Assembly (NCBI GenBank): GCA_021203325.1
Contig: JAJQBL010000022.1
Location: forward strand, 1 to 48,087
DNA length: 48,087 nucleotides
From: Clostridiales bacterium
GTDB lineage: Bacteria; Bacillota; Clostridia; Oscillospirales; Oscillospiraceae
Reading direction: 5' to 3'
In this document: piece by piece, positions 1 to 48,087 of the stretch
Position numbering within the stretch: the stretch's first letter is position 1
How the letters are laid out: the number at the start of each line of letters is the position of its first letter
The notes under the pieces: generated by a model
Database searches by the model: none
Told to the model about the DNA's origin: nothing
Seen by the model: the letters and a program-made list of their open reading frames with translations, nothing else
Translations under genes and position numbers: made by a program

Positions 1-1
1 C

Positions 2-1264
2 AACCTGACCGCCATCCTGGAGGAGTATCCTGAGATCCGCTCCGCCATCACCATGAGCGACGGCTGCATCTACGGCCTGCCCGCCGCTGAGCAGATGGGC
101 ACCGCCGGTATCGGCGCCGATGAGGACTACTCCATCTACTCCATCCCCCAGTACAGCATGATCAACAAGGCCTGGCTGGACTACCTGGGCCTGGAAGTGC
201 CCACCACCCTGGATGAGCTCCACGACTGCCTGGTGGCCTTCGCCGAGAACGACATGAGCGCCACCTATTATGGCAACGACGCCGGCACCACCATCCCCAT
301 GAGCACCGGCTTTGACCAGTGGTGCTGGGGCCAGAACATCTTCTATGCCGGCTTCGGCTTCACCAACTGGACCAACGACATCTGCAACGACCTGCAGCTG
401 GACAGCACCGGCACCGTCAGCTTCGCCTGCGTCACCGACGCCTACCGTGAGTGCCTGACCTACTTCCATGAGTGGTACGCCGAGGGTCTGATGGACGTGG
501 AGATGTTCAGCCAGAGCGACACCCAGCTGATGGCCAAGTGCCAGCAGGGCTATGTGGGTGTGTCCACCTGGTGGTACATCGAAGAGCTGATGGGCGACTA
601 CGCTGACGACTATGTGTTCCTGCCCATCCTGGAAGGCCCCGACGGCACCTACAACGTCACCCTCCGCACCGGCGGCGCTGTCAACAGCGGCAACCTGAAC
701 ATCACCTCCGCCTGCGAGAACCCCGAAGCCCTGCTGTCCTTCTTCGACCAGTGGTATGACGGCGAGATCGTCATGCAGCTCCAGTATGGCCCCATCGGCA
801 CCTACTTCACCGAGCAGGACGAGGACGGCATGTGGGTCTCCATCTCCGAGGAGGAGAGCCAGGAGCTGTATGGCAAGGGCGCCGGCGAGCTGAAGAGCTA
901 TTATGAGGTCTATGGTCCCAAGCTGATCCTCAGCGAGTACTACAGCGAGTACTTCTACATGGAGGACCGTGCCATCGAGCGTCTGACCGACCTGTATGAG
1001 TACTGGATGCCCTACGTCTCCGACACCTCCTCCTACCCGCTGGACTGCGTGTACACCACCGACGAGCTGGAAACCATCGACCTGTACAAGACCGACTTCC
1101 AGGACACCGTTGCAGAGTATGAGGCTCTGTGGCTGAAGGACGGCGGCCCCACCGATGAGGAGTGGCAGGCTTATCTGGACAAGCTGGAGGGCAGCTGCGG
1201 CATGAACGAGCTGCTGGAGGTCTACCAGGCCGCCTATGACCGTTATGTGGAAGCGGCGGAATAA
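2..1264 (+). CDS. ABC transporter solute-binding protein, 3' part
   Basis: The reading frame is open at the left edge, so the N-terminus and signal peptide lie outside the window; about 420 residues are visible. The sequence resembles family-1 (CUT1/LipO-YtcQ type) extracellular sugar-binding lipoproteins. It is rich in Trp and Tyr (for example the VSTWWYIEELMGDY segment), has the acidic surface expected of a secreted protein, and ends in the helical C-terminal lobe usual in this family. It would bind an oligosaccharide outside the cell and deliver it to membrane permeases. The permease genes are not downstream, so they are presumably upstream of the window. A GH32 fructosidase and a fructokinase-like gene follow, so the ligand is inferred to be a fructan oligosaccharide or sucrose. 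The family assignment is solid; the ligand is inferred only from neighbours. Confidence 0.85.
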   Translation, partial: NLTAILEEYPEIRSAITMSDGCIYGLPAAEQMGTAGIGADEDYSIYSIPQYSMINKAWLDYLGLEVPTTLDELHDCLVAFAENDMSATYYGNDAGTTIPMSTGFDQWCWGQNIFYAGFGFTNWTNDICNDLQLDSTGTVSFACVTDAYRECLTYFHEWYAEGLMDVEMFSQSDTQLMAKCQQGYVGVSTWWYIEELMGDYADDYVFLPILEGPDGTYNVTLRTGGAVNSGNLNITSACENPEALLSFFDQWYDGEIVMQLQYGPIGTYFTEQDEDGMWVSISEEESQELYGKGAGELKSYYEVYGPKLILSEYYSEYFYMEDRAIERLTDLYEYWMPYVSDTSSYPLDCVYTTDELETIDLYKTDFQDTVAEYEALWLKDGGPTDEEWQAYLDKLEGSCGMNELLEVYQAAYDRYVEAAE

Positions 1265-1298
1265 TCTGACCTGACCGAAAATTTTTGACCCGTCACAC

Positions 1299-1331
1299 CC
1301 GTCCGTGCAGGGCACCGCTCTGCACGGACGG
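1299..1331 (+). other. GC-rich stem-loop after the binding-protein gene
   Basis: A perfect 12-bp stem (CCGTCCGTGCAG with CTGCACGGACGG) closes a 9-base loop. No T-run follows, so it is not a standard terminator. It sits between the binding-protein stop and the GH32 gene and may protect the 3' end of an abundant upstream mRNA segment or partially attenuate transcription. Confidence 0.6.
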
Positions 1332-1416
1332 CGAATATCACGATTCATACGGATTCTCACCCAAAACGCATTTGATTGAGCAATCGTATCACTTCGACTA
1401 TGGAGGATTTCTCTTT

Positions 1417-2904
1417 ATGACAAGCGAAACGCTGCAAAAGGCCCGCGACTACGAGGGGCCGTATCCCGGAAGCGGCGCGTCTCCCAGGCCGTGCTACCAT
1501 CTGACCCCCCGCATCGGCTGGATGAACGACCCCAACGGGTTTTCCTATTACAAGGGGCAGTACCATCTGTTCTACCAGTACCACCCCTACAGCACCCAGT
1601 GGGGGCCGATGCACTGGGGCCATGCGGTCAGCCCCGACCTGCTGCACTGGACCTATCTGCCCTGCGCCCTGGCCCCGGACCAGCCCTATGATGGGGCCGG
1701 ATGCTTCTCCGGCTCCGCCATCGAGCTGCCGGACGGACGGCAAATGCTGATGTACACCGGCGTCCGCCGGGAGGCCCAGCCCAACGGCACCGTCCGGGAC
1801 GTGCAGACCCAGTGTATCGCCATCGGCGACGGTCTGGATTATGAAAAGCCGGACTGTAACCCGGTGCTGGACGAGACGGACCTGCCTGAGGGCGGCAGCC
1901 GGTATGACTTCCGGGACCCCAAGCTGTGGCGGGAGGCGGACGGTACCTACCGCTGCGTGGTGGGCAACCGCACATCGGACGGCAGCGGCTCCCTGCCCAT
2001 CTATCGGTCGGAGGACTGCATCCACTGGCAGCTGGAGACGGTGCTGGATCGGTGCTACAACGAGTTTGGCAAGATGTGGGAGTGCCCGGACGTGTTCTCT
2101 CTGGACGGCAAGACGGTGGTGCTGGTCAGCCCCCAGGACATGAACCCCGTGGGGCTGGAATTCCACAACGGCAACGGTACGCTGTGCCTCATCGGAGAGA
2201 GGGATTCGGCCACCGGTGAGTTCCGGCGGGAAAACCTCCAGGCCATCGACTACGGGCTGGACTTCTACGCCCCCCAGACCACCCTCTCCCCCGACGGGCG
2301 GCGCATTATGGTGGCCTGGATGCAGAACTGGGACACCTGCGTGGTGCAGCACCCCGGACGGTGCTGGTTCGGCCAGGTCTGCACCCCCCGGGAGCTGTCC
2401 GTGGAGAACGGCCGGCTGATTCAGCGCCCCATCCGGGAGCTGGAGACGCTGCGGGGCCGGAGGGTGTACCACTCCGCCCTCATCAGCGACGAGGTGGTGC
2501 TGCCGGGGGTTTCCGGGCGGGTGGTGGACCTGAACGTGACCCTCCGGGCCGGACAGCCGGACGCCTACCAGATGTTCCGCATCAAGGTGGCCTATGACAG
2601 CACCCACTATACCATGATCACCTACAAGCCCCGCACCTCGGTGCTGCGGGTGGACAGAGGTCACTCCGGCTTCAACCGGGACTTCATCCACGAGCGGAAG
2701 TGCCTGGTGCGCGGTCGGGGCGGGGCCATTCAGCTGCGCATCCTGCTGGACCTGTGCAGCGTGGAGGTGTTTGTCAACGGCGGGGAGCAGGCCCTCTCCA
2801 CCGTCATCACCACGCCGGTTTCCGCGGACGGCATCAGCTTTGAGGCCATCGGCGGACAGGTGATGATGGAGCTGGAAAAATACGATTTGACTTTGGACGG
2901 ATAG
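1417..2904 (+). CDS. GH32 beta-fructosidase (sucrose/fructan hydrolase), cytoplasmic
   Basis: A 495-residue glycoside hydrolase family 32 enzyme that should release fructose from sucrose, sucrose phosphate or imported fructo-oligosaccharides. The start at 1417 is chosen because GGAGG lies 9 bases upstream; the frame is open further upstream but without a good ribosome-binding site. All three GH32 signatures are intact: WMNDPNG with the nucleophile Asp38, FRDP with the transition-state Asp167, and WECPD with the acid/base Glu222. The five-bladed propeller is followed by a C-terminal beta-sandwich ending in the typical DLCSVEVFVNGGE segment. There is no signal peptide, so it acts in the cytoplasm on transported substrate. 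The fructokinase-like gene starts 13 bases after the stop, with its ribosome-binding site overlapping this stop codon, so the two are in one operon. Sucrose, inulin or levan specificity cannot be decided from sequence. Confidence 0.93.
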   Translation: MTSETLQKARDYEGPYPGSGASPRPCYHLTPRIGWMNDPNGFSYYKGQYHLFYQYHPYSTQWGPMHWGHAVSPDLLHWTYLPCALAPDQPYDGAGCFSGSAIELPDGRQMLMYTGVRREAQPNGTVRDVQTQCIAIGDGLDYEKPDCNPVLDETDLPEGGSRYDFRDPKLWREADGTYRCVVGNRTSDGSGSLPIYRSEDCIHWQLETVLDRCYNEFGKMWECPDVFSLDGKTVVLVSPQDMNPVGLEFHNGNGTLCLIGERDSATGEFRRENLQAIDYGLDFYAPQTTLSPDGRRIMVAWMQNWDTCVVQHPGRCWFGQVCTPRELSVENGRLIQRPIRELETLRGRRVYHSALISDEVVLPGVSGRVVDLNVTLRAGQPDAYQMFRIKVAYDSTHYTMITYKPRTSVLRVDRGHSGFNRDFIHERKCLVRGRGGAIQLRILLDLCSVEVFVNGGEQALSTVITTPVSADGISFEAIGGQVMMELEKYDLTLDG

Positions 2905-2917
2905 GAGGCAATGCACT

Positions 2918-3875
2918 GTGTACGACGTAACCGCAATCGGTGAACTGCTGATCGACTTTGCCTGTACCGACACGGACAGCGACGGCTACCCCACCCTGGC
3001 CGCCCACCCCGGCGGCGCCCCCGGCAATCTGCTGGCGGCCCTGACCGCCTACGGCTGTAAAACCGCCCTGCTGGGCAAGGTGGGGGGAGGACGCCTTCGG
3101 GCGGCTGCTCCTGGGCACCCTGTCCCAGGCGGGCATTGCCACGGAGGGCATCGTCACCGACCCTGATTATTTCACTACCCTGGCCTTCGTCACCCTGGAC
3201 AGCACCGGCAACCGGACCTTCAGCTTCGCCCGGAAGCCCGGCGCGGACACCCAGCTCCGGGAGACGGAGCTGGCGCTGGAGTTGATTAACAACTGCCGGG
3301 ACTTCCACTTCGGCACCCTCAGCCTGACGGACGACCCGGTGCGCACCGCCACCCAAAAGGCGGTGGCCTACGCGAAGGAGCGGGGCAAGCTGATCTCCTT
3401 TGACCCCAACCTCCGCAGGCCCCTGTGGAAGGATTTGGAGGAAGCGAAAAAACAGATCCTGTGGGGCCTCTCCCAGGCGGACATTGTCAAAATCAGCGAC
3501 GAGGAGGTTTCCTTCCTGTGGGGCTGCACCCCGGAGGAAGGGGCCCGGCGGCTCCACCGGGACTACGGCGTGACCCTGGCCTTCGTCACCCTGGGGCCGG
3601 AGGGCTGCTATTACTCCAACGGGACGGTGTCCGGCCGGGTGGCCAGCCCCACCGGCATCCATGTGGTGGACACCACCGGCGCCGGGGACATCTTCGGCGG
3701 CAGCGCCCTGAGCCGTCTGCTGGCCCTGCATAAGCCCCTGGAGGATCTCACCGGCGACGATTTGGAGGCGGTGACCCGGTTCGCCTGCTGCGCGGCAAGC
3801 CTCTCCACCCAACATTACGGCGGCATCTCCAGCGTGCAGCCCATGAGCGATGTGCTGGAAAAGGCCGGACTGTGA
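2918..3875 (+). pseudogene. PfkB-family fructokinase, frameshifted
   Basis: GTG start at 2918 with AGGAGG 9 bases upstream; an ATG at 2911 is too close to that site and out of frame. The first frame reads as the N-terminus of a PfkB/ribokinase-family sugar kinase (IGELLIDF, GGAPGN, LLGKVG) and then turns to nonsense after about 57 residues. Homology resumes in the next frame (DAFGRLLLGTLSQAGI onward) and includes the family signature DTTGAGDIFGG near the C-terminus. The break is in a run of six G at 3082-3087; five G would restore one frame of about 318 residues, the normal family length. The likely substrate is fructose released by the neighbouring GH32 enzymes. It may be a real inactivating mutation, a phase-variable G-tract, or a one-base sequencing error. 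Confidence 0.88.
3082..3087 (+). other. G6 homopolymer at the fructokinase frameshift
   Basis: T is followed by six G and then AGGACGCC. Removing one G joins the upstream frame (GKVG) to the downstream frame (EDAFGRLL), which matches the kinase family. This is the exact point to test by resequencing. Confidence 0.8.
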
Positions 3876-3890
3876 GGAGGAACCTGAGCA

Positions 3891-6266
3891 ATGAGAAGAA
3901 AGATTTTGAGCATGCTGCTGGTCTGCGCCGCCCTCGTGGTGGCCCTGTCCGGCTGCGACACGGCCACCACAGGCGGCGACAGCGAGGAGGACCTGCTCCT
4001 CTACCTGACCTTTGACGAGGGCAGCGGCACCACCATCACCGACGCCAGCGGCAATCTGCCGGACGGCGAGCTGAACTATGTCTACACCAACGCCCTGTAT
4101 ATGGACAGCCAGGACCCCCAGTGGCGGACCTCGGCGGTGTACGGCGGGGCGCTGCTGTTTGACGGCAGCTCCACCAGCATCACCTACAGCAAGAGCACCC
4201 TCCAGGTGGAGGGCTCCACCTTCTCCATCAGCGTGTGGTTTGCCCCCCGCACCTTTGAGTGGGACGACCCCTATGCCGAGGAGAACGGCACCCAGCTGAT
4301 CACGGGCATCATCTCCCAGTGCTCCACCAACAACTGCACCGGCTTCCAGCTGGGCTACCAGCGGTACGGCAAGCTGTGCTTTGAGGTGGGCACCGGCGAG
4401 GAATGGCTGACCCTCTGGGGCGACGCCAACCTGGAGAAGTATGAGTGGAACTATGTCACGGCGGTGTTTGACGGCGAGAACGGCCTGATGAGCCTGTACC
4501 TCAACGGTGAATGTGTCGGCAGCATGGAGATCGAGCAGGGCAGCGCCATCGCCGCCGCCAACCGGCAGCTGGTGGTGGGCCGCACCTGCGAGGCGGAGCA
4601 GATGAGTGTGGGCTACCTCAATATGTGCAGCGGCCTGATGGACGAGCTGAAGCTGTACTCCAGCGCCCTCTCTGAGGAAACCGTGGCTGCGTCCTACGCC
4701 GAGGCCGATGTGCCGGAGATCGAGTTCAGCGACATCTGGCTGCAAAACATCCTGACCGAGGACATCTACAAGCCCCAGTACCACGGCGGCCCCTATCAGT
4801 ACTGGATGAACGAGCCCCACGCCCCGGTCTACTACAACGGGATGTACCATCTGTTCTTCCAGGAGAATATGAGCGGCTCCTACTGGCGCAACATCTGCTG
4901 GGGCCATCTGGTCAGCGAGGACCTGGTGAACTGGACGCCGGTGAAGGAGGCCATCGTCCCCACGGAGGACTCCGTGGTGCCCGACGGCGTCTGGTCCGGC
5001 AACGCGGCCTATGATGTGAACGGCGTGCCCCTGCTGTTCTTCACGGCGGGCAACGACGCCTATGCGGACGCCGGGCTGATCTCCAACCAGAACATCGGCG
5101 TGGCCTACCCCGCCGACCTGACCGACCCGGAGCTGACCGAATGGGTCATCTATGACGAGCTGGCCGTGGTGCAGCAGGAGGGCCAGGGCCGGGCCGGCGA
5201 GTTCCGGGACCCCTACATCTGGGAGCATGACGGGGCCTGGTATATGCTGATCTGCTCCGGCAGCAGCACCACCACCGGCGGCACCGCCCTGCTCTACAAG
5301 ACGGAGACGCTGGAGCTGCTGAGTGACGGCACCATCGACATGGACTGGCAGTACATCGGCCCGATCTACGAGATGGAGAACCAGAGCATGCTCTACGGAA
5401 CCAGCTGGGAGCTGTCCATCCTCCTGACCCTGTCCAGCGAGGACGGCACCGTGACCAAGGATGTGTTCATCCTCTCCCCCGCACCTGCGTCCATCGCGGA
5501 CAACAAGGTGTACTACTTCATCGGCACCTTTGACTACGACACCGGCACCTTCACGCCGGACGAAGCCTATGCGGACGGCCCCGCCATTCTGGACTATGGC
5601 GACAACGTCTTTACCGGCCCCAGCGCCTATGTGGACCAGGAGACCGGCGAAACCTACCTGTTCAGCATCATGCAGGACCAGCGCGCCGCATCGGAACAGG
5701 GCGCCGCAGGCTGGGCCCACAACGTGGGGCTTGCCCGCCGGATCTGGCTGAATGACGACGGCTCTGACCTGATGGTATCCCCCACGGACGACCTGCACGA
5801 TCTGGAGACGGAGGTGCTGATCGACGAGACCGACCTGACGGCGAAGGAGGCCGACGCCCTGCTCCAGGAGGTCAGCGGCGATATGCTCTACATCCGCGTG
5901 ACCTTCACCGACATTCAGGCGGAGGAGTTCGGGGTCAGCCTGCTGGAGAGCGGAGACGGCTCCGAGGTGACCAGCTACTTCTACTCCACCACAGACGGCC
6001 TGATTCACGGCGAGACCACCAACCGGGGCGCAGGTTCCACCACCGGCACCGTGTCCGGCGCGCTGACGCTGGAGGACGGCAGCCTGACCATGGAGATTTA
6101 CCTGGACCGGTTCCTGGTGGAAGGGTTCTTTAACGACACCAAGGCTATCTCCATGCGGGCCTACCCGGAAGGGGAGGACTCCGACGGGCTTTCCCTCATC
6201 GCGGAGGGCGGAAGCGTGACGGTGGCAGAGCTGTACGTCGCCGAGATGGGCTCCATCTACGAATGA
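3891..6266 (+). CDS. Surface lipoprotein: LamG-like domain plus divergent GH32 domain
   Basis: A 791-residue secreted lipoprotein. The N-terminus is a lipoprotein signal (MRRK, hydrophobic core, lipobox LSGC with Cys22). Residues about 35-275 form a LamG/concanavalin-like beta-sandwich, a usual carbohydrate-binding fold. Residues about 295-600 are a GH32-like propeller, followed by a C-terminal beta-sandwich. FRDP (Asp440) and a candidate acid/base Glu507 in TSWEL are present. The nucleophile motif, usually WMNDPNG, reads WMNEPHAP, placing Glu308 where Asp is expected. It would act on the outer surface, trimming polymeric fructan before uptake. It lies 15 bases after the kinase stop, in the same operon, and ends at a strong terminator. 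Family membership is clear; whether it is a normal hydrolase, a transferase or mainly a binding protein is open. Confidence 0.85.
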   Translation: MRRKILSMLLVCAALVVALSGCDTATTGGDSEEDLLLYLTFDEGSGTTITDASGNLPDGELNYVYTNALYMDSQDPQWRTSAVYGGALLFDGSSTSITYSKSTLQVEGSTFSISVWFAPRTFEWDDPYAEENGTQLITGIISQCSTNNCTGFQLGYQRYGKLCFEVGTGEEWLTLWGDANLEKYEWNYVTAVFDGENGLMSLYLNGECVGSMEIEQGSAIAAANRQLVVGRTCEAEQMSVGYLNMCSGLMDELKLYSSALSEETVAASYAEADVPEIEFSDIWLQNILTEDIYKPQYHGGPYQYWMNEPHAPVYYNGMYHLFFQENMSGSYWRNICWGHLVSEDLVNWTPVKEAIVPTEDSVVPDGVWSGNAAYDVNGVPLLFFTAGNDAYADAGLISNQNIGVAYPADLTDPELTEWVIYDELAVVQQEGQGRAGEFRDPYIWEHDGAWYMLICSGSSTTTGGTALLYKTETLELLSDGTIDMDWQYIGPIYEMENQSMLYGTSWELSILLTLSSEDGTVTKDVFILSPAPASIADNKVYYFIGTFDYDTGTFTPDEAYADGPAILDYGDNVFTGPSAYVDQETGETYLFSIMQDQRAASEQGAAGWAHNVGLARRIWLNDDGSDLMVSPTDDLHDLETEVLIDETDLTAKEADALLQEVSGDMLYIRVTFTDIQAEEFGVSLLESGDGSEVTSYFYSTTDGLIHGETTNRGAGSTTGTVSGALTLEDGSLTMEIYLDRFLVEGFFNDTKAISMRAYPEGEDSDGLSLIAEGGSVTVAELYVAEMGSIYE

Positions 6267-6301
6267 TCACCAATCACGCCGCCTGAGCGGCACACGGAAA
6301 A

Positions 6302-6331
6302 GGCCGGACAGGAAACTGTCCGGCCTTTTTT
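6302..6331 (+). terminator. Intrinsic terminator of the fructan operon
   Basis: Perfect 10-bp stem GGCCGGACAG / CTGTCCGGCC with a GAAA loop and six T. An A-run precedes it, so it may also work on the other strand. Confidence 0.93.
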
Positions 6332-6338
6332 CGCTTTC

Positions 6339-6346
6339 AAACGGTT
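6339..6346. promoter_or_regulatory. Candidate LacI-family operator half-palindrome
   Basis: AAACGGTT matches the AAnCGnTT core shared by many LacI/GalR operators. It lies about 80 bases upstream of the promoter of the lacI-type gene. A single short match, so weak. Confidence 0.3.
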
Positions 6347-6423
6347 TCCCTGTCCTGCTCAAAAACCGCCGCCCTGCAAAAGAATTTTCGCGCCCTTCCC
6401 GAAAGAAAAAATCAAAAGTCATC

Positions 6424-6453
6424 TTGACGAAATCCGCCTTTTCTTGGTATGAT
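6424..6453 (+). promoter_or_regulatory. Sigma-A promoter for the LacI-type regulator
   Basis: TTGACG (-35, 6424-6429) and TATGAT (-10, 6448-6453) with an 18-bp spacer. Translation therefore cannot begin at the more upstream in-frame codons that overlap it. Confidence 0.75.
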
Positions 6454-6534
6454 AAAAAGAAGAGTTACGTCCCGGAGCGGAAAACCAGGGCGCGTCCGCC
6501 GGGCGCTGACGGAGAAAGCGCCCGGCGCCGGAAC

Positions 6535-7560
6535 ATGGGGGGATGGAGCTTGGCAAAGCAGGAGGAGCGGCATGTTGCCACGATTGATGATATTGCAAGG
6601 GATTTGGGGGTCAGTAAGACCACGGTTTCCCGGGCCATTTCCGGGAAGGGTCGGCTGAGCGCCGCCACCAGGGAGAAGGTGCTGGCCTACATTAAGGCCC
6701 ACAATTATCGCCCCAACGCGGTGGCCAAGGGGCTGGCTCAGAGCAAGACCTATAATCTGGGCCTGGTGCTGCCGGTGGAGCTGATGGAGGGGGAGACCTC
6801 CTTCTCCCAGGCGTGTATGAGCGGCATCTGCGAGGTTGCCTCCGCCAGGGACTACGATGTGGTGATCTCCATGGTCAGCGACCGGGACACGGTGCAGATG
6901 GAGCGGCTCATCAACAGGCGGAAGGTGGACGGGCTGATCGTCAGCCGCAGCACGGTGGATTCCCCCGTGGTGGACCTGCTGAAGGAGCGGGAGTTTCCCT
7001 TCATCACGGTGGGGTATACGCCGGATACGACGCTGCTGACAGTGGACAACGAAAACCGCAGGGCCTGCCAGGACATCACCCGGCAGCTGCTGGACAGAGG
7101 GCTGCGCCATCTGGTGCTGCTGGGGGGCGAGGAAAACCACTATATCACCCAGGAGCGGCGCATGGGCTTTGAGGAGGCCCACTGCCAGGCGGGGGCGCCC
7201 CTGAGCCAGGCCCAGATGTTCCACGAGCTCAGGGACATTGAGACCACCCGGCAGGCGGTGGACGCTGCCCTGAAACAGGGGACGGACTGCCTGGTCTGTA
7301 TGGATGACTTCATCTGTTATCTGGCCCTGGTCCTCCTGCGGGAGCGGCAGGTGTCCATTCCGGATGAAGTCAGCATCGTCAGCTTCTATGACAGCAGGCG
7401 GCTGGAATACAACACGCCCCCCATCGCCAGCCTCTGGTTTGACGCCAAGGCCCTGGGCAGGCGGGCCTGCCAGATGCTGCTGGACCAGCTGGCCGGGGAG
7501 AGCCCGGAGAGCGAGGTTCTCCCCGGCTACGAGATTCGTTGGAGGGAATCTGTGCGCTGA
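6535..7560 (+). CDS. LacI/GalR-family transcriptional regulator
   Basis: A LacI-family repressor of about 341 residues. The N-terminal helix-turn-helix is textbook (ATIDDIARDLGVSKTTVSRA, then the hinge region NYRPNAVAKGL), followed by a periplasmic-binding-protein-like effector domain. It probably senses a sugar and controls the flanking fructan and/or galactan loci. The start is uncertain. ATG 6535 is used here, but it has no good ribosome-binding site. A strong AGGAGGAG at 6560-6567 precedes an ATG at 6572 that is out of frame by one base, exactly where a normal LacI protein would begin. TTG 6550 is another in-frame option. Either translation starts upstream or one base is missing near 6572. 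A terminator follows at 7578. Confidence 0.9.
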   Translation: MGGWSLAKQEERHVATIDDIARDLGVSKTTVSRAISGKGRLSAATREKVLAYIKAHNYRPNAVAKGLAQSKTYNLGLVLPVELMEGETSFSQACMSGICEVASARDYDVVISMVSDRDTVQMERLINRRKVDGLIVSRSTVDSPVVDLLKEREFPFITVGYTPDTTLLTVDNENRRACQDITRQLLDRGLRHLVLLGGEENHYITQERRMGFEEAHCQAGAPLSQAQMFHELRDIETTRQAVDAALKQGTDCLVCMDDFICYLALVLLRERQVSIPDEVSIVSFYDSRRLEYNTPPIASLWFDAKALGRRACQMLLDQLAGESPESEVLPGYEIRWRESVR

Positions 7561-7577
7561 ATGTGGAAAAAAACAGA

Positions 7578-7616
7578 ACTGTAGGTGGACAAATGCCCGT
7601 CCATCTACAGTTTTTT
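7578..7616 (+). terminator. Intrinsic terminator after the LacI-type gene
   Basis: 13-bp stem ACTGTAGGTGGAC / GTCCATCTACAGT with one G-T pair, then six T (7611-7616). It insulates the regulator from the transport operon. Confidence 0.88.
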
Positions 7617-7729
7617 GCCAAAACGGGAATTAAATGCGGGGATGGGGAAAAGGGAAGTTGAAAAGTGCAGAAAATTAGAATGGTAAAAATGACGAAAAAA
7701 GGCGGCAATAAATTGGTTAAAATGGCGGA

Positions 7730-7758
7730 TTGACAAATGGCGGCAGAGAGGTTATACT
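7730..7758 (+). promoter_or_regulatory. Sigma-A promoter of the galactan-type transport operon
   Basis: TTGACA (7730-7735) and TATACT (7753-7758), 17-bp spacer; near consensus. It lies about 85 bases upstream of the binding-protein start. Confidence 0.85.
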
Positions 7759-7777
7759 TATGACGATGAGCAACCGA

Positions 7778-7785
7778 TTGCGCAA
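7778..7785. promoter_or_regulatory. Candidate operator palindrome TTGCGCAA
   Basis: A perfect 8-bp palindrome with a central CG about 20 bases downstream of the -10 box, a position where bound repressor would block transcription. LacI-family operators often have this central CG. The regulator gene just upstream is the obvious candidate ligand. Confidence 0.4.
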
Positions 7786-7844
7786 AAAGAACAATTTACG
7801 CATTAGAAGTTGCGGCAAGTACGAATTATTAGGAGGTACAAGCA

Positions 7845-9218
7845 ATGAAGAAACTGTTAGCTCTGATCCTCGCCATGGCCATGGCTCTGTCCCTGGTTGC
7901 CTGCGGCGGCTCGTCCGATGACGGAGGTTCTGACTCCAGCTCCACCGGCGATGCGTCCAGCTCCACCGGCGATGCGTCCGGCTCCGACGAGGCCGAAGCG
8001 TCCACCGGCAGCACCGGCACCGAAACCTCTGGCAGCGGCGAAACCATCTCCCTGACCGTCTGGGGCGCCGAGGAAGACCAGACCCTGCTGGCCGAGCTGG
8101 TAGAAGGCTTCAAGGAGACCTACTCCGACTACACCTTTGACATCCAGATCGGCGTGGAGTCCGAGTCCACCGCCAAGGACACCGTCCTCACCGACATCGA
8201 GGCTGCCGCTGACGTGTTCACCTTTGCGGACGACCAGCTGGTTTCCCTGGTGAACGCGGGTGCCCTCCAGTCCATCGATGAGATGGACGCCGCCATCCAG
8301 AACTACGCCGGCAAGAGCGTGGCTGACATCGAGGCCGCCAACAGCGCCGGCTCCGTCGCCGCCGCCACCACCAACGACACGCTGTACGCCTTCCCCATGG
8401 GCGGCGGCAACAACTACTTCCTGTACTATGACTCCTCCGTCCTGAGCGAAGAGGACGTCGCCTCCTGGGACAGCCTGCTGGCCGCCGCCGCTGAGGCCGG
8501 CAAGCAGGTGGGCATGACCCTGTCCTCCGGCTGGTACAACGCCTCCTTCTTCCTGGGCGCCGGCTTCACCACCAGCCTGAACGATGACGGCACCACCAAC
8601 ATCGACTGGAACGGCACCTCCTCCCTGGGCTACACCGGCGTGGACGTGGTCAAGGGTATCCTGAGCATCACCTCCAACTCCGCCTTCATGGCCATCGCTG
8701 ACGGCGACATCTCCAACCAGATCGCCTCCGGCAGCCTGTGCGCCGCCGTTTCCGGCACCTGGGACGCTGAGGCCGCTCAGACCGCCTTCGGCGACGGCTA
8801 TGCCGCCACCAAGCTGCCCACCTTCACCGTGGCCGGTGACGAGGTTCAGATGGGCTGCTACTCCGGCTTCAAGCTGATCGGCGTCAACGCCTACTCCGAG
8901 AACGTGGGCTGGGCCACCCTGCTGGCTGAGTACCTGACCAACGAAGAGGCTCAGGTCGCCCGTTTTGAGGCCCGTCAGCTGGCCCCCACCAACCTGAACG
9001 CCACTGCCGATGACGCGGTTTCCGCTAACATCGCCATCGCCGCCTCCTCCGCGCAGGACGTGTACGGTGTTGTCCAGTCTGTGGGCGACAAGTTCTGGGA
9101 CCCCACCGCCACCTTCGGCGAGATCCTGGCTCAGAATCAGCTGTCCGCTGACGATGACGACGCCATCCAGGCCGCTCTGGACGAGATGGTTTCCGGCGTC
9201 ACCGCTGCCATCGAGTAA
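7845..9218 (+). CDS. ABC transporter sugar-binding lipoprotein (MalE/GanS-like)
   Basis: A 457-residue CUT1 solute-binding lipoprotein. The ATG at 7845 has AGGAGG upstream. The signal peptide ends in a lipobox (LVAC, Cys20), followed by an unusually long Ser/Thr/Gly/Asp-rich linker (residues about 21-65) that includes a 21-bp perfect tandem repeat. The mature domain starts at ISLTVWGAEEDQTLLAELV, typical of MalE-like proteins. Two permeases and a GH53 endo-galactanase follow, the gene content of the Bacillus ganSPQAB locus, so galacto-oligosaccharides are the inferred ligand. It could instead bind maltodextrin-like sugars. Two stem-loops lie between this gene and the first permease, which usually leaves the binding protein more abundant than the permeases. 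Confidence 0.9.
   Translation: MKKLLALILAMAMALSLVACGGSSDDGGSDSSSTGDASSSTGDASGSDEAEASTGSTGTETSGSGETISLTVWGAEEDQTLLAELVEGFKETYSDYTFDIQIGVESESTAKDTVLTDIEAAADVFTFADDQLVSLVNAGALQSIDEMDAAIQNYAGKSVADIEAANSAGSVAAATTNDTLYAFPMGGGNNYFLYYDSSVLSEEDVASWDSLLAAAAEAGKQVGMTLSSGWYNASFFLGAGFTTSLNDDGTTNIDWNGTSSLGYTGVDVVKGILSITSNSAFMAIADGDISNQIASGSLCAAVSGTWDAEAAQTAFGDGYAATKLPTFTVAGDEVQMGCYSGFKLIGVNAYSENVGWATLLAEYLTNEEAQVARFEARQLAPTNLNATADDAVSANIAIAASSAQDVYGVVQSVGDKFWDPTATFGEILAQNQLSADDDDAIQAALDEMVSGVTAAIE
7935..7976 (+). repeat. 21-bp tandem repeat in the lipoprotein linker
   Basis: Two perfect 21-bp copies (7935-7955 and 7956-7976) encode SSSTGDA twice, a flexible tether between the lipid anchor and the binding domain. 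Confidence 0.85.
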
Positions 9219-9255
9219 GTCTGTGCCTGGCCTGTCATTGGACATAGCATGACCC

Positions 9256-9310
9256 GCGGCCCGTATGCACGGCGGTGCATACAGGCCGCTTTCACTTCAT
9301 CGAAGTGAAA
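9256..9310 (+). other. Two tandem stem-loops between binding protein and permease genes
   Basis: First hairpin 9256-9289: GCGGCC plus GTATGCAC pairing with GTGCATAC plus GGCCGC, with one mismatch. Second hairpin 9290-9310: TTTCACTTC / GAAGTGAAA, 9 bp. No T-run follows. This is the usual place for elements that stabilise the abundant binding-protein mRNA or reduce read-through. Confidence 0.7.
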
Positions 9311-9343
9311 CATCCAGGAAAGTAAAAGATAAGGAGGCAGTAT

Positions 9344-10777
9344 ATGAACAAGCTGAAATCCGGCCTCAGTTCCGTCGGTCAGTTCTTTGCGGACTTCGGC
9401 CACGCCGTGGCGGACGGCGATATCTTTGTCAAGCTGTCGCTGGTCTGGTTCGGCGCCGGGTACCTTGGCCGCAGGCAGTACATCAAGGCGGTGATCATGA
9501 CCCTGTTTGAGGTGGCCATCATCGCTTACAGTGTGCTGGTAGGCATCCCCTACATCTCCGACTTCGGCACCCTGGGCACCGTGCAGCAGGAATCCGTCTT
9601 TAACCCGGTGACCATGAAGAACGAGTTTAACGACTATGACAACTCCTTCACCATCCTGCTCTTCTCGGTGGTCACCCTGGTGATCTGGGCCTTCACCCTG
9701 TACATCTGGATGTACAACGTGAAGAACGTCTACCGCCTCCAGAAGGAGTCGGAGCAGGGCAGACACATCAACAACTTCCGTGAGGACCTGAACGAGTATA
9801 TCAACCACAAGTTCTACGTCACCCTGCTGGCGCTGCCCATTGCCGGCGTGGTGCTGTTCACCGTGGTGCCGCTGATCGTCATGATTTTCGTGGCCTTCAC
9901 CAACTATGACCAGAACCATATGCCGCCCAGCGCCCTGTTTGACTGGGTGGGCATCAGCAACTTCGTCAAGCTGTTCGGCGGCGGCCTCACCGACACCTTT
10001 GGCTATGCCTTTGTCCGGGTGCTGGGGTGGACGCTGGTCTGGTCCTTCTTCGCCACCCTGACCACCTACTTCGGCGGTATCCTGATGTCGCTCTTAATCA
10101 ACGGCAAGGACATCAGGGGCAAGGCGGTGTGGCGTGTGCTGTTCATGATCACCATCGCTGTCCCCCAGTTCGTGTCCCTGCTGCTGGTGCGGAACTTCTT
10201 CGCGGACAACGGCATCATGAACACCATCCTTTCGAACATCGGTCTGACCGGTTTCCTGCAGGACATGGGCCTGATCTCCAACAGCTACATCCCCTTCCTG
10301 ACGGCCCCCGGCTGGGCACACGTCATGATCATCATCATCAACATCTGGATCGGCGTGCCCTATCAGATGCTGATTGCCAACGGCGTGCTGATGAATATCC
10401 CCTCGGAGCAGCTGGAGAGCGCCTCCATCGACGGCGCCAACAGCTGGCAGACCTTCCGCAACATCACCATGCCCTATGTGTTCAGCGTCACCGGCCCCGC
10501 ACTGGTCACTGACTTCGTCAAGAACATCAACAACTTCAACGTCATCTACCTGCTGACCTCCAACTTCTACACCACCACCGACCAGGCCATGGCCAACTCC
10601 CAGGCAAAGGAGACCGACCTGCTGGTGACCTGGCTGTTCACGTTGACCCAGGATTACTACAACTACAAGATGGCGGCAACGATCGGCATTATCATCTTCA
10701 TCATCTGCGCCCTGTTCACCCTGATTGCCTTTAACAGGGTCGTGGCCCGTACCGGAGAGGGGGACTTTGCGTCATGA
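9344..10777 (+). CDS. Sugar ABC transporter permease, MalF/GanP-like
   Basis: A 477-residue inner-membrane permease. AAGGAGG lies just upstream of the ATG. Like MalF and GanP, it has an extra N-terminal region with two membrane segments and a charged loop before the core of six segments. The EAA loop that contacts the ATPase is clear near residue 355 (EQLESASIDGANSWQTF). With the next gene it would form a heterodimeric channel fed by the preceding binding protein. The stop codon overlaps the next start by four bases (ATGA), showing translational coupling. No ATPase gene is present; related Firmicutes importers use a shared MsmX-type ATPase. Confidence 0.92.
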   Translation: MNKLKSGLSSVGQFFADFGHAVADGDIFVKLSLVWFGAGYLGRRQYIKAVIMTLFEVAIIAYSVLVGIPYISDFGTLGTVQQESVFNPVTMKNEFNDYDNSFTILLFSVVTLVIWAFTLYIWMYNVKNVYRLQKESEQGRHINNFREDLNEYINHKFYVTLLALPIAGVVLFTVVPLIVMIFVAFTNYDQNHMPPSALFDWVGISNFVKLFGGGLTDTFGYAFVRVLGWTLVWSFFATLTTYFGGILMSLLINGKDIRGKAVWRVLFMITIAVPQFVSLLLVRNFFADNGIMNTILSNIGLTGFLQDMGLISNSYIPFLTAPGWAHVMIIIINIWIGVPYQMLIANGVLMNIPSEQLESASIDGANSWQTFRNITMPYVFSVTGPALVTDFVKNINNFNVIYLLTSNFYTTTDQAMANSQAKETDLLVTWLFTLTQDYYNYKMAATIGIIIFIICALFTLIAFNRVVARTGEGDFAS

Positions 10778-11619
10778 AAAAGAAGACTGTCAGAGTGATT
10801 TTGAAGCACCTGTTTTTGGCCCTGCTGGTGTTGATTTGGCTGGTGCCCATCATCTGGCTGGTGGTCACCTCCTTCAGCGCCTACAACGGCCGCAACACCT
10901 CCACCTTCTTCCCCACGGAGTGGAGCATCACCCAGTATGTGAAGCTGCTCACCGGCGCGGACACCGTGGCCAACTTCCCGGCCTGGTTTATGAACACCCT
11001 GGTGGTGGCCATCGCCAACTGCATTATCTCCAGCATCTTCGTGCTGATGGTGGCCTATGCCTTCGCCTGCATGGAGTTCCGGGGCAGCAAGGGCCTGCAG
11101 AACCTGTCCGTCATCGTCAACCTGTTCCCCGGCGTGCTGTCCATGATTGCCGTCTATTTCGTGTTGAAGGCGCTGGGGCTGACCAACAGTCATTTGGGGT
11201 TGATACTGGTCTATGCCGGGTCGTCCGGCCTGGGATACCTCATCGCCAAGGGCTTCTTCGGCACAGTGCCAAAGGCCCTGCAGGAGGCCGCCAAGCTGGA
11301 CGGAGCCAGTGAAGCCCGGTGCTTCTTCCAGGTGGTGTTGCCCATGAGCCGCCCCATCATCGTTTACACCATCATCAACTCCTTCCTGGTGCCCTGGATG
11401 GACTTCGTCTATGCGAAGCTGATTCTGAACGCAGGCGTCTCCTCCCAGTGGACGGTGGCCATCGGCCTGTACAATATGCTGGATAAGAGCCTGATCAACA
11501 CCTATTTTGGCCAGTTCTGTGCCGGCGGTGTGCTGGTGTCCATCCCCATCTCCATTCTGTATATCATCATGCAGAAGTTCTATGTGGAGGGCGTCACCGG
11601 AGGCGCGGTCAAGGGCTAA
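10774..11619 (+). CDS. Sugar ABC transporter permease, MalG/GanQ-like
   Basis: A 281-residue permease with six membrane segments, the second half of the importer. The EAA loop reads EAAKLDGASEARCFFQVVLP, a close match to the MalG-type consensus. It overlaps the MalF-like gene by ATGA, so the two are made together in equal amounts. N-terminal segment MKKKTVRVILKHLFLALLVL is the first membrane span with a positive flank. A stem-loop follows at 11653 before the next gene. Confidence 0.93.
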   Translation: MKKKTVRVILKHLFLALLVLIWLVPIIWLVVTSFSAYNGRNTSTFFPTEWSITQYVKLLTGADTVANFPAWFMNTLVVAIANCIISSIFVLMVAYAFACMEFRGSKGLQNLSVIVNLFPGVLSMIAVYFVLKALGLTNSHLGLILVYAGSSGLGYLIAKGFFGTVPKALQEAAKLDGASEARCFFQVVLPMSRPIIVYTIINSFLVPWMDFVYAKLILNAGVSSQWTVAIGLYNMLDKSLINTYFGQFCAGGVLVSIPISILYIIMQKFYVEGVTGGAVKG

Positions 11620-11652
11620 ACCGGGCCGTTACAATCCCATCATTTTCCTCCC

Positions 11653-11689
11653 TTTGCCGACAGGCGGAGTAATCCCGCTTGTCGGCAAA
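11653..11689 (+). other. Stem-loop between the permease and the unknown gene
   Basis: TTTGCCGACA / TGTCGGCAAA with an inner GCGG/CCGC. The following sequence (TCTTGAG) lacks a T-run, so at most a partial terminator or a processing site. Confidence 0.55.
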
Positions 11690-11713
11690 TCTTGAGAAAG
11701 GACACTGATTACG

Positions 11714-13552
11714 ATGGAGCAATTTGTCATCAACATTATCCACCGCCCCGAAATGGTGCCGGAATATGCGGAGAAGGTCACAGGTCAGGGCAAGGCGGAG
11801 GACCTGGGCCGCAAGGCGCTGCTGACGGAGAGCCTGGACATCTTCAAGATTCAGCAGGAGTGCGCCCACAAGAACGGTCTGAAAACCACCATCCAGATGA
11901 CCTATGCCAGCCTGTTCAACGACGAGGCGGTGGCCCTGGCCAAGGAGCATCACGAGCAGTACGGGGATGAGATCGGCCTGACCCTGCTGGGCCTGCCCTG
12001 CGAGGAGTTCCGGGAAAAGTACAAGACCAAGGACTTCTGCATCTGGATGTTCTCCATGGAGGACAAGAAGGCCATTGTCCGGGACGTGTTCGAGAAGTTT
12101 TACGACCGGTTCGGATTCTACCCGGAGTCCACCGGCTCCTACTATATGGACGCGGAGCTGGTCAACTTCGTGAAGGCGGAGTATCCCTCCGTCAAGTGCG
12201 CCGTGGCCACCTGCTGGGAGGAAGGCCCCAAGGCCTACCACACCTGCAACAACAGCTGGTATACCCTGATGGACGGCGGCCCCTGGGCCCCCTGGATTCC
12301 CTCCAGGCAGAACACCCACGCCCCCGCCGCCAACGAGGCGGAGGACTCCGGCATCGTGGCCATCCCCCACCTGAGCCGGGACCTCATCGCCTGCTATGAC
12401 GGCAACGGCTCCAACTTCGGCACCCACCCCCAGAACGTCCTCCGGGGCATGATCTACGATACCGATACCTGGGAGTATCCCTATCTCTATAACCTCATCG
12501 ACCAGTACCGCTATCAGGAAAAGTTCAACAACGGCTACGCCTACAACATGATGTTCGTCGGCCCCGGCTGGATGAACAAGATGGGCCGTTGGGAGGCCCC
12601 CTATGAGCTGCTGAAAAAGTCCTACGAGGACGGCTGCGCCTACTACGGCCAGCTGAAGAAAGAGGGCAAGCTGGTGGATATGACCATGAGCGAGTTCGCG
12701 GACTACTACCGGCAGAAGAAGCACTACACCGAGCCGGAGTGCGCCCTGTGGCGGGACATCCTCTACGGCAGCAAGAAGCAGCTCTTCTGGTACTGCGACC
12801 CCTACCTCCGGGCCTGCGTCAACATGGACCAGGGCGGGGCCATCGTGGACCTGCGGCCCTATGTGGCCAAGCTGAACTGGCCGGTGGGCATCGGCACCCC
12901 CCATGTCCAGGACGCCAGCTATCCCTTCCTGATTCAGGAGAAGTACCGGGCGGGCTACTTCACCCACTACGCCGGCGAGGGCACGGTGCGCAGCGCCAAG
13001 CTCTCCCACAACGGGGAAGAGGTGGACCTGTGCCTGTGCCGGACGAAGGCCCATTTCTCCCAGGAGGGCGGGGACCGCATCCTGACCCTGGACCCGGTGG
13101 AGGTGGTCTTTGCCGACGTGACGGTGAAGCTGCAAACGGTCATCACCTTCCCGGAGGGCGGCAGCTGCATCAAGATGGAGCGCCGCATCCTGGAGATGAG
13201 CGACCCCACCGCAGAGGTGACCATCAACGAGTATATGGTGGGCTGCTACGGCACCACGGAGTATCCGGAGGATATGTCCTCCCTGACCCTCCGGGTGGAG
13301 GCCGGGGCGGACAGCGCCGTCATCCCCTACGAGTACCGCTGCCGGGAGGCGTCCGCCGACGGGGCGGAGCGGGTGAGCTGCACCCTGCCCCCCATTGAAA
13401 CGGTGGTGTCCATGACCTGCCAGGGCCGGGAGAAGTCCGGCTATGTCAGGGAAGGCTATGCGTTCAGCCCCATGTTTACCCTGGGCTATACGGGTAAATT
13501 GCAGGAGAAGGAGGTCTTTACCACATGGCTCAATCTGGAAAAGGCAAACTGA
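11714..13552 (+). CDS. Unrecognised 612-residue protein in the galactan-type locus
   Basis: I cannot name the family with confidence. It has no signal peptide, so it is cytoplasmic. Residues about 1-300 are alpha/beta and read like a polysaccharide-deacetylase or GH57-type barrel (GDEIGLTLLG, then RFGFYPESTGSYYMDAELV and a Trp/Asn-rich stretch around residues 170-205). Residues about 400-600 are beta-rich, like the accessory sandwich of a glycosidase. The start at 11714 follows an AAAGGA site. It lies between sugar permeases and a GH53 enzyme, so a role in cleaving or modifying the imported oligosaccharide is the simplest inference. Bacillus gan loci have a beta-galactosidase in this position, but no GH42 or GH2 motif is visible. 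Its last 28 bases overlap the next gene. Confidence 0.75.
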   Translation: MEQFVINIIHRPEMVPEYAEKVTGQGKAEDLGRKALLTESLDIFKIQQECAHKNGLKTTIQMTYASLFNDEAVALAKEHHEQYGDEIGLTLLGLPCEEFREKYKTKDFCIWMFSMEDKKAIVRDVFEKFYDRFGFYPESTGSYYMDAELVNFVKAEYPSVKCAVATCWEEGPKAYHTCNNSWYTLMDGGPWAPWIPSRQNTHAPAANEAEDSGIVAIPHLSRDLIACYDGNGSNFGTHPQNVLRGMIYDTDTWEYPYLYNLIDQYRYQEKFNNGYAYNMMFVGPGWMNKMGRWEAPYELLKKSYEDGCAYYGQLKKEGKLVDMTMSEFADYYRQKKHYTEPECALWRDILYGSKKQLFWYCDPYLRACVNMDQGGAIVDLRPYVAKLNWPVGIGTPHVQDASYPFLIQEKYRAGYFTHYAGEGTVRSAKLSHNGEEVDLCLCRTKAHFSQEGGDRILTLDPVEVVFADVTVKLQTVITFPEGGSCIKMERRILEMSDPTAEVTINEYMVGCYGTTEYPEDMSSLTLRVEAGADSAVIPYEYRCREASADGAERVSCTLPPIETVVSMTCQGREKSGYVREGYAFSPMFTLGYTGKLQEKEVFTTWLNLEKAN

Positions 13553-13749
13553 ATTACCGCTGCCCCTCCTGCTTCATGCGGGATTTGGACATTGATATGT
13601 TCTATGACAGCGACCGGAAGGAGTACTACTGCATCCGCTGCCAGTATGTTGGCACGGAGGAGGACGTGCTGGAGAAGAACCAGCTGGCCTGCTTCCGCTA
13701 CCGCAGCATGATGAAGCGGATCGTGGACTTCGAGGATTTCAGCGATTAA
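13525..13749 (+). CDS. Small zinc-ribbon protein
   Basis: A 74-residue protein with two CxxC knuckles (CPSC near residue 13 and CIRC near residue 37), a classic zinc ribbon, followed by an acidic helical tail. It begins inside the end of the preceding gene in another frame, with AGGAGG well placed before the ATG, so its translation is coupled to the 612-residue protein. The protein-like composition and the strong ribosome-binding site argue that it is real. Its role is unknown; small ribbons of this kind bind nucleic acid or a partner protein. Confidence 0.8.
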   Translation: MAQSGKGKLNYRCPSCFMRDLDIDMFYDSDRKEYYCIRCQYVGTEEDVLEKNQLACFRYRSMMKRIVDFEDFSD

Positions 13750-13752
13750 AGC

Positions 13753-13762
13753 AAACCGGTTT
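13753..13762. promoter_or_regulatory. Perfect palindrome AAACCGGTTT, candidate operator
   Basis: A 10-bp perfect palindrome with central CG, of LacI-family operator type, between the zinc-ribbon gene and the GH53 gene. It also forms the edge of the hairpin at 13762. Weak evidence for regulation. Confidence 0.3.
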
Positions 13763-13810
13763 CCCCATCGGACAGGCGGGGCGCTCCCGTTTTCGTCCGG
13801 TGGGGATTTT
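13762..13810 (+). terminator. Intrinsic terminator or attenuator before the GH53 gene
   Basis: Long imperfect stem TCCCCATCGGAC / GTCCGGTGGGGA followed by TTTT. It would end or attenuate the transport operon ahead of the GH53 gene. Confidence 0.65.
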
Positions 13811-13837
13811 CAAACGAAGAAGAAATGAGGAATCAGT

Positions 13838-14950
13838 TTGGAGGCATGGATCAAAGGCATGGACCTCTCCACCCTGCTGGAGGTGGAGGAATGCGGCGGT
13901 CAGTTTTCTGACCACGGAGTGCCCGGCGGAGCCATGGAGATTTTAAAGGGCTACGGCATGAACATGGTGCGCCTGCGGCTCTGGAACCACCCCTACAGCG
14001 AGGCGGGAGAGCCCTACGGCGCAGGCACCAACGACCTGCCCCGCACCATGACCCTGGCCCGGAGGGCAAAGGGGCTGGGCCTGGGCTGGCTGCTGGACTT
14101 CCACTACAGCGACTTCTGGGCCGACCCCGGCAAACAGACCGTCCCCAAAGCCTGGCGGGGCCTGGACGAGGCGGGGCTGGCGGAGGCCGTCTACACCTAC
14201 ACCCGGGACGTGCTACGCACCTTAGATGAGGCGGGGCTGCTGCCGGACATGGTGGCGGTGGGGAACGAGCTGACCAACGGCCTGCTCTGGCCCCAGGGCA
14301 GGACGCCCAACTTCGGGGCCATCGTCCGCTTTCTGAACGGGGCCATCCGGGCCGTCCGGGAGGCGGCGGGGGACCTTCCCGTCATGATACACCTGGACAA
14401 TGGCGGGAACAACGCCCTGTATCGGGGCTGGTTCGACAGCTATTTTGCCCAGGGCGGCGCGGACTTTGACTATATCGGTCTGAGCTATTATCCCTTCTGG
14501 CACGGCACATTGAGCGACCTTGCGGCCAACATGAACGACATTGCCCTGCGTTACTGGAAAAATTTAATCTTGACAGAAGTTTCCACGGCGTTTACTGTGG
14601 AGGAGTATCAGGCGTATGAGCAGCTGCCCGACGGGCAGCGGAAGGGGATGGCCACCAAACCCGCCCTGGTGGAGCCAGTGCCCTACCCCATGACGCCGGA
14701 GGGCCAGGCCGCCTTTTTGCAGGATGTGATGGAGCTGATTTGCCGGGTGCCGGAGGGCCGGGGCAAGGGCTTCTTCTACTGGGAGCCTGCCTGGCTGCCC
14801 GTGCCGGGCAGCGGCTGGGCCACGGACGCGGCCCTGGCCTACACCGGGGAGCAGGGCCCCGGCGGCAACGAGTGGGCCAATCAGGCCCTGTTCGACTACG
14901 AGGGCCGGGCGCTGCCCGCCCTGGAAACCATCCGGAACTTTCAAGCGTAA
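13838..14950 (+). CDS. GH53 endo-beta-1,4-galactanase, no signal peptide
   Basis: A 370-residue family 53 glycoside hydrolase that cleaves beta-1,4-galactan chains. The start is TTG at 13838 with ATGAGG 7 bases upstream; the conserved opening (WIKGMDLSTLLEVEECGG) begins at residue 4, so later starts would truncate the domain. VRLRLWNHP and LLDFHYSDFWADPGKQ are family hallmarks. The acid/base is Glu144 in VGNE and the nucleophile Glu247 in ILTEVS. Length fits a bare catalytic domain. There is no export signal, unlike most characterised GH53 enzymes, so it would act inside the cell on galacto-oligosaccharides brought in by the upstream transporter. Confidence 0.93.
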   Translation: MEAWIKGMDLSTLLEVEECGGQFSDHGVPGGAMEILKGYGMNMVRLRLWNHPYSEAGEPYGAGTNDLPRTMTLARRAKGLGLGWLLDFHYSDFWADPGKQTVPKAWRGLDEAGLAEAVYTYTRDVLRTLDEAGLLPDMVAVGNELTNGLLWPQGRTPNFGAIVRFLNGAIRAVREAAGDLPVMIHLDNGGNNALYRGWFDSYFAQGGADFDYIGLSYYPFWHGTLSDLAANMNDIALRYWKNLILTEVSTAFTVEEYQAYEQLPDGQRKGMATKPALVEPVPYPMTPEGQAAFLQDVMELICRVPEGRGKGFFYWEPAWLPVPGSGWATDAALAYTGEQGPGGNEWANQALFDYEGRALPALETIRNFQA

Positions 14951-14974
14951 CCATACCGGAGACAGGAGCATCCC

Positions 14975-15802
14975 ATGAGAAAGGACTATCAAGAGTATCA
15001 GGAGCAGGAAGAAGAAGTGGTGTACGACCGGCACGGCCGCCCCAGGAAGAAACGCCGCAGACGCTACATCCCCGTCACCACGGCGAAGCTGAAGGTGTTC
15101 GGCTGCGTCACCATGCTGTGCTACAGCATCGGCGTGGCCGTCATCCAGAACGGCATAATTCATATGGACAATTACACCACGGCGGAGTTCTCCGAGCTGC
15201 TGTCCAGCGACTCCCATATGATGACGGTGGCGGGCTGGGCCGCCGCCTTCCAGATGATCGGCGGGCTGGCGGTGCCCATTTTCGCCTTCCTGCTGGTGGA
15301 GGGCTTCCGCCGCACCAGCAGCTATAAGAACTATTTTCTGACCATGCTGGCCTTTGCGGTGCTTAGCGAGGTGCCCTATGACCTGGCCATGAGCGACAGC
15401 TTCTGGGACACGTCCAGCCAGAACGCCCTGTTCAGCATGGTGGTCTGCCTGGCCATGCTGTACGGCCTCCGGATGATGGGGGAACGGCAGGGCTTCCAGT
15501 ACCGGCTGATGCAGATTTTGCTGGTGATCGCCGGGGTTTTGTGGTGCGAGCTGCTGAACCTGGCCTTCGGCCTGTGCGAGGTGCTGCTGGTGGCGGTGTA
15601 CTACCTCCTGTACGACAAGCGGGGGGTCAAGGTGCTGCTGGGCTGCGCCATCAGTATTATGTACGTCACGGCGCCCTTCTCCGGCTACCTGATCTGGGCC
15701 TATGGCGGGCAGCAGGGCTGGCACGAGAACAAGTATGTGTTTTACCTCTTTTACCCTGTCCATCTGCTGGTATTGGGCATCATTGTGCACTTCTTCCTTT
15801 AA
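14975..15802 (+). CDS. TraX-family membrane protein
   Basis: A 275-residue integral membrane protein. The N-terminal 35 residues are highly charged (QEQEEEVVYDRHGRPRKKRRRR) and cytoplasmic, followed by about seven membrane segments. The C-terminal YVFYLFYPVHLLVLGIIVHF motif and the internal FAFLLVEGFRRTSSYKNY and SEVPYDLAM segments are typical of the TraX family (named after the F-pilin acetylase but widespread in Firmicutes chromosomes, where the role is unknown; an acyltransferase is suspected). No conjugation genes are nearby, so a plasmid-transfer role is unlikely. It lies 24 bases after the GH53 gene and ends at a terminator. Confidence 0.85.
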   Translation: MRKDYQEYQEQEEEVVYDRHGRPRKKRRRRYIPVTTAKLKVFGCVTMLCYSIGVAVIQNGIIHMDNYTTAEFSELLSSDSHMMTVAGWAAAFQMIGGLAVPIFAFLLVEGFRRTSSYKNYFLTMLAFAVLSEVPYDLAMSDSFWDTSSQNALFSMVVCLAMLYGLRMMGERQGFQYRLMQILLVIAGVLWCELLNLAFGLCEVLLVAVYYLLYDKRGVKVLLGCAISIMYVTAPFSGYLIWAYGGQQGWHENKYVFYLFYPVHLLVLGIIVHFFL

Positions 15803-15810
15803 AAAGCAAA

Positions 15811-15862
15811 AAACAGCAGCGTAGCAGACCGGAACGCTCCGGTTCTGCTGCGCTGTTTGTTT
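15811..15862 (+). terminator. Intrinsic terminator after the TraX-family gene
   Basis: Long inverted repeat AACAGC...GCAGA-CCGGA / TCCGG-TTCTGC...GCTGTT with a few mismatches, ending in TTTGTTT. Confidence 0.75.
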
Positions 15863-16016
15863 CAGGCGGTTGAAAGGAAAGAGGGGTTGCCCTCCCGGTG
15901 GGCCTCCTTAGATAACGTTCGCTATAAAGGCTTTGCCCGGCCTTCCTTGCCAGGAAGCGGGGCCTTGACTACCGCCTGCTGACCATTTACGATATTCTCC
16001 TCGGTCAGTGACCCTC

Positions 16017-16070
16017 GCCAGCATAGCTGGCATCGGTTTCCGGCTAAAAATGTGCCACTGGCACATTTTT
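16017..16070. repeat. Compound palindromic element, copy 1
   Basis: GCCAGC-ATA-GCTGGC (16017-16031), then 14 bases later an 11-bp perfect hairpin AAAAATGTGCC / GGCACATTTTT (16046-16070). Same two-hairpin arrangement as copy 2. Confidence 0.7.
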
Positions 16071-16187
16071 GGACGCCGTAAATTGCTCCGCCAAGAAAAG
16101 TAGCAAAAGAAGGCGGCTCAGGGGGAAGCTCGGGGCTCCTCCGTTATCTGGAACGTTAAGGCACTACCTACCCTTCTCAGTGGCTTC

Positions 16188-16251
16188 GCCAGCAAGCTGG
16201 CTCAGGATTTTGCTAAAAATATGCCCCCGGCATATTTTTTACGCAAAATCC
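16188..16251. repeat. Compound palindromic element, copy 2
   Basis: GCCAGC-AA-GCTGGC (16188-16201), then a nested hairpin: outer stem GGATTTTGC / GCAAAATCC, inner stem AAAAATATGCC / GGCATATTTTT. Its inner stem differs from that of copy 1 by one base per arm. Confidence 0.75.
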
Positions 16252-16524
16252 GCCTAAGAACCCCTCTCCTATCCCGCGGGGGCTTCGCGCTGTCCAATTG
16301 TCAAGTGGTCTATCAGGCAACAGACGATGTGACTTGATACGCGCCAAAGCTGCCGCCGATGGCGGCTGGGTACGATTGCCGCCCACGTTCCTGCCGTCAA
16401 GCGGCATTTCCGCTGCGCTCCCTATGCCTTACGGCGGAACGGGCGGCAATTTTAGCATCCTTTGGTTGTGGAAATCTGACCGTGAGGCTACGTTATTCTA
16501 CTCACTACAGGATAGACTGCATTT

Positions 16525-17445
16525 TTAAGTTGACGACATTGGCTTCGGCTGGGCGTTGCCGGAGTCCTGGAGCTGCTTCATGGGAATCTGGCCGGGGCCG
16601 GGGAGGCTCATGCGCCGCTTGCGCTCGCTGGAATAGGACAGCTTGGCGTGGATGCGCTCCACGTCCCGGTTCTCCACCGCCACCCGGTAGGCGTGGAGGT
16701 TTTCCTCCAGCCGCTTTAAAACCACGGTCAGGGCCGGTGCGTTCATGGAGAACAGCTCCGTCCACATATCCACGTCCAACGCGGCCACCCGTGTCACATC
16801 CCGGAAGCTGCCCCCCTCAAAGCCCCGGCACTGGAACAGCTCCGCATCGTCGCACACCGACACCGCCACAATGTGCATCAGCTGGCTGGTGTAGGCGATG
16901 ATGGCGTCATGCTGCTCCGGGGTGGTGTTGACAATGTCCTTGCAGCCGATGTGTTTCGCCAGCCGCTCAATGAGGGCGATGTGTTCCCCGGTGCTGGCGG
17001 GGCGGGGGGTCATGATGAAGTGGGCGTTCTGGAACAGGGTGGGGAAGGAGTTCTCAATGCCGGAGAACTCGGTGCCCGCCATGGGGTGACAGCCGATGAA
17101 GTCCACCTCCGGGGGCAGGGCCTCCGCCGCCTCCATGATGCAGGTCTTGATGCCGCAGACGTCGCTGACCAGGCTGCCCGGCCGGAACAGGGGGGCGTAC
17201 CGGTGCAGATAATCCACGATGATGTGGGGGTCCATGCACAGGAAGGTCAGGTCGGCCTCCGGCAGCGTCTCCTCCGGGGACAGGGAACCCCGGTCAATGA
17301 TTTTGTGGGAGAGGGCATAGTCCAGCGTGGCCTGGCGGCGGGCCACGCCGACGATTTCATACCCCTCAAACCCTTTCAGGGCGCTGGCCAGGGAGCCGCC
17401 AATCAGCCCCAGACCGACGATCACGATTTTCTTACCCATAGACAC
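16525..17445 (-). CDS. tyrA: Prephenate dehydrogenase
   Basis: A 306-residue NAD(P)-dependent prephenate dehydrogenase for tyrosine synthesis. The N-terminal Rossmann motif reads VGLGLIGGSLA. The catalytic domain carries GCHPMAGTEFSGIENS, with the His used in catalysis, and the helical C-terminal half has SQLMHIVAVS and FRDVTRVA. No ACT domain is attached, so feedback control by tyrosine through that route is not expected. The GTG at 17445 is preferred over the ATG two codons later because AAGGAG lies 6 bases upstream of it. It stands alone on the minus strand, next to an unrelated membrane-protein gene. Confidence 0.95.
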   Translation of the reverse strand: MSMGKKIVIVGLGLIGGSLASALKGFEGYEIVGVARRQATLDYALSHKIIDRGSLSPEETLPEADLTFLCMDPHIIVDYLHRYAPLFRPGSLVSDVCGIKTCIMEAAEALPPEVDFIGCHPMAGTEFSGIENSFPTLFQNAHFIMTPRPASTGEHIALIERLAKHIGCKDIVNTTPEQHDAIIAYTSQLMHIVAVSVCDDAELFQCRGFEGGSFRDVTRVAALDVDMWTELFSMNAPALTVVLKRLEENLHAYRVAVENRDVERIHAKLSYSSERKRRMSLPGPGQIPMKQLQDSGNAQPKPMSST

Positions 17446-17456
17446 ATCCCGCTCCT

Positions 17457-17477
17457 TTGCTCCGGCCGGGCCGGAGC
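17457..17477 (-). other. Hairpin in the tyrA leader next to the ribosome-binding site
   Basis: GCTCCGGC / GCCGGAGC inverted repeat immediately upstream of the AAGGAG site of tyrA. It could influence ribosome access; it could also be incidental. Confidence 0.45.
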
Positions 17478-17490
17478 GGTCGTTTTCCTT

Positions 17491-17520
17491 ACTTTAACAC
17501 GTTTCCCCCGGCGGGGTCAA
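17491..17520 (-). promoter_or_regulatory. Sigma-A promoter of tyrA
   Basis: On the minus strand TTGACC (17515-17520) and TAAAGT (17491-17496) with an 18-bp spacer. Confidence 0.6.
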
Positions 17521-17563
17521 GCCTTTTCCGGGGGAAAGGGGAAAACGGGGCGGTTGTCCGCCG

Positions 17564-18022
17564 TCAGGCGGGAGCGCCGCCTTCAATGGCGGGCGGATGC
17601 TTCCACTTCCAGTCGCGGTAAAGACATTCCAGAACGATGCCTGCGATGATAAAGAGGACAATCAATAAGAGCCAAATCGCAATGGAAATCATTGGTTCGG
17701 TATAATCATCCTCAGCACGCTGCGCCAACCAACACATGTGCAGGATTTCCGTTAGTGGGATGGCGATGAGGGTGTCCAGAAGGAAGCCGCCTGTGATGCA
17801 GCCCGCCACAATGTTGCAGTTGAGCAGCCGCAGAATCAGCACCGGCACCCAGAGATAGATCAATCTTATTTGCACAGCCCAGTCGATGGGATAAAAAGTG
17901 CCATGTATGCCGGTAATGACGTCCGACAGGAGGTAGATGAGATAGAGGAGGAGAAAGACCGACATATGAACCGCCGTGGCCTTGAACCGGTGCTGGCGGC
18001 CTTTCTCAATCAGGTTGAACAT
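17564..18022 (-). CDS. Small integral membrane protein, function unknown
   Basis: A 152-residue hydrophobic protein not recognised as a known family. Four membrane segments are likely (about residues 17-38, 50-70, 75-95 and 115-140), with a charged C-terminus (LECLYRDWKWKHPP). The start at 18022 is preferred over an ATG 15 bases upstream because GGGAGG lies between the two and is correctly spaced for the second. The upstream 40 bases are strongly AT-rich, consistent with a promoter region. It is not in an evident operon. Confidence 0.75.
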   Translation of the reverse strand: MFNLIEKGRQHRFKATAVHMSVFLLLYLIYLLSDVITGIHGTFYPIDWAVQIRLIYLWVPVLILRLLNCNIVAGCITGGFLLDTLIAIPLTEILHMCWLAQRAEDDYTEPMISIAIWLLLIVLFIIAGIVLECLYRDWKWKHPPAIEGGAPA

Positions 18023-18233
18023 GATAAAGCCTCCCATTAATTAAAAATAGTTTTTTTAAACTAACATTATTTTAGCAGAAAGAAAGCAACCTGTCAAGAA
18101 CTTTTTTGTTAAAAAACAGAAACAAATGAAAACAATCGGAAACAGGGAAACGCCGTTTTCCCTGCGTTTGTACCGAAGGGGAGGGGAATTCCGGGCGTTT
18201 TTTGTGCATCTGATAGTTTTTTTCCCGTACCCC

Positions 18234-18262
18234 TTGACAAAACCGCATTTTAACGGTATCAT
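18234..18262 (+). promoter_or_regulatory. Sigma-A promoter of the ilv operon
   Basis: TTGACA (18234-18239) and TATCAT (18257-18262), 17-bp spacer, directly upstream of the T-box leader. Confidence 0.88.
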
Positions 18263-18267
18263 AAGAG

Positions 18268-18530
18268 TCAGTCTAAACGCAATGACTGGGATGGTATTGT
18301 CCGGCGCCATGGTTCAGAGAGGATGCGGCAGCTGAAAAGCGTCTATCGATGGCGGACAGTGCGGGTCACCCACGAGCGGTTCCGTTAAACGGCGTCAGCT
18401 CAGTAAGCGGAAACGGCCTTCCACGTTACGGAATCAAAGAGTGCGCAGGCCAGGCTCGCCGGGGCTGCGAATTTAGGTGGTACCACGGAGTTTCAGCTTC
18501 GTCCTAATGAGGGGACGGGGCATTTTTTAT
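18268..18530 (+). ncRNA. T-box riboswitch leader of the ilv operon
   Basis: The hallmark T-box sequence (AGGTGGTACCACGG, 18475-18488) is followed by a terminator hairpin and then ilvB. In T-boxes, uncharged tRNA pairs with a specifier codon in stem I and with the T-box bulge, favouring the antiterminator. Stem I appears compact: GTCC and GCCAT (from 18299) pair with ATGGC and GGAC (to 18358), with a small inner stem GATGC / GCGTC. ATC near 18346 sits in the internal loop and is a candidate isoleucine specifier. The T-box class is firm; the specifier is a guess. Confidence 0.88.
18496..18528 (+). terminator. T-box conditional terminator
   Basis: GCTTCGTCC / GGACGGGGC stem (two G-U pairs) with a 7-8 base loop, then six T at 18523-18528. 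This is the default OFF structure of the leader. Confidence 0.85.
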
Positions 18531-18591
18531 GCCCTGCCGCCTGCTGAACCTGCCTTTCGGCAGCGTAATTTAAAGGAGGGATTCCAATACG

Positions 18592-20313
18592 ATGAAAATG
18601 ACTGGCGCACAGGTCGTGATGGAGTGCCTGCTGGAACAGGGCGTTGATACTGTCTTTGGCTATCCTGGCGGCACAATTTTGAACATCTACGACGAATTTG
18701 AACTGCATGGCTACAATCAGAAGATTCGCCATATCCTGACGACCCATGAGCAGGGGGCCTCCCATGCGGCGGACGGCTACGCCCGGGCCACCGGCAAGGT
18801 GGGGGTGTGCTTCGCCACCTCCGGCCCCGGTGCCACCAACCTGGTGACGGGCATCGCCACCGCCTATATGGACTCGTCCCCCGTGGTGGCCATCACCTGC
18901 AACGTGGGGGAGAACCTGATCGGCAAGGACTCCTTCCAAGAGGTGGACATCACCGGCATCACCATGCCCATCACGAAGTGCAACTACCTGGTGCGGGACG
19001 TGAACGACCTGGCGGACATCATCCGGGAGGGCTTCGCCATTGCCCGCTCCGGCCGCCCCGGCCCGGTGCTGATCGACATTTTGAAGAACGTCACCACCGA
19101 GCTGACGGACTTCCGCCCCCTGCCCCTCAGCGAGCATCACCGCTATGGCCGCCTGGCCAAGCTGATGGCCCGGGACAACTACGAGTTTAAGGAGTTTGAG
19201 CCGGACCACGATGACATTAACCAGCTGGTGGATATGCTGGACCACTCCGCCCGTCCCCTGATTCTGGTGGGCGGCGGCGTCATCCGCTCCAAGGGCGCTG
19301 TGCCGGAGTTCCGGAAGTTTATGGAGAAGCTGGGGGCGCCTGTCACCTCCACCATCATGGGCGGCGGCGCCTGCCCCGGCAACCATCCCCTGTTCACCGG
19401 CATGATCGGGATGCACGGCTCCCACGCCTCCAACGTGGCCAGCCATGACTGCGACCTGCTGGTGGCCATCGGCTGCCGGTTCTCCGACCGGGTGACCTGC
19501 GACGTGGGGAGCTTTGCCCCCAACGCCAAAATCGTCCACATCGACATTGACCGGGCGGAGATCGACAAAAACGTGCAGACCGCCCATCACATCATCGGCG
19601 ACGCCCGCCGGGTGCTGGAGCTGTTGAATGAGCGCATCATGCTCCGGGAATATGACTTCTCCTCCTGGCGGAACGCGGTGCTGAGCCTGAAGGAGCCGGA
19701 GCCAAAGCCGGCGGAGGACGGCCGCCTGTTGCCCAGGGAGATCCTGGAGACGGTGTCCCGCCTGACCGATGGCAACGCCATCATCGCCACCGATGTGGGC
19801 CAGCATCAGATGTGGTCGGCCCAATATTACCACTTCAACCGGCCCGGCCAGCTGCTGACCAGCGGCGGTTTCGGCACCATGGGCTTTGGCTACGGCGCGG
19901 CCTTCGGCGCGAAGGTGGGTATGCCCGACCAGGTGGTGGTACATACCACCGGCGACGGCTGCTTCCGCATGAACTGCCACGAGATGGCCACGGTGCAGTA
20001 CTATGACATTCCCGTCATCACCATTATTTTTGACAACGGCACCCTGGGCATGGTGCGCCAGTGGCAGAGCCTGATTTATGACCACCGCTACAGTGCCACC
20101 ACCTTGGACCGGGGCCCCGACTTCGTCAAGCTGGCGGAGGCCTACGGCATCCGGGGCTATCGGGTCACCACCCAGGCGGAGTTTGAAAAAGCCTTCCAGG
20201 AGGCGCTGGACTACGGCCATGCGGTGGTCATCGATGCCGTGCTGAACATTGACGAGATGGTGCACCCCATGGTGGGAGGCACCAGCCCAGTCACCAATTT
20301 CCTGTTGGATTAA
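18592..20313 (+). CDS. ilvB: Acetolactate synthase, large catalytic subunit
   Basis: A 573-residue thiamine-diphosphate enzyme making acetolactate or acetohydroxybutyrate, the first common step to valine, leucine and isoleucine. The ATG follows AAGGAGGG. Catalytic Glu53 lies in the THEQGA motif. The ThDP/Mg motif starts at GDG (residues 454-456) and runs through FDNGTLGMVRQWQ. The FGYPGGTILNIYDE opening and the SGPGATNLVTG segment are characteristic of the biosynthetic enzyme. The length is normal. It is the first gene after the T-box leader, and the regulatory-subunit gene follows after 15 bases. Confidence 0.97.
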   Translation: MKMTGAQVVMECLLEQGVDTVFGYPGGTILNIYDEFELHGYNQKIRHILTTHEQGASHAADGYARATGKVGVCFATSGPGATNLVTGIATAYMDSSPVVAITCNVGENLIGKDSFQEVDITGITMPITKCNYLVRDVNDLADIIREGFAIARSGRPGPVLIDILKNVTTELTDFRPLPLSEHHRYGRLAKLMARDNYEFKEFEPDHDDINQLVDMLDHSARPLILVGGGVIRSKGAVPEFRKFMEKLGAPVTSTIMGGGACPGNHPLFTGMIGMHGSHASNVASHDCDLLVAIGCRFSDRVTCDVGSFAPNAKIVHIDIDRAEIDKNVQTAHHIIGDARRVLELLNERIMLREYDFSSWRNAVLSLKEPEPKPAEDGRLLPREILETVSRLTDGNAIIATDVGQHQMWSAQYYHFNRPGQLLTSGGFGTMGFGYGAAFGAKVGMPDQVVVHTTGDGCFRMNCHEMATVQYYDIPVITIIFDNGTLGMVRQWQSLIYDHRYSATTLDRGPDFVKLAEAYGIRGYRVTTQAEFEKAFQEALDYGHAVVIDAVLNIDEMVHPMVGGTSPVTNFLLD

Positions 20314-20328
20314 AGGAGGGGAATGACT

Positions 20329-20886
20329 ATGTTAGCGCTGCAACCCAACCGTCAGACCCTGTCCGTCCGGGTGGACAATGCCGCCGGCGTCCTGAGCCAG
20401 GTGACCCGGCTGTTCTCCCGCAAGGGCTTCAACATTGAGAGCCTGGCCGTGGGCACCACGGACGACCCCAATGTGTCCCGTATCACCATCGAGGTGTTCG
20501 CCAATGACCAGCAGATCAAGCAGCTCATCAGCCAGCTGGGGAAGCTGTTCCCCGTCCACTCGGTGAAGCTGCTGGACGCCAGCCACTCCATCCGCCGGGA
20601 GCTGGTGTTCATCAAGGTGAAGGCGGAGACGAGAGAGATCCGCAACGAAGTGATTCAGATCGCCAACATCTTCCGGGCCAACATCATTGACGTCTCCCTG
20701 GGCACCATCACCCTGGCGGTGATCGGCTCCGAGTCCAAGGACGACGCCATCGAGGGCCTGCTGAAGGAGTTCGGCATTCTGGAGCTGGCCCGCACCGGTA
20801 TGGTGGCCCTGGAGCGGGGCCAGTACACCCTGCGGGATGAGACCAAGGAAAAGGGCGAATACGACTACGGCAAGCTCATGCTGTAA
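20329..20886 (+). CDS. ilvN: Acetolactate synthase, small regulatory subunit
   Basis: A 185-residue regulatory subunit. The N-terminal ACT domain (TLSVRVDNAAGVLSQVTRLF, RKGFNIESLAVG) binds valine for feedback inhibition; the C-terminal half is the conserved ALS_SS_C domain (FGILELARTGMVALERG). ATG 20329 is chosen over ATG 20323 because AGGAGG is 9 bases away from the former but only 3 from the latter. The symbol ilvH is equally used for this family. Confidence 0.95.
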   Translation: MLALQPNRQTLSVRVDNAAGVLSQVTRLFSRKGFNIESLAVGTTDDPNVSRITIEVFANDQQIKQLISQLGKLFPVHSVKLLDASHSIRRELVFIKVKAETREIRNEVIQIANIFRANIIDVSLGTITLAVIGSESKDDAIEGLLKEFGILELARTGMVALERGQYTLRDETKEKGEYDYGKLML

Positions 20887-20966
20887 GCCGCCCAAAATTG
20901 CCAGTAAATGTACGATAAGCACATTTTTTGGATAGATATTTTTAAATTTCAGGAAAGAACAGGTGA

Positions 20967-22025
<1,059 letters not shown>

Positions 22026-22047
22026 GTTCCCTGATTGCAACACTTTG

Positions 22048-22076
22048 GGGGCAGGCAGCTTCTGCCTGCCCCTTTT
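22048..22076 (+). terminator. Intrinsic terminator between ilvC and ilvD
   Basis: Perfect 11-bp stem GGGGCAGGCAG / CTGCCTGCCCC, CTT loop, then TTTT. It splits the cluster, so ilvD is either read through partially or has its own signals. Confidence 0.85.
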
Positions 22077-22154
22077 CCTGTGGTGGGGTGTGATTTGCCC
22101 GGTCTGCGGGCAGGCCCCGCCCACGCCATTCCAAGCTATAAAGGAGGAACCCCT

Positions 22155-23828
22155 ATGGCACTGAAATCTGCCAACGTCACCCAGGGCGTGGACCGCGCCC
22201 CCAACCGCTCCCTGTTCGCGGCCCTGGGCCTGACAGAAGAGGAGATGAACCGCCCGCTGGTGGGCGTGGTCTGCTCCCAGAATGAAATCGTCCCCGGCCA
22301 CATGAACCTGGACAAGATCGCGGAGGCGGTCAAGGCGGGCGTCCGTCTGGCAGGCGGCACCCCCATCGAGTTCCCGGCCATCGCCGTCTGCGACGGCATC
22401 GCCATGGGCCATGTGGGCATGAAATACTCCCTGGTGACCCGTGACCTGATCGCCGACTCCACCGAGTGCATGGCCATTGCCCATCAGTTTGACGCCCTGG
22501 TGATGATCCCCAACTGCGACAAGAACGTGCCCGGCCTGCTGATGGCCGCCGCCCGCATCAACGTGCCCACCATCTTCGTCTCCGGCGGCCCCATGCTGGC
22601 GGGACGCCTGGAGGACGGCAAGCGCACCTGCCTCAGCGATATGTTTGAGGCGGTGGGGGCCTACCATGCCGGCACCCTGGACGAGGCCGGTGTGGAGGAG
22701 TATGTGATGAACTGCTGCCCCTCCTGCGGTTCCTGCTCCGGCATGTACACCGCCAACTCCATGAACTGCCTGACCGAGGCCATCGGCATGGGACTCAGGG
22801 GCAACGGCACCATTCCCGCCCCCTACTCCGCCCGCATCCGCCTGGCCAAGGAGGCCGGCATGCAGGTGATGGAGCTGCTGCGGCAGAACATCCGCCCCCG
22901 GGACATCATGACCGCCGACGCCTTCAACAACGCCGAGATTGTGGACATGGCCCTGGGCTGCTCCACCAACACCATGCTCCACCTGCCTGCCATCGCCCAT
23001 GAGTGCGGCATCACCATCGACCTGCACCACGTCAACGAGTTCAACGCCAAGACCCCCAACCTGTGCCACCTGGCCCCGGCCGGCCCCACCTTCATGGAGG
23101 ATCTGGAGCGGGCCGGCGGCGTGTACGCCGTGATGAAGGAGCTGGCGGACGCCGGGCTCATCAAAACCGACCTGCTGACCTGCACCGGCAAGACGGTGGG
23201 GGAGAACATCGCCGATGCGGTGAACCGCAACCCGGAGACTATCCGGCCCATCGACAACCCCTATCTCTCCACCGGCGGCATTGCCGTCCTGTTCGGCAAC
23301 CTGGCGGAAAAGGGCTGCGTGGTGAAGCAGTCCGCCGTGGCCCCGGAGATGATGCGCCACTCCGGCCCCGCCCGTGTCTTTGACAGCGAGGAGGAGGCCA
23401 TTCAGGTGATCTACGCCGGGGGCATCCATCCCGGCGATGTGGTGGTCATCCGCTACGAAGGCCCCAAGGGCGGCCCCGGTATGCGGGAGATGCTGAACCC
23501 CACCTCCGCCATCTGCGGCATGGGCCTGGGCGAGTCCGTGGCCCTCATCACCGATGGCAGGTTCTCCGGCGCCACCCGTGGGGCGGCCATCGGCCATGTC
23601 TCCCCGGAGGCGGCCGCCGGGGGCACCATCGGCCTGGTGGAGGAGGGCGACCAAATCTCCATCGACATCCCCGCCCACACTATCACGCTGGAGGTCTCCG
23701 ACGAGGTGCTGGCGGCCCGGAAGGCCGCCCTGGTGATGCCGGAGCCCAAGATCAAGACCGGGTATCTGGCCCGGTACGCCTCCCTGGTCACCTCTGCCGA
23801 CCAGGGCGCGGTGCTGCGGACGCTGTAA
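22155..23828 (+). CDS. ilvD: Dihydroxy-acid dehydratase
   Basis: A 557-residue iron-sulfur dehydratase for the third step of valine/isoleucine synthesis. The start at 22155 is fixed by AAGGAGG ten bases upstream; the open frame further upstream runs through the preceding terminator and is not coding. Cluster and active-site signatures are present: NCDKNVPG with Cys121, and [19 protein letters not shown] with Cys194 (flanked by Cys187, 188 and 191). [20 protein letters not shown] near the C-terminus is diagnostic. The spacing of the cysteines is normal for the family. Confidence 0.97.
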
Positions 23829-23831
23829 CAG

Positions 23832-23869
23832 AAAAAACGCGGGAATGGGGAAAACTTCCCCATTCCCGC
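23832..23869 (-). terminator. Strong hairpin with U-tract on the minus strand
   Basis: A perfect 14-bp stem GCGGGAATGGGGAA / TTCCCCATTCCCGC. The A-run (23832-23837) precedes it on the plus strand, so a T-run follows only in minus-strand transcripts. It lies between ilvD and the next gene, both on the plus strand. Confidence 0.7.
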
Positions 23870-23892
23870 ATAGTCGTGAGGGGAGGACACCG

Positions 23893-24741
23893 ATGGAGTA
23901 CAAATGGTATCAAACCGGGGCGGCGCTGCTGGGGGACATCGCCCGCACCGAGCCCCCTGTCGGGACGCTGGCCTTCTGGTACCTGGGGCAGATGGGGCTT
24001 CTGGTGAAGGGGGCGGGGCTGACGCTGTGCTTTGACCCGGTATTGAACGACCTGTGCAATCCGGACGGCACCACCCGGCGGAACTATCCGCCTCCCTTCT
24101 CCGGCGGGGAACTGACGGGGGTGGACTGCGTGGTCTGCTCCCACAACCACGCCGACCACTTGAATTTGGAGACCCTGCTGCCCCTGTACCGGGCGAACCC
24201 CGGCATAAAGTTCATTGTCCCCGCGCCGGAGCAGGGCGTGCTGACCGGGGCGGGTATCCCCGCCGATGTGGTCATCGGGGCGAAGGCCCACCAGCCGCTG
24301 ACGCTGGGGGGCGGCGTCACCCTGACCCCCATCCCGGCGGCCCATGAGGCGTATGTGACCGATGAGCAGGGCAACCACCGAAACCTGGGCTATCTGCTGA
24401 ATCTGGACGGCGTCATCCTCTATCACGCCGGAGACACGGTGCTGACCCCTCAGCTGTTGGAGGACGTGAAGCGGTACGGCCCGCCGGACGTGGCCTGTCT
24501 GCCGGTGAACGGGGCCGACCTGGAGCGGCGGGGCCGGAACATTGTGGGCAACATGGACTGCCGGGACGCGGCCATCTTCGCCGCCGGGACCGGCGCGGAC
24601 CTGACGGTTCCGCTGCACTACGACATGGTGATGGGCAACGGGGAGGACCCGCTGATCTTTGCCTCCTACATGACGCGGTGTGCGCCGGGGCAAAAATTCC
24701 ATATCATGCAGCTGGGGGAGCGATTCCTGTACGGAAAATAA
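23893..24741 (+). CDS. Metallo-beta-lactamase-fold hydrolase (UlaG-like)
   Basis: A 282-residue metal-dependent hydrolase of the MBL superfamily, related to UlaG-like lactonases. The metal motif is HNHADH (His84, His86, Asp88, His89), followed by a later metal Asp in YHAGDTV and a final His in VPLHYDM. The start at 23893 follows GGGGAGG; an in-frame ATG 48 bases upstream lies inside the hairpin at 23839 and is rejected. The substrate is unknown. It sits directly downstream of the ilv cluster without being an ilv enzyme. UlaG itself opens ascorbate-6-phosphate, but no ascorbate genes are present. Confidence 0.85.
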   Translation: MEYKWYQTGAALLGDIARTEPPVGTLAFWYLGQMGLLVKGAGLTLCFDPVLNDLCNPDGTTRRNYPPPFSGGELTGVDCVVCSHNHADHLNLETLLPLYRANPGIKFIVPAPEQGVLTGAGIPADVVIGAKAHQPLTLGGGVTLTPIPAAHEAYVTDEQGNHRNLGYLLNLDGVILYHAGDTVLTPQLLEDVKRYGPPDVACLPVNGADLERRGRNIVGNMDCRDAAIFAAGTGADLTVPLHYDMVMGNGEDPLIFASYMTRCAPGQKFHIMQLGERFLYGK

Positions 24742-24743
24742 CA

Positions 24744-24807
24744 TCCCCCGGCACTGCGGCGCAGGCGCAGCTTCGGGCGGCCTGCGCCGCAAAGCGTTTA
24801 TGGGGGA
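24744..24807 (+). terminator. Large stem-loop after the MBL-fold gene
   Basis: GCGGCGCAGGC / GCCTGCGCCGC (11 bp) inside an outer TCCCCC / GGGGGA pairing. The sequence after it is only modestly T-rich, so termination may be incomplete. Confidence 0.6.
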
Positions 24808-24857
24808 TTCCTACTTTTGGCAGACCGCATATTTAACAGATTCTTAACAAAGAAAGA

Positions 24858-24886
24858 TTTACACTGTTAGCGAACTGTGATAAAAT
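24858..24886 (+). promoter_or_regulatory. Sigma-A promoter of the RND transporter gene
   Basis: TTTACA (24858-24863) and TAAAAT (24881-24886), 17-bp spacer, about 50 bases upstream of the ATG in an AT-rich stretch. Confidence 0.8.
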
Positions 24887-24937
24887 ACATCTGCGAAGAA
24901 AGATTCCGAACCTACAGGAAATGAGGTCTGTTCAATC

Positions 24938-27900
24938 ATGGTGAAGCAATGTGTGAAAAAGCCGTTTACCGTGTTGGTTGCCGTCATCATTGCGCTGGTG
25001 CTGGGGGTGGTGTGCATGACGCGGATGACCACCGACCTGCTGCCGGAGATGAGCCTGCCCTACATGGTGGTTATCACCACCTACCCCGGCGCAAGCCCGG
25101 AAAAGGTGGAGGCCAACGTAACGGAGCCGCTGGAGAGCGCTTTGGGCACCGTCAGCGGCGTGGAGAACGTCACCAGCAGCAGCGCGGAGAATTACTCCAT
25201 GATTATGCTGGAATTCGAGGATGACACGGATATGGACTCTGCCATGGTCAAGGTGGATTCCGCCTTACAGGATGTGGAGAGCTCTCTGCCCGACCTGTGC
25301 GGCACCCCCAACGTCATGGAGATCAGCATGGACATGGTGGCCACCATGTACGTCAGCGTGGACTACGAGGGGAAGGACATCTATGCGCTGTCCGACTTCG
25401 TGGAGGACATCGTGACGCCCTATTTCGAGCGGCAGGACGGCGTGGCCAGCGTCTCCACCGCGGGCCTGGTGGAGCAGACCATCGAGGTGCGGCTGAACCA
25501 GGACAAGATTGATGCGATCAACAACAAGCTCCTGGCCTCCGTGCTGGACACCCTGGAGGAGACGAAGCAGGAGATTGAAGATGCCCAGGCGGAGCTGGCC
25601 GACGCCCAGGCGGAGCTGGACGACGGCACCGCCGAGTTGGAGGACCAGCAGGAGGAGACCTCAGAGGAGCTGGCGGAGGCCAGCCTGGCCCTGAATCAGG
25701 CCATCGCCACCCAGAGCGCCTATGAGGCCCAGCTGGCCAGCCAGCAGGCCAATCAGACGGCCCTGGAAACGGAGCTGGAGGCCTATGAGACGGCGGGGAT
25801 TCAGGAGAGCTATGAGGAGCTGGAGGCCCTGTTCCAGACCCTCCAGGACACCGCCGCCAGCGAGGAAACCTACAACGCCATCTATGACGCGGCCTACAGC
25901 CAGGTCCTGATTTCCGCCACCCAGTCCGTGGTGGACAGCATGGCGGCCAGCGGCCTGATGGAGTCCGTCACGGTGACGGAGGACAATGTGGAGGCGATTT
26001 TGGAGATGCTGGACAGCACCTCTGCCGCATCCTCCGGGGCCTCCGCCTCTGACACCGCGGCTTCTGACACCGGTGCTTCCAGCGCTTACGAGACCCTGTC
26101 CGCCCTGCCCGAGGAGCAGCTGCTGGCCTACCTCTCTACCCTGTCGGAGGAGGAAGTCGCTGCCCTGCTGGCGGGCATGACGGAGGAGGAGCTGGCCGCC
26201 CTGCTGCCCAGCCTGTCCGATACGGAGCGGGCCGCCCTGCTGGCCCTGGCGGACACGGCGGAGGGAACGGACACAGAGAACACCGGGAACACGGAGAACA
26301 CAGGGGACGCCTCCGGCAGCGCTTCTTCCACCGGCGTCAAGGCGAGCCTGATTGCCACGGCGGAGGACGCGGCCGCATCCGTGGCGGAGAGCCAGGTGGC
26401 CGAGATGACTGCCAGCCTGCCCACCAGCGTGGAGGACGCCATCGCCAACCCGGAGAAGCTGGATTACGCGGTGTCGCTGCTGGAGACCCAGGGAATGGGG
26501 GAGGCGGCCTCCGCCCTGACGGTGGAGAATCTCACCACCATCTCTGACATCGTCAACACCCGCATCCCCCAGATCGAGACGGAGCTTGCCAATCTGGAGA
26601 TCAAAATCGCCGTGGCCACCGCCACGGTGGAGGCGGTGAACTCCGCCGTGGAGGAGGCTGTCAACAGCTATACCACGGTGGAGGCCGGGAAGATTTTGGC
26701 GGCGGCGGGCTTTGGCTCCGCCAGCGCCCAGCTGTCGGCGGCGCAGACCGCCCTGGAGGACGGGCAGAGCCAGCTGGACTCCGCCCTGGAATCCTACGAG
26801 GCCGCCCGGGAGACCGCCATTGCAAGCGCCAACCTGGATGCCCTGCTGGACATCGACACCCTGGCCACCCTGATTTACGCCCAGAACTTCTCCATGCCCG
26901 CCGGGTATGTGGACGATGCGGACGACAACCAGTGGCTGCTGAAGGTGGGCGAGGAGTACAGCAGCCTGGAGGACCTGGAGAGCATGGTGCTGTGCAATCT
27001 GGACAGCGTAGGAGACGTGACCCTGGGGGACGTGGCCGACCTGACGGTGATCGACAACGCCGCAGACAGCTACACCCGGGTCAACGGTGAGGCCGGTGTG
27101 GTGCTGTCCATCTTCAAGGGCAGCACCGCCGGCACCAGCGACGTTTCCGCCGCCTGCAACGACGCCATTGAAGAGCTGGAGGAGAAGTATGACGGCCTGC
27201 AAATTCAGCCGCTGATGGATCAGGGCGAATATATCTCGCTGATTATCTCCAACATTCTGGAGAGCATGATTCTGGGCGCTCTGCTGGCCATCGTGATTCT
27301 GGCCCTGTTCCTGAAGGATATCCGGCCCACGCTGGTGGTGGGTTTCTCCATCCCCTTCAGCGTCCTGATTGCCCTCCTGCTGATGTACTTCACGGACATT
27401 TCGCTGAACATCATGTCCCTGGGCGGCCTGTCCCTGGGCATTGGCATGCTGGTGGATAACTCCATCGTCGCCATAGAAAATATCTACCGGCTGCGGGGCC
27501 GGGGCCTGCCCGCCCCCCGGGCGGCGGTGCAGGGGGTGAAACAGGTGGCGGGGGCGCTGATTTCCTCCACCCTGACCACCATCTGCGTGTTCCTGCCCAT
27601 GATTTTCACCACGGGCTACACCCGGGAGCTGATGTACCCCATGGCGCTGACCATCGGCTACGCCCTGATTGCCTCCCTGGTGGTGGCGATGACGGTGGTG
27701 CCCACGGTGGCCTCCACCCTGCTGAAAAGCGTCCAGCCCAAGTCCCACCCCTGGTTTGACAAGCTGGTGGACGGCTACGGGAAGGTGCTGGACTTCTGCC
27801 TGCGGGTGAAGGTGGTGCCTCTGGGCCTGGCCATCGCCCTCTTTGCGGTGGCCGTGTTCGGCGTGGCGCGGATGGGTATGGTGATGATACCCGATATGTC

Positions 27901-29425
27901 CAGCAACCAGATTTCCATCACCGTGACCATGCCGGAGGACTATGACCAGGACACCGCCTACGCCGCCGCCGACGAGGTGACGGAGCGCATCCTGGCGGTG
28001 GACGGGGTGGACTATGTGGGGGCCATGACCAATGCCTCCAGTATGCTCACCACCAGCGCCACCACCTCCAATGACTTTTTGAACTATGTGTTCTATGTGG
28101 TGCCCAGCGACGATGTGAACACGGAGCAGGGCATTGAGGACATCTGTAACCAGATCGCGGCCAACACCGCCGACCTGGAGTTTACGGTGGACGCCGCCTC
28201 GTCCTCCTCCAGCGAGATGAGCAGCATGCTGGGCAGCGGCCTGGAGATCGACATCTACGGCTCCGACCTGGACACCCTGGTGGAGATTTCGGAGGACTTT
28301 ATGGAGATCATCTCCGAGACCGAGGGCTTCGACACCCCCACCAACGGCCAGGATGAGGCCGACCAGGAGCTGGTGCTGGTGGTGGATAAAGACGCCGCCA
28401 TGGGGCTGGGGCTGACGGTGGCCCAGATTTACAGCGAGATCTCCGCCCGCCTGACCACGGAGAGCACCTCCACCACCGTCACCATCGACGGCACGGAGAT
28501 GGAAGTGGTCATCGTGGACGAGACGAATCTGTTGACCCGGGAGAACCTGATGGACATCACCTTTGACGTGGACACCGCCGACGAGGACGGCGCGTCCGTC
28601 ACCGAGACCCATACCCTGGATGAGTTCGCCACGGTGGAGACGGATACCAGCGTGTCCACCATCTCCCGTGAGAATCAGCAGCGGTACATCTCCGTCACGG
28701 CGGACACCCTGGACGGCTACAACTCCACCCGGCTCTCCATGGCCCTCAGCGAGGTGCTGGAGGACTACGAGATGCCCGACGGCTACACCTGGGAAATGGC
28801 CGGCGAGTATGAGACGGTGATTTCCATGATGACCCAGATGATTGAAATGCTGGCGCTGGGCCTCCTCTTCGTCTACCTGGTGATGGTGGCCCAGTTCCAG
28901 AGCCTGCTGAGCCCTTTCATCATTCTGTTCGCCGTCCCCCTGGCCTTCACCGGCGGTATGTTCGGCCTGATGGCCTTTGGGGAGCAGCTGTCCCTGCTGA
29001 GCATGATCGGCTTCCTGGTGCTGATGGGTACGGTGGTGAACAACGGCATTGTGTTTGTGGACTACACCAACCAGCTCCGGCTGGGCGGCATGGAGAAGCG
29101 GGCGGCCCTCATTGCCACCGGCAAGACCAGGATGCGGCCCATCCTGATGACCGCCCTGACCACCATCCTTGCCATGGGCAGCATGATGTTCTCCACCGGC
29201 ATCAGCGCCTCCCTGACCAGAGGCATGGCCATTGTGGTGGCCTGCGGCCTGGCCTACGCCACCCTGATGACCCTGTTTGTGGTGCCGGTGATGTACGACG
29301 TGCTGTACCGCAGGCAGCCCAGGGAAATCGACGTGGGGGACGACACCATCGACGATGTGCCGGACGATGCGGCGGAGTTCCTCCAGCAGGCCAGGGCCGA
29401 GGAAGCGGCCAGGGCCGGAAAGTAA
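24938..29425 (+). CDS. RND-family (HAE1/SwrC-like) exporter with large coiled-coil insertion
   Basis: A 1495-residue inner-membrane exporter; relatives are about 1030-1070 residues. The N-terminus is the first membrane helix (FTVLVAVIIALVLGVV). The porter domain begins normally (LLPEMSLPYMVVITTYPGAS) and reaches RLNQDKIDAINNKL near residue 190. It is then interrupted by about 440 residues of heptad-like Glu/Gln/Ala-rich helix and low-complexity linker before resuming at LIYAQNFSMPAG near residue 645. The membrane motifs GMLVDNSIVAIENIYR (TM4) and MGTVVNNGIVFVDYTNQLR (TM10) are conserved, so it is probably proton-driven. No adaptor protein or outer-membrane channel is encoded nearby, as expected in a Gram-positive cell. 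Substrate unknown: lipids, surfactants or drugs are all possible. Confidence 0.92.
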   Translation: MVKQCVKKPFTVLVAVIIALVLGVVCMTRMTTDLLPEMSLPYMVVITTYPGASPEKVEANVTEPLESALGTVSGVENVTSSSAENYSMIMLEFEDDTDMDSAMVKVDSALQDVESSLPDLCGTPNVMEISMDMVATMYVSVDYEGKDIYALSDFVEDIVTPYFERQDGVASVSTAGLVEQTIEVRLNQDKIDAINNKLLASVLDTLEETKQEIEDAQAELADAQAELDDGTAELEDQQEETSEELAEASLALNQAIATQSAYEAQLASQQANQTALETELEAYETAGIQESYEELEALFQTLQDTAASEETYNAIYDAAYSQVLISATQSVVDSMAASGLMESVTVTEDNVEAILEMLDSTSAASSGASASDTAASDTGASSAYETLSALPEEQLLAYLSTLSEEEVAALLAGMTEEELAALLPSLSDTERAALLALADTAEGTDTENTGNTENTGDASGSASSTGVKASLIATAEDAAASVAESQVAEMTASLPTSVEDAIANPEKLDYAVSLLETQGMGEAASALTVENLTTISDIVNTRIPQIETELANLEIKIAVATATVEAVNSAVEEAVNSYTTVEAGKILAAAGFGSASAQLSAAQTALEDGQSQLDSALESYEAARETAIASANLDALLDIDTLATLIYAQNFSMPAGYVDDADDNQWLLKVGEEYSSLEDLESMVLCNLDSVGDVTLGDVADLTVIDNAADSYTRVNGEAGVVLSIFKGSTAGTSDVSAACNDAIEELEEKYDGLQIQPLMDQGEYISLIISNILESMILGALLAIVILALFLKDIRPTLVVGFSIPFSVLIALLLMYFTDISLNIMSLGGLSLGIGMLVDNSIVAIENIYRLRGRGLPAPRAAVQGVKQVAGALISSTLTTICVFLPMIFTTGYTRELMYPMALTIGYALIASLVVAMTVVPTVASTLLKSVQPKSHPWFDKLVDGYGKVLDFCLRVKVVPLGLAIALFAVAVFGVARMGMVMIPDMSSNQISITVTMPEDYDQDTAYAAADEVTERILAVDGVDYVGAMTNASSMLTTSATTSNDFLNYVFYVVPSDDVNTEQGIEDICNQIAANTADLEFTVDAASSSSSEMSSMLGSGLEIDIYGSDLDTLVEISEDFMEIISETEGFDTPTNGQDEADQELVLVVDKDAAMGLGLTVAQIYSEISARLTTESTSTTVTIDGTEMEVVIVDETNLLTRENLMDITFDVDTADEDGASVTETHTLDEFATVETDTSVSTISRENQQRYISVTADTLDGYNSTRLSMALSEVLEDYEMPDGYTWEMAGEYETVISMMTQMIEMLALGLLFVYLVMVAQFQSLLSPFIILFAVPLAFTGGMFGLMAFGEQLSLLSMIGFLVLMGTVVNNGIVFVDYTNQLRLGGMEKRAALIATGKTRMRPILMTALTTILAMGSMMFSTGISASLTRGMAIVVACGLAYATLMTLFVVPVMYDVLYRRQPREIDVGDDTIDDVPDDAAEFLQQARAEEAARAGK

Positions 29426-29444
29426 AACAGCTTAACGGATACGG

Positions 29445-29504
29445 AAAAAGCCGTGGGCCGCGTCCCCTGTACCTGTGACGGGGCCGCGGAGCCCACGGCT
29501 CTTT
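29445..29504 (+). terminator. Bidirectional terminator after the RND gene
   Basis: GCCGTGGGC (29450-29458) pairs with GCCCACGGC (29491-29499), with A-run on the left and TCTTTT on the right, so it can act in both directions between converging genes. Confidence 0.8.
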
Positions 29505-29510
29505 TCGGGC

Positions 29511-29549
29511 AAAAAAAACGGCTCCCCCCGTGCAGTCACGGAGGGAGCC
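29511..29549 (-). terminator. Terminator of glgP on the minus strand
   Basis: GGCTCC...CCGTG / CACGG...GGAGCC hairpin preceded on the plus strand by eight A, which read as eight T after the hairpin in the minus-strand transcript. Confidence 0.85.
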
Positions 29550-29573
29550 ATTCAAATTCTGATGCCGGGCAGC

Positions 29574-32000
29574 TTACCCGCGGGTGTGGACGTGCCAGAT
29601 GTTGTTGGCATAGTCATGGATGGAGCGGTCGGCGGCAAACTTGCCGGACTTGGCGATGTTGACCAGCGCCATCTGGTTCCAGCGGCGGCTGTCGCTGTAG
29701 GCGGTGACGATGCGGTTCTGCATATAGCGATAGCTCTCGAAGTCCGCCAGCAGCAGATAGTTGTCCGCCGTGTAGCCCTGGCCGAAGAGCAGGCTGTTGG
29801 TGATGTCCTGATAGCTCTTGCCGTCGGAGAAGCCGGTGTTCAGCTTGTTCAGCACCCGCTGAATGGTGGGGCTGGCGTTGTAATACTCATAGGAGTTGTA
29901 GCCGGCGGCCTTCTTGTCGGCCACCTCCTCGGCGGTGAGGCCAAAGATGAAGATGTTGTCGTCGCCCAGGAGCTGGTGCATCTCCACGTTGGCGCCGTCC
30001 TCGGTGCCGATGGTCAGGGCGCCGTTCATCATGAACTTCATGTTGCCGGTGCCGGAGGCCTCCTTGCCGGCGGTGGAGATCTGCTCGGAAATCTCGGCGG
30101 CGGGCATCAGCTTCTCCGCAATGGACACCCGGTAGTTCTCGATGAAGAACACCTGGAGCTTGCCCTTGCAGCGGGGGTCGTTGTTGACCTCATAGGCCAC
30201 GGAGTTGATCAGCTCAATGATGCGCTTTGCCATATGGTAGGCAGAGGCGGCCTTTGCGGCGAACAGGAAGGTGTGAGGCACGATGTCCTTCCCGTCCTGA
30301 ATCTGCTGGTACAGGTAGATGATGTTCATCACGTTCAGCAGCTGGCGCTTGTACTCATGGAGGCGCTTGGACTGGACATCGAAGACGGCGTCGGTGTTCA
30401 GGCTGTAGCCGTATTCCCGCTTGCAGTAGGCGGCGAAGGACTCCTTGTTGGCCTTCTTGATCTGGCCCAGCCGCTCCAGCACGGCGGCATCGTCCCTGGC
30501 CCGCAGGAAGTCCTCCAGCTTGCCCGGCTGGAGCAGATAGTCGTCGCTGCCGTTGACCTCGCAAATCAGGTTGTGCAGCTCAGGGTTGATCTCGGCCAGC
30601 CAGCGGCGGTGATCCACGCCGTTGGTGACGTTGGTGAACTTCTCCGGGGTGCGGAGATAGGCGGTGTGGAACACATCGTCCTTCAGAATCTGGCTGTGCA
30701 GCTCGGCCACGCCGTTGACGGCGAAGCAGGTGGCCACGCACAGGTTTGCCATGCGCACGTCCCCGTCCCAGACGATGGCCAGCTCACGGGCTTTGGACTC
30801 GTCATTGTGGAAGAAGGCCCGGACCTCTTTCAGGTAGCGCTCATTGATTTCGCAGATGATCTGCCAGCACCGGGGCAGCAGGGCGATGATCAGGTCCTGA
30901 GGCCAATGCTCCAGGGCCTCGGCCAGCACGGTGTGGTTGGTGTAGGCCACGGTGCGGGTGACGATGCTCCAGGCCTCGTCCCAGCCGAAGCCGTTCTCAT
31001 CCATCAGGATGCGCATCAGCTCGGGGATGGCCAGGGTGGGATGGGTGTCGTTGATTTGAATGACGTGCTTCTCAGCGAAGTTGCGCAGGGTGCCGTACTG
31101 GGCTTTGTGCTTGCGGACGATGGACTGCACCGCGGCGGAGGCGAAGAAGTACTGCTGCTTCAGCCGGAGCATCTTGCCCTCGTAGTGGTCGTCGGCGGGG
31201 TACAGCACCTTGGCGATGACCTCGGCGTTGGCCCGCTCCTCAATGGCCTTCAGATACTCGCCGGAGGAGTAGCGCTGCATATCCTCACGGACGGGGCTCT
31301 TGGCGTCCCACAGCCGCAGGGTGTTGACGTGGTCGGTCTTGTAACCGGCGATGTTCATGTCCATGGGGACGGCCAGCGCGGTGGTGCCGCCCACATAGTC
31401 CACGGTGAACTTGCCGTCCTCGTTCAGATAGGTCTTGACCTCGCCGCCGAAGCGAACGGTCTCCGTCTCGTCCCACTTGGGCACCAGCCAGGCGTCGCCC
31501 AGCTCCAGCCAGTCGTCGGACAGCTCCTCCTGGCGGCCGTCAATGATCTTCTGGCGGAACATACCCAGCTGATAGCAGATGGAGTAGCCGGTGGCGGGGA
31601 TCTCCTCCGTGGTCATGGAGTCCATATAGCAGGCGGCCAGGCGGCCCAGGCCGCCGTTGCCCAGGGAGGCGTCCGGCTCCAGCTCAAAGATTTCGGCGGG
31701 GTCGAAGCCCATCTCGCTGATGGCGTCCTTCAGTTCGGGCAGGATGCCCAGGTTGTAGGCGTTCTTCATCAGGGAACGGCCCACCAGGAACTCCATGGAG
31801 AGGTAATGCACCTCACGGGCGTTGATGGAGCGGTTGTAGTTGACGGTTTCGATATGGTTGCTGCTCATAATGTCCCGCAGCACCATGGCGCAGGATTTGA
31901 ACATCTGCACCTTGGAAGCCACCTGAGGGGTACGGCCAAAGTTGCGGCGCAGCTTGCCCTCGATCAGGGCGGAGAGTTCATATTTTGAATATTCGCGCAT
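29574..32000 (-). CDS. glgP: Glycogen phosphorylase
   Basis: An 808-residue GT35 phosphorylase releasing glucose-1-phosphate from glycogen or maltodextrin. The start at 32000 is set by GGAGG 10 bases upstream; the frame is open further upstream but overlaps the promoter. The PLP-lysine motif is intact (EASGTGNMKFMMNGAL, TIGTEDGANVE). VHYLSMEFLVGRSL and GNGGLGRLAACYMDSM are family signatures. The length is standard. It is transcribed on its own from a clear promoter, away from the glycogen synthesis genes at 40-45.7 kb, which permits opposite regulation. Confidence 0.97.
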   Translation of the reverse strand: MREYSKYELSALIEGKLRRNFGRTPQVASKVQMFKSCAMVLRDIMSSNHIETVNYNRSINAREVHYLSMEFLVGRSLMKNAYNLGILPELKDAISEMGFDPAEIFELEPDASLGNGGLGRLAACYMDSMTTEEIPATGYSICYQLGMFRQKIIDGRQEELSDDWLELGDAWLVPKWDETETVRFGGEVKTYLNEDGKFTVDYVGGTTALAVPMDMNIAGYKTDHVNTLRLWDAKSPVREDMQRYSSGEYLKAIEERANAEVIAKVLYPADDHYEGKMLRLKQQYFFASAAVQSIVRKHKAQYGTLRNFAEKHVIQINDTHPTLAIPELMRILMDENGFGWDEAWSIVTRTVAYTNHTVLAEALEHWPQDLIIALLPRCWQIICEINERYLKEVRAFFHNDESKARELAIVWDGDVRMANLCVATCFAVNGVAELHSQILKDDVFHTAYLRTPEKFTNVTNGVDHRRWLAEINPELHNLICEVNGSDDYLLQPGKLEDFLRARDDAAVLERLGQIKKANKESFAAYCKREYGYSLNTDAVFDVQSKRLHEYKRQLLNVMNIIYLYQQIQDGKDIVPHTFLFAAKAASAYHMAKRIIELINSVAYEVNNDPRCKGKLQVFFIENYRVSIAEKLMPAAEISEQISTAGKEASGTGNMKFMMNGALTIGTEDGANVEMHQLLGDDNIFIFGLTAEEVADKKAAGYNSYEYYNASPTIQRVLNKLNTGFSDGKSYQDITNSLLFGQGYTADNYLLLADFESYRYMQNRIVTAYSDSRRWNQMALVNIAKSGKFAADRSIHDYANNIWHVHTRG

Positions 32001-32155
32001 AAATTCCAGTCCTCCAATTTGCGTCTTGTGATGCGAAGGCTCTGCCAGTTTGCCTGTGAAGGGCGGCCGGAAGGGGCCGCAGCGTTGGCTCCGGGTCCTG
32101 CATCGGGGGAAATTCCATTCATTTTGCGGGGTGCGGTATGGGAACCGCTTTGGAA

Positions 32156-32184
32156 ATTTTAGCATAAAAGGGGTGAAATGTCAA
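32156..32184 (-). promoter_or_regulatory. Sigma-A promoter of glgP
   Basis: On the minus strand TTGACA (32179-32184) and TAAAAT (32156-32161), 17-bp spacer. It gives a leader of about 150 bases. Confidence 0.88.
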
Positions 32185-32273
32185 TCTTTCCCGGATGAAC
32201 AACCGGTTGAGGATGGATAAAATTCCAACAAAACCGCCCCTTTCTATGTGAAAAATGACAAAAACCTACGCTT

Positions 32274-32312
32274 TTGAAAAATGATCGGGGAGGCGCAGAC
32301 CTGCGCCGCCCC
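32274..32312 (-). terminator. Terminator of the ABC exporter operon
   Basis: GGGGAGGCGCAG / CTGCGCCGCCCC stem, with ATCATTTTTC following on the minus strand. Confidence 0.75.
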
Positions 32313-32326
32313 GTTGGCGGAAGGCG

Positions 32327-34153
32327 TCAGCCCAGCACAGAGCTGACGCTTTCCGCGGTAAACTGGTGGGTGTAGAGCTGGTAATAGGCCCCTCTGGCCG
32401 CCATCAGCGCCTGATGGGTGCCCCGCTCGATGATCTCCCCGTCCTTCACCATCAAAATCACATCCGCGTCCCGGATGGTGGACAGGCGGTGGGCGATGAT
32501 GAAACTGGTGCGGCCTTTGGTCATCTCCGCAATGGCGGACTGAATCAGCTGCTCCGTCAGGGTGTCGATGGAGGAGGTGGCCTCGTCCAGCACCAGGATA
32601 CGGGGGTCGGACAGGATGGCCCGGGCGAAGCTGAGGAGCTGCTTCTCCCCGGTGGAGAGGAGGTCGCCCCCCTCGCCCACCTGGCTGTCATAGCCCTGCT
32701 CCATGCGGTCAATGACCTGGTCGGCGCAGACCAGCCTGCAGGCCCGCTGAATCTCCTCCAGCGAAGCGTCGGGGTTGCCGTAGCGCAGGTTCTCCAGCAC
32801 CGTGCCGCTGAACAGGTGGGGCTGCTGAAGGACGTAGCCGATGTTGCTGTGGAGCCAGAGCTGGCTCCGCTCCCTGGCGTCCCGCCCGTCGATGAGGACG
32901 GCCCCCTCCGTGGGCTCGAAGAACCGGCAGACCAGGTTCACCAGGGTGCTTTTCCCCGCGCCGGTCTCCCCCACGATGGCCACACGGGTGCCCTGGGGGA
33001 CGGTCAGATTGAAGTGGGACAGGATGGTTTCCTCCCCGTCCGGGTAGCGGAAGGTCACGTCCCGGAACTCCACGTCGCCGTGGAGGGGTTCCCAGTTCTC
33101 CCGCTTGGGGTGGATGGAGTCCCCATATTTGGCGATGACCTCCGGGGTGTCCGCCACGTCGGGCTGAGTGTTCAGCAGGCGCTCCACCCGCTCGATGTTC
33201 ACCTGGGCGCTGACCAGACTTTGCAGCGACTCCACAATGCCCTGCACCACGTCCCCTATGTTGAGGGCGTAGGTGGTGAAGGCGGACAGGGTGCCCAACG
33301 CCAGCAGCCCGTCCATGTTCAGCACACCGCCCCGCCACAGCATCAGGGCCAGCCCTATGTTTCCGGCGAAGATGACGATGGCCTGCAGGGCGCCCCGGTA
33401 ATGGTTCGTCTTTACGCTGGCGCGGTACATATCGGCGGTATCCGTCTGAAACGTGTCCTCCATCTTCTGCTCCGCCACCAGGGTCTTGATGGTCTTGGCC
33501 CCGGTGATGCCCTCGTTGTAATCCGCGGTGATGCGGCTGTTGATTTCCCGCACACGGCGGTTCATGGTGGTCAGGTGCCGCTGGAAGTAGGCGCAGGCCA
33601 CCACTTCAATGGGGACCAGCGCCAGCATGACCAGCCCCAGCTGCCAGCTCAGCCGCAGCATCACCACCAGCATAAACACCAGATAGCTGCCGTCCCAGAG
33701 GACCAGGTCCATCAGGCTCCAGGTGGCCACCGCGCCGATGCGCCCTGTGTCGGAAATCAGCCGGGAGTGGATATAGCCCACGCCGTTCTGGTTATAGTAA
33801 CTGATGGACAGGGTTTGCAGGTGGTCAAAGAGCTTTTTGCGGAGGCTGTAGTCCAGCACCACCTCGATTTTAGCGGCGCCATAGGAGCAGTAGTAGTTGA
33901 TTCCCATCCGCACCAGCAGCACCAGCAGATAGACCAGCAGGAAGGCCGCCAGGGTGTCCAGGGTGCCCTCCCCGATGAAATGGTCGATGGCGTAGGTCTG
34001 GAACAGGGGGATGACCGCCTCCAGGACGCTGCCCAGCAGGCCGGTGAGGACGATCAGCACCATCAGCGTTTTCTGTTCCTTCCAGAAGGGGAGCAGGAAG
34101 CCCAGACCGAAGAAGTGCCGCTTCTTCACCGGCGTATTCGTCTTGTCAGCCAC
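32327..34153 (-). CDS. ABC exporter half-transporter B (canonical Walker B)
   Basis: A 608-residue fused membrane and ATPase subunit: six membrane helices in residues about 25-330, then a nucleotide-binding domain. Walker A is GETGAGKST, Walker B is ILVLDEATSSID with the catalytic Glu. The signature motif is degenerate, LSTGE instead of LSGGQ. This complements its partner, which has a normal signature but Asp for Glu in Walker B. Together they form one active and one degenerate ATP site, as in BmrCD, LmrCD and TM287/288-type heterodimeric exporters. It overlaps the upstream partner gene by 8 bases. Drug or lipid export is likely. Confidence 0.94.
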   Translation of the reverse strand: MADKTNTPVKKRHFFGLGFLLPFWKEQKTLMVLIVLTGLLGSVLEAVIPLFQTYAIDHFIGEGTLDTLAAFLLVYLLVLLVRMGINYYCSYGAAKIEVVLDYSLRKKLFDHLQTLSISYYNQNGVGYIHSRLISDTGRIGAVATWSLMDLVLWDGSYLVFMLVVMLRLSWQLGLVMLALVPIEVVACAYFQRHLTTMNRRVREINSRITADYNEGITGAKTIKTLVAEQKMEDTFQTDTADMYRASVKTNHYRGALQAIVIFAGNIGLALMLWRGGVLNMDGLLALGTLSAFTTYALNIGDVVQGIVESLQSLVSAQVNIERVERLLNTQPDVADTPEVIAKYGDSIHPKRENWEPLHGDVEFRDVTFRYPDGEETILSHFNLTVPQGTRVAIVGETGAGKSTLVNLVCRFFEPTEGAVLIDGRDARERSQLWLHSNIGYVLQQPHLFSGTVLENLRYGNPDASLEEIQRACRLVCADQVIDRMEQGYDSQVGEGGDLLSTGEKQLLSFARAILSDPRILVLDEATSSIDTLTEQLIQSAIAEMTKGRTSFIIAHRLSTIRDADVILMVKDGEIIERGTHQALMAARGAYYQLYTHQFTAESVSSVLG

Positions 34154-35963
34154 AGGGCTCCGCCTCCTCCCACTGGGATTGCAGGGTGTAGATCTGTTTG
34201 TACAGCCCGTCCCGGGCCAGCAGCGTCTCGTGGGTGCCCCGCTCCACGATGCGGCCCCGGTCCAGCACGATGATCTGATCCGCCGCCATCAGGGTGGAGA
34301 TGCGGTGGGAGATCAGGATGCAGGTGGATTCCGCCATGCTCTCCTGCAATGCGGCCCGGATTTTGGCGTCCGTTTCCGCGTCCACGGCGGAGAGGGAGTC
34401 GTCAAAGACCATGATGGGGGCCTTTTGCAGCAGCATCCGGGCAATGGCCGCCCGCTGCTTCTGTCCGCCGGACAGGGTGACGCCCCGCTCCCCCACCATG
34501 GTGTCGTAACCGTGGGCGAAGCCGTCCACGGCCTCCTCCAGGCAGGCGGTGCGGGCGGCCTCCCGGATGTCGGACAGGGAGCAGTCCCCCTGGGCGGCCA
34601 GACCGATGTTCTCCGACAGGGTGCGGCTGAACAGCATGGGCTCCTGGAGCACCATGCCCACGTTCCGGCGCACCCAGGCGGCCTCCATTTTGGCGATGTC
34701 CACCCCGCCTATGGTGATGGCGCCGCACCCCTCCGGCAGGTCATAGAGCCGGTCCAGCAGGTGCATCAGGGTGCTTTTGCCGCTGCCGGTGGTGCCCAGA
34801 ATCCCCAGGGTGGTGCCGGCGGGGATGGTGAAGGTGATGTCCTCCAGCAGCAGGGGGCAGTTGGGGTAGTGGAAGCTGACATGGTCAAAGACAATGTCCC
34901 CGTTCATGGGCGGGGTCAGGGCGTCCGGCGGGTCCCGATCCTCTTGGGCGGACATGATTTCAAAGATGCGGTTGATGGAGACGCCTGCCTTGCTCATCTC
35001 GCTGAGGATACGCCCCAGCTGGCGGGTGGGCTGCTGCATCAGCGTGGTGTAGGAGACGACGGCCAGAAGGGACCCAAGGGTCAGCCGGCCGTTCACTGTC
35101 ATCACGGTGCCGACGGTCAGCACCAGCAGCAGCTGGAGGCTGGCCAGCAGCATATTCCCCTCAAAAAAAGCGCTCATGTACACGCCGAAGCGAATCCACA
35201 GGTTGGTGGACTTCCGGGACTGCCGGTCAAAGCGCCCCCGCTCGTACTCCTCCCGGCCAAAGGCCCGCACCACCCGGACGCCGGTGAGGTTCTCCTGGGC
35301 GATGGTGGACAGGTCGCCGTCGGCCTCGTCGCAGAGCTGGAACTGCCGCCCCAGCTTCCGCCGGAAGAGGATGGAGTAGGTCAGCAGGATGGGCTCCGTG
35401 ATCAGGGCCACCAGGGCCAGGGGGAGGTTCTCCCCGAACAGAAAGACCAGCGCCGCCACAATGGTGACGAGGCAGTTCAGCAGGCCGGACAGCTGGTTGG
35501 ACAAAAACTCCTTCACCAGCTCGATGTCGGTGGTGCAGCGCTGAATGATGTCGCCGGTGTGGTGGCTCATGTGCCAGGAGAAGGGCAGGTGTTCGATGTG
35601 GCGGAAGGTCTGGTTCCGCATGGTACGGACGAAGCCCTCGCCCCCCTTGGCAATCAGCATCACATAGAGGTACCGCAGCAGCCCGCTGAGCAGCCCCAGC
35701 CCGGCCACCGCCAGCGCCACCAGCCACAGGTGCTCCCGCAGCATTTCCCGGCCCCCCAGCCCGGCCAGCCAGCCCTCCACAAAGGCGGGGAGGGTGCTCT
35801 CCTCCGTGCCGATGATGCTGTCCACGGTGTACTGCACCGCCTGGGGGCTCAACATGGTGCAGAGGGTGCGCCCCAGCAGGGCCGCCAGGGCCAGCAGAAA
35901 CCACCGCTTGTTTCCTTTTAAAAAGGAAAATATCATGTCCGGTTTGGACGTTGTCTGCGTCAT
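34146..35963 (-). CDS. ABC exporter half-transporter A (degenerate Walker B)
   Basis: A 605-residue half-transporter, first gene of the pair. ATG at 35963 with GGAGGG upstream. Six membrane helices precede the ATPase domain. Walker A is GTTGSGKST, the signature is canonical (LSGGQKQRAAIA), but Walker B reads IMVFDDSLSAVD, with Asp where the catalytic Glu should be. It therefore supplies the non-hydrolytic half of the heterodimer with the downstream subunit. Closest functional analogues are BmrC/YheI-type multidrug exporters. Expression appears controlled by a palindromic operator on its promoter. Confidence 0.94.
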   Translation of the reverse strand: MTQTTSKPDMIFSFLKGNKRWFLLALAALLGRTLCTMLSPQAVQYTVDSIIGTEESTLPAFVEGWLAGLGGREMLREHLWLVALAVAGLGLLSGLLRYLYVMLIAKGGEGFVRTMRNQTFRHIEHLPFSWHMSHHTGDIIQRCTTDIELVKEFLSNQLSGLLNCLVTIVAALVFLFGENLPLALVALITEPILLTYSILFRRKLGRQFQLCDEADGDLSTIAQENLTGVRVVRAFGREEYERGRFDRQSRKSTNLWIRFGVYMSAFFEGNMLLASLQLLLVLTVGTVMTVNGRLTLGSLLAVVSYTTLMQQPTRQLGRILSEMSKAGVSINRIFEIMSAQEDRDPPDALTPPMNGDIVFDHVSFHYPNCPLLLEDITFTIPAGTTLGILGTTGSGKSTLMHLLDRLYDLPEGCGAITIGGVDIAKMEAAWVRRNVGMVLQEPMLFSRTLSENIGLAAQGDCSLSDIREAARTACLEEAVDGFAHGYDTMVGERGVTLSGGQKQRAAIARMLLQKAPIMVFDDSLSAVDAETDAKIRAALQESMAESTCILISHRISTLMAADQIIVLDRGRIVERGTHETLLARDGLYKQIYTLQSQWEEAEPCG

Positions 35964-35988
35964 TTTGTTCCCTCCATTCTTTTCTTAG

Positions 35989-36002
35989 ACTGAATGTTCA
36001 GT
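35989..36002. promoter_or_regulatory. Palindromic operator at the ABC exporter promoter
   Basis: ACTGAA-TG-TTCAGT, perfect 6-bp arms, overlapping the -10 box and start site. The form is typical of TetR- or MarR-family repressor sites. No such regulator is encoded in the window. Confidence 0.6.
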
Positions 36003-36028
36003 TTAGCACGAATCGCGCCTTTTTGCAA
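36000..36028 (-). promoter_or_regulatory. Sigma-A promoter of the ABC exporter operon
   Basis: On the minus strand TTGCAA (36023-36028) and TAAACT (36000-36005), 17-bp spacer, partly covered by the palindrome. Confidence 0.7.
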
Positions 36029-36270
36029 CCGTTTCGCGGGAAAATGTGAGTTCTGCCGAAAAAGGAAGGCATATCCCCAAAAGCCGGGGCAAATCCTGCA
36101 AATTTCCCCCGAAACTGCCGGGCCGGAGGCGGTCAAAGGGCCGATTCTCCGCAAAACACCGCAAAATGGCTACCTTTTTTTCCCGCGCTGTGGTAGAATA
36201 GCGCAAAGCGGCCCTTTGCCGCGGCAAATCCATTCTTGCAAAGTCTCCTTACATCGGGGAGGAGGTTCCC

Positions 36271-38355
36271 ATGGCAGACTTTATTTCCCAGCTTGGCAGC
36301 TATTTCCAGCTCGGGCTGGACGTTCTTGGGACGCTGTTCCGGCATACAGCCTTTCAAATTCTTTGCAGCTATTGTTTTCAGTTCCTGATGCCCCTTTTCG
36401 GGGTGCTGATCGTGGTTCGGTGCGGCCGGAGCATGCTCCAGGGCAAGCCGGAGCAGGAGCTTTGGGGCTCCCTGGTGCTGCCCAACGGGGCACAGCTGCC
36501 CCTGTACCACTGGGAGAATCTGGTGGGCCGGGCGAAGCGGTGCGACGTGGTGCTGCCCTACGCCACCGTCTCCCGGAGCCACGCCGCCCTGATTCGGGAC
36601 GATCGGGGGCGGTGGGTGCTCCACCCCCTGAACACAAAGAACGGCGTCACCCTGAACGGCATCCCCGTGACGGAAAGCGTTCAGCTGGCCCCCCGGGACA
36701 GCATTGGCTTCGGCGGGGTGGAGGCCATGTTCCTGCCCCTGACCGCGGAGGAGGAGCGGCAGCAGATGAAGCGCCGCACCCGGCCCGGCAAATTCCTTTC
36801 CCCCAGCGTCACGCTGCTCCTGCTGACCCTGTTCCAGGGGATGCTGCTGGGGAGCCTGTGCATGGCCCTGCCGGACAGCGGCGCCACCATCCTGACCTGC
36901 TTCGGCCTGCTGATGGGGATGGAGTGGCTGCTCTACCTGATTTACCGGCTGGCCCGGCGCACCGGCTTTGAGCTGGAGACCCTGGCCTTCTTCCTGACCT
37001 CCCTCTGTCTGACGGTGACGGCCTCCTCCAGCATCTCCACTCTGTACCGGCAGACCCTTTGCGTGGCCCTGGGGCTGGTGCTGTTCTTTGTGCTGAACCT
37101 GATTCTGCGGGATCTGGACCTGGCCAAGGGAGTGCGCTGGCCCCTGGCCATCGGCTCGGTGGCGCTGCTGCTGTTCAACGTGCTGTTTGGGGAGCGGCTG
37201 TTCGGCGCGAAGAACTGGGTATCCATCGGCCCCCTCTCCTTCCAGCCCTCGGAGCTGGTGAAAATCGTGTTCATCCTAGTGGGGGCCGCCACCCTGGACA
37301 GGCTCTTTGACCGGAAAAACCTGCTGGGCAGCCTGCTGTTCAGCGTGTTCTGCGTGGGCTGCCTGGTGCTGATGAGCGACTTTGGCACGGCCCTGATCTT
37401 CTTCGTGGCCTTCCTGGCCATCGCCTTCCTCCGCTCCGGCGACCTGGCCTCTGTCATCTTCATGGTGGCGGCGGCAGGCACCGGGGGGATGCTGGTGTTG
37501 CACTACAAGTCCTATATCGCACAGCGGTTCGCCATCTATCGCCACGTCTGGGAGGACACCGCCAACCTGGGCTACCAGCAGACCCGCACCATGTCCGCCA
37601 TCGCCAGCGGCGGCCTCTTTGGCCGGGGCGTCGGCAGCGGCTGGCTCCAGAATCTGGGGGCGGCCAACACCGACCTGGTGTTCGGCGTGGTCAGCGAGGA
37701 GCTGGGGCTGATTGTGGCGGTGTGCGCCGTGGCCAGCATTGTGCTGATGGCCCTGTTCGCCATCCGGCAGGCGGCGGCCGCCCGCTCCAGCTTCTATGTG
37801 ATCGGGGCCTGCGCCACCAGCATGCTGCTGCTGGTGCAGACCATGCTGAACGTGTTCGGCTCCGTGGACCTGCTGCCTCTGACGGGGGTGACCTTCCCCT
37901 TCGTCTCGGTGGGAGGCAGCAGCATGATCTCCTGCTGGGGACTGCTGGCCTTTTTGAAGGCGTCGGACGCCCGGCAGAACGCCAGCCTTGCCATCCGCCT
38001 CCCCGGCAGGCGGAAGCGCGGCTCTGAGGTGGAACCGCCCCAGCGGCAGACGCCGCCGCCCTCCGCCAACCGTCAGCCCCCCGCAGCCGACAGCGGCCGG
38101 GAGGAGACCAGAATCATGTCCACCGCCTCCACAGAGGAAGAAACCGTGGTGCGCCGCCCGGAGGAGCCTGTCCGGGAGGACGCCCCCAACCCCCCGGAGG
38201 AGGACGAGACCACCCGTCTCCGGCGGGAGGCGCCGCCCGCGGACCAACCGGAGCCGGACGCTGACGCATCGTCTTACGCGGACGGGGACGCGCCCCTCCA
38301 CTCGGATGCGGACGACTGGGAGCAATATTTCCAGTGGGAGGAGGATGACCCATGA
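36271..38355 (+). CDS. FHA domain fused to SEDS glycosyltransferase (FtsW/RodA family)
   Basis: A 694-residue membrane protein; ordinary FtsW/RodA proteins are near 400. An N-terminal membrane helix (about 30-52) is followed by a cytoplasmic FHA domain (about 80-150) with the phosphothreonine-binding residues Gly86-Arg87, Ser101, Arg102, His104 and Asn124. The SEDS core (about 170-585) has GPLSFQPSELVKI, SDFGTALIFF, GLFGRGVGSG, NTDLVFGVVSEELG and PFVSVGGSSM. This family polymerises lipid II. The C-terminal 110 residues are an acidic, Pro-rich disordered tail with three Glu/Asp-Thr motifs (Thr613, Thr625, Thr647/648) resembling kinase sites read by FHA domains. It overlaps the PBP gene by ATGA, forming a polymerase/transpeptidase pair. 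Whether it serves division, elongation or sporulation is not decidable here. Confidence 0.93.
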   Translation: MADFISQLGSYFQLGLDVLGTLFRHTAFQILCSYCFQFLMPLFGVLIVVRCGRSMLQGKPEQELWGSLVLPNGAQLPLYHWENLVGRAKRCDVVLPYATVSRSHAALIRDDRGRWVLHPLNTKNGVTLNGIPVTESVQLAPRDSIGFGGVEAMFLPLTAEEERQQMKRRTRPGKFLSPSVTLLLLTLFQGMLLGSLCMALPDSGATILTCFGLLMGMEWLLYLIYRLARRTGFELETLAFFLTSLCLTVTASSSISTLYRQTLCVALGLVLFFVLNLILRDLDLAKGVRWPLAIGSVALLLFNVLFGERLFGAKNWVSIGPLSFQPSELVKIVFILVGAATLDRLFDRKNLLGSLLFSVFCVGCLVLMSDFGTALIFFVAFLAIAFLRSGDLASVIFMVAAAGTGGMLVLHYKSYIAQRFAIYRHVWEDTANLGYQQTRTMSAIASGGLFGRGVGSGWLQNLGAANTDLVFGVVSEELGLIVAVCAVASIVLMALFAIRQAAAARSSFYVIGACATSMLLLVQTMLNVFGSVDLLPLTGVTFPFVSVGGSSMISCWGLLAFLKASDARQNASLAIRLPGRRKRGSEVEPPQRQTPPPSANRQPPAADSGREETRIMSTASTEEETVVRRPEEPVREDAPNPPEEDETTRLRREAPPADQPEPDADASSYADGDAPLHSDADDWEQYFQWEEDDP

Positions 38356-39704
38356 AACAGCTGAAAAAACGCGCCCTGTTCGTGCTGCTCTTTGCCATCC
38401 TGATGGTGGCGGGGCTGGTGATTTTCCTGGGCCTCTATGTGGCCAACGGGGAGGACTGGGCCACCTTCCAGGCCAACCGCCACGTCTACTCCAACGGGAA
38501 AATCGCGGTGGGCACGATTACCGACCGGGACGGCACCGTGCTGTACGACTGCGAAACCGGCAGCTATGCCGATGATGCCACCCTCCGCAGGACCACCCTC
38601 CACGCGGTGGGGGACGGCGCGGGCAACATCGGGGCCGGGGCCCTCCAGCTCTTTGCCAACCTGCTGATTGATTACAGCCCCATCTTCGGCACCGGCGGCA
38701 CCGGGAACACGGTGACCCTGTCCATCGACGGGGACTTGAACAAAGTGGCCTATGAGGCCCTGGACGGCCAGAGCGGCACGGTGGCCCTGTACAACTACAA
38801 GACCGGGGAGCTCCTTTGCATGGTGTCCTCCCCCGCCTACGACCCGGAGGATGCATCCGAGGTGGCGGCGGTGGCCGCCGGGGACAGCGCCTACACCGGG
38901 GCCTACCTGAACCGGTTCCTCTCCAGCACCTACACCCCCGGCTCCACCTTCAAGCTGGTGACCGCCGCAGCGGCCCTGGAGAACCTGGACATGGAGAACT
39001 TCTCCTACACCTGCACCGGCAGCATCACCGTGGACGGGGCCACCGTCACCTGTTCCGGCAAGCACGGCACCCAGACCTTTGGGGAGTGCCTGACCAACTC
39101 CTGCAACTGCGCCTTCGCCACCCTGGCCCTGGAACTGGGGGGCGACGTGCTGGAGGAATACGCCCGGGCGGCGGGCCTGCTGGACAGCAGCGCGGTGAAC
39201 GGCTTCACCACGGCGGCGGGCAGCTTCACCGCCAGCCCGGACGGCAGCGCGGCCCTGGCCTGGTCCGGCGTGGGCCAGTCCACCAATCTGGTGAACCCCT
39301 GCGCGGAGCTGGTGCTGATGGGCTGCATTGCAAACGGCGGCACCGCCGCCAGCCCCACCATGCTCAGCGATGTGACGGGGCCAATGGGCTTCTCGGTGTA
39401 CGACGAGGAGGCGGGCAGCTTTACCGTCGGCTGGTCGTCCGGCACCTGCAACACCCTCAAGTGGATGATGCGGGACAACGTGCTGAACAAGTACAGCAGC
39501 ACCCTGGACTTTGGCGACCTGACCGTGTGCGCCAAGTCCGGCACCGCCGAGGTGGGGGAGGGGGAGCCTCACGCCTGGTTTGTGGGCTTTGTGGACTCCA
39601 CCGTTACCCCTTACGCCTTTGTGGTCATCGTGGAGCATGGCGGCACCGGCGTGGAGGCCGCGGGCAAAATCGCCGCTGAACTGCTGGCTGCGGCCTGCGG
39701 GTGA
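38352..39704 (+). CDS. Class B penicillin-binding protein (transpeptidase)
   Basis: A 450-residue bitopic transpeptidase that cross-links peptidoglycan made by the overlapping SEDS partner. One membrane helix lies at residues about 8-30. The penicillin-binding motifs are in order: S198TFK201 (nucleophile Ser), S250CN252, and K395SGT398. The N-terminal non-catalytic part is short (about 120 residues), as in PbpA-type proteins paired with RodA-like genes in Actinobacteria and many Clostridia. It resembles a compact FtsI/PbpA. A four-base ATGA overlap with the upstream gene implies coupled translation. A strong terminator follows. Confidence 0.94.
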   Translation: MKQLKKRALFVLLFAILMVAGLVIFLGLYVANGEDWATFQANRHVYSNGKIAVGTITDRDGTVLYDCETGSYADDATLRRTTLHAVGDGAGNIGAGALQLFANLLIDYSPIFGTGGTGNTVTLSIDGDLNKVAYEALDGQSGTVALYNYKTGELLCMVSSPAYDPEDASEVAAVAAGDSAYTGAYLNRFLSSTYTPGSTFKLVTAAAALENLDMENFSYTCTGSITVDGATVTCSGKHGTQTFGECLTNSCNCAFATLALELGGDVLEEYARAAGLLDSSAVNGFTTAAGSFTASPDGSAALAWSGVGQSTNLVNPCAELVLMGCIANGGTAASPTMLSDVTGPMGFSVYDEEAGSFTVGWSSGTCNTLKWMMRDNVLNKYSSTLDFGDLTVCAKSGTAEVGEGEPHAWFVGFVDSTVTPYAFVVIVEHGGTGVEAAGKIAAELLAAACG

Positions 39705-39726
39705 CCGCTTTGACAAACTTTTATAC

Positions 39727-39764
39727 GCGCACCGCCGGTTCACCCGGCGGTGCGCATGTTTTTT
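39727..39764 (+). terminator. Intrinsic terminator after the PBP gene
   Basis: 12-bp stem GCGCACCGCCGG / CCGGCGGTGCGC, then ATG and a run of T. Confidence 0.88.
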
Positions 39765-39841
39765 ACCGATACCCGGCCCTGCCTGCGTTTACCGTCAATA
39801 AAGAAGGACCAACTTTTAAAAGTCGTTTCGCAAAAAATGGG

Positions 39842-39870
39842 TTGACGAAAGGGAAGAAACATTGTATAAT
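39842..39870 (+). promoter_or_regulatory. Sigma-A promoter of the glycogen synthesis operon
   Basis: TTGACG (39842-39847) and a perfect TATAAT (39865-39870), 17-bp spacer. The leader to the first ATG is about 135 bases, without a recognised RNA element. Confidence 0.9.
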
Positions 39871-40011
39871 TTTTACAAAGGCAAATCTGCCCTTCCGGGC
39901 GACGGCGGGCGGAAATCGCCTTTTCCCCGGTTTTCTTCCGCTTTTCAGCAAAAGAAAGGGAGAAACCGGGAAAAGTTCGACAGATTATCAGCAGAATGGA
40001 GCGATACGGTA

Positions 40012-41787
40012 ATGCAGGATACTCCCGCTTCCCAGCGGCTGGGGGCGTTTCCCTGCGTCCAGAGCGGACAGGCAGGCTGGATGTTCCGCGTGGCTGCGCC
40101 TGCCGCGGCAGGCGTCAGCGTGGTGGGCGACTTCAACCAGTGGGACCCGGGCCACGACCCCATGCAGCAGGTGGGGGAGGGCGTCTGGCAGACCTTTCTC
40201 CCCTATTTGCGGGAGTATGACACCTACAAATACGCCCTTCGCACCCGGGAAGGGGACATACTTTATAAGTCCGACCCATACGCTTTCCATAACGATACCC
40301 CGCCGGACAACTGCAGCAAGCTGTATGACGGGACGGGGTACCGCTGGAGCGACGACAGCTGGTTCGCCTTCCGCCGGCGGAAGCGGCTGGGCAGAAGCCC
40401 GCTGAACTGCTACGAGGTGCATCTCGGCTCCTGGCGGAGGACCGGCATGGGGGAGGCGCTCTCCTACCGCGCCATGACGGGCTACCTGGTGCCCTATGTG
40501 AAAACGATGGGTTACACCGCCGTGATCTTCATGCCGCTGATGGAGCATCAGGAGGACGGCAGCTTCGGCTACCTGCCGGACAGCTGGTTTGCCCCCACCT
40601 CCCGTTTCGGCCCGCCGCAGGACTTTATGCACCTGATTGATGAGCTGCACCGGGCCGGGGTCGGCGTCTTTATGGACTGGCCCTGCGGCAGCTTCCCGGT
40701 GAACGAGCATGGCCTGGCCGGGTTTGACGGCTCCGCCCTCTATGAGACGGAGGAGGAGGTCGAGCAGGAGGGTGTGCGCACCTTTGACTTCTCCAAGCCC
40801 CTGGTGCGCCGGTTCCTGACGGATTCCGCCCTGTTCTGGCTGGAGCATTACCACCTGGACGGCCTGCGGGTCTGCGGCACCAGCGTGATGCAGACGGCGG
40901 ACGCCCATGCCTTCCTTGAGGAGCTGGTGCAGCGCACCAGGCGGGACGCGCCGGAGCGGGTCATCACCCTGGGCAAGGTCATCATCACCGACTCCGCCAG
41001 CACCAGCGGCAACCTCTGCCTGAACCGGGGCTGTGAGGACCATCTGCTGACCTCCTTTTACCAGAACAACGAAGCCGGGCGCTTTGTTTCCGGCATCTTC
41101 TCCCCCCTCCACTCCTGCATCCCGCCTCTGGGGACGGAGTTTGCCGAGACTATTTCCCACCTGATCGCCGGCGGGGGAGAGCCTCAGGGCACCAGGCTGG
41201 CGGCATCCCGGCTGTGCCATCTGCTGCTGCTGGCCTATCCGGGGAAAAAGCTCACCTTCATGGGCACCGAGTTCGGCCAGGAGAAGCCCTGGGACTACCG
41301 CTATTCCCTGGACTGGCACCTGCTCCACTACGATGCCTATCACCGGCAGCAGCGCTTCTTCCGGGAGGCGAACCTCCTCTACCTGTCCCAGCCCGCTTTT
41401 TGGGAGCGGGACAACGACCCGGAGGGCTACCAGACCCTGATCCGCTATGACGAGCTGCAAAAGGCATCGGCCATGCGGCGGGCGGGCATGGAGGACAGCC
41501 TGCTGGTGGTGCTGAACTTCTCCAAACGAAAAACATTCCGGTGCAGCCTCCAGGTGGAGGGGCCCGGCTCCTACCGGGTGCTGCTGAACACCGACGACGC
41601 CGCCTATGGCGGCCAGGACCGGGGCAGCAGAGGCATTCTCACCGCCGCGGAGGCGGAGCGGGGCTATCAGCTGCCCCTGGAGGTGCCCCCTGTGGGCGGC
41701 CTGGTGGTGGCCTTCGAGGGGCCGCCGGAGCCCTCCCCCATTCTTCTCCCCGTTGATGAAACGGACAGTCTCCGTTTTTTCAAATAG
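40012..41787 (+). CDS. GlgB-like branching-enzyme homologue without catalytic residues
   Basis: A 591-residue protein clearly derived from glycogen branching enzyme: CBM48-like N-terminus (VSVVGDFNQWDP, KSDPYAF), then YEVHLGSWRR, FMDW, and late PGKKLTFMGTEFGQ and SLDWHLL. The GH13 catalytic residues are all replaced. Relative to E. coli GlgB, nucleophile Asp405 (RVDAV) is Cys288 (RVCGT), acid/base Glu458 (AEES) falls in GKVI at 321-324, and Asp526 (SHDE) is Leu384 (SHLI); the region-I His is Ser. About 40 residues around the active site are also shortened. ATG 40012 has GGAG 10 bases upstream; earlier in-frame codons overlap the promoter. The frame is intact and it leads the glg operon, so it is probably a maintained pseudoenzyme (glucan-binding or scaffold), not debris. 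Confidence 0.88.
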   Translation: MQDTPASQRLGAFPCVQSGQAGWMFRVAAPAAAGVSVVGDFNQWDPGHDPMQQVGEGVWQTFLPYLREYDTYKYALRTREGDILYKSDPYAFHNDTPPDNCSKLYDGTGYRWSDDSWFAFRRRKRLGRSPLNCYEVHLGSWRRTGMGEALSYRAMTGYLVPYVKTMGYTAVIFMPLMEHQEDGSFGYLPDSWFAPTSRFGPPQDFMHLIDELHRAGVGVFMDWPCGSFPVNEHGLAGFDGSALYETEEEVEQEGVRTFDFSKPLVRRFLTDSALFWLEHYHLDGLRVCGTSVMQTADAHAFLEELVQRTRRDAPERVITLGKVIITDSASTSGNLCLNRGCEDHLLTSFYQNNEAGRFVSGIFSPLHSCIPPLGTEFAETISHLIAGGGEPQGTRLAASRLCHLLLLAYPGKKLTFMGTEFGQEKPWDYRYSLDWHLLHYDAYHRQQRFFREANLLYLSQPAFWERDNDPEGYQTLIRYDELQKASAMRRAGMEDSLLVVLNFSKRKTFRCSLQVEGPGSYRVLLNTDDAAYGGQDRGSRGILTAAEAERGYQLPLEVPPVGGLVVAFEGPPEPSPILLPVDETDSLRFFK

Positions 41788-41830
41788 TAAACCGCATCTA
41801 TACCCAATCTTTAGTACGAGGTGACCATCC

Positions 41831-43048
41831 ATGAAAAAGGAATGTGTTGCCGTGTTGCTGGCCGGTGGCCAGGGCAGCCGTTTATACGCGCTGACCAAAA
41901 ACGTGGCAAAACCCGCCGTCCCCTTCGGCGGCAAGTATCGAATCATCGACTTCCCCCTGTCCAACTGCGTCAACTCCGGCATCGACACCGTCGGCGTGCT
42001 GACCCAGTACCGTCCCCTGGAGCTGAACTCCTACCTGGGCAACGGTGAGCCGTGGGATTTGGACATTGCCGACGGCGGCGTCCACATCCTCAGCCCCTAT
42101 TCCACCTCCGGCGAGTCCGGCTCCTGGTATAAGGGCACCGCCAACGCCATCTATCAGAACATCGGATTCATCGACCAGTATGATCCCGACTATGTCATCG
42201 TCCTGTCCGGCGACAACATCTCCAAGATGGACTACAAGGATATGCTGGAGACCCACAAGAAGGCAGGCGCCGCCGCCACCATCTCCGTGCTGACCGTCAC
42301 CATGGAGGAGGCCAAGCGCTTCGGCATCATGAACTGCAACCCGGATGACACCATCTACGAGTTCGAGGAGAAGCCCGCCCATCCCAAGAGCAATCTGGCC
42401 TCCATGGGCGTGTACTGCTTCACCTGGTCCAAGCTCCGCAAGTACCTGATCGAGGACGAGAACACCCCCGGCTCCTCCAATGACTTCGGCAAGAACATCA
42501 TCCCCAATATGCTGAACAACGGCGAAAAGATGGTGGTCTACCGCTTCAACGGCTACTGGAAGGACGTGGGCACCATCGCCTCCCTGTGGGACGCCAATAT
42601 GGACATTTTGAATATCCCCAATGCCGAGCTGGACATTTACGACAAGGAATGGCCCCTGTACGCCCGTAACCCCATCGTTCCCCCGCACTTCATCGGTGAG
42701 CATGCCACCACCAACCACTCCTTTGTGGCAGGCGGCTGCGTGGTGGACGGCGAGGTGGATAACTCCATCCTCTTCAACTCCGTCACCATCGAGCGGGGCG
42801 CCAGCGTCCGTTATTCCATCCTGATGCCCGGCGCAACGGTGAAGGCCGGGGCCGTGGTGGAGTATTCCATCCTGGCGGAGGACTCCGTCATCGGCGCAGG
42901 CGCCGTGGTGGGCTCTGAGCAGGACCCCAAGGACCCCAACAAGAAGATCGCCGTCGTGGGCAGCAAGGTTTCCGTAGGCCCCGGCGCCGTCATCGAGGCC
43001 GGCGCCATGCTGAACCCTGAAACTCTGAAAGGCGGTGAGGCAGAATGA
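41831..43048 (+). CDS. glgC: Glucose-1-phosphate adenylyltransferase
   Basis: A 405-residue ADP-glucose pyrophosphorylase, the committing step of glycogen synthesis. The nucleotide-binding motif [23 protein letters not shown] is intact, as are [14 protein letters not shown], the catalytic Asp motif ([11 protein letters not shown], with Asn where His is common) and [12 protein letters not shown] for sugar-phosphate binding. The C-terminal quarter is a left-handed beta-helix of hexapeptide repeats ([24 protein letters not shown]). It overlaps glgD by ATGA; in Firmicutes GlgC and GlgD form a heterotetramer with higher activity than GlgC alone. Confidence 0.97.
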
Positions 43049-44160
43049 AAAACATTCATACCCTCATTTTTACAAACCAGGCCAACTATGACCTGAAGGA
43101 GCTGACCGAGGTCCGCTCCATGTCCGCCGTCCCCTACGGCGGCCGCTTCCGCATGATCGACTTCGTGCTGTCCAACTGTGTGAACGCCGGCATCACCGAC
43201 ATCGGCGTTGTGCTGGAGCAGAACTATCAGTCCCTGCTGGACCATATCGGCACCGGCAAGCACTGGGATCTGGCCCGCCGCCGCGGCGGCCTGCGTCTGC
43301 TGCCCCCCTTCTCCATGAAGAGCTCCAGCAGCAGCGGCCATCTCCGCGGCCGCATGGAGGCCCTGGCCAGCCTGGATTCCTATCTGAATCAGATCCGCCA
43401 GGAGTATGTCCTGCTGACCGACGGCGACATCGCCCTGAACATCGACCTGAGCAAGGTCTATGACCAGCACCTGGCCTCCGGCGCGGACATCACCATCGTC
43501 TGTGTCCCCAACCACATCGGCGACCCCCAGCAGACCACCTATGTGATCCCCGCCGAGGACGGCACCATTGCCGACATTCTGGAGAAGCCGGACGAGGCCG
43601 AGGGGCTGGAGTACATCTCCATGGCTCTGCTGAGCAAGGAGCTGCTGATCAAGGTCAACAAGTACTGCTCCACCCACAATCTGTACTCCTTCTCCAACGA
43701 CGTGCTGGTGGGGATGAGGGACAAGCTGAAGATCATGCCCTATGTCTTTGAGGGCTATTGCGCCCGGTTCACCAGCGTCGCCTCTTACTATGAGAAGAGC
43801 ATGGACCTGCTGAAGCCCACGGTGCGGGATGAGCTGTTCGACGCCAAGCACCCCATCCGCTCCAAGGACCGCACCGACGCCCCCACCTACTACGCCCCCG
43901 GCTCCGCGGTGAAGAACTCCATGGTCGCCGACGGCTGCGTCATCGAGGGCACGGTGGAGAACTCCATCCTGTTCCGGAACGTCACCGTGGCCAAGGGCGC
44001 CGTTGTGAAGAACGCCATCCTCATGAAGGGTACCGTTGTGGGCGAGAACGCCCAGGTCAACTGCACCATCGCCGATAAGGATGTCACCGTCTCCCCCAAC
44101 AGCAACCTGTCCGGTCATCCCAACTATCCCCTGCTGATTGCCAAGGGCAGCCAGGTGTAA
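43045..44160 (+). CDS. glgD: Glycogen synthesis protein GlgD (non-catalytic GlgC partner)
   Basis: A 371-residue GlgC paralogue. The Gly-rich nucleotide-binding loop of GlgC is missing ([21 protein letters not shown] in its place), the defining feature of GlgD. The fold is otherwise conserved: [37 protein letters not shown], and a C-terminal beta-helix ([21 protein letters not shown]). It is made from the same mRNA as GlgC with a 4-base overlap, favouring one-to-one assembly. A 96-base gap with a small CCGCCG/CGGCGG hairpin separates it from glgA. Confidence 0.95.
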
Positions 44161-44256
44161 GGGTTCTCAAAATCATCTAAGGGCACCTGCCCTTTCCGCC
44201 GTACACGGCGGGACGGCCCAAAGCACAGCGTTCCCTGAAAGAAAGGATAACTGTAT

Positions 44257-45690
44257 ATGAACATTTTCTTTGTCTCCTCCGAAGTCGCCCCCTTCGTCAA
44301 GACGGGCGGACTGGCGGACGTTGCATCCTCTTTACCTCCTGCACTGGCGGATTTGGGCAACGATGTGCGTGTCGTCCTGCCGCTGTACGCCGCGATTGGC
44401 GATCAGTGGCGCAGTCAAATGACGTTCGTGAAGTATTTCTACTTCCGGCTCGGCTGGCGCTCCAGCTACTGCGGCCTGTTTGAGCTGCAAAGGGGCAACA
44501 TTACCTACTACTTTGTGGATAACGAGACCTACTTTAAGCGCAACGGCCTCTACGGCCACTATGACGACGGGGAGCGGTTCGCCTACTTCTCCCGGGCCTG
44601 CATCGAGATTCCGGACCAGATCGGCTGGAAGCCCGACATCATCCACGCCAACGACTGGGAGACCGCTCTGGTGCCCATCTACCTGCTGGAGGCCCGCCGT
44701 ATGCGGCCCAGCCTGGCAAAGACCAAGAGCGTCTATACCATTCACAACATCGAGTATCAGGGTCGGTTCGGCCGCTCCATTCTGGAGAATGTCTTTGGCC
44801 TGGACACCAGCTATTTCAATGAGAATATGCTGAGCTTCTACGGCGATGTGAACCTGATGAAGGGGGCCATCTACGCTGCCGACCATGTGACCACCGTTTC
44901 CCCCACCTACGCCGGGGAGCTGCAATACAGCTTCTACGCCCACGGGCTGGAGGGCGTGGTGGTGGCCAACTACAACAAGATCACCGGCATCCTGAACGGC
45001 ATCGACATGGAGGCCGCCAACCCCGCCACCGACCAGCTCATCGCCGCCAACTTCACCCCCGACGACCTCAGCGGCAAGGCCTTCTGCAAGGCCGCCCTGC
45101 AAAAGGAGCTGGGGCTGGAGGAGGACCCGGATGCGGCCATCATCGCCTGCATCTCCCGGCTGGTGGGGCACAAGGGCTATGACCTGATCACCAACGTGTT
45201 CAGCCGCATTATGTCCAACCACGTCCAGTTTGTCCTCCTGGGCACCGGGGAATGGGGCTTTGAGGAGTTCTTCCGCAACGCGGAGCGGCAGTATCCCGGC
45301 CGGGTCAGCGCCAACATCAAGTACGCCGCCACCCTGTCCGACCAGATTTACGCCGGTGCGGACATCATGCTGATGCCCTCCATCGCGGAGCCCTGCGGGC
45401 TGACCCAGATGTTCGCCATGCGCTACGGCACCGTGCCTGTGGTGCGGCTCACCGGCGGACTGAAGGACTCCGTCCCCTCCTACAACACCATCACCGGAGA
45501 GGGGCTGGGCTTCACCTTCGTCAACATCAACGCCGACGATATGCTGGACGCCATCAACCGGGCGCTGGAGGTCTACACCAACGACCCGGTGGCCTGGGCC
45601 AGGCTGCAAAAGCGGGACATGGAGGCCGATTTCAGCTGGGGCAAGTCCGCCGCTGAGTATCTGGAGGTCTACGAGAGCCTGTTGAAGTGA
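44257..45690 (+). CDS. glgA: Glycogen synthase (ADP-glucose)
   Basis: A 477-residue GT5 glucosyltransferase extending alpha-1,4-glucan from ADP-glucose. The ADP-glucose motif KTGGLADV is at residues about 15-22; HANDWETALVPIYLL and YTIHNIEYQGRFG follow; the C-terminal half has CISRLVGHKGYDLI and the catalytic SIAEPCGLTQMFAMRYGTVPVV. AAAGGA lies upstream of the ATG. The length and order of motifs are normal. It is the last gene of the glg operon and ends at a strong terminator. Confidence 0.97.
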   Translation: MNIFFVSSEVAPFVKTGGLADVASSLPPALADLGNDVRVVLPLYAAIGDQWRSQMTFVKYFYFRLGWRSSYCGLFELQRGNITYYFVDNETYFKRNGLYGHYDDGERFAYFSRACIEIPDQIGWKPDIIHANDWETALVPIYLLEARRMRPSLAKTKSVYTIHNIEYQGRFGRSILENVFGLDTSYFNENMLSFYGDVNLMKGAIYAADHVTTVSPTYAGELQYSFYAHGLEGVVVANYNKITGILNGIDMEAANPATDQLIAANFTPDDLSGKAFCKAALQKELGLEEDPDAAIIACISRLVGHKGYDLITNVFSRIMSNHVQFVLLGTGEWGFEEFFRNAERQYPGRVSANIKYAATLSDQIYAGADIMLMPSIAEPCGLTQMFAMRYGTVPVVRLTGGLKDSVPSYNTITGEGLGFTFVNINADDMLDAINRALEVYTNDPVAWARLQKRDMEADFSWGKSAAEYLEVYESLLK

Positions 45691-45727
45691 CACAGACGCC
45701 TTTGCCAAAACCATCAAACGGAATCAG

Positions 45728-45759
45728 GGACGCCGCAGCGCAGCTGCGGCGTCCTTTCT
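45728..45759 (+). terminator. Intrinsic terminator of the glg operon
   Basis: Perfect 12-bp stem GGACGCCGCAGC / GCTGCGGCGTCC, GCA loop, then TTTCT. Confidence 0.88.
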
Positions 45760-45810
45760 GCGCGGACACAGGACGCCCCGCCGGACAAACGAAAAAACAT
45801 TGATAAATTC

Positions 45811-45838
45811 TTGACAAGCTCAGGATTCTGCGTATAAT
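45811..45838 (+). promoter_or_regulatory. Sigma-A promoter of the short-chain dehydrogenase gene
   Basis: TTGACA (45811-45816) and TATAAT (45833-45838), both perfect consensus, 16-bp spacer. Confidence 0.88.
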
Positions 45839-45953
45839 GGGAAACAGGGGCAGAGAGATGCCGCCGCAAAAACGTTCGGCCTCGGCCGGACGCCTGACGG
45901 CGTCTTTCGCAGAACGCAAATTTAATACAAATGCTGTGTAAGGAGTGGTTCGT

Positions 45954-46739
45954 ATGTTTGATTACAAAGGCAAGGTAGTGGCCATCACCGGGGCATCCTC
46001 CGGTCTTGGCAAGCAGATGGCGGAGGGATACGCCCAGATGGGCGCAAACCTGGTTCTGCTGGCCAGACGGAAGGAGCGGCTGGAGGCCAGCGCAAAGGAG
46101 TGGTCCGAGAAGTACGGCGTCCAGGTGCTGCCGGTGGCCTGCGACGTGACGAAGGCGGACTCCATCGCCGCCGCGGTGGCAAAGGTGGACGAGGTGTTCG
46201 GCCATGTGGAGGTCATCGTGAACGACGCCGGAGGCGAAAAGGGCACCGGGACCCCGCTGGTGGACTACAAGAAGGAGGACTGGGACTTCACCCTGGGCCT
46301 TGACCTGACCTCCGTGTTTTCCGTGACCCAGGCCTTCGTCAAGCTGATGCAGAAGGCCATGGCGGAGGGGAAGCAGACCTATGGCCGCGTCATCAACATC
46401 GCCTCCATCTACGGCATGGTGGGCAACACCGCCCTTCCCACCATCGCGTACCACACCACCAAGGGCGCTGTGGTGAACTTCACCCGGGGCGCGGCCGCGG
46501 AGCTGGCCACCTCCGGCATCACGGTGAATGCCATTTGCCCGGGGTATTTCTACACCGAGCTGACCACCGAGACGCTGGACAGCGACTATTTCCAGGCCTT
46601 CGCCAACACCTCCGTCCCCATGAAGCGGTACGGCCACGCCGGTGAGCTGAACTCCGCCGCCATCTTCCTGGGCGCGGAAGAGTCCAGCTATGTCACCGGT
46701 CAGATTCTGGCTGTGGACGGCGGCTACACCTGCGTGTAA
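45954..46739 (+). CDS. Short-chain dehydrogenase/reductase
   Basis: A 261-residue classical SDR. Cofactor motif ITGASSGLGKQMAEGYAQMGA with a following LARR suggests NADP(H) or NAD(H) use. The catalytic Ser is in NIASIYG and the YxxxK pair in AYHTTKGAVVNF. CPGYFYTELTTE and YVTGQILAVDGGY close the fold. The ATG at 45954 has AAGGAG 8 bases upstream; a GTG at 45945 overlaps that site and is rejected. It resembles FabG and gluconate 5-dehydrogenase-type oxidoreductases, and the substrate cannot be assigned. It has its own promoter and terminator. Confidence 0.93.
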   Translation: MFDYKGKVVAITGASSGLGKQMAEGYAQMGANLVLLARRKERLEASAKEWSEKYGVQVLPVACDVTKADSIAAAVAKVDEVFGHVEVIVNDAGGEKGTGTPLVDYKKEDWDFTLGLDLTSVFSVTQAFVKLMQKAMAEGKQTYGRVINIASIYGMVGNTALPTIAYHTTKGAVVNFTRGAAAELATSGITVNAICPGYFYTELTTETLDSDYFQAFANTSVPMKRYGHAGELNSAAIFLGAEESSYVTGQILAVDGGYTCV

Positions 46740-46777
46740 GCGCCGGTTTCCGGGAACGTTTTCCTTCAACCATATCA

Positions 46778-46806
46778 GGGACGCCGAAAAAATCGGTGTC
46801 CCTTTT
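46778..46806 (+). terminator. Intrinsic terminator after the SDR gene
   Basis: GGGACGCCGA / TCGGTGTCCC stem (one G-T pair), then TTTT. Confidence 0.85.
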
Positions 46807-46829
46807 CAAAAAAATAATCGTTAGGTACC

Positions 46830-46858
46830 TTGACAAATAAGGCGAAGGGTGCTAGAAT
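46830..46858 (+). promoter_or_regulatory. Sigma-A promoter of the nitrogenase-like gene
   Basis: TTGACA (46830-46835) and TAGAAT (46853-46858), 17-bp spacer. Confidence 0.85.
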
Positions 46859-46922
46859 AAAGCCATACCAAGGAAAAAACAACCCGCATCGGCGGGGCGA
46901 TTCAGTAAAGGATGATTTTTGA

Positions 46923-48087
46923 GTGAATACAACGAGAACGATTACGAAACAGAAGCAGCGGGGCATGGCCTTCAGCGGCTTCGCCCTGGTGCCGGAGACC
47001 CAGATCCTCTTTATCGGGGCCATGGCCTGCACCCGTCACCGGGCCCAGGAGCTGACCGAGCTGCAAAAGCAGGGGCGGCTGGCCTTCCTGTGCCTGGACG
47101 AGGTGGACTTCATCACCGGGCGCTACCTGAGCAAAATCGAGGAGGCCATCACGGAGCTGGTGGAGGAGCGGCACCCCGGCGGCATCTACCTGACGGCGGG
47201 CTGCCAGGCGGCGCTGCTGTCCACGGACTGGCAGCTCCTCATCGACAAGATGGAGGCGAAAAGCGGCGTGCTCATCCGTGCCCACACGGGCTGCCACCTG
47301 TGCGGCGTGCAGCATGACGCCGGGGCGGCGGACGAGGATTCGGTGGATTCCATGGTCTTCGACCTGCTGCAAAAGGCGGAGCGGAGTGAGGAGGTCAGCG
47401 TCAACGTGCTGACCACCGGCGAGCTGGCGCCGGACAGCGAGCTGCGCCAGCTGCTCACCGGGGCCGGGATTCGGCATATCAACCTGCTGCGGGAGTGCAA
47501 AACCTTTGCCCAGTATCAGGAGATGGCCAGGGCACACCTGAACATCGTCTGCGTAGAGGACGGCGGCGAGGCCCTGGGCCAGCGGCTCCAGGCCCGGCTG
47601 GGCATCCCCTATGTGGTGCTGGGCGGCGTTTACGGCGCGGAGGCGCTGGAAAATGCCTATCAGGCCATCGGCCAGGCCCTGGGGGTCACGCTGGACACGG
47701 CGGCCTATCGCGCCCGGCTGGAGGAGCAGCTTGCACAGGCGAAGAACGCCTGCGGGAAGGACACCCTCACCGTGGAGGGCAGCCTTGCCGTGGCAAAGTG
47801 GCTGTACGAGGCGGGCCTGCCCGTCAACCGGGTAACGGCGGAGCTGAGCAGTGACAATCAGGACCTGCAAAGCTGGTTCGCAGCCAGCGCCCCCTCCGTA
47901 AAGGTGGAAAAGGCCGTGGGCCGTCAGGGCGGCTACGGCATTGGAAAGCCCGGCTACGGCGGACAGGGCCGGGGCCGCGGCGAAGGCGGTGGCAAACCGG
48001 AATGGGCCGGACGCAATCGCGGCGAAGGCGGCGGCAGACCGGAATGGGCCGGACGCAATCGCGGCGAAGGCGGCGGCAGACCGGAAT
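46923..48087 (+). CDS. Nitrogenase-component-1-like protein with Gly/Arg-rich repeat tail, partial
   Basis: An open frame of 388 residues running off the right edge without a stop. GTG start at 46923 with AAAGGAT about 9 bases upstream. Residues about 15-330 resemble the nitrogenase component 1 / NifD-like oxidoreductase family found outside nitrogen fixation: ILFIGAMACTRHRAQEL, FLCLDEVDFITGRYL, GGIYLTAGCQAALLSTDW and AHTGCHLCG, with several cysteines that could hold a cluster. From about residue 335 it becomes Gly/Arg-rich (GYGGQGRGRGEGGG) and enters a 14-residue tandem repeat. No nifH-like gene is present in the window. The family call is from motif pattern only. The tail is odd for this fold. 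Confidence 0.65.
   Translation, partial: MNTTRTITKQKQRGMAFSGFALVPETQILFIGAMACTRHRAQELTELQKQGRLAFLCLDEVDFITGRYLSKIEEAITELVEERHPGGIYLTAGCQAALLSTDWQLLIDKMEAKSGVLIRAHTGCHLCGVQHDAGAADEDSVDSMVFDLLQKAERSEEVSVNVLTTGELAPDSELRQLLTGAGIRHINLLRECKTFAQYQEMARAHLNIVCVEDGGEALGQRLQARLGIPYVVLGGVYGAEALENAYQAIGQALGVTLDTAAYRARLEEQLAQAKNACGKDTLTVEGSLAVAKWLYEAGLPVNRVTAELSSDNQDLQSWFAASAPSVKVEKAVGRQGGYGIGKPGYGGQGRGRGEGGGKPEWAGRNRGEGGGRPEWAGRNRGEGGGRPE
47985..48087 (+). repeat. 42-bp tandem repeat encoding GGG(R/K)PEWAGRNRGE
   Basis: Two full 42-bp copies (47985-48026 and 48027-48068) and a partial third cut by the window edge. Copies 1 and 2 differ at only two bases. It encodes an RGG-like 14-residue unit in frame. 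Confidence 0.92.

Follow-up and report, generated by a model that had tools for sequence, protein, structure and literature searches.

The glycogen operon in a 48,087-nt stretch of DNA (hereafter the window; contig C16 of a 2.57-Mb draft genome in 160 contigs) opens with a gene for a homologue of the branching enzyme GlgB that has lost its catalytic residues and is nevertheless kept under purifying selection. An intact branching enzyme of a different type is encoded on another contig of the same genome, and the course of events that we consider probable is enzyme replacement, after which the old GlgB was retained as a non-catalytic, most likely glucan-binding, partner in glycogen synthesis. 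The labels GH13_9 for the operonic GlgB and GH13_8 for the second, eukaryote-like one are our own assignment and not that of a CAZy call.

The features of the window discussed here are listed in Table 1. The reading frame of the operonic homologue is uninterrupted, and its CBM48, alpha-amylase, and alpha-amylase C domains, all above the Pfam cut-offs, make up the domain set of GH13_9 GlgB (CBM48, GH13 barrel, and C-terminal all-β domain). The top NCBIfam matches are likewise GlgB models, with scores of 429, 427, and 370 bits that miss the respective cut-offs of 741, 577, and 464. This shortfall is weak evidence against activity, because the intact GH13_8 copy also falls below those cut-offs.

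Table 1. Features of the window, with positions counted from its first nucleotide.
Feature	Position	Strand	Evidence
glgP, glycogen phosphorylase, ~8 kb from the glgB homologue	29574..32165	-	PF00343 978 bits; TIGR02093 1034 bits
Intrinsic-terminator-like hairpin, 3' of penicillin-binding-protein gene	39727..39755	+	12-pair stem, 11 G-C pairs, T-rich tail
Promoter-like TTGACG-17-TATAAT of glycogen operon	39842..39870	+	11/12 matches, 17-nt spacer
Shine-Dalgarno-like GGAG, 10 nt 5' of ATG	39998..40001	+	reading by eye
Eroded operonic GH13_9 GlgB homologue, pseudoenzyme, 591 aa	40012..41787	+	Pfam, NCBIfam, phmmer, alignment, dN/dS, model
CBM48 domain, residues 10-91	40039..40284	+	Pfam CBM_48 8.2e-16
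Trp44 = E. coli W159, glucan site IV, in CBM48	40141-40143	+	kept in 14/14 representatives
Cys288, in place of nucleophile Asp (E. coli D405)	40873..40875	+	alignment
GKVI 321-324, in place of acid/base motif AEES; Gly321 = E458	40972..40983	+	alignment
Low-confidence stretch, residues 323-371, expected site of barrel β6-β7 and region-III/IV loops	40978..41124	+	pLDDT <50
Trp435 = E. coli W586, glucan site I	41314..41316	+	kept in 14/14 representatives
C-terminal all-β domain, residues 489-566	41476..41709	+	Pfam PF02806 1.7e-09
glgC, glucose-1-phosphate adenylyltransferase	41831..43048	+	NF003670 564 bits, cut-off 470
glgD, non-catalytic GlgC paralogue, 4-nt overlap with glgC	43045..44160	+	TIGR02092 313.5 bits, cut-off 236.6
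glgA, glycogen synthase	44257..45690	+	NF001898 631 bits, cut-off 603

The original prediction of an intact frame behind a near-consensus promoter, preceding glgC-glgD-glgA, is confirmed, with all three downstream genes identified by NCBIfam matches and with the frame open in all seven window-clade genomes, counting that of the window itself. The promoter-like site ends ~140 nt 5' of the ATG, and shuffled sequence averages 0.4 sites scoring at least 9/12. As a terminator-like hairpin also lies upstream, the glgB homologue is probably the first gene of a separate transcription unit shared with glgC-glgD-glgA. GlgD had been called a non-catalytic GlgC paralogue, in agreement both with its match to the GlgD equivalog model and with an excerpt of PMC9093745, where this subunit of ADP-glucose pyrophosphorylase is described as inactive alone and modulatory. 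No RNA families were found across positions 39000–47000 of the window.

Immediately 5' of the operon lies a compact cell-wall pair (36271–39704), in which the gene for an FHA-domain FtsW/RodA-like protein overlaps by 4 nt that of a short (450 aa) PBP2-like transpeptidase. Elsewhere, the 1495-aa product of positions 24938–29425 contains a region of AcrB-type RND transporter, the best stretch being 639–1455, and the final gene ends at the contig edge within Gly/Arg-rich repeats (47900–48086) with a unit of about GRNRGEGGGRPEWA. A 666-aa ORF is antisense to the pseudoenzyme gene (39988–41988, minus strand); comparable long frames stand opposite many genes of the window, as expected from its high G+C content.

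Mapping of the residues by MAFFT alignment with E. coli K-12 GlgB shows that the set found in active enzymes (Asp nucleophile, Glu acid/base, Asp stabiliser, and region-I His) is replaced by C/G/T and S. The roles of the triad in GH13 branching enzymes are outlined in an excerpt of PMC11046441. The replacements originally proposed for the nucleophile (Cys288), for the AEES motif (GKVI, with Gly321 opposite E458), and for the region-I His (Ser227 opposite H340) are all borne out, and R403 is retained as Arg286. In the case of the third acid, the absence of an Asp stands, but not its assignment to Leu384, for which SHLI seems to have been read as SHDE; MAFFT places Thr375 opposite D526 and Glu376 opposite E527, this position being dependent on the alignment. 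A displaced Asp/Glu/Asp triad was looked for elsewhere in the protein, and none was found. The substitutions are identical in all seven window-clade genomes, more than would be expected by chance.

The protein had also been described as aligning with GlgB along its whole length. It is indeed a GlgB relative, but residues 292–396 stay unaligned in two phmmer alignments with solved GlgBs, and this segment coincides with a shortened part of the barrel. The AlphaFold2 model (53 aligned sequences) adopts a confident GlgB fold (mean pLDDT 82.8, pTM 0.85), with low confidence limited to the two ends and residues 323–371, and its best 50 Foldseek matches are all branching enzymes (TM 0.82 to chain B of 4lpc). 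In this prediction, no strand of three or more residues is present between 317–320 and 412–416, leaving the eight-stranded barrel incomplete, whereas L051, an intact relative for which the same rows served as input, is modelled confidently in this region, with strands 396–398 and 436–440. Strand β7 bears the stabilising Asp in GH13 enzymes (PMC11046441, excerpt). The active site of the window protein is thus gone chemically and, in the model, also structurally, and the protein probably lacks branching activity.

A search for a second, intact glgB, suggested along with the original prediction, located one on contig C133 of the window's genome. The encoded protein scores 671 bits against human GBE1 and 224 bits against the best bacterial GlgB structure, and is thus closer to the eukaryote-type than to the GH13_9 enzymes; its catalytic set is intact. 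Such a GH13_8 GlgB is present in 29 of the 32 genomes of the genus; it was not found in G009 (67% complete), G029 (76%), and G031 (98%), and in the last of these the sole match in the GH13_8 search is the operonic gene. From 30 rows taken in the genus (two from G002), two are cut by contig ends at catalytic positions, and the remaining 28 all keep the six catalytic positions. A GH57 branching enzyme was rejected as the replacement, as a single weak match (21.7 bits, in G031) was obtained among seven genomes searched. On contig C14 of G006, the dead operonic glgB (46022–47794, in L124) and the intact GH13_8 glgB (73545–75566, in L158) are ~26 kb apart, and a second, more distant GH13_8 GlgB is found in G002 (C68, 8167–10161, L178), with 52% identity and one TGA within the match. 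Several glgB homologues per genome are reported for other gut species in an excerpt of PMC10395257.

Erosion of the operonic gene extends across the genus. A match to the window protein is present in 31 of the 32 genomes, G029 being the exception, and the order glgB homologue-glgC-glgD-glgA is conserved wherever the contigs reach. Scoring covered 28 genomes, since G018 carries a nonsense codon and contig ends cut or split the gene in G019 and G027; 26 of the 28 have lost one or more triad residues, and the lost residues vary by lineage. The nucleophile is C in the window clade (C/G/T at the triad positions in its seven genomes), S or G in six genomes (G021 and kin), G in G004, and T in eight (G005, G014, G026, G030, and others). 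G001 and G031 carry D526N as the sole change among the six motif residues, G002 combines E458D with D526F, and G028 has N/N/Q at the triad; the assembly of this last genome is doubtful (4.8 Mb, 10% contamination), and it stays in the triad counts even though its GlgB row forms a very long branch, but no conclusion is built on it. All six motif residues are kept in G024 and G025. A second, intact GH13_9 GlgB (~590–710 aa, with RMDA/RLDA and AEDS motifs) occurs in eight family genomes, as well as in the genus members G026 and G030, at loci (L221, L223, L225, L227, L228, L154, L155, and others) that have no glgC, glgD, or glgA in the stretch examined.

In quick trees built with a simple model, the genus rows of concatenated glgC, glgD, and glgA form one group, with G024 and G025 beside G002 within it and with G028 apart. 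The misplacement of G028 is due to a spurious glgD row, as its contig ends in glgC. The GlgB tree shows the same arrangement, which indicates vertical inheritance of the eroded genes rather than import. If catalysis is assumed never to have been regained, at least four losses took place within the genus. The eroded genes found outside it, in G032, G059, G085, and G092, are each placed beside intact relatives. The glgC-glgD-glgA tree places G085 next to the genus, and the GlgB tree places it, on a long branch, inside. Its unsure placement, together with G223 (a remnant described below) being unplaced, puts the losses at about seven to nine, with no fixed number. The stem of the window clade carries 0.97 changes per column in GlgB against 0.17 in GlgC-GlgD-GlgA, so that the change in GlgB appears to be a burst on this stem, with less inside the clade.

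At the level of the family, a GH13_9 GlgB is detected at E 1e-60 in 142 of 200 genomes, from 77 of 106 genera. Outside the genus, 117 rows from 107 of the 138 GlgB-bearing genomes were scored; the triad is kept in 113 rows (one with an unread residue at H340) and eroded in the four just named, all of which head glgC-glgD-glgA. Among the 79 loci listed from the named genome collection, all five of the window type are eroded and all 74 others intact. The GH13_8 GlgB has matches at E 1e-100 in 20 of the 200 genomes, four of these from the genus. Outside the genus it is present in three of four eroded and seven of 103 intact genomes (Fisher p = 0.0023, with genomes taken as independent). A version of this test with G223 added (p = 0.0003) was set aside as biased, since remnants had been sought in six genomes carrying the GH13_8 enzyme and in only four without it.

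Six more genomes outside the genus carry the GH13_8 enzyme and have no GH13_9 GlgB at E 1e-60. In one of them, G223, which belongs to another genus, a 462-aa eroded GlgB remnant lies directly 5' of glgC-glgD (contig C63; L352 1–1386, minus strand); the CBM48 tryptophan is missing by eye, and the remnant may represent this erosion at a more advanced stage. The other five (G144, 79% complete, G154, G164, G169, 77% complete, and G184) have glgC with an adjacent paralogue and no GH13_9 match at E 1e-10. The operonic protein is therefore dispensable in some lineages. The pattern in the family fits replacement followed by erosion or loss, with exceptions in both directions: no GH13_8 GlgB was detected in the eroded G031 (98% complete) and G092 (85%), and seven genomes outside the genus keep both enzymes, with the triad intact.

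The scheme that we regard as probable can be outlined as follows. The gene is the operonic GH13_9 GlgB of the family, inherited vertically, and in this genus, as well as separately in several other lineages, a GH13_8 enzyme encoded elsewhere would have taken over branching. Substitutions would then have deprived the operonic copy of catalysis, a loss to which, in the window clade, that of two barrel strands would have added, as judged from the model. The protein would have been kept as a folded, non-catalytic product of the unit that also yields GlgC, GlgD, and GlgA. It most likely binds α-glucan via CBM48 and the site-I tryptophan, and it may hold or orient the growing glycogen chain for GlgA or the GH13_8 GlgB, as proposed for plant ISA2. 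Replacement before erosion, glucan binding, the partner, and an effect on glycogen structure are the elements that we infer.

It could be asked whether the protein is instead a functionless one in slow decay, lingering after its replacement by the GH13_8 enzyme, perhaps because its translation keeps glgC-glgD-glgA expressed. The dispensability of the operonic protein, seen in the G223 remnant and in the five genomes with the GH13_8 enzyme and no GlgB before glgC, would agree with such decay, as would the excess of change on the stem of the window clade. Of the 31 genomes of the genus in which the gene occurs, two have broken copies, both in clade B: in G018, codon 323 of the match is a stop, and the readable part has Thr at the nucleophile, and in G017 there is a frameshift; these breaks may reflect decay or assembly error. 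Four further copies (G008, G009, G019, and G027) are partly visible owing to contig ends. In-match stops in G006, G010, G011, and G020 were rejected as disruptions, since they fall at codon 583 and yield 582-aa proteins with a C terminus nine residues shorter. All genus rows of glgC, glgD, glgA, and the GH13_8 glgB that are uncut by contig ends are full length.

Selection, estimated from Nei-Gojobori pairwise counts with no likelihood model, speaks against decay. For the whole gene, with the still-open portions of both broken copies included in clade B and rows cut by contig ends in clade C, median dN/dS is 0.135, 0.154, and 0.109 in the three eroded clades, the first value being that of the window clade. 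These values are above those of GlgA (0.04–0.07), GlgC (0.03–0.06), and the GH13_8 GlgB (0.075–0.097) in all three clades, which would suit decay, and in two clades are about those of GlgD (0.133, 0.187, and 0.073 in the same order). By domain (four unbroken copies of clade B and five of clade C), the dead barrel gives 0.10, 0.09, and 0.07, CBM48 0.12, 0.06, and 0.135, and the looser C-terminal domain 0.30, 0.13, and 0.21. Random point mutation of the gene is expected to create 5.3–5.8 stops per 0.1 substitutions per site; at the median dS of 0.29 between window-clade pairs, this amounts, by our own arithmetic, to about eight stops per lineage in the absence of constraint, and none is found before codon 583 among the seven copies. 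The losses, moreover, cluster in the active site, and the glucan-site tryptophans remain. Purifying selection has acted on the eroded genes since the catalytic residues were lost, and slow decay is accordingly an unlikely explanation. Frequent stops in relatives had been named at the outset as a sign of relaxed selection; none occurs early in the window clade, and a stop or frameshift interrupts the two clade B copies described above. Descent from an active family, loss of the catalytic residues and, as modelled, of a barrel segment, open frames, and purifying selection afterwards support the original prediction of a maintained pseudoenzyme.

What has been retained was assessed on 101 columns conserved in at least 95% of 115 intact rows (two of them extra genus copies), compared in 14 representatives: 13 eroded lineages or genomes, G223 not among them, and G025, in which the triad is kept. 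CBM48 keeps 10–12 of its 12 columns, the barrel 33–78 of 82, and the C domain 3–7 of seven; with the exception of G032, the representatives (13 of the 14) conserve CBM48 better than the barrel. D405 is lost in 11 and H340 in nine of the representatives. Of the glucan-binding sites of E. coli GlgB (PMC10254366, excerpt), the tryptophans of sites IV and I are present throughout (Table 1), W628 of site VI is lost in four representatives, the window clade among them, and most remaining residues are unconserved even in intact family members. The kept CBM48 and site-I tryptophans favour glucan binding by the window protein, and the pattern as a whole agrees with a dead barrel that has kept a surface for glucan binding.

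The same pattern bears on the view that the protein is a putative regulatory or assembly subunit acting by protein contact alone, for example with the GH13_8 GlgB or with GlgC/GlgD, and not by glucan binding. The gene adjoins that of a known non-catalytic subunit, GlgD, in plants the non-catalytic ISA2 is bound by its paralogue ISA1 (PMC12510319, excerpt), and the barrel is strongly constrained in spite of being dead. Since CBM48 and the two glucan-site tryptophans are among the best-kept columns, we consider a role by contact alone to be rather improbable.

Weak or altered branching may be considered where one or no motif residue has changed, as in G001/G031 and G024/G025, the more so as the GH13_8 enzyme was not found in G031; it is inapplicable to the window clade, with neither nucleophile nor acid/base and, in the model, with part of the barrel missing, and it is very improbable. 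A new catalytic activity, such as one with Cys288 as the nucleophile, would be in keeping with the invariance of this residue in all seven window-clade genomes, but is scarcely credible given that the position is occupied by C, S, G, T (N in the doubtful G028), or still D among eroded lineages, and that the window clade lacks the acid/base motif and, in the model, two barrel strands.

Retention of the replaced enzyme as a glucan-binding partner thus remains the preferred reading. A wider one, which we offer tentatively as quite possible, is that upon takeover by a GH13_8 enzyme the operonic GlgB has become repeatedly, about seven to nine times in the family, a non-catalytic glucan-binding subunit of the apparatus for glycogen synthesis, a convergent bacterial counterpart of ISA2, and that a structural role of GlgB is separable from branching. 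Bacterial GlgB has so far been regarded solely as an enzyme. The GlgBs that were eroded independently, with intact replacements alongside, are a natural experiment separating the catalytic from the structural part of this protein, and the series poses the question of whether surface glucan-binding sites alone shape glycogen. For annotation and metagenomics, it calls for caution: in this genus a "glgB" within the glycogen operon stands in most cases for a dead protein, with the functional gene at another locus.

Comparison with known systems places the window protein closest to GH13_9 GlgB of E. coli K-12 (1m7x, 4lpc, 8sdb), with which it shares the order of CBM48, barrel, and C-terminal domain, the fold, and the tryptophans of sites IV and I; its operon position in the family also corresponds to that of GH13_9 GlgB. 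Unlike the E. coli enzyme, it has no nucleophile, acid/base, third acid, or region-I His, and β6–β7 are lost in the model. GH13_8 enzymes (human GBE1, 4bzy, and rice BE1, 3amk) are resembled by the second GlgB of the genome and not by the window protein. GlgD is similar in that it, too, lacks catalysis, acts in the same pathway, is encoded in the same operon, and modulates an active paralogue (PMC9093745, excerpt), but it belongs to another enzyme family and occurs regularly in the glg operon of this bacterial family, whereas the erosion of GlgB is patchy. No retained, catalytically dead GlgB of this sort is described in the titles and abstracts of the open-licence papers searched; the nearest case found is the GlgA-GlgB fusion of Waddliaceae and Criblamydiaceae, which likewise has an inactivated branching-enzyme part in the glycogen pathway (PMC11046441, excerpt). 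There, inactivity came with gene fusion and the GlgC-GlgA pathway is defective, whereas here the protein is free-standing beside intact glgC-glgD-glgA. Plant ISA2 offers a parallel as a GH13 protein of α-glucan synthesis retained without catalytic residues, and an excerpt of PMC12510319 proposes that its effect stems from the arrangement of glucan-binding sites in ISA1/ISA2 assemblies; it differs in belonging to a debranching family of plants and green algae and in having ISA1 as its partner.
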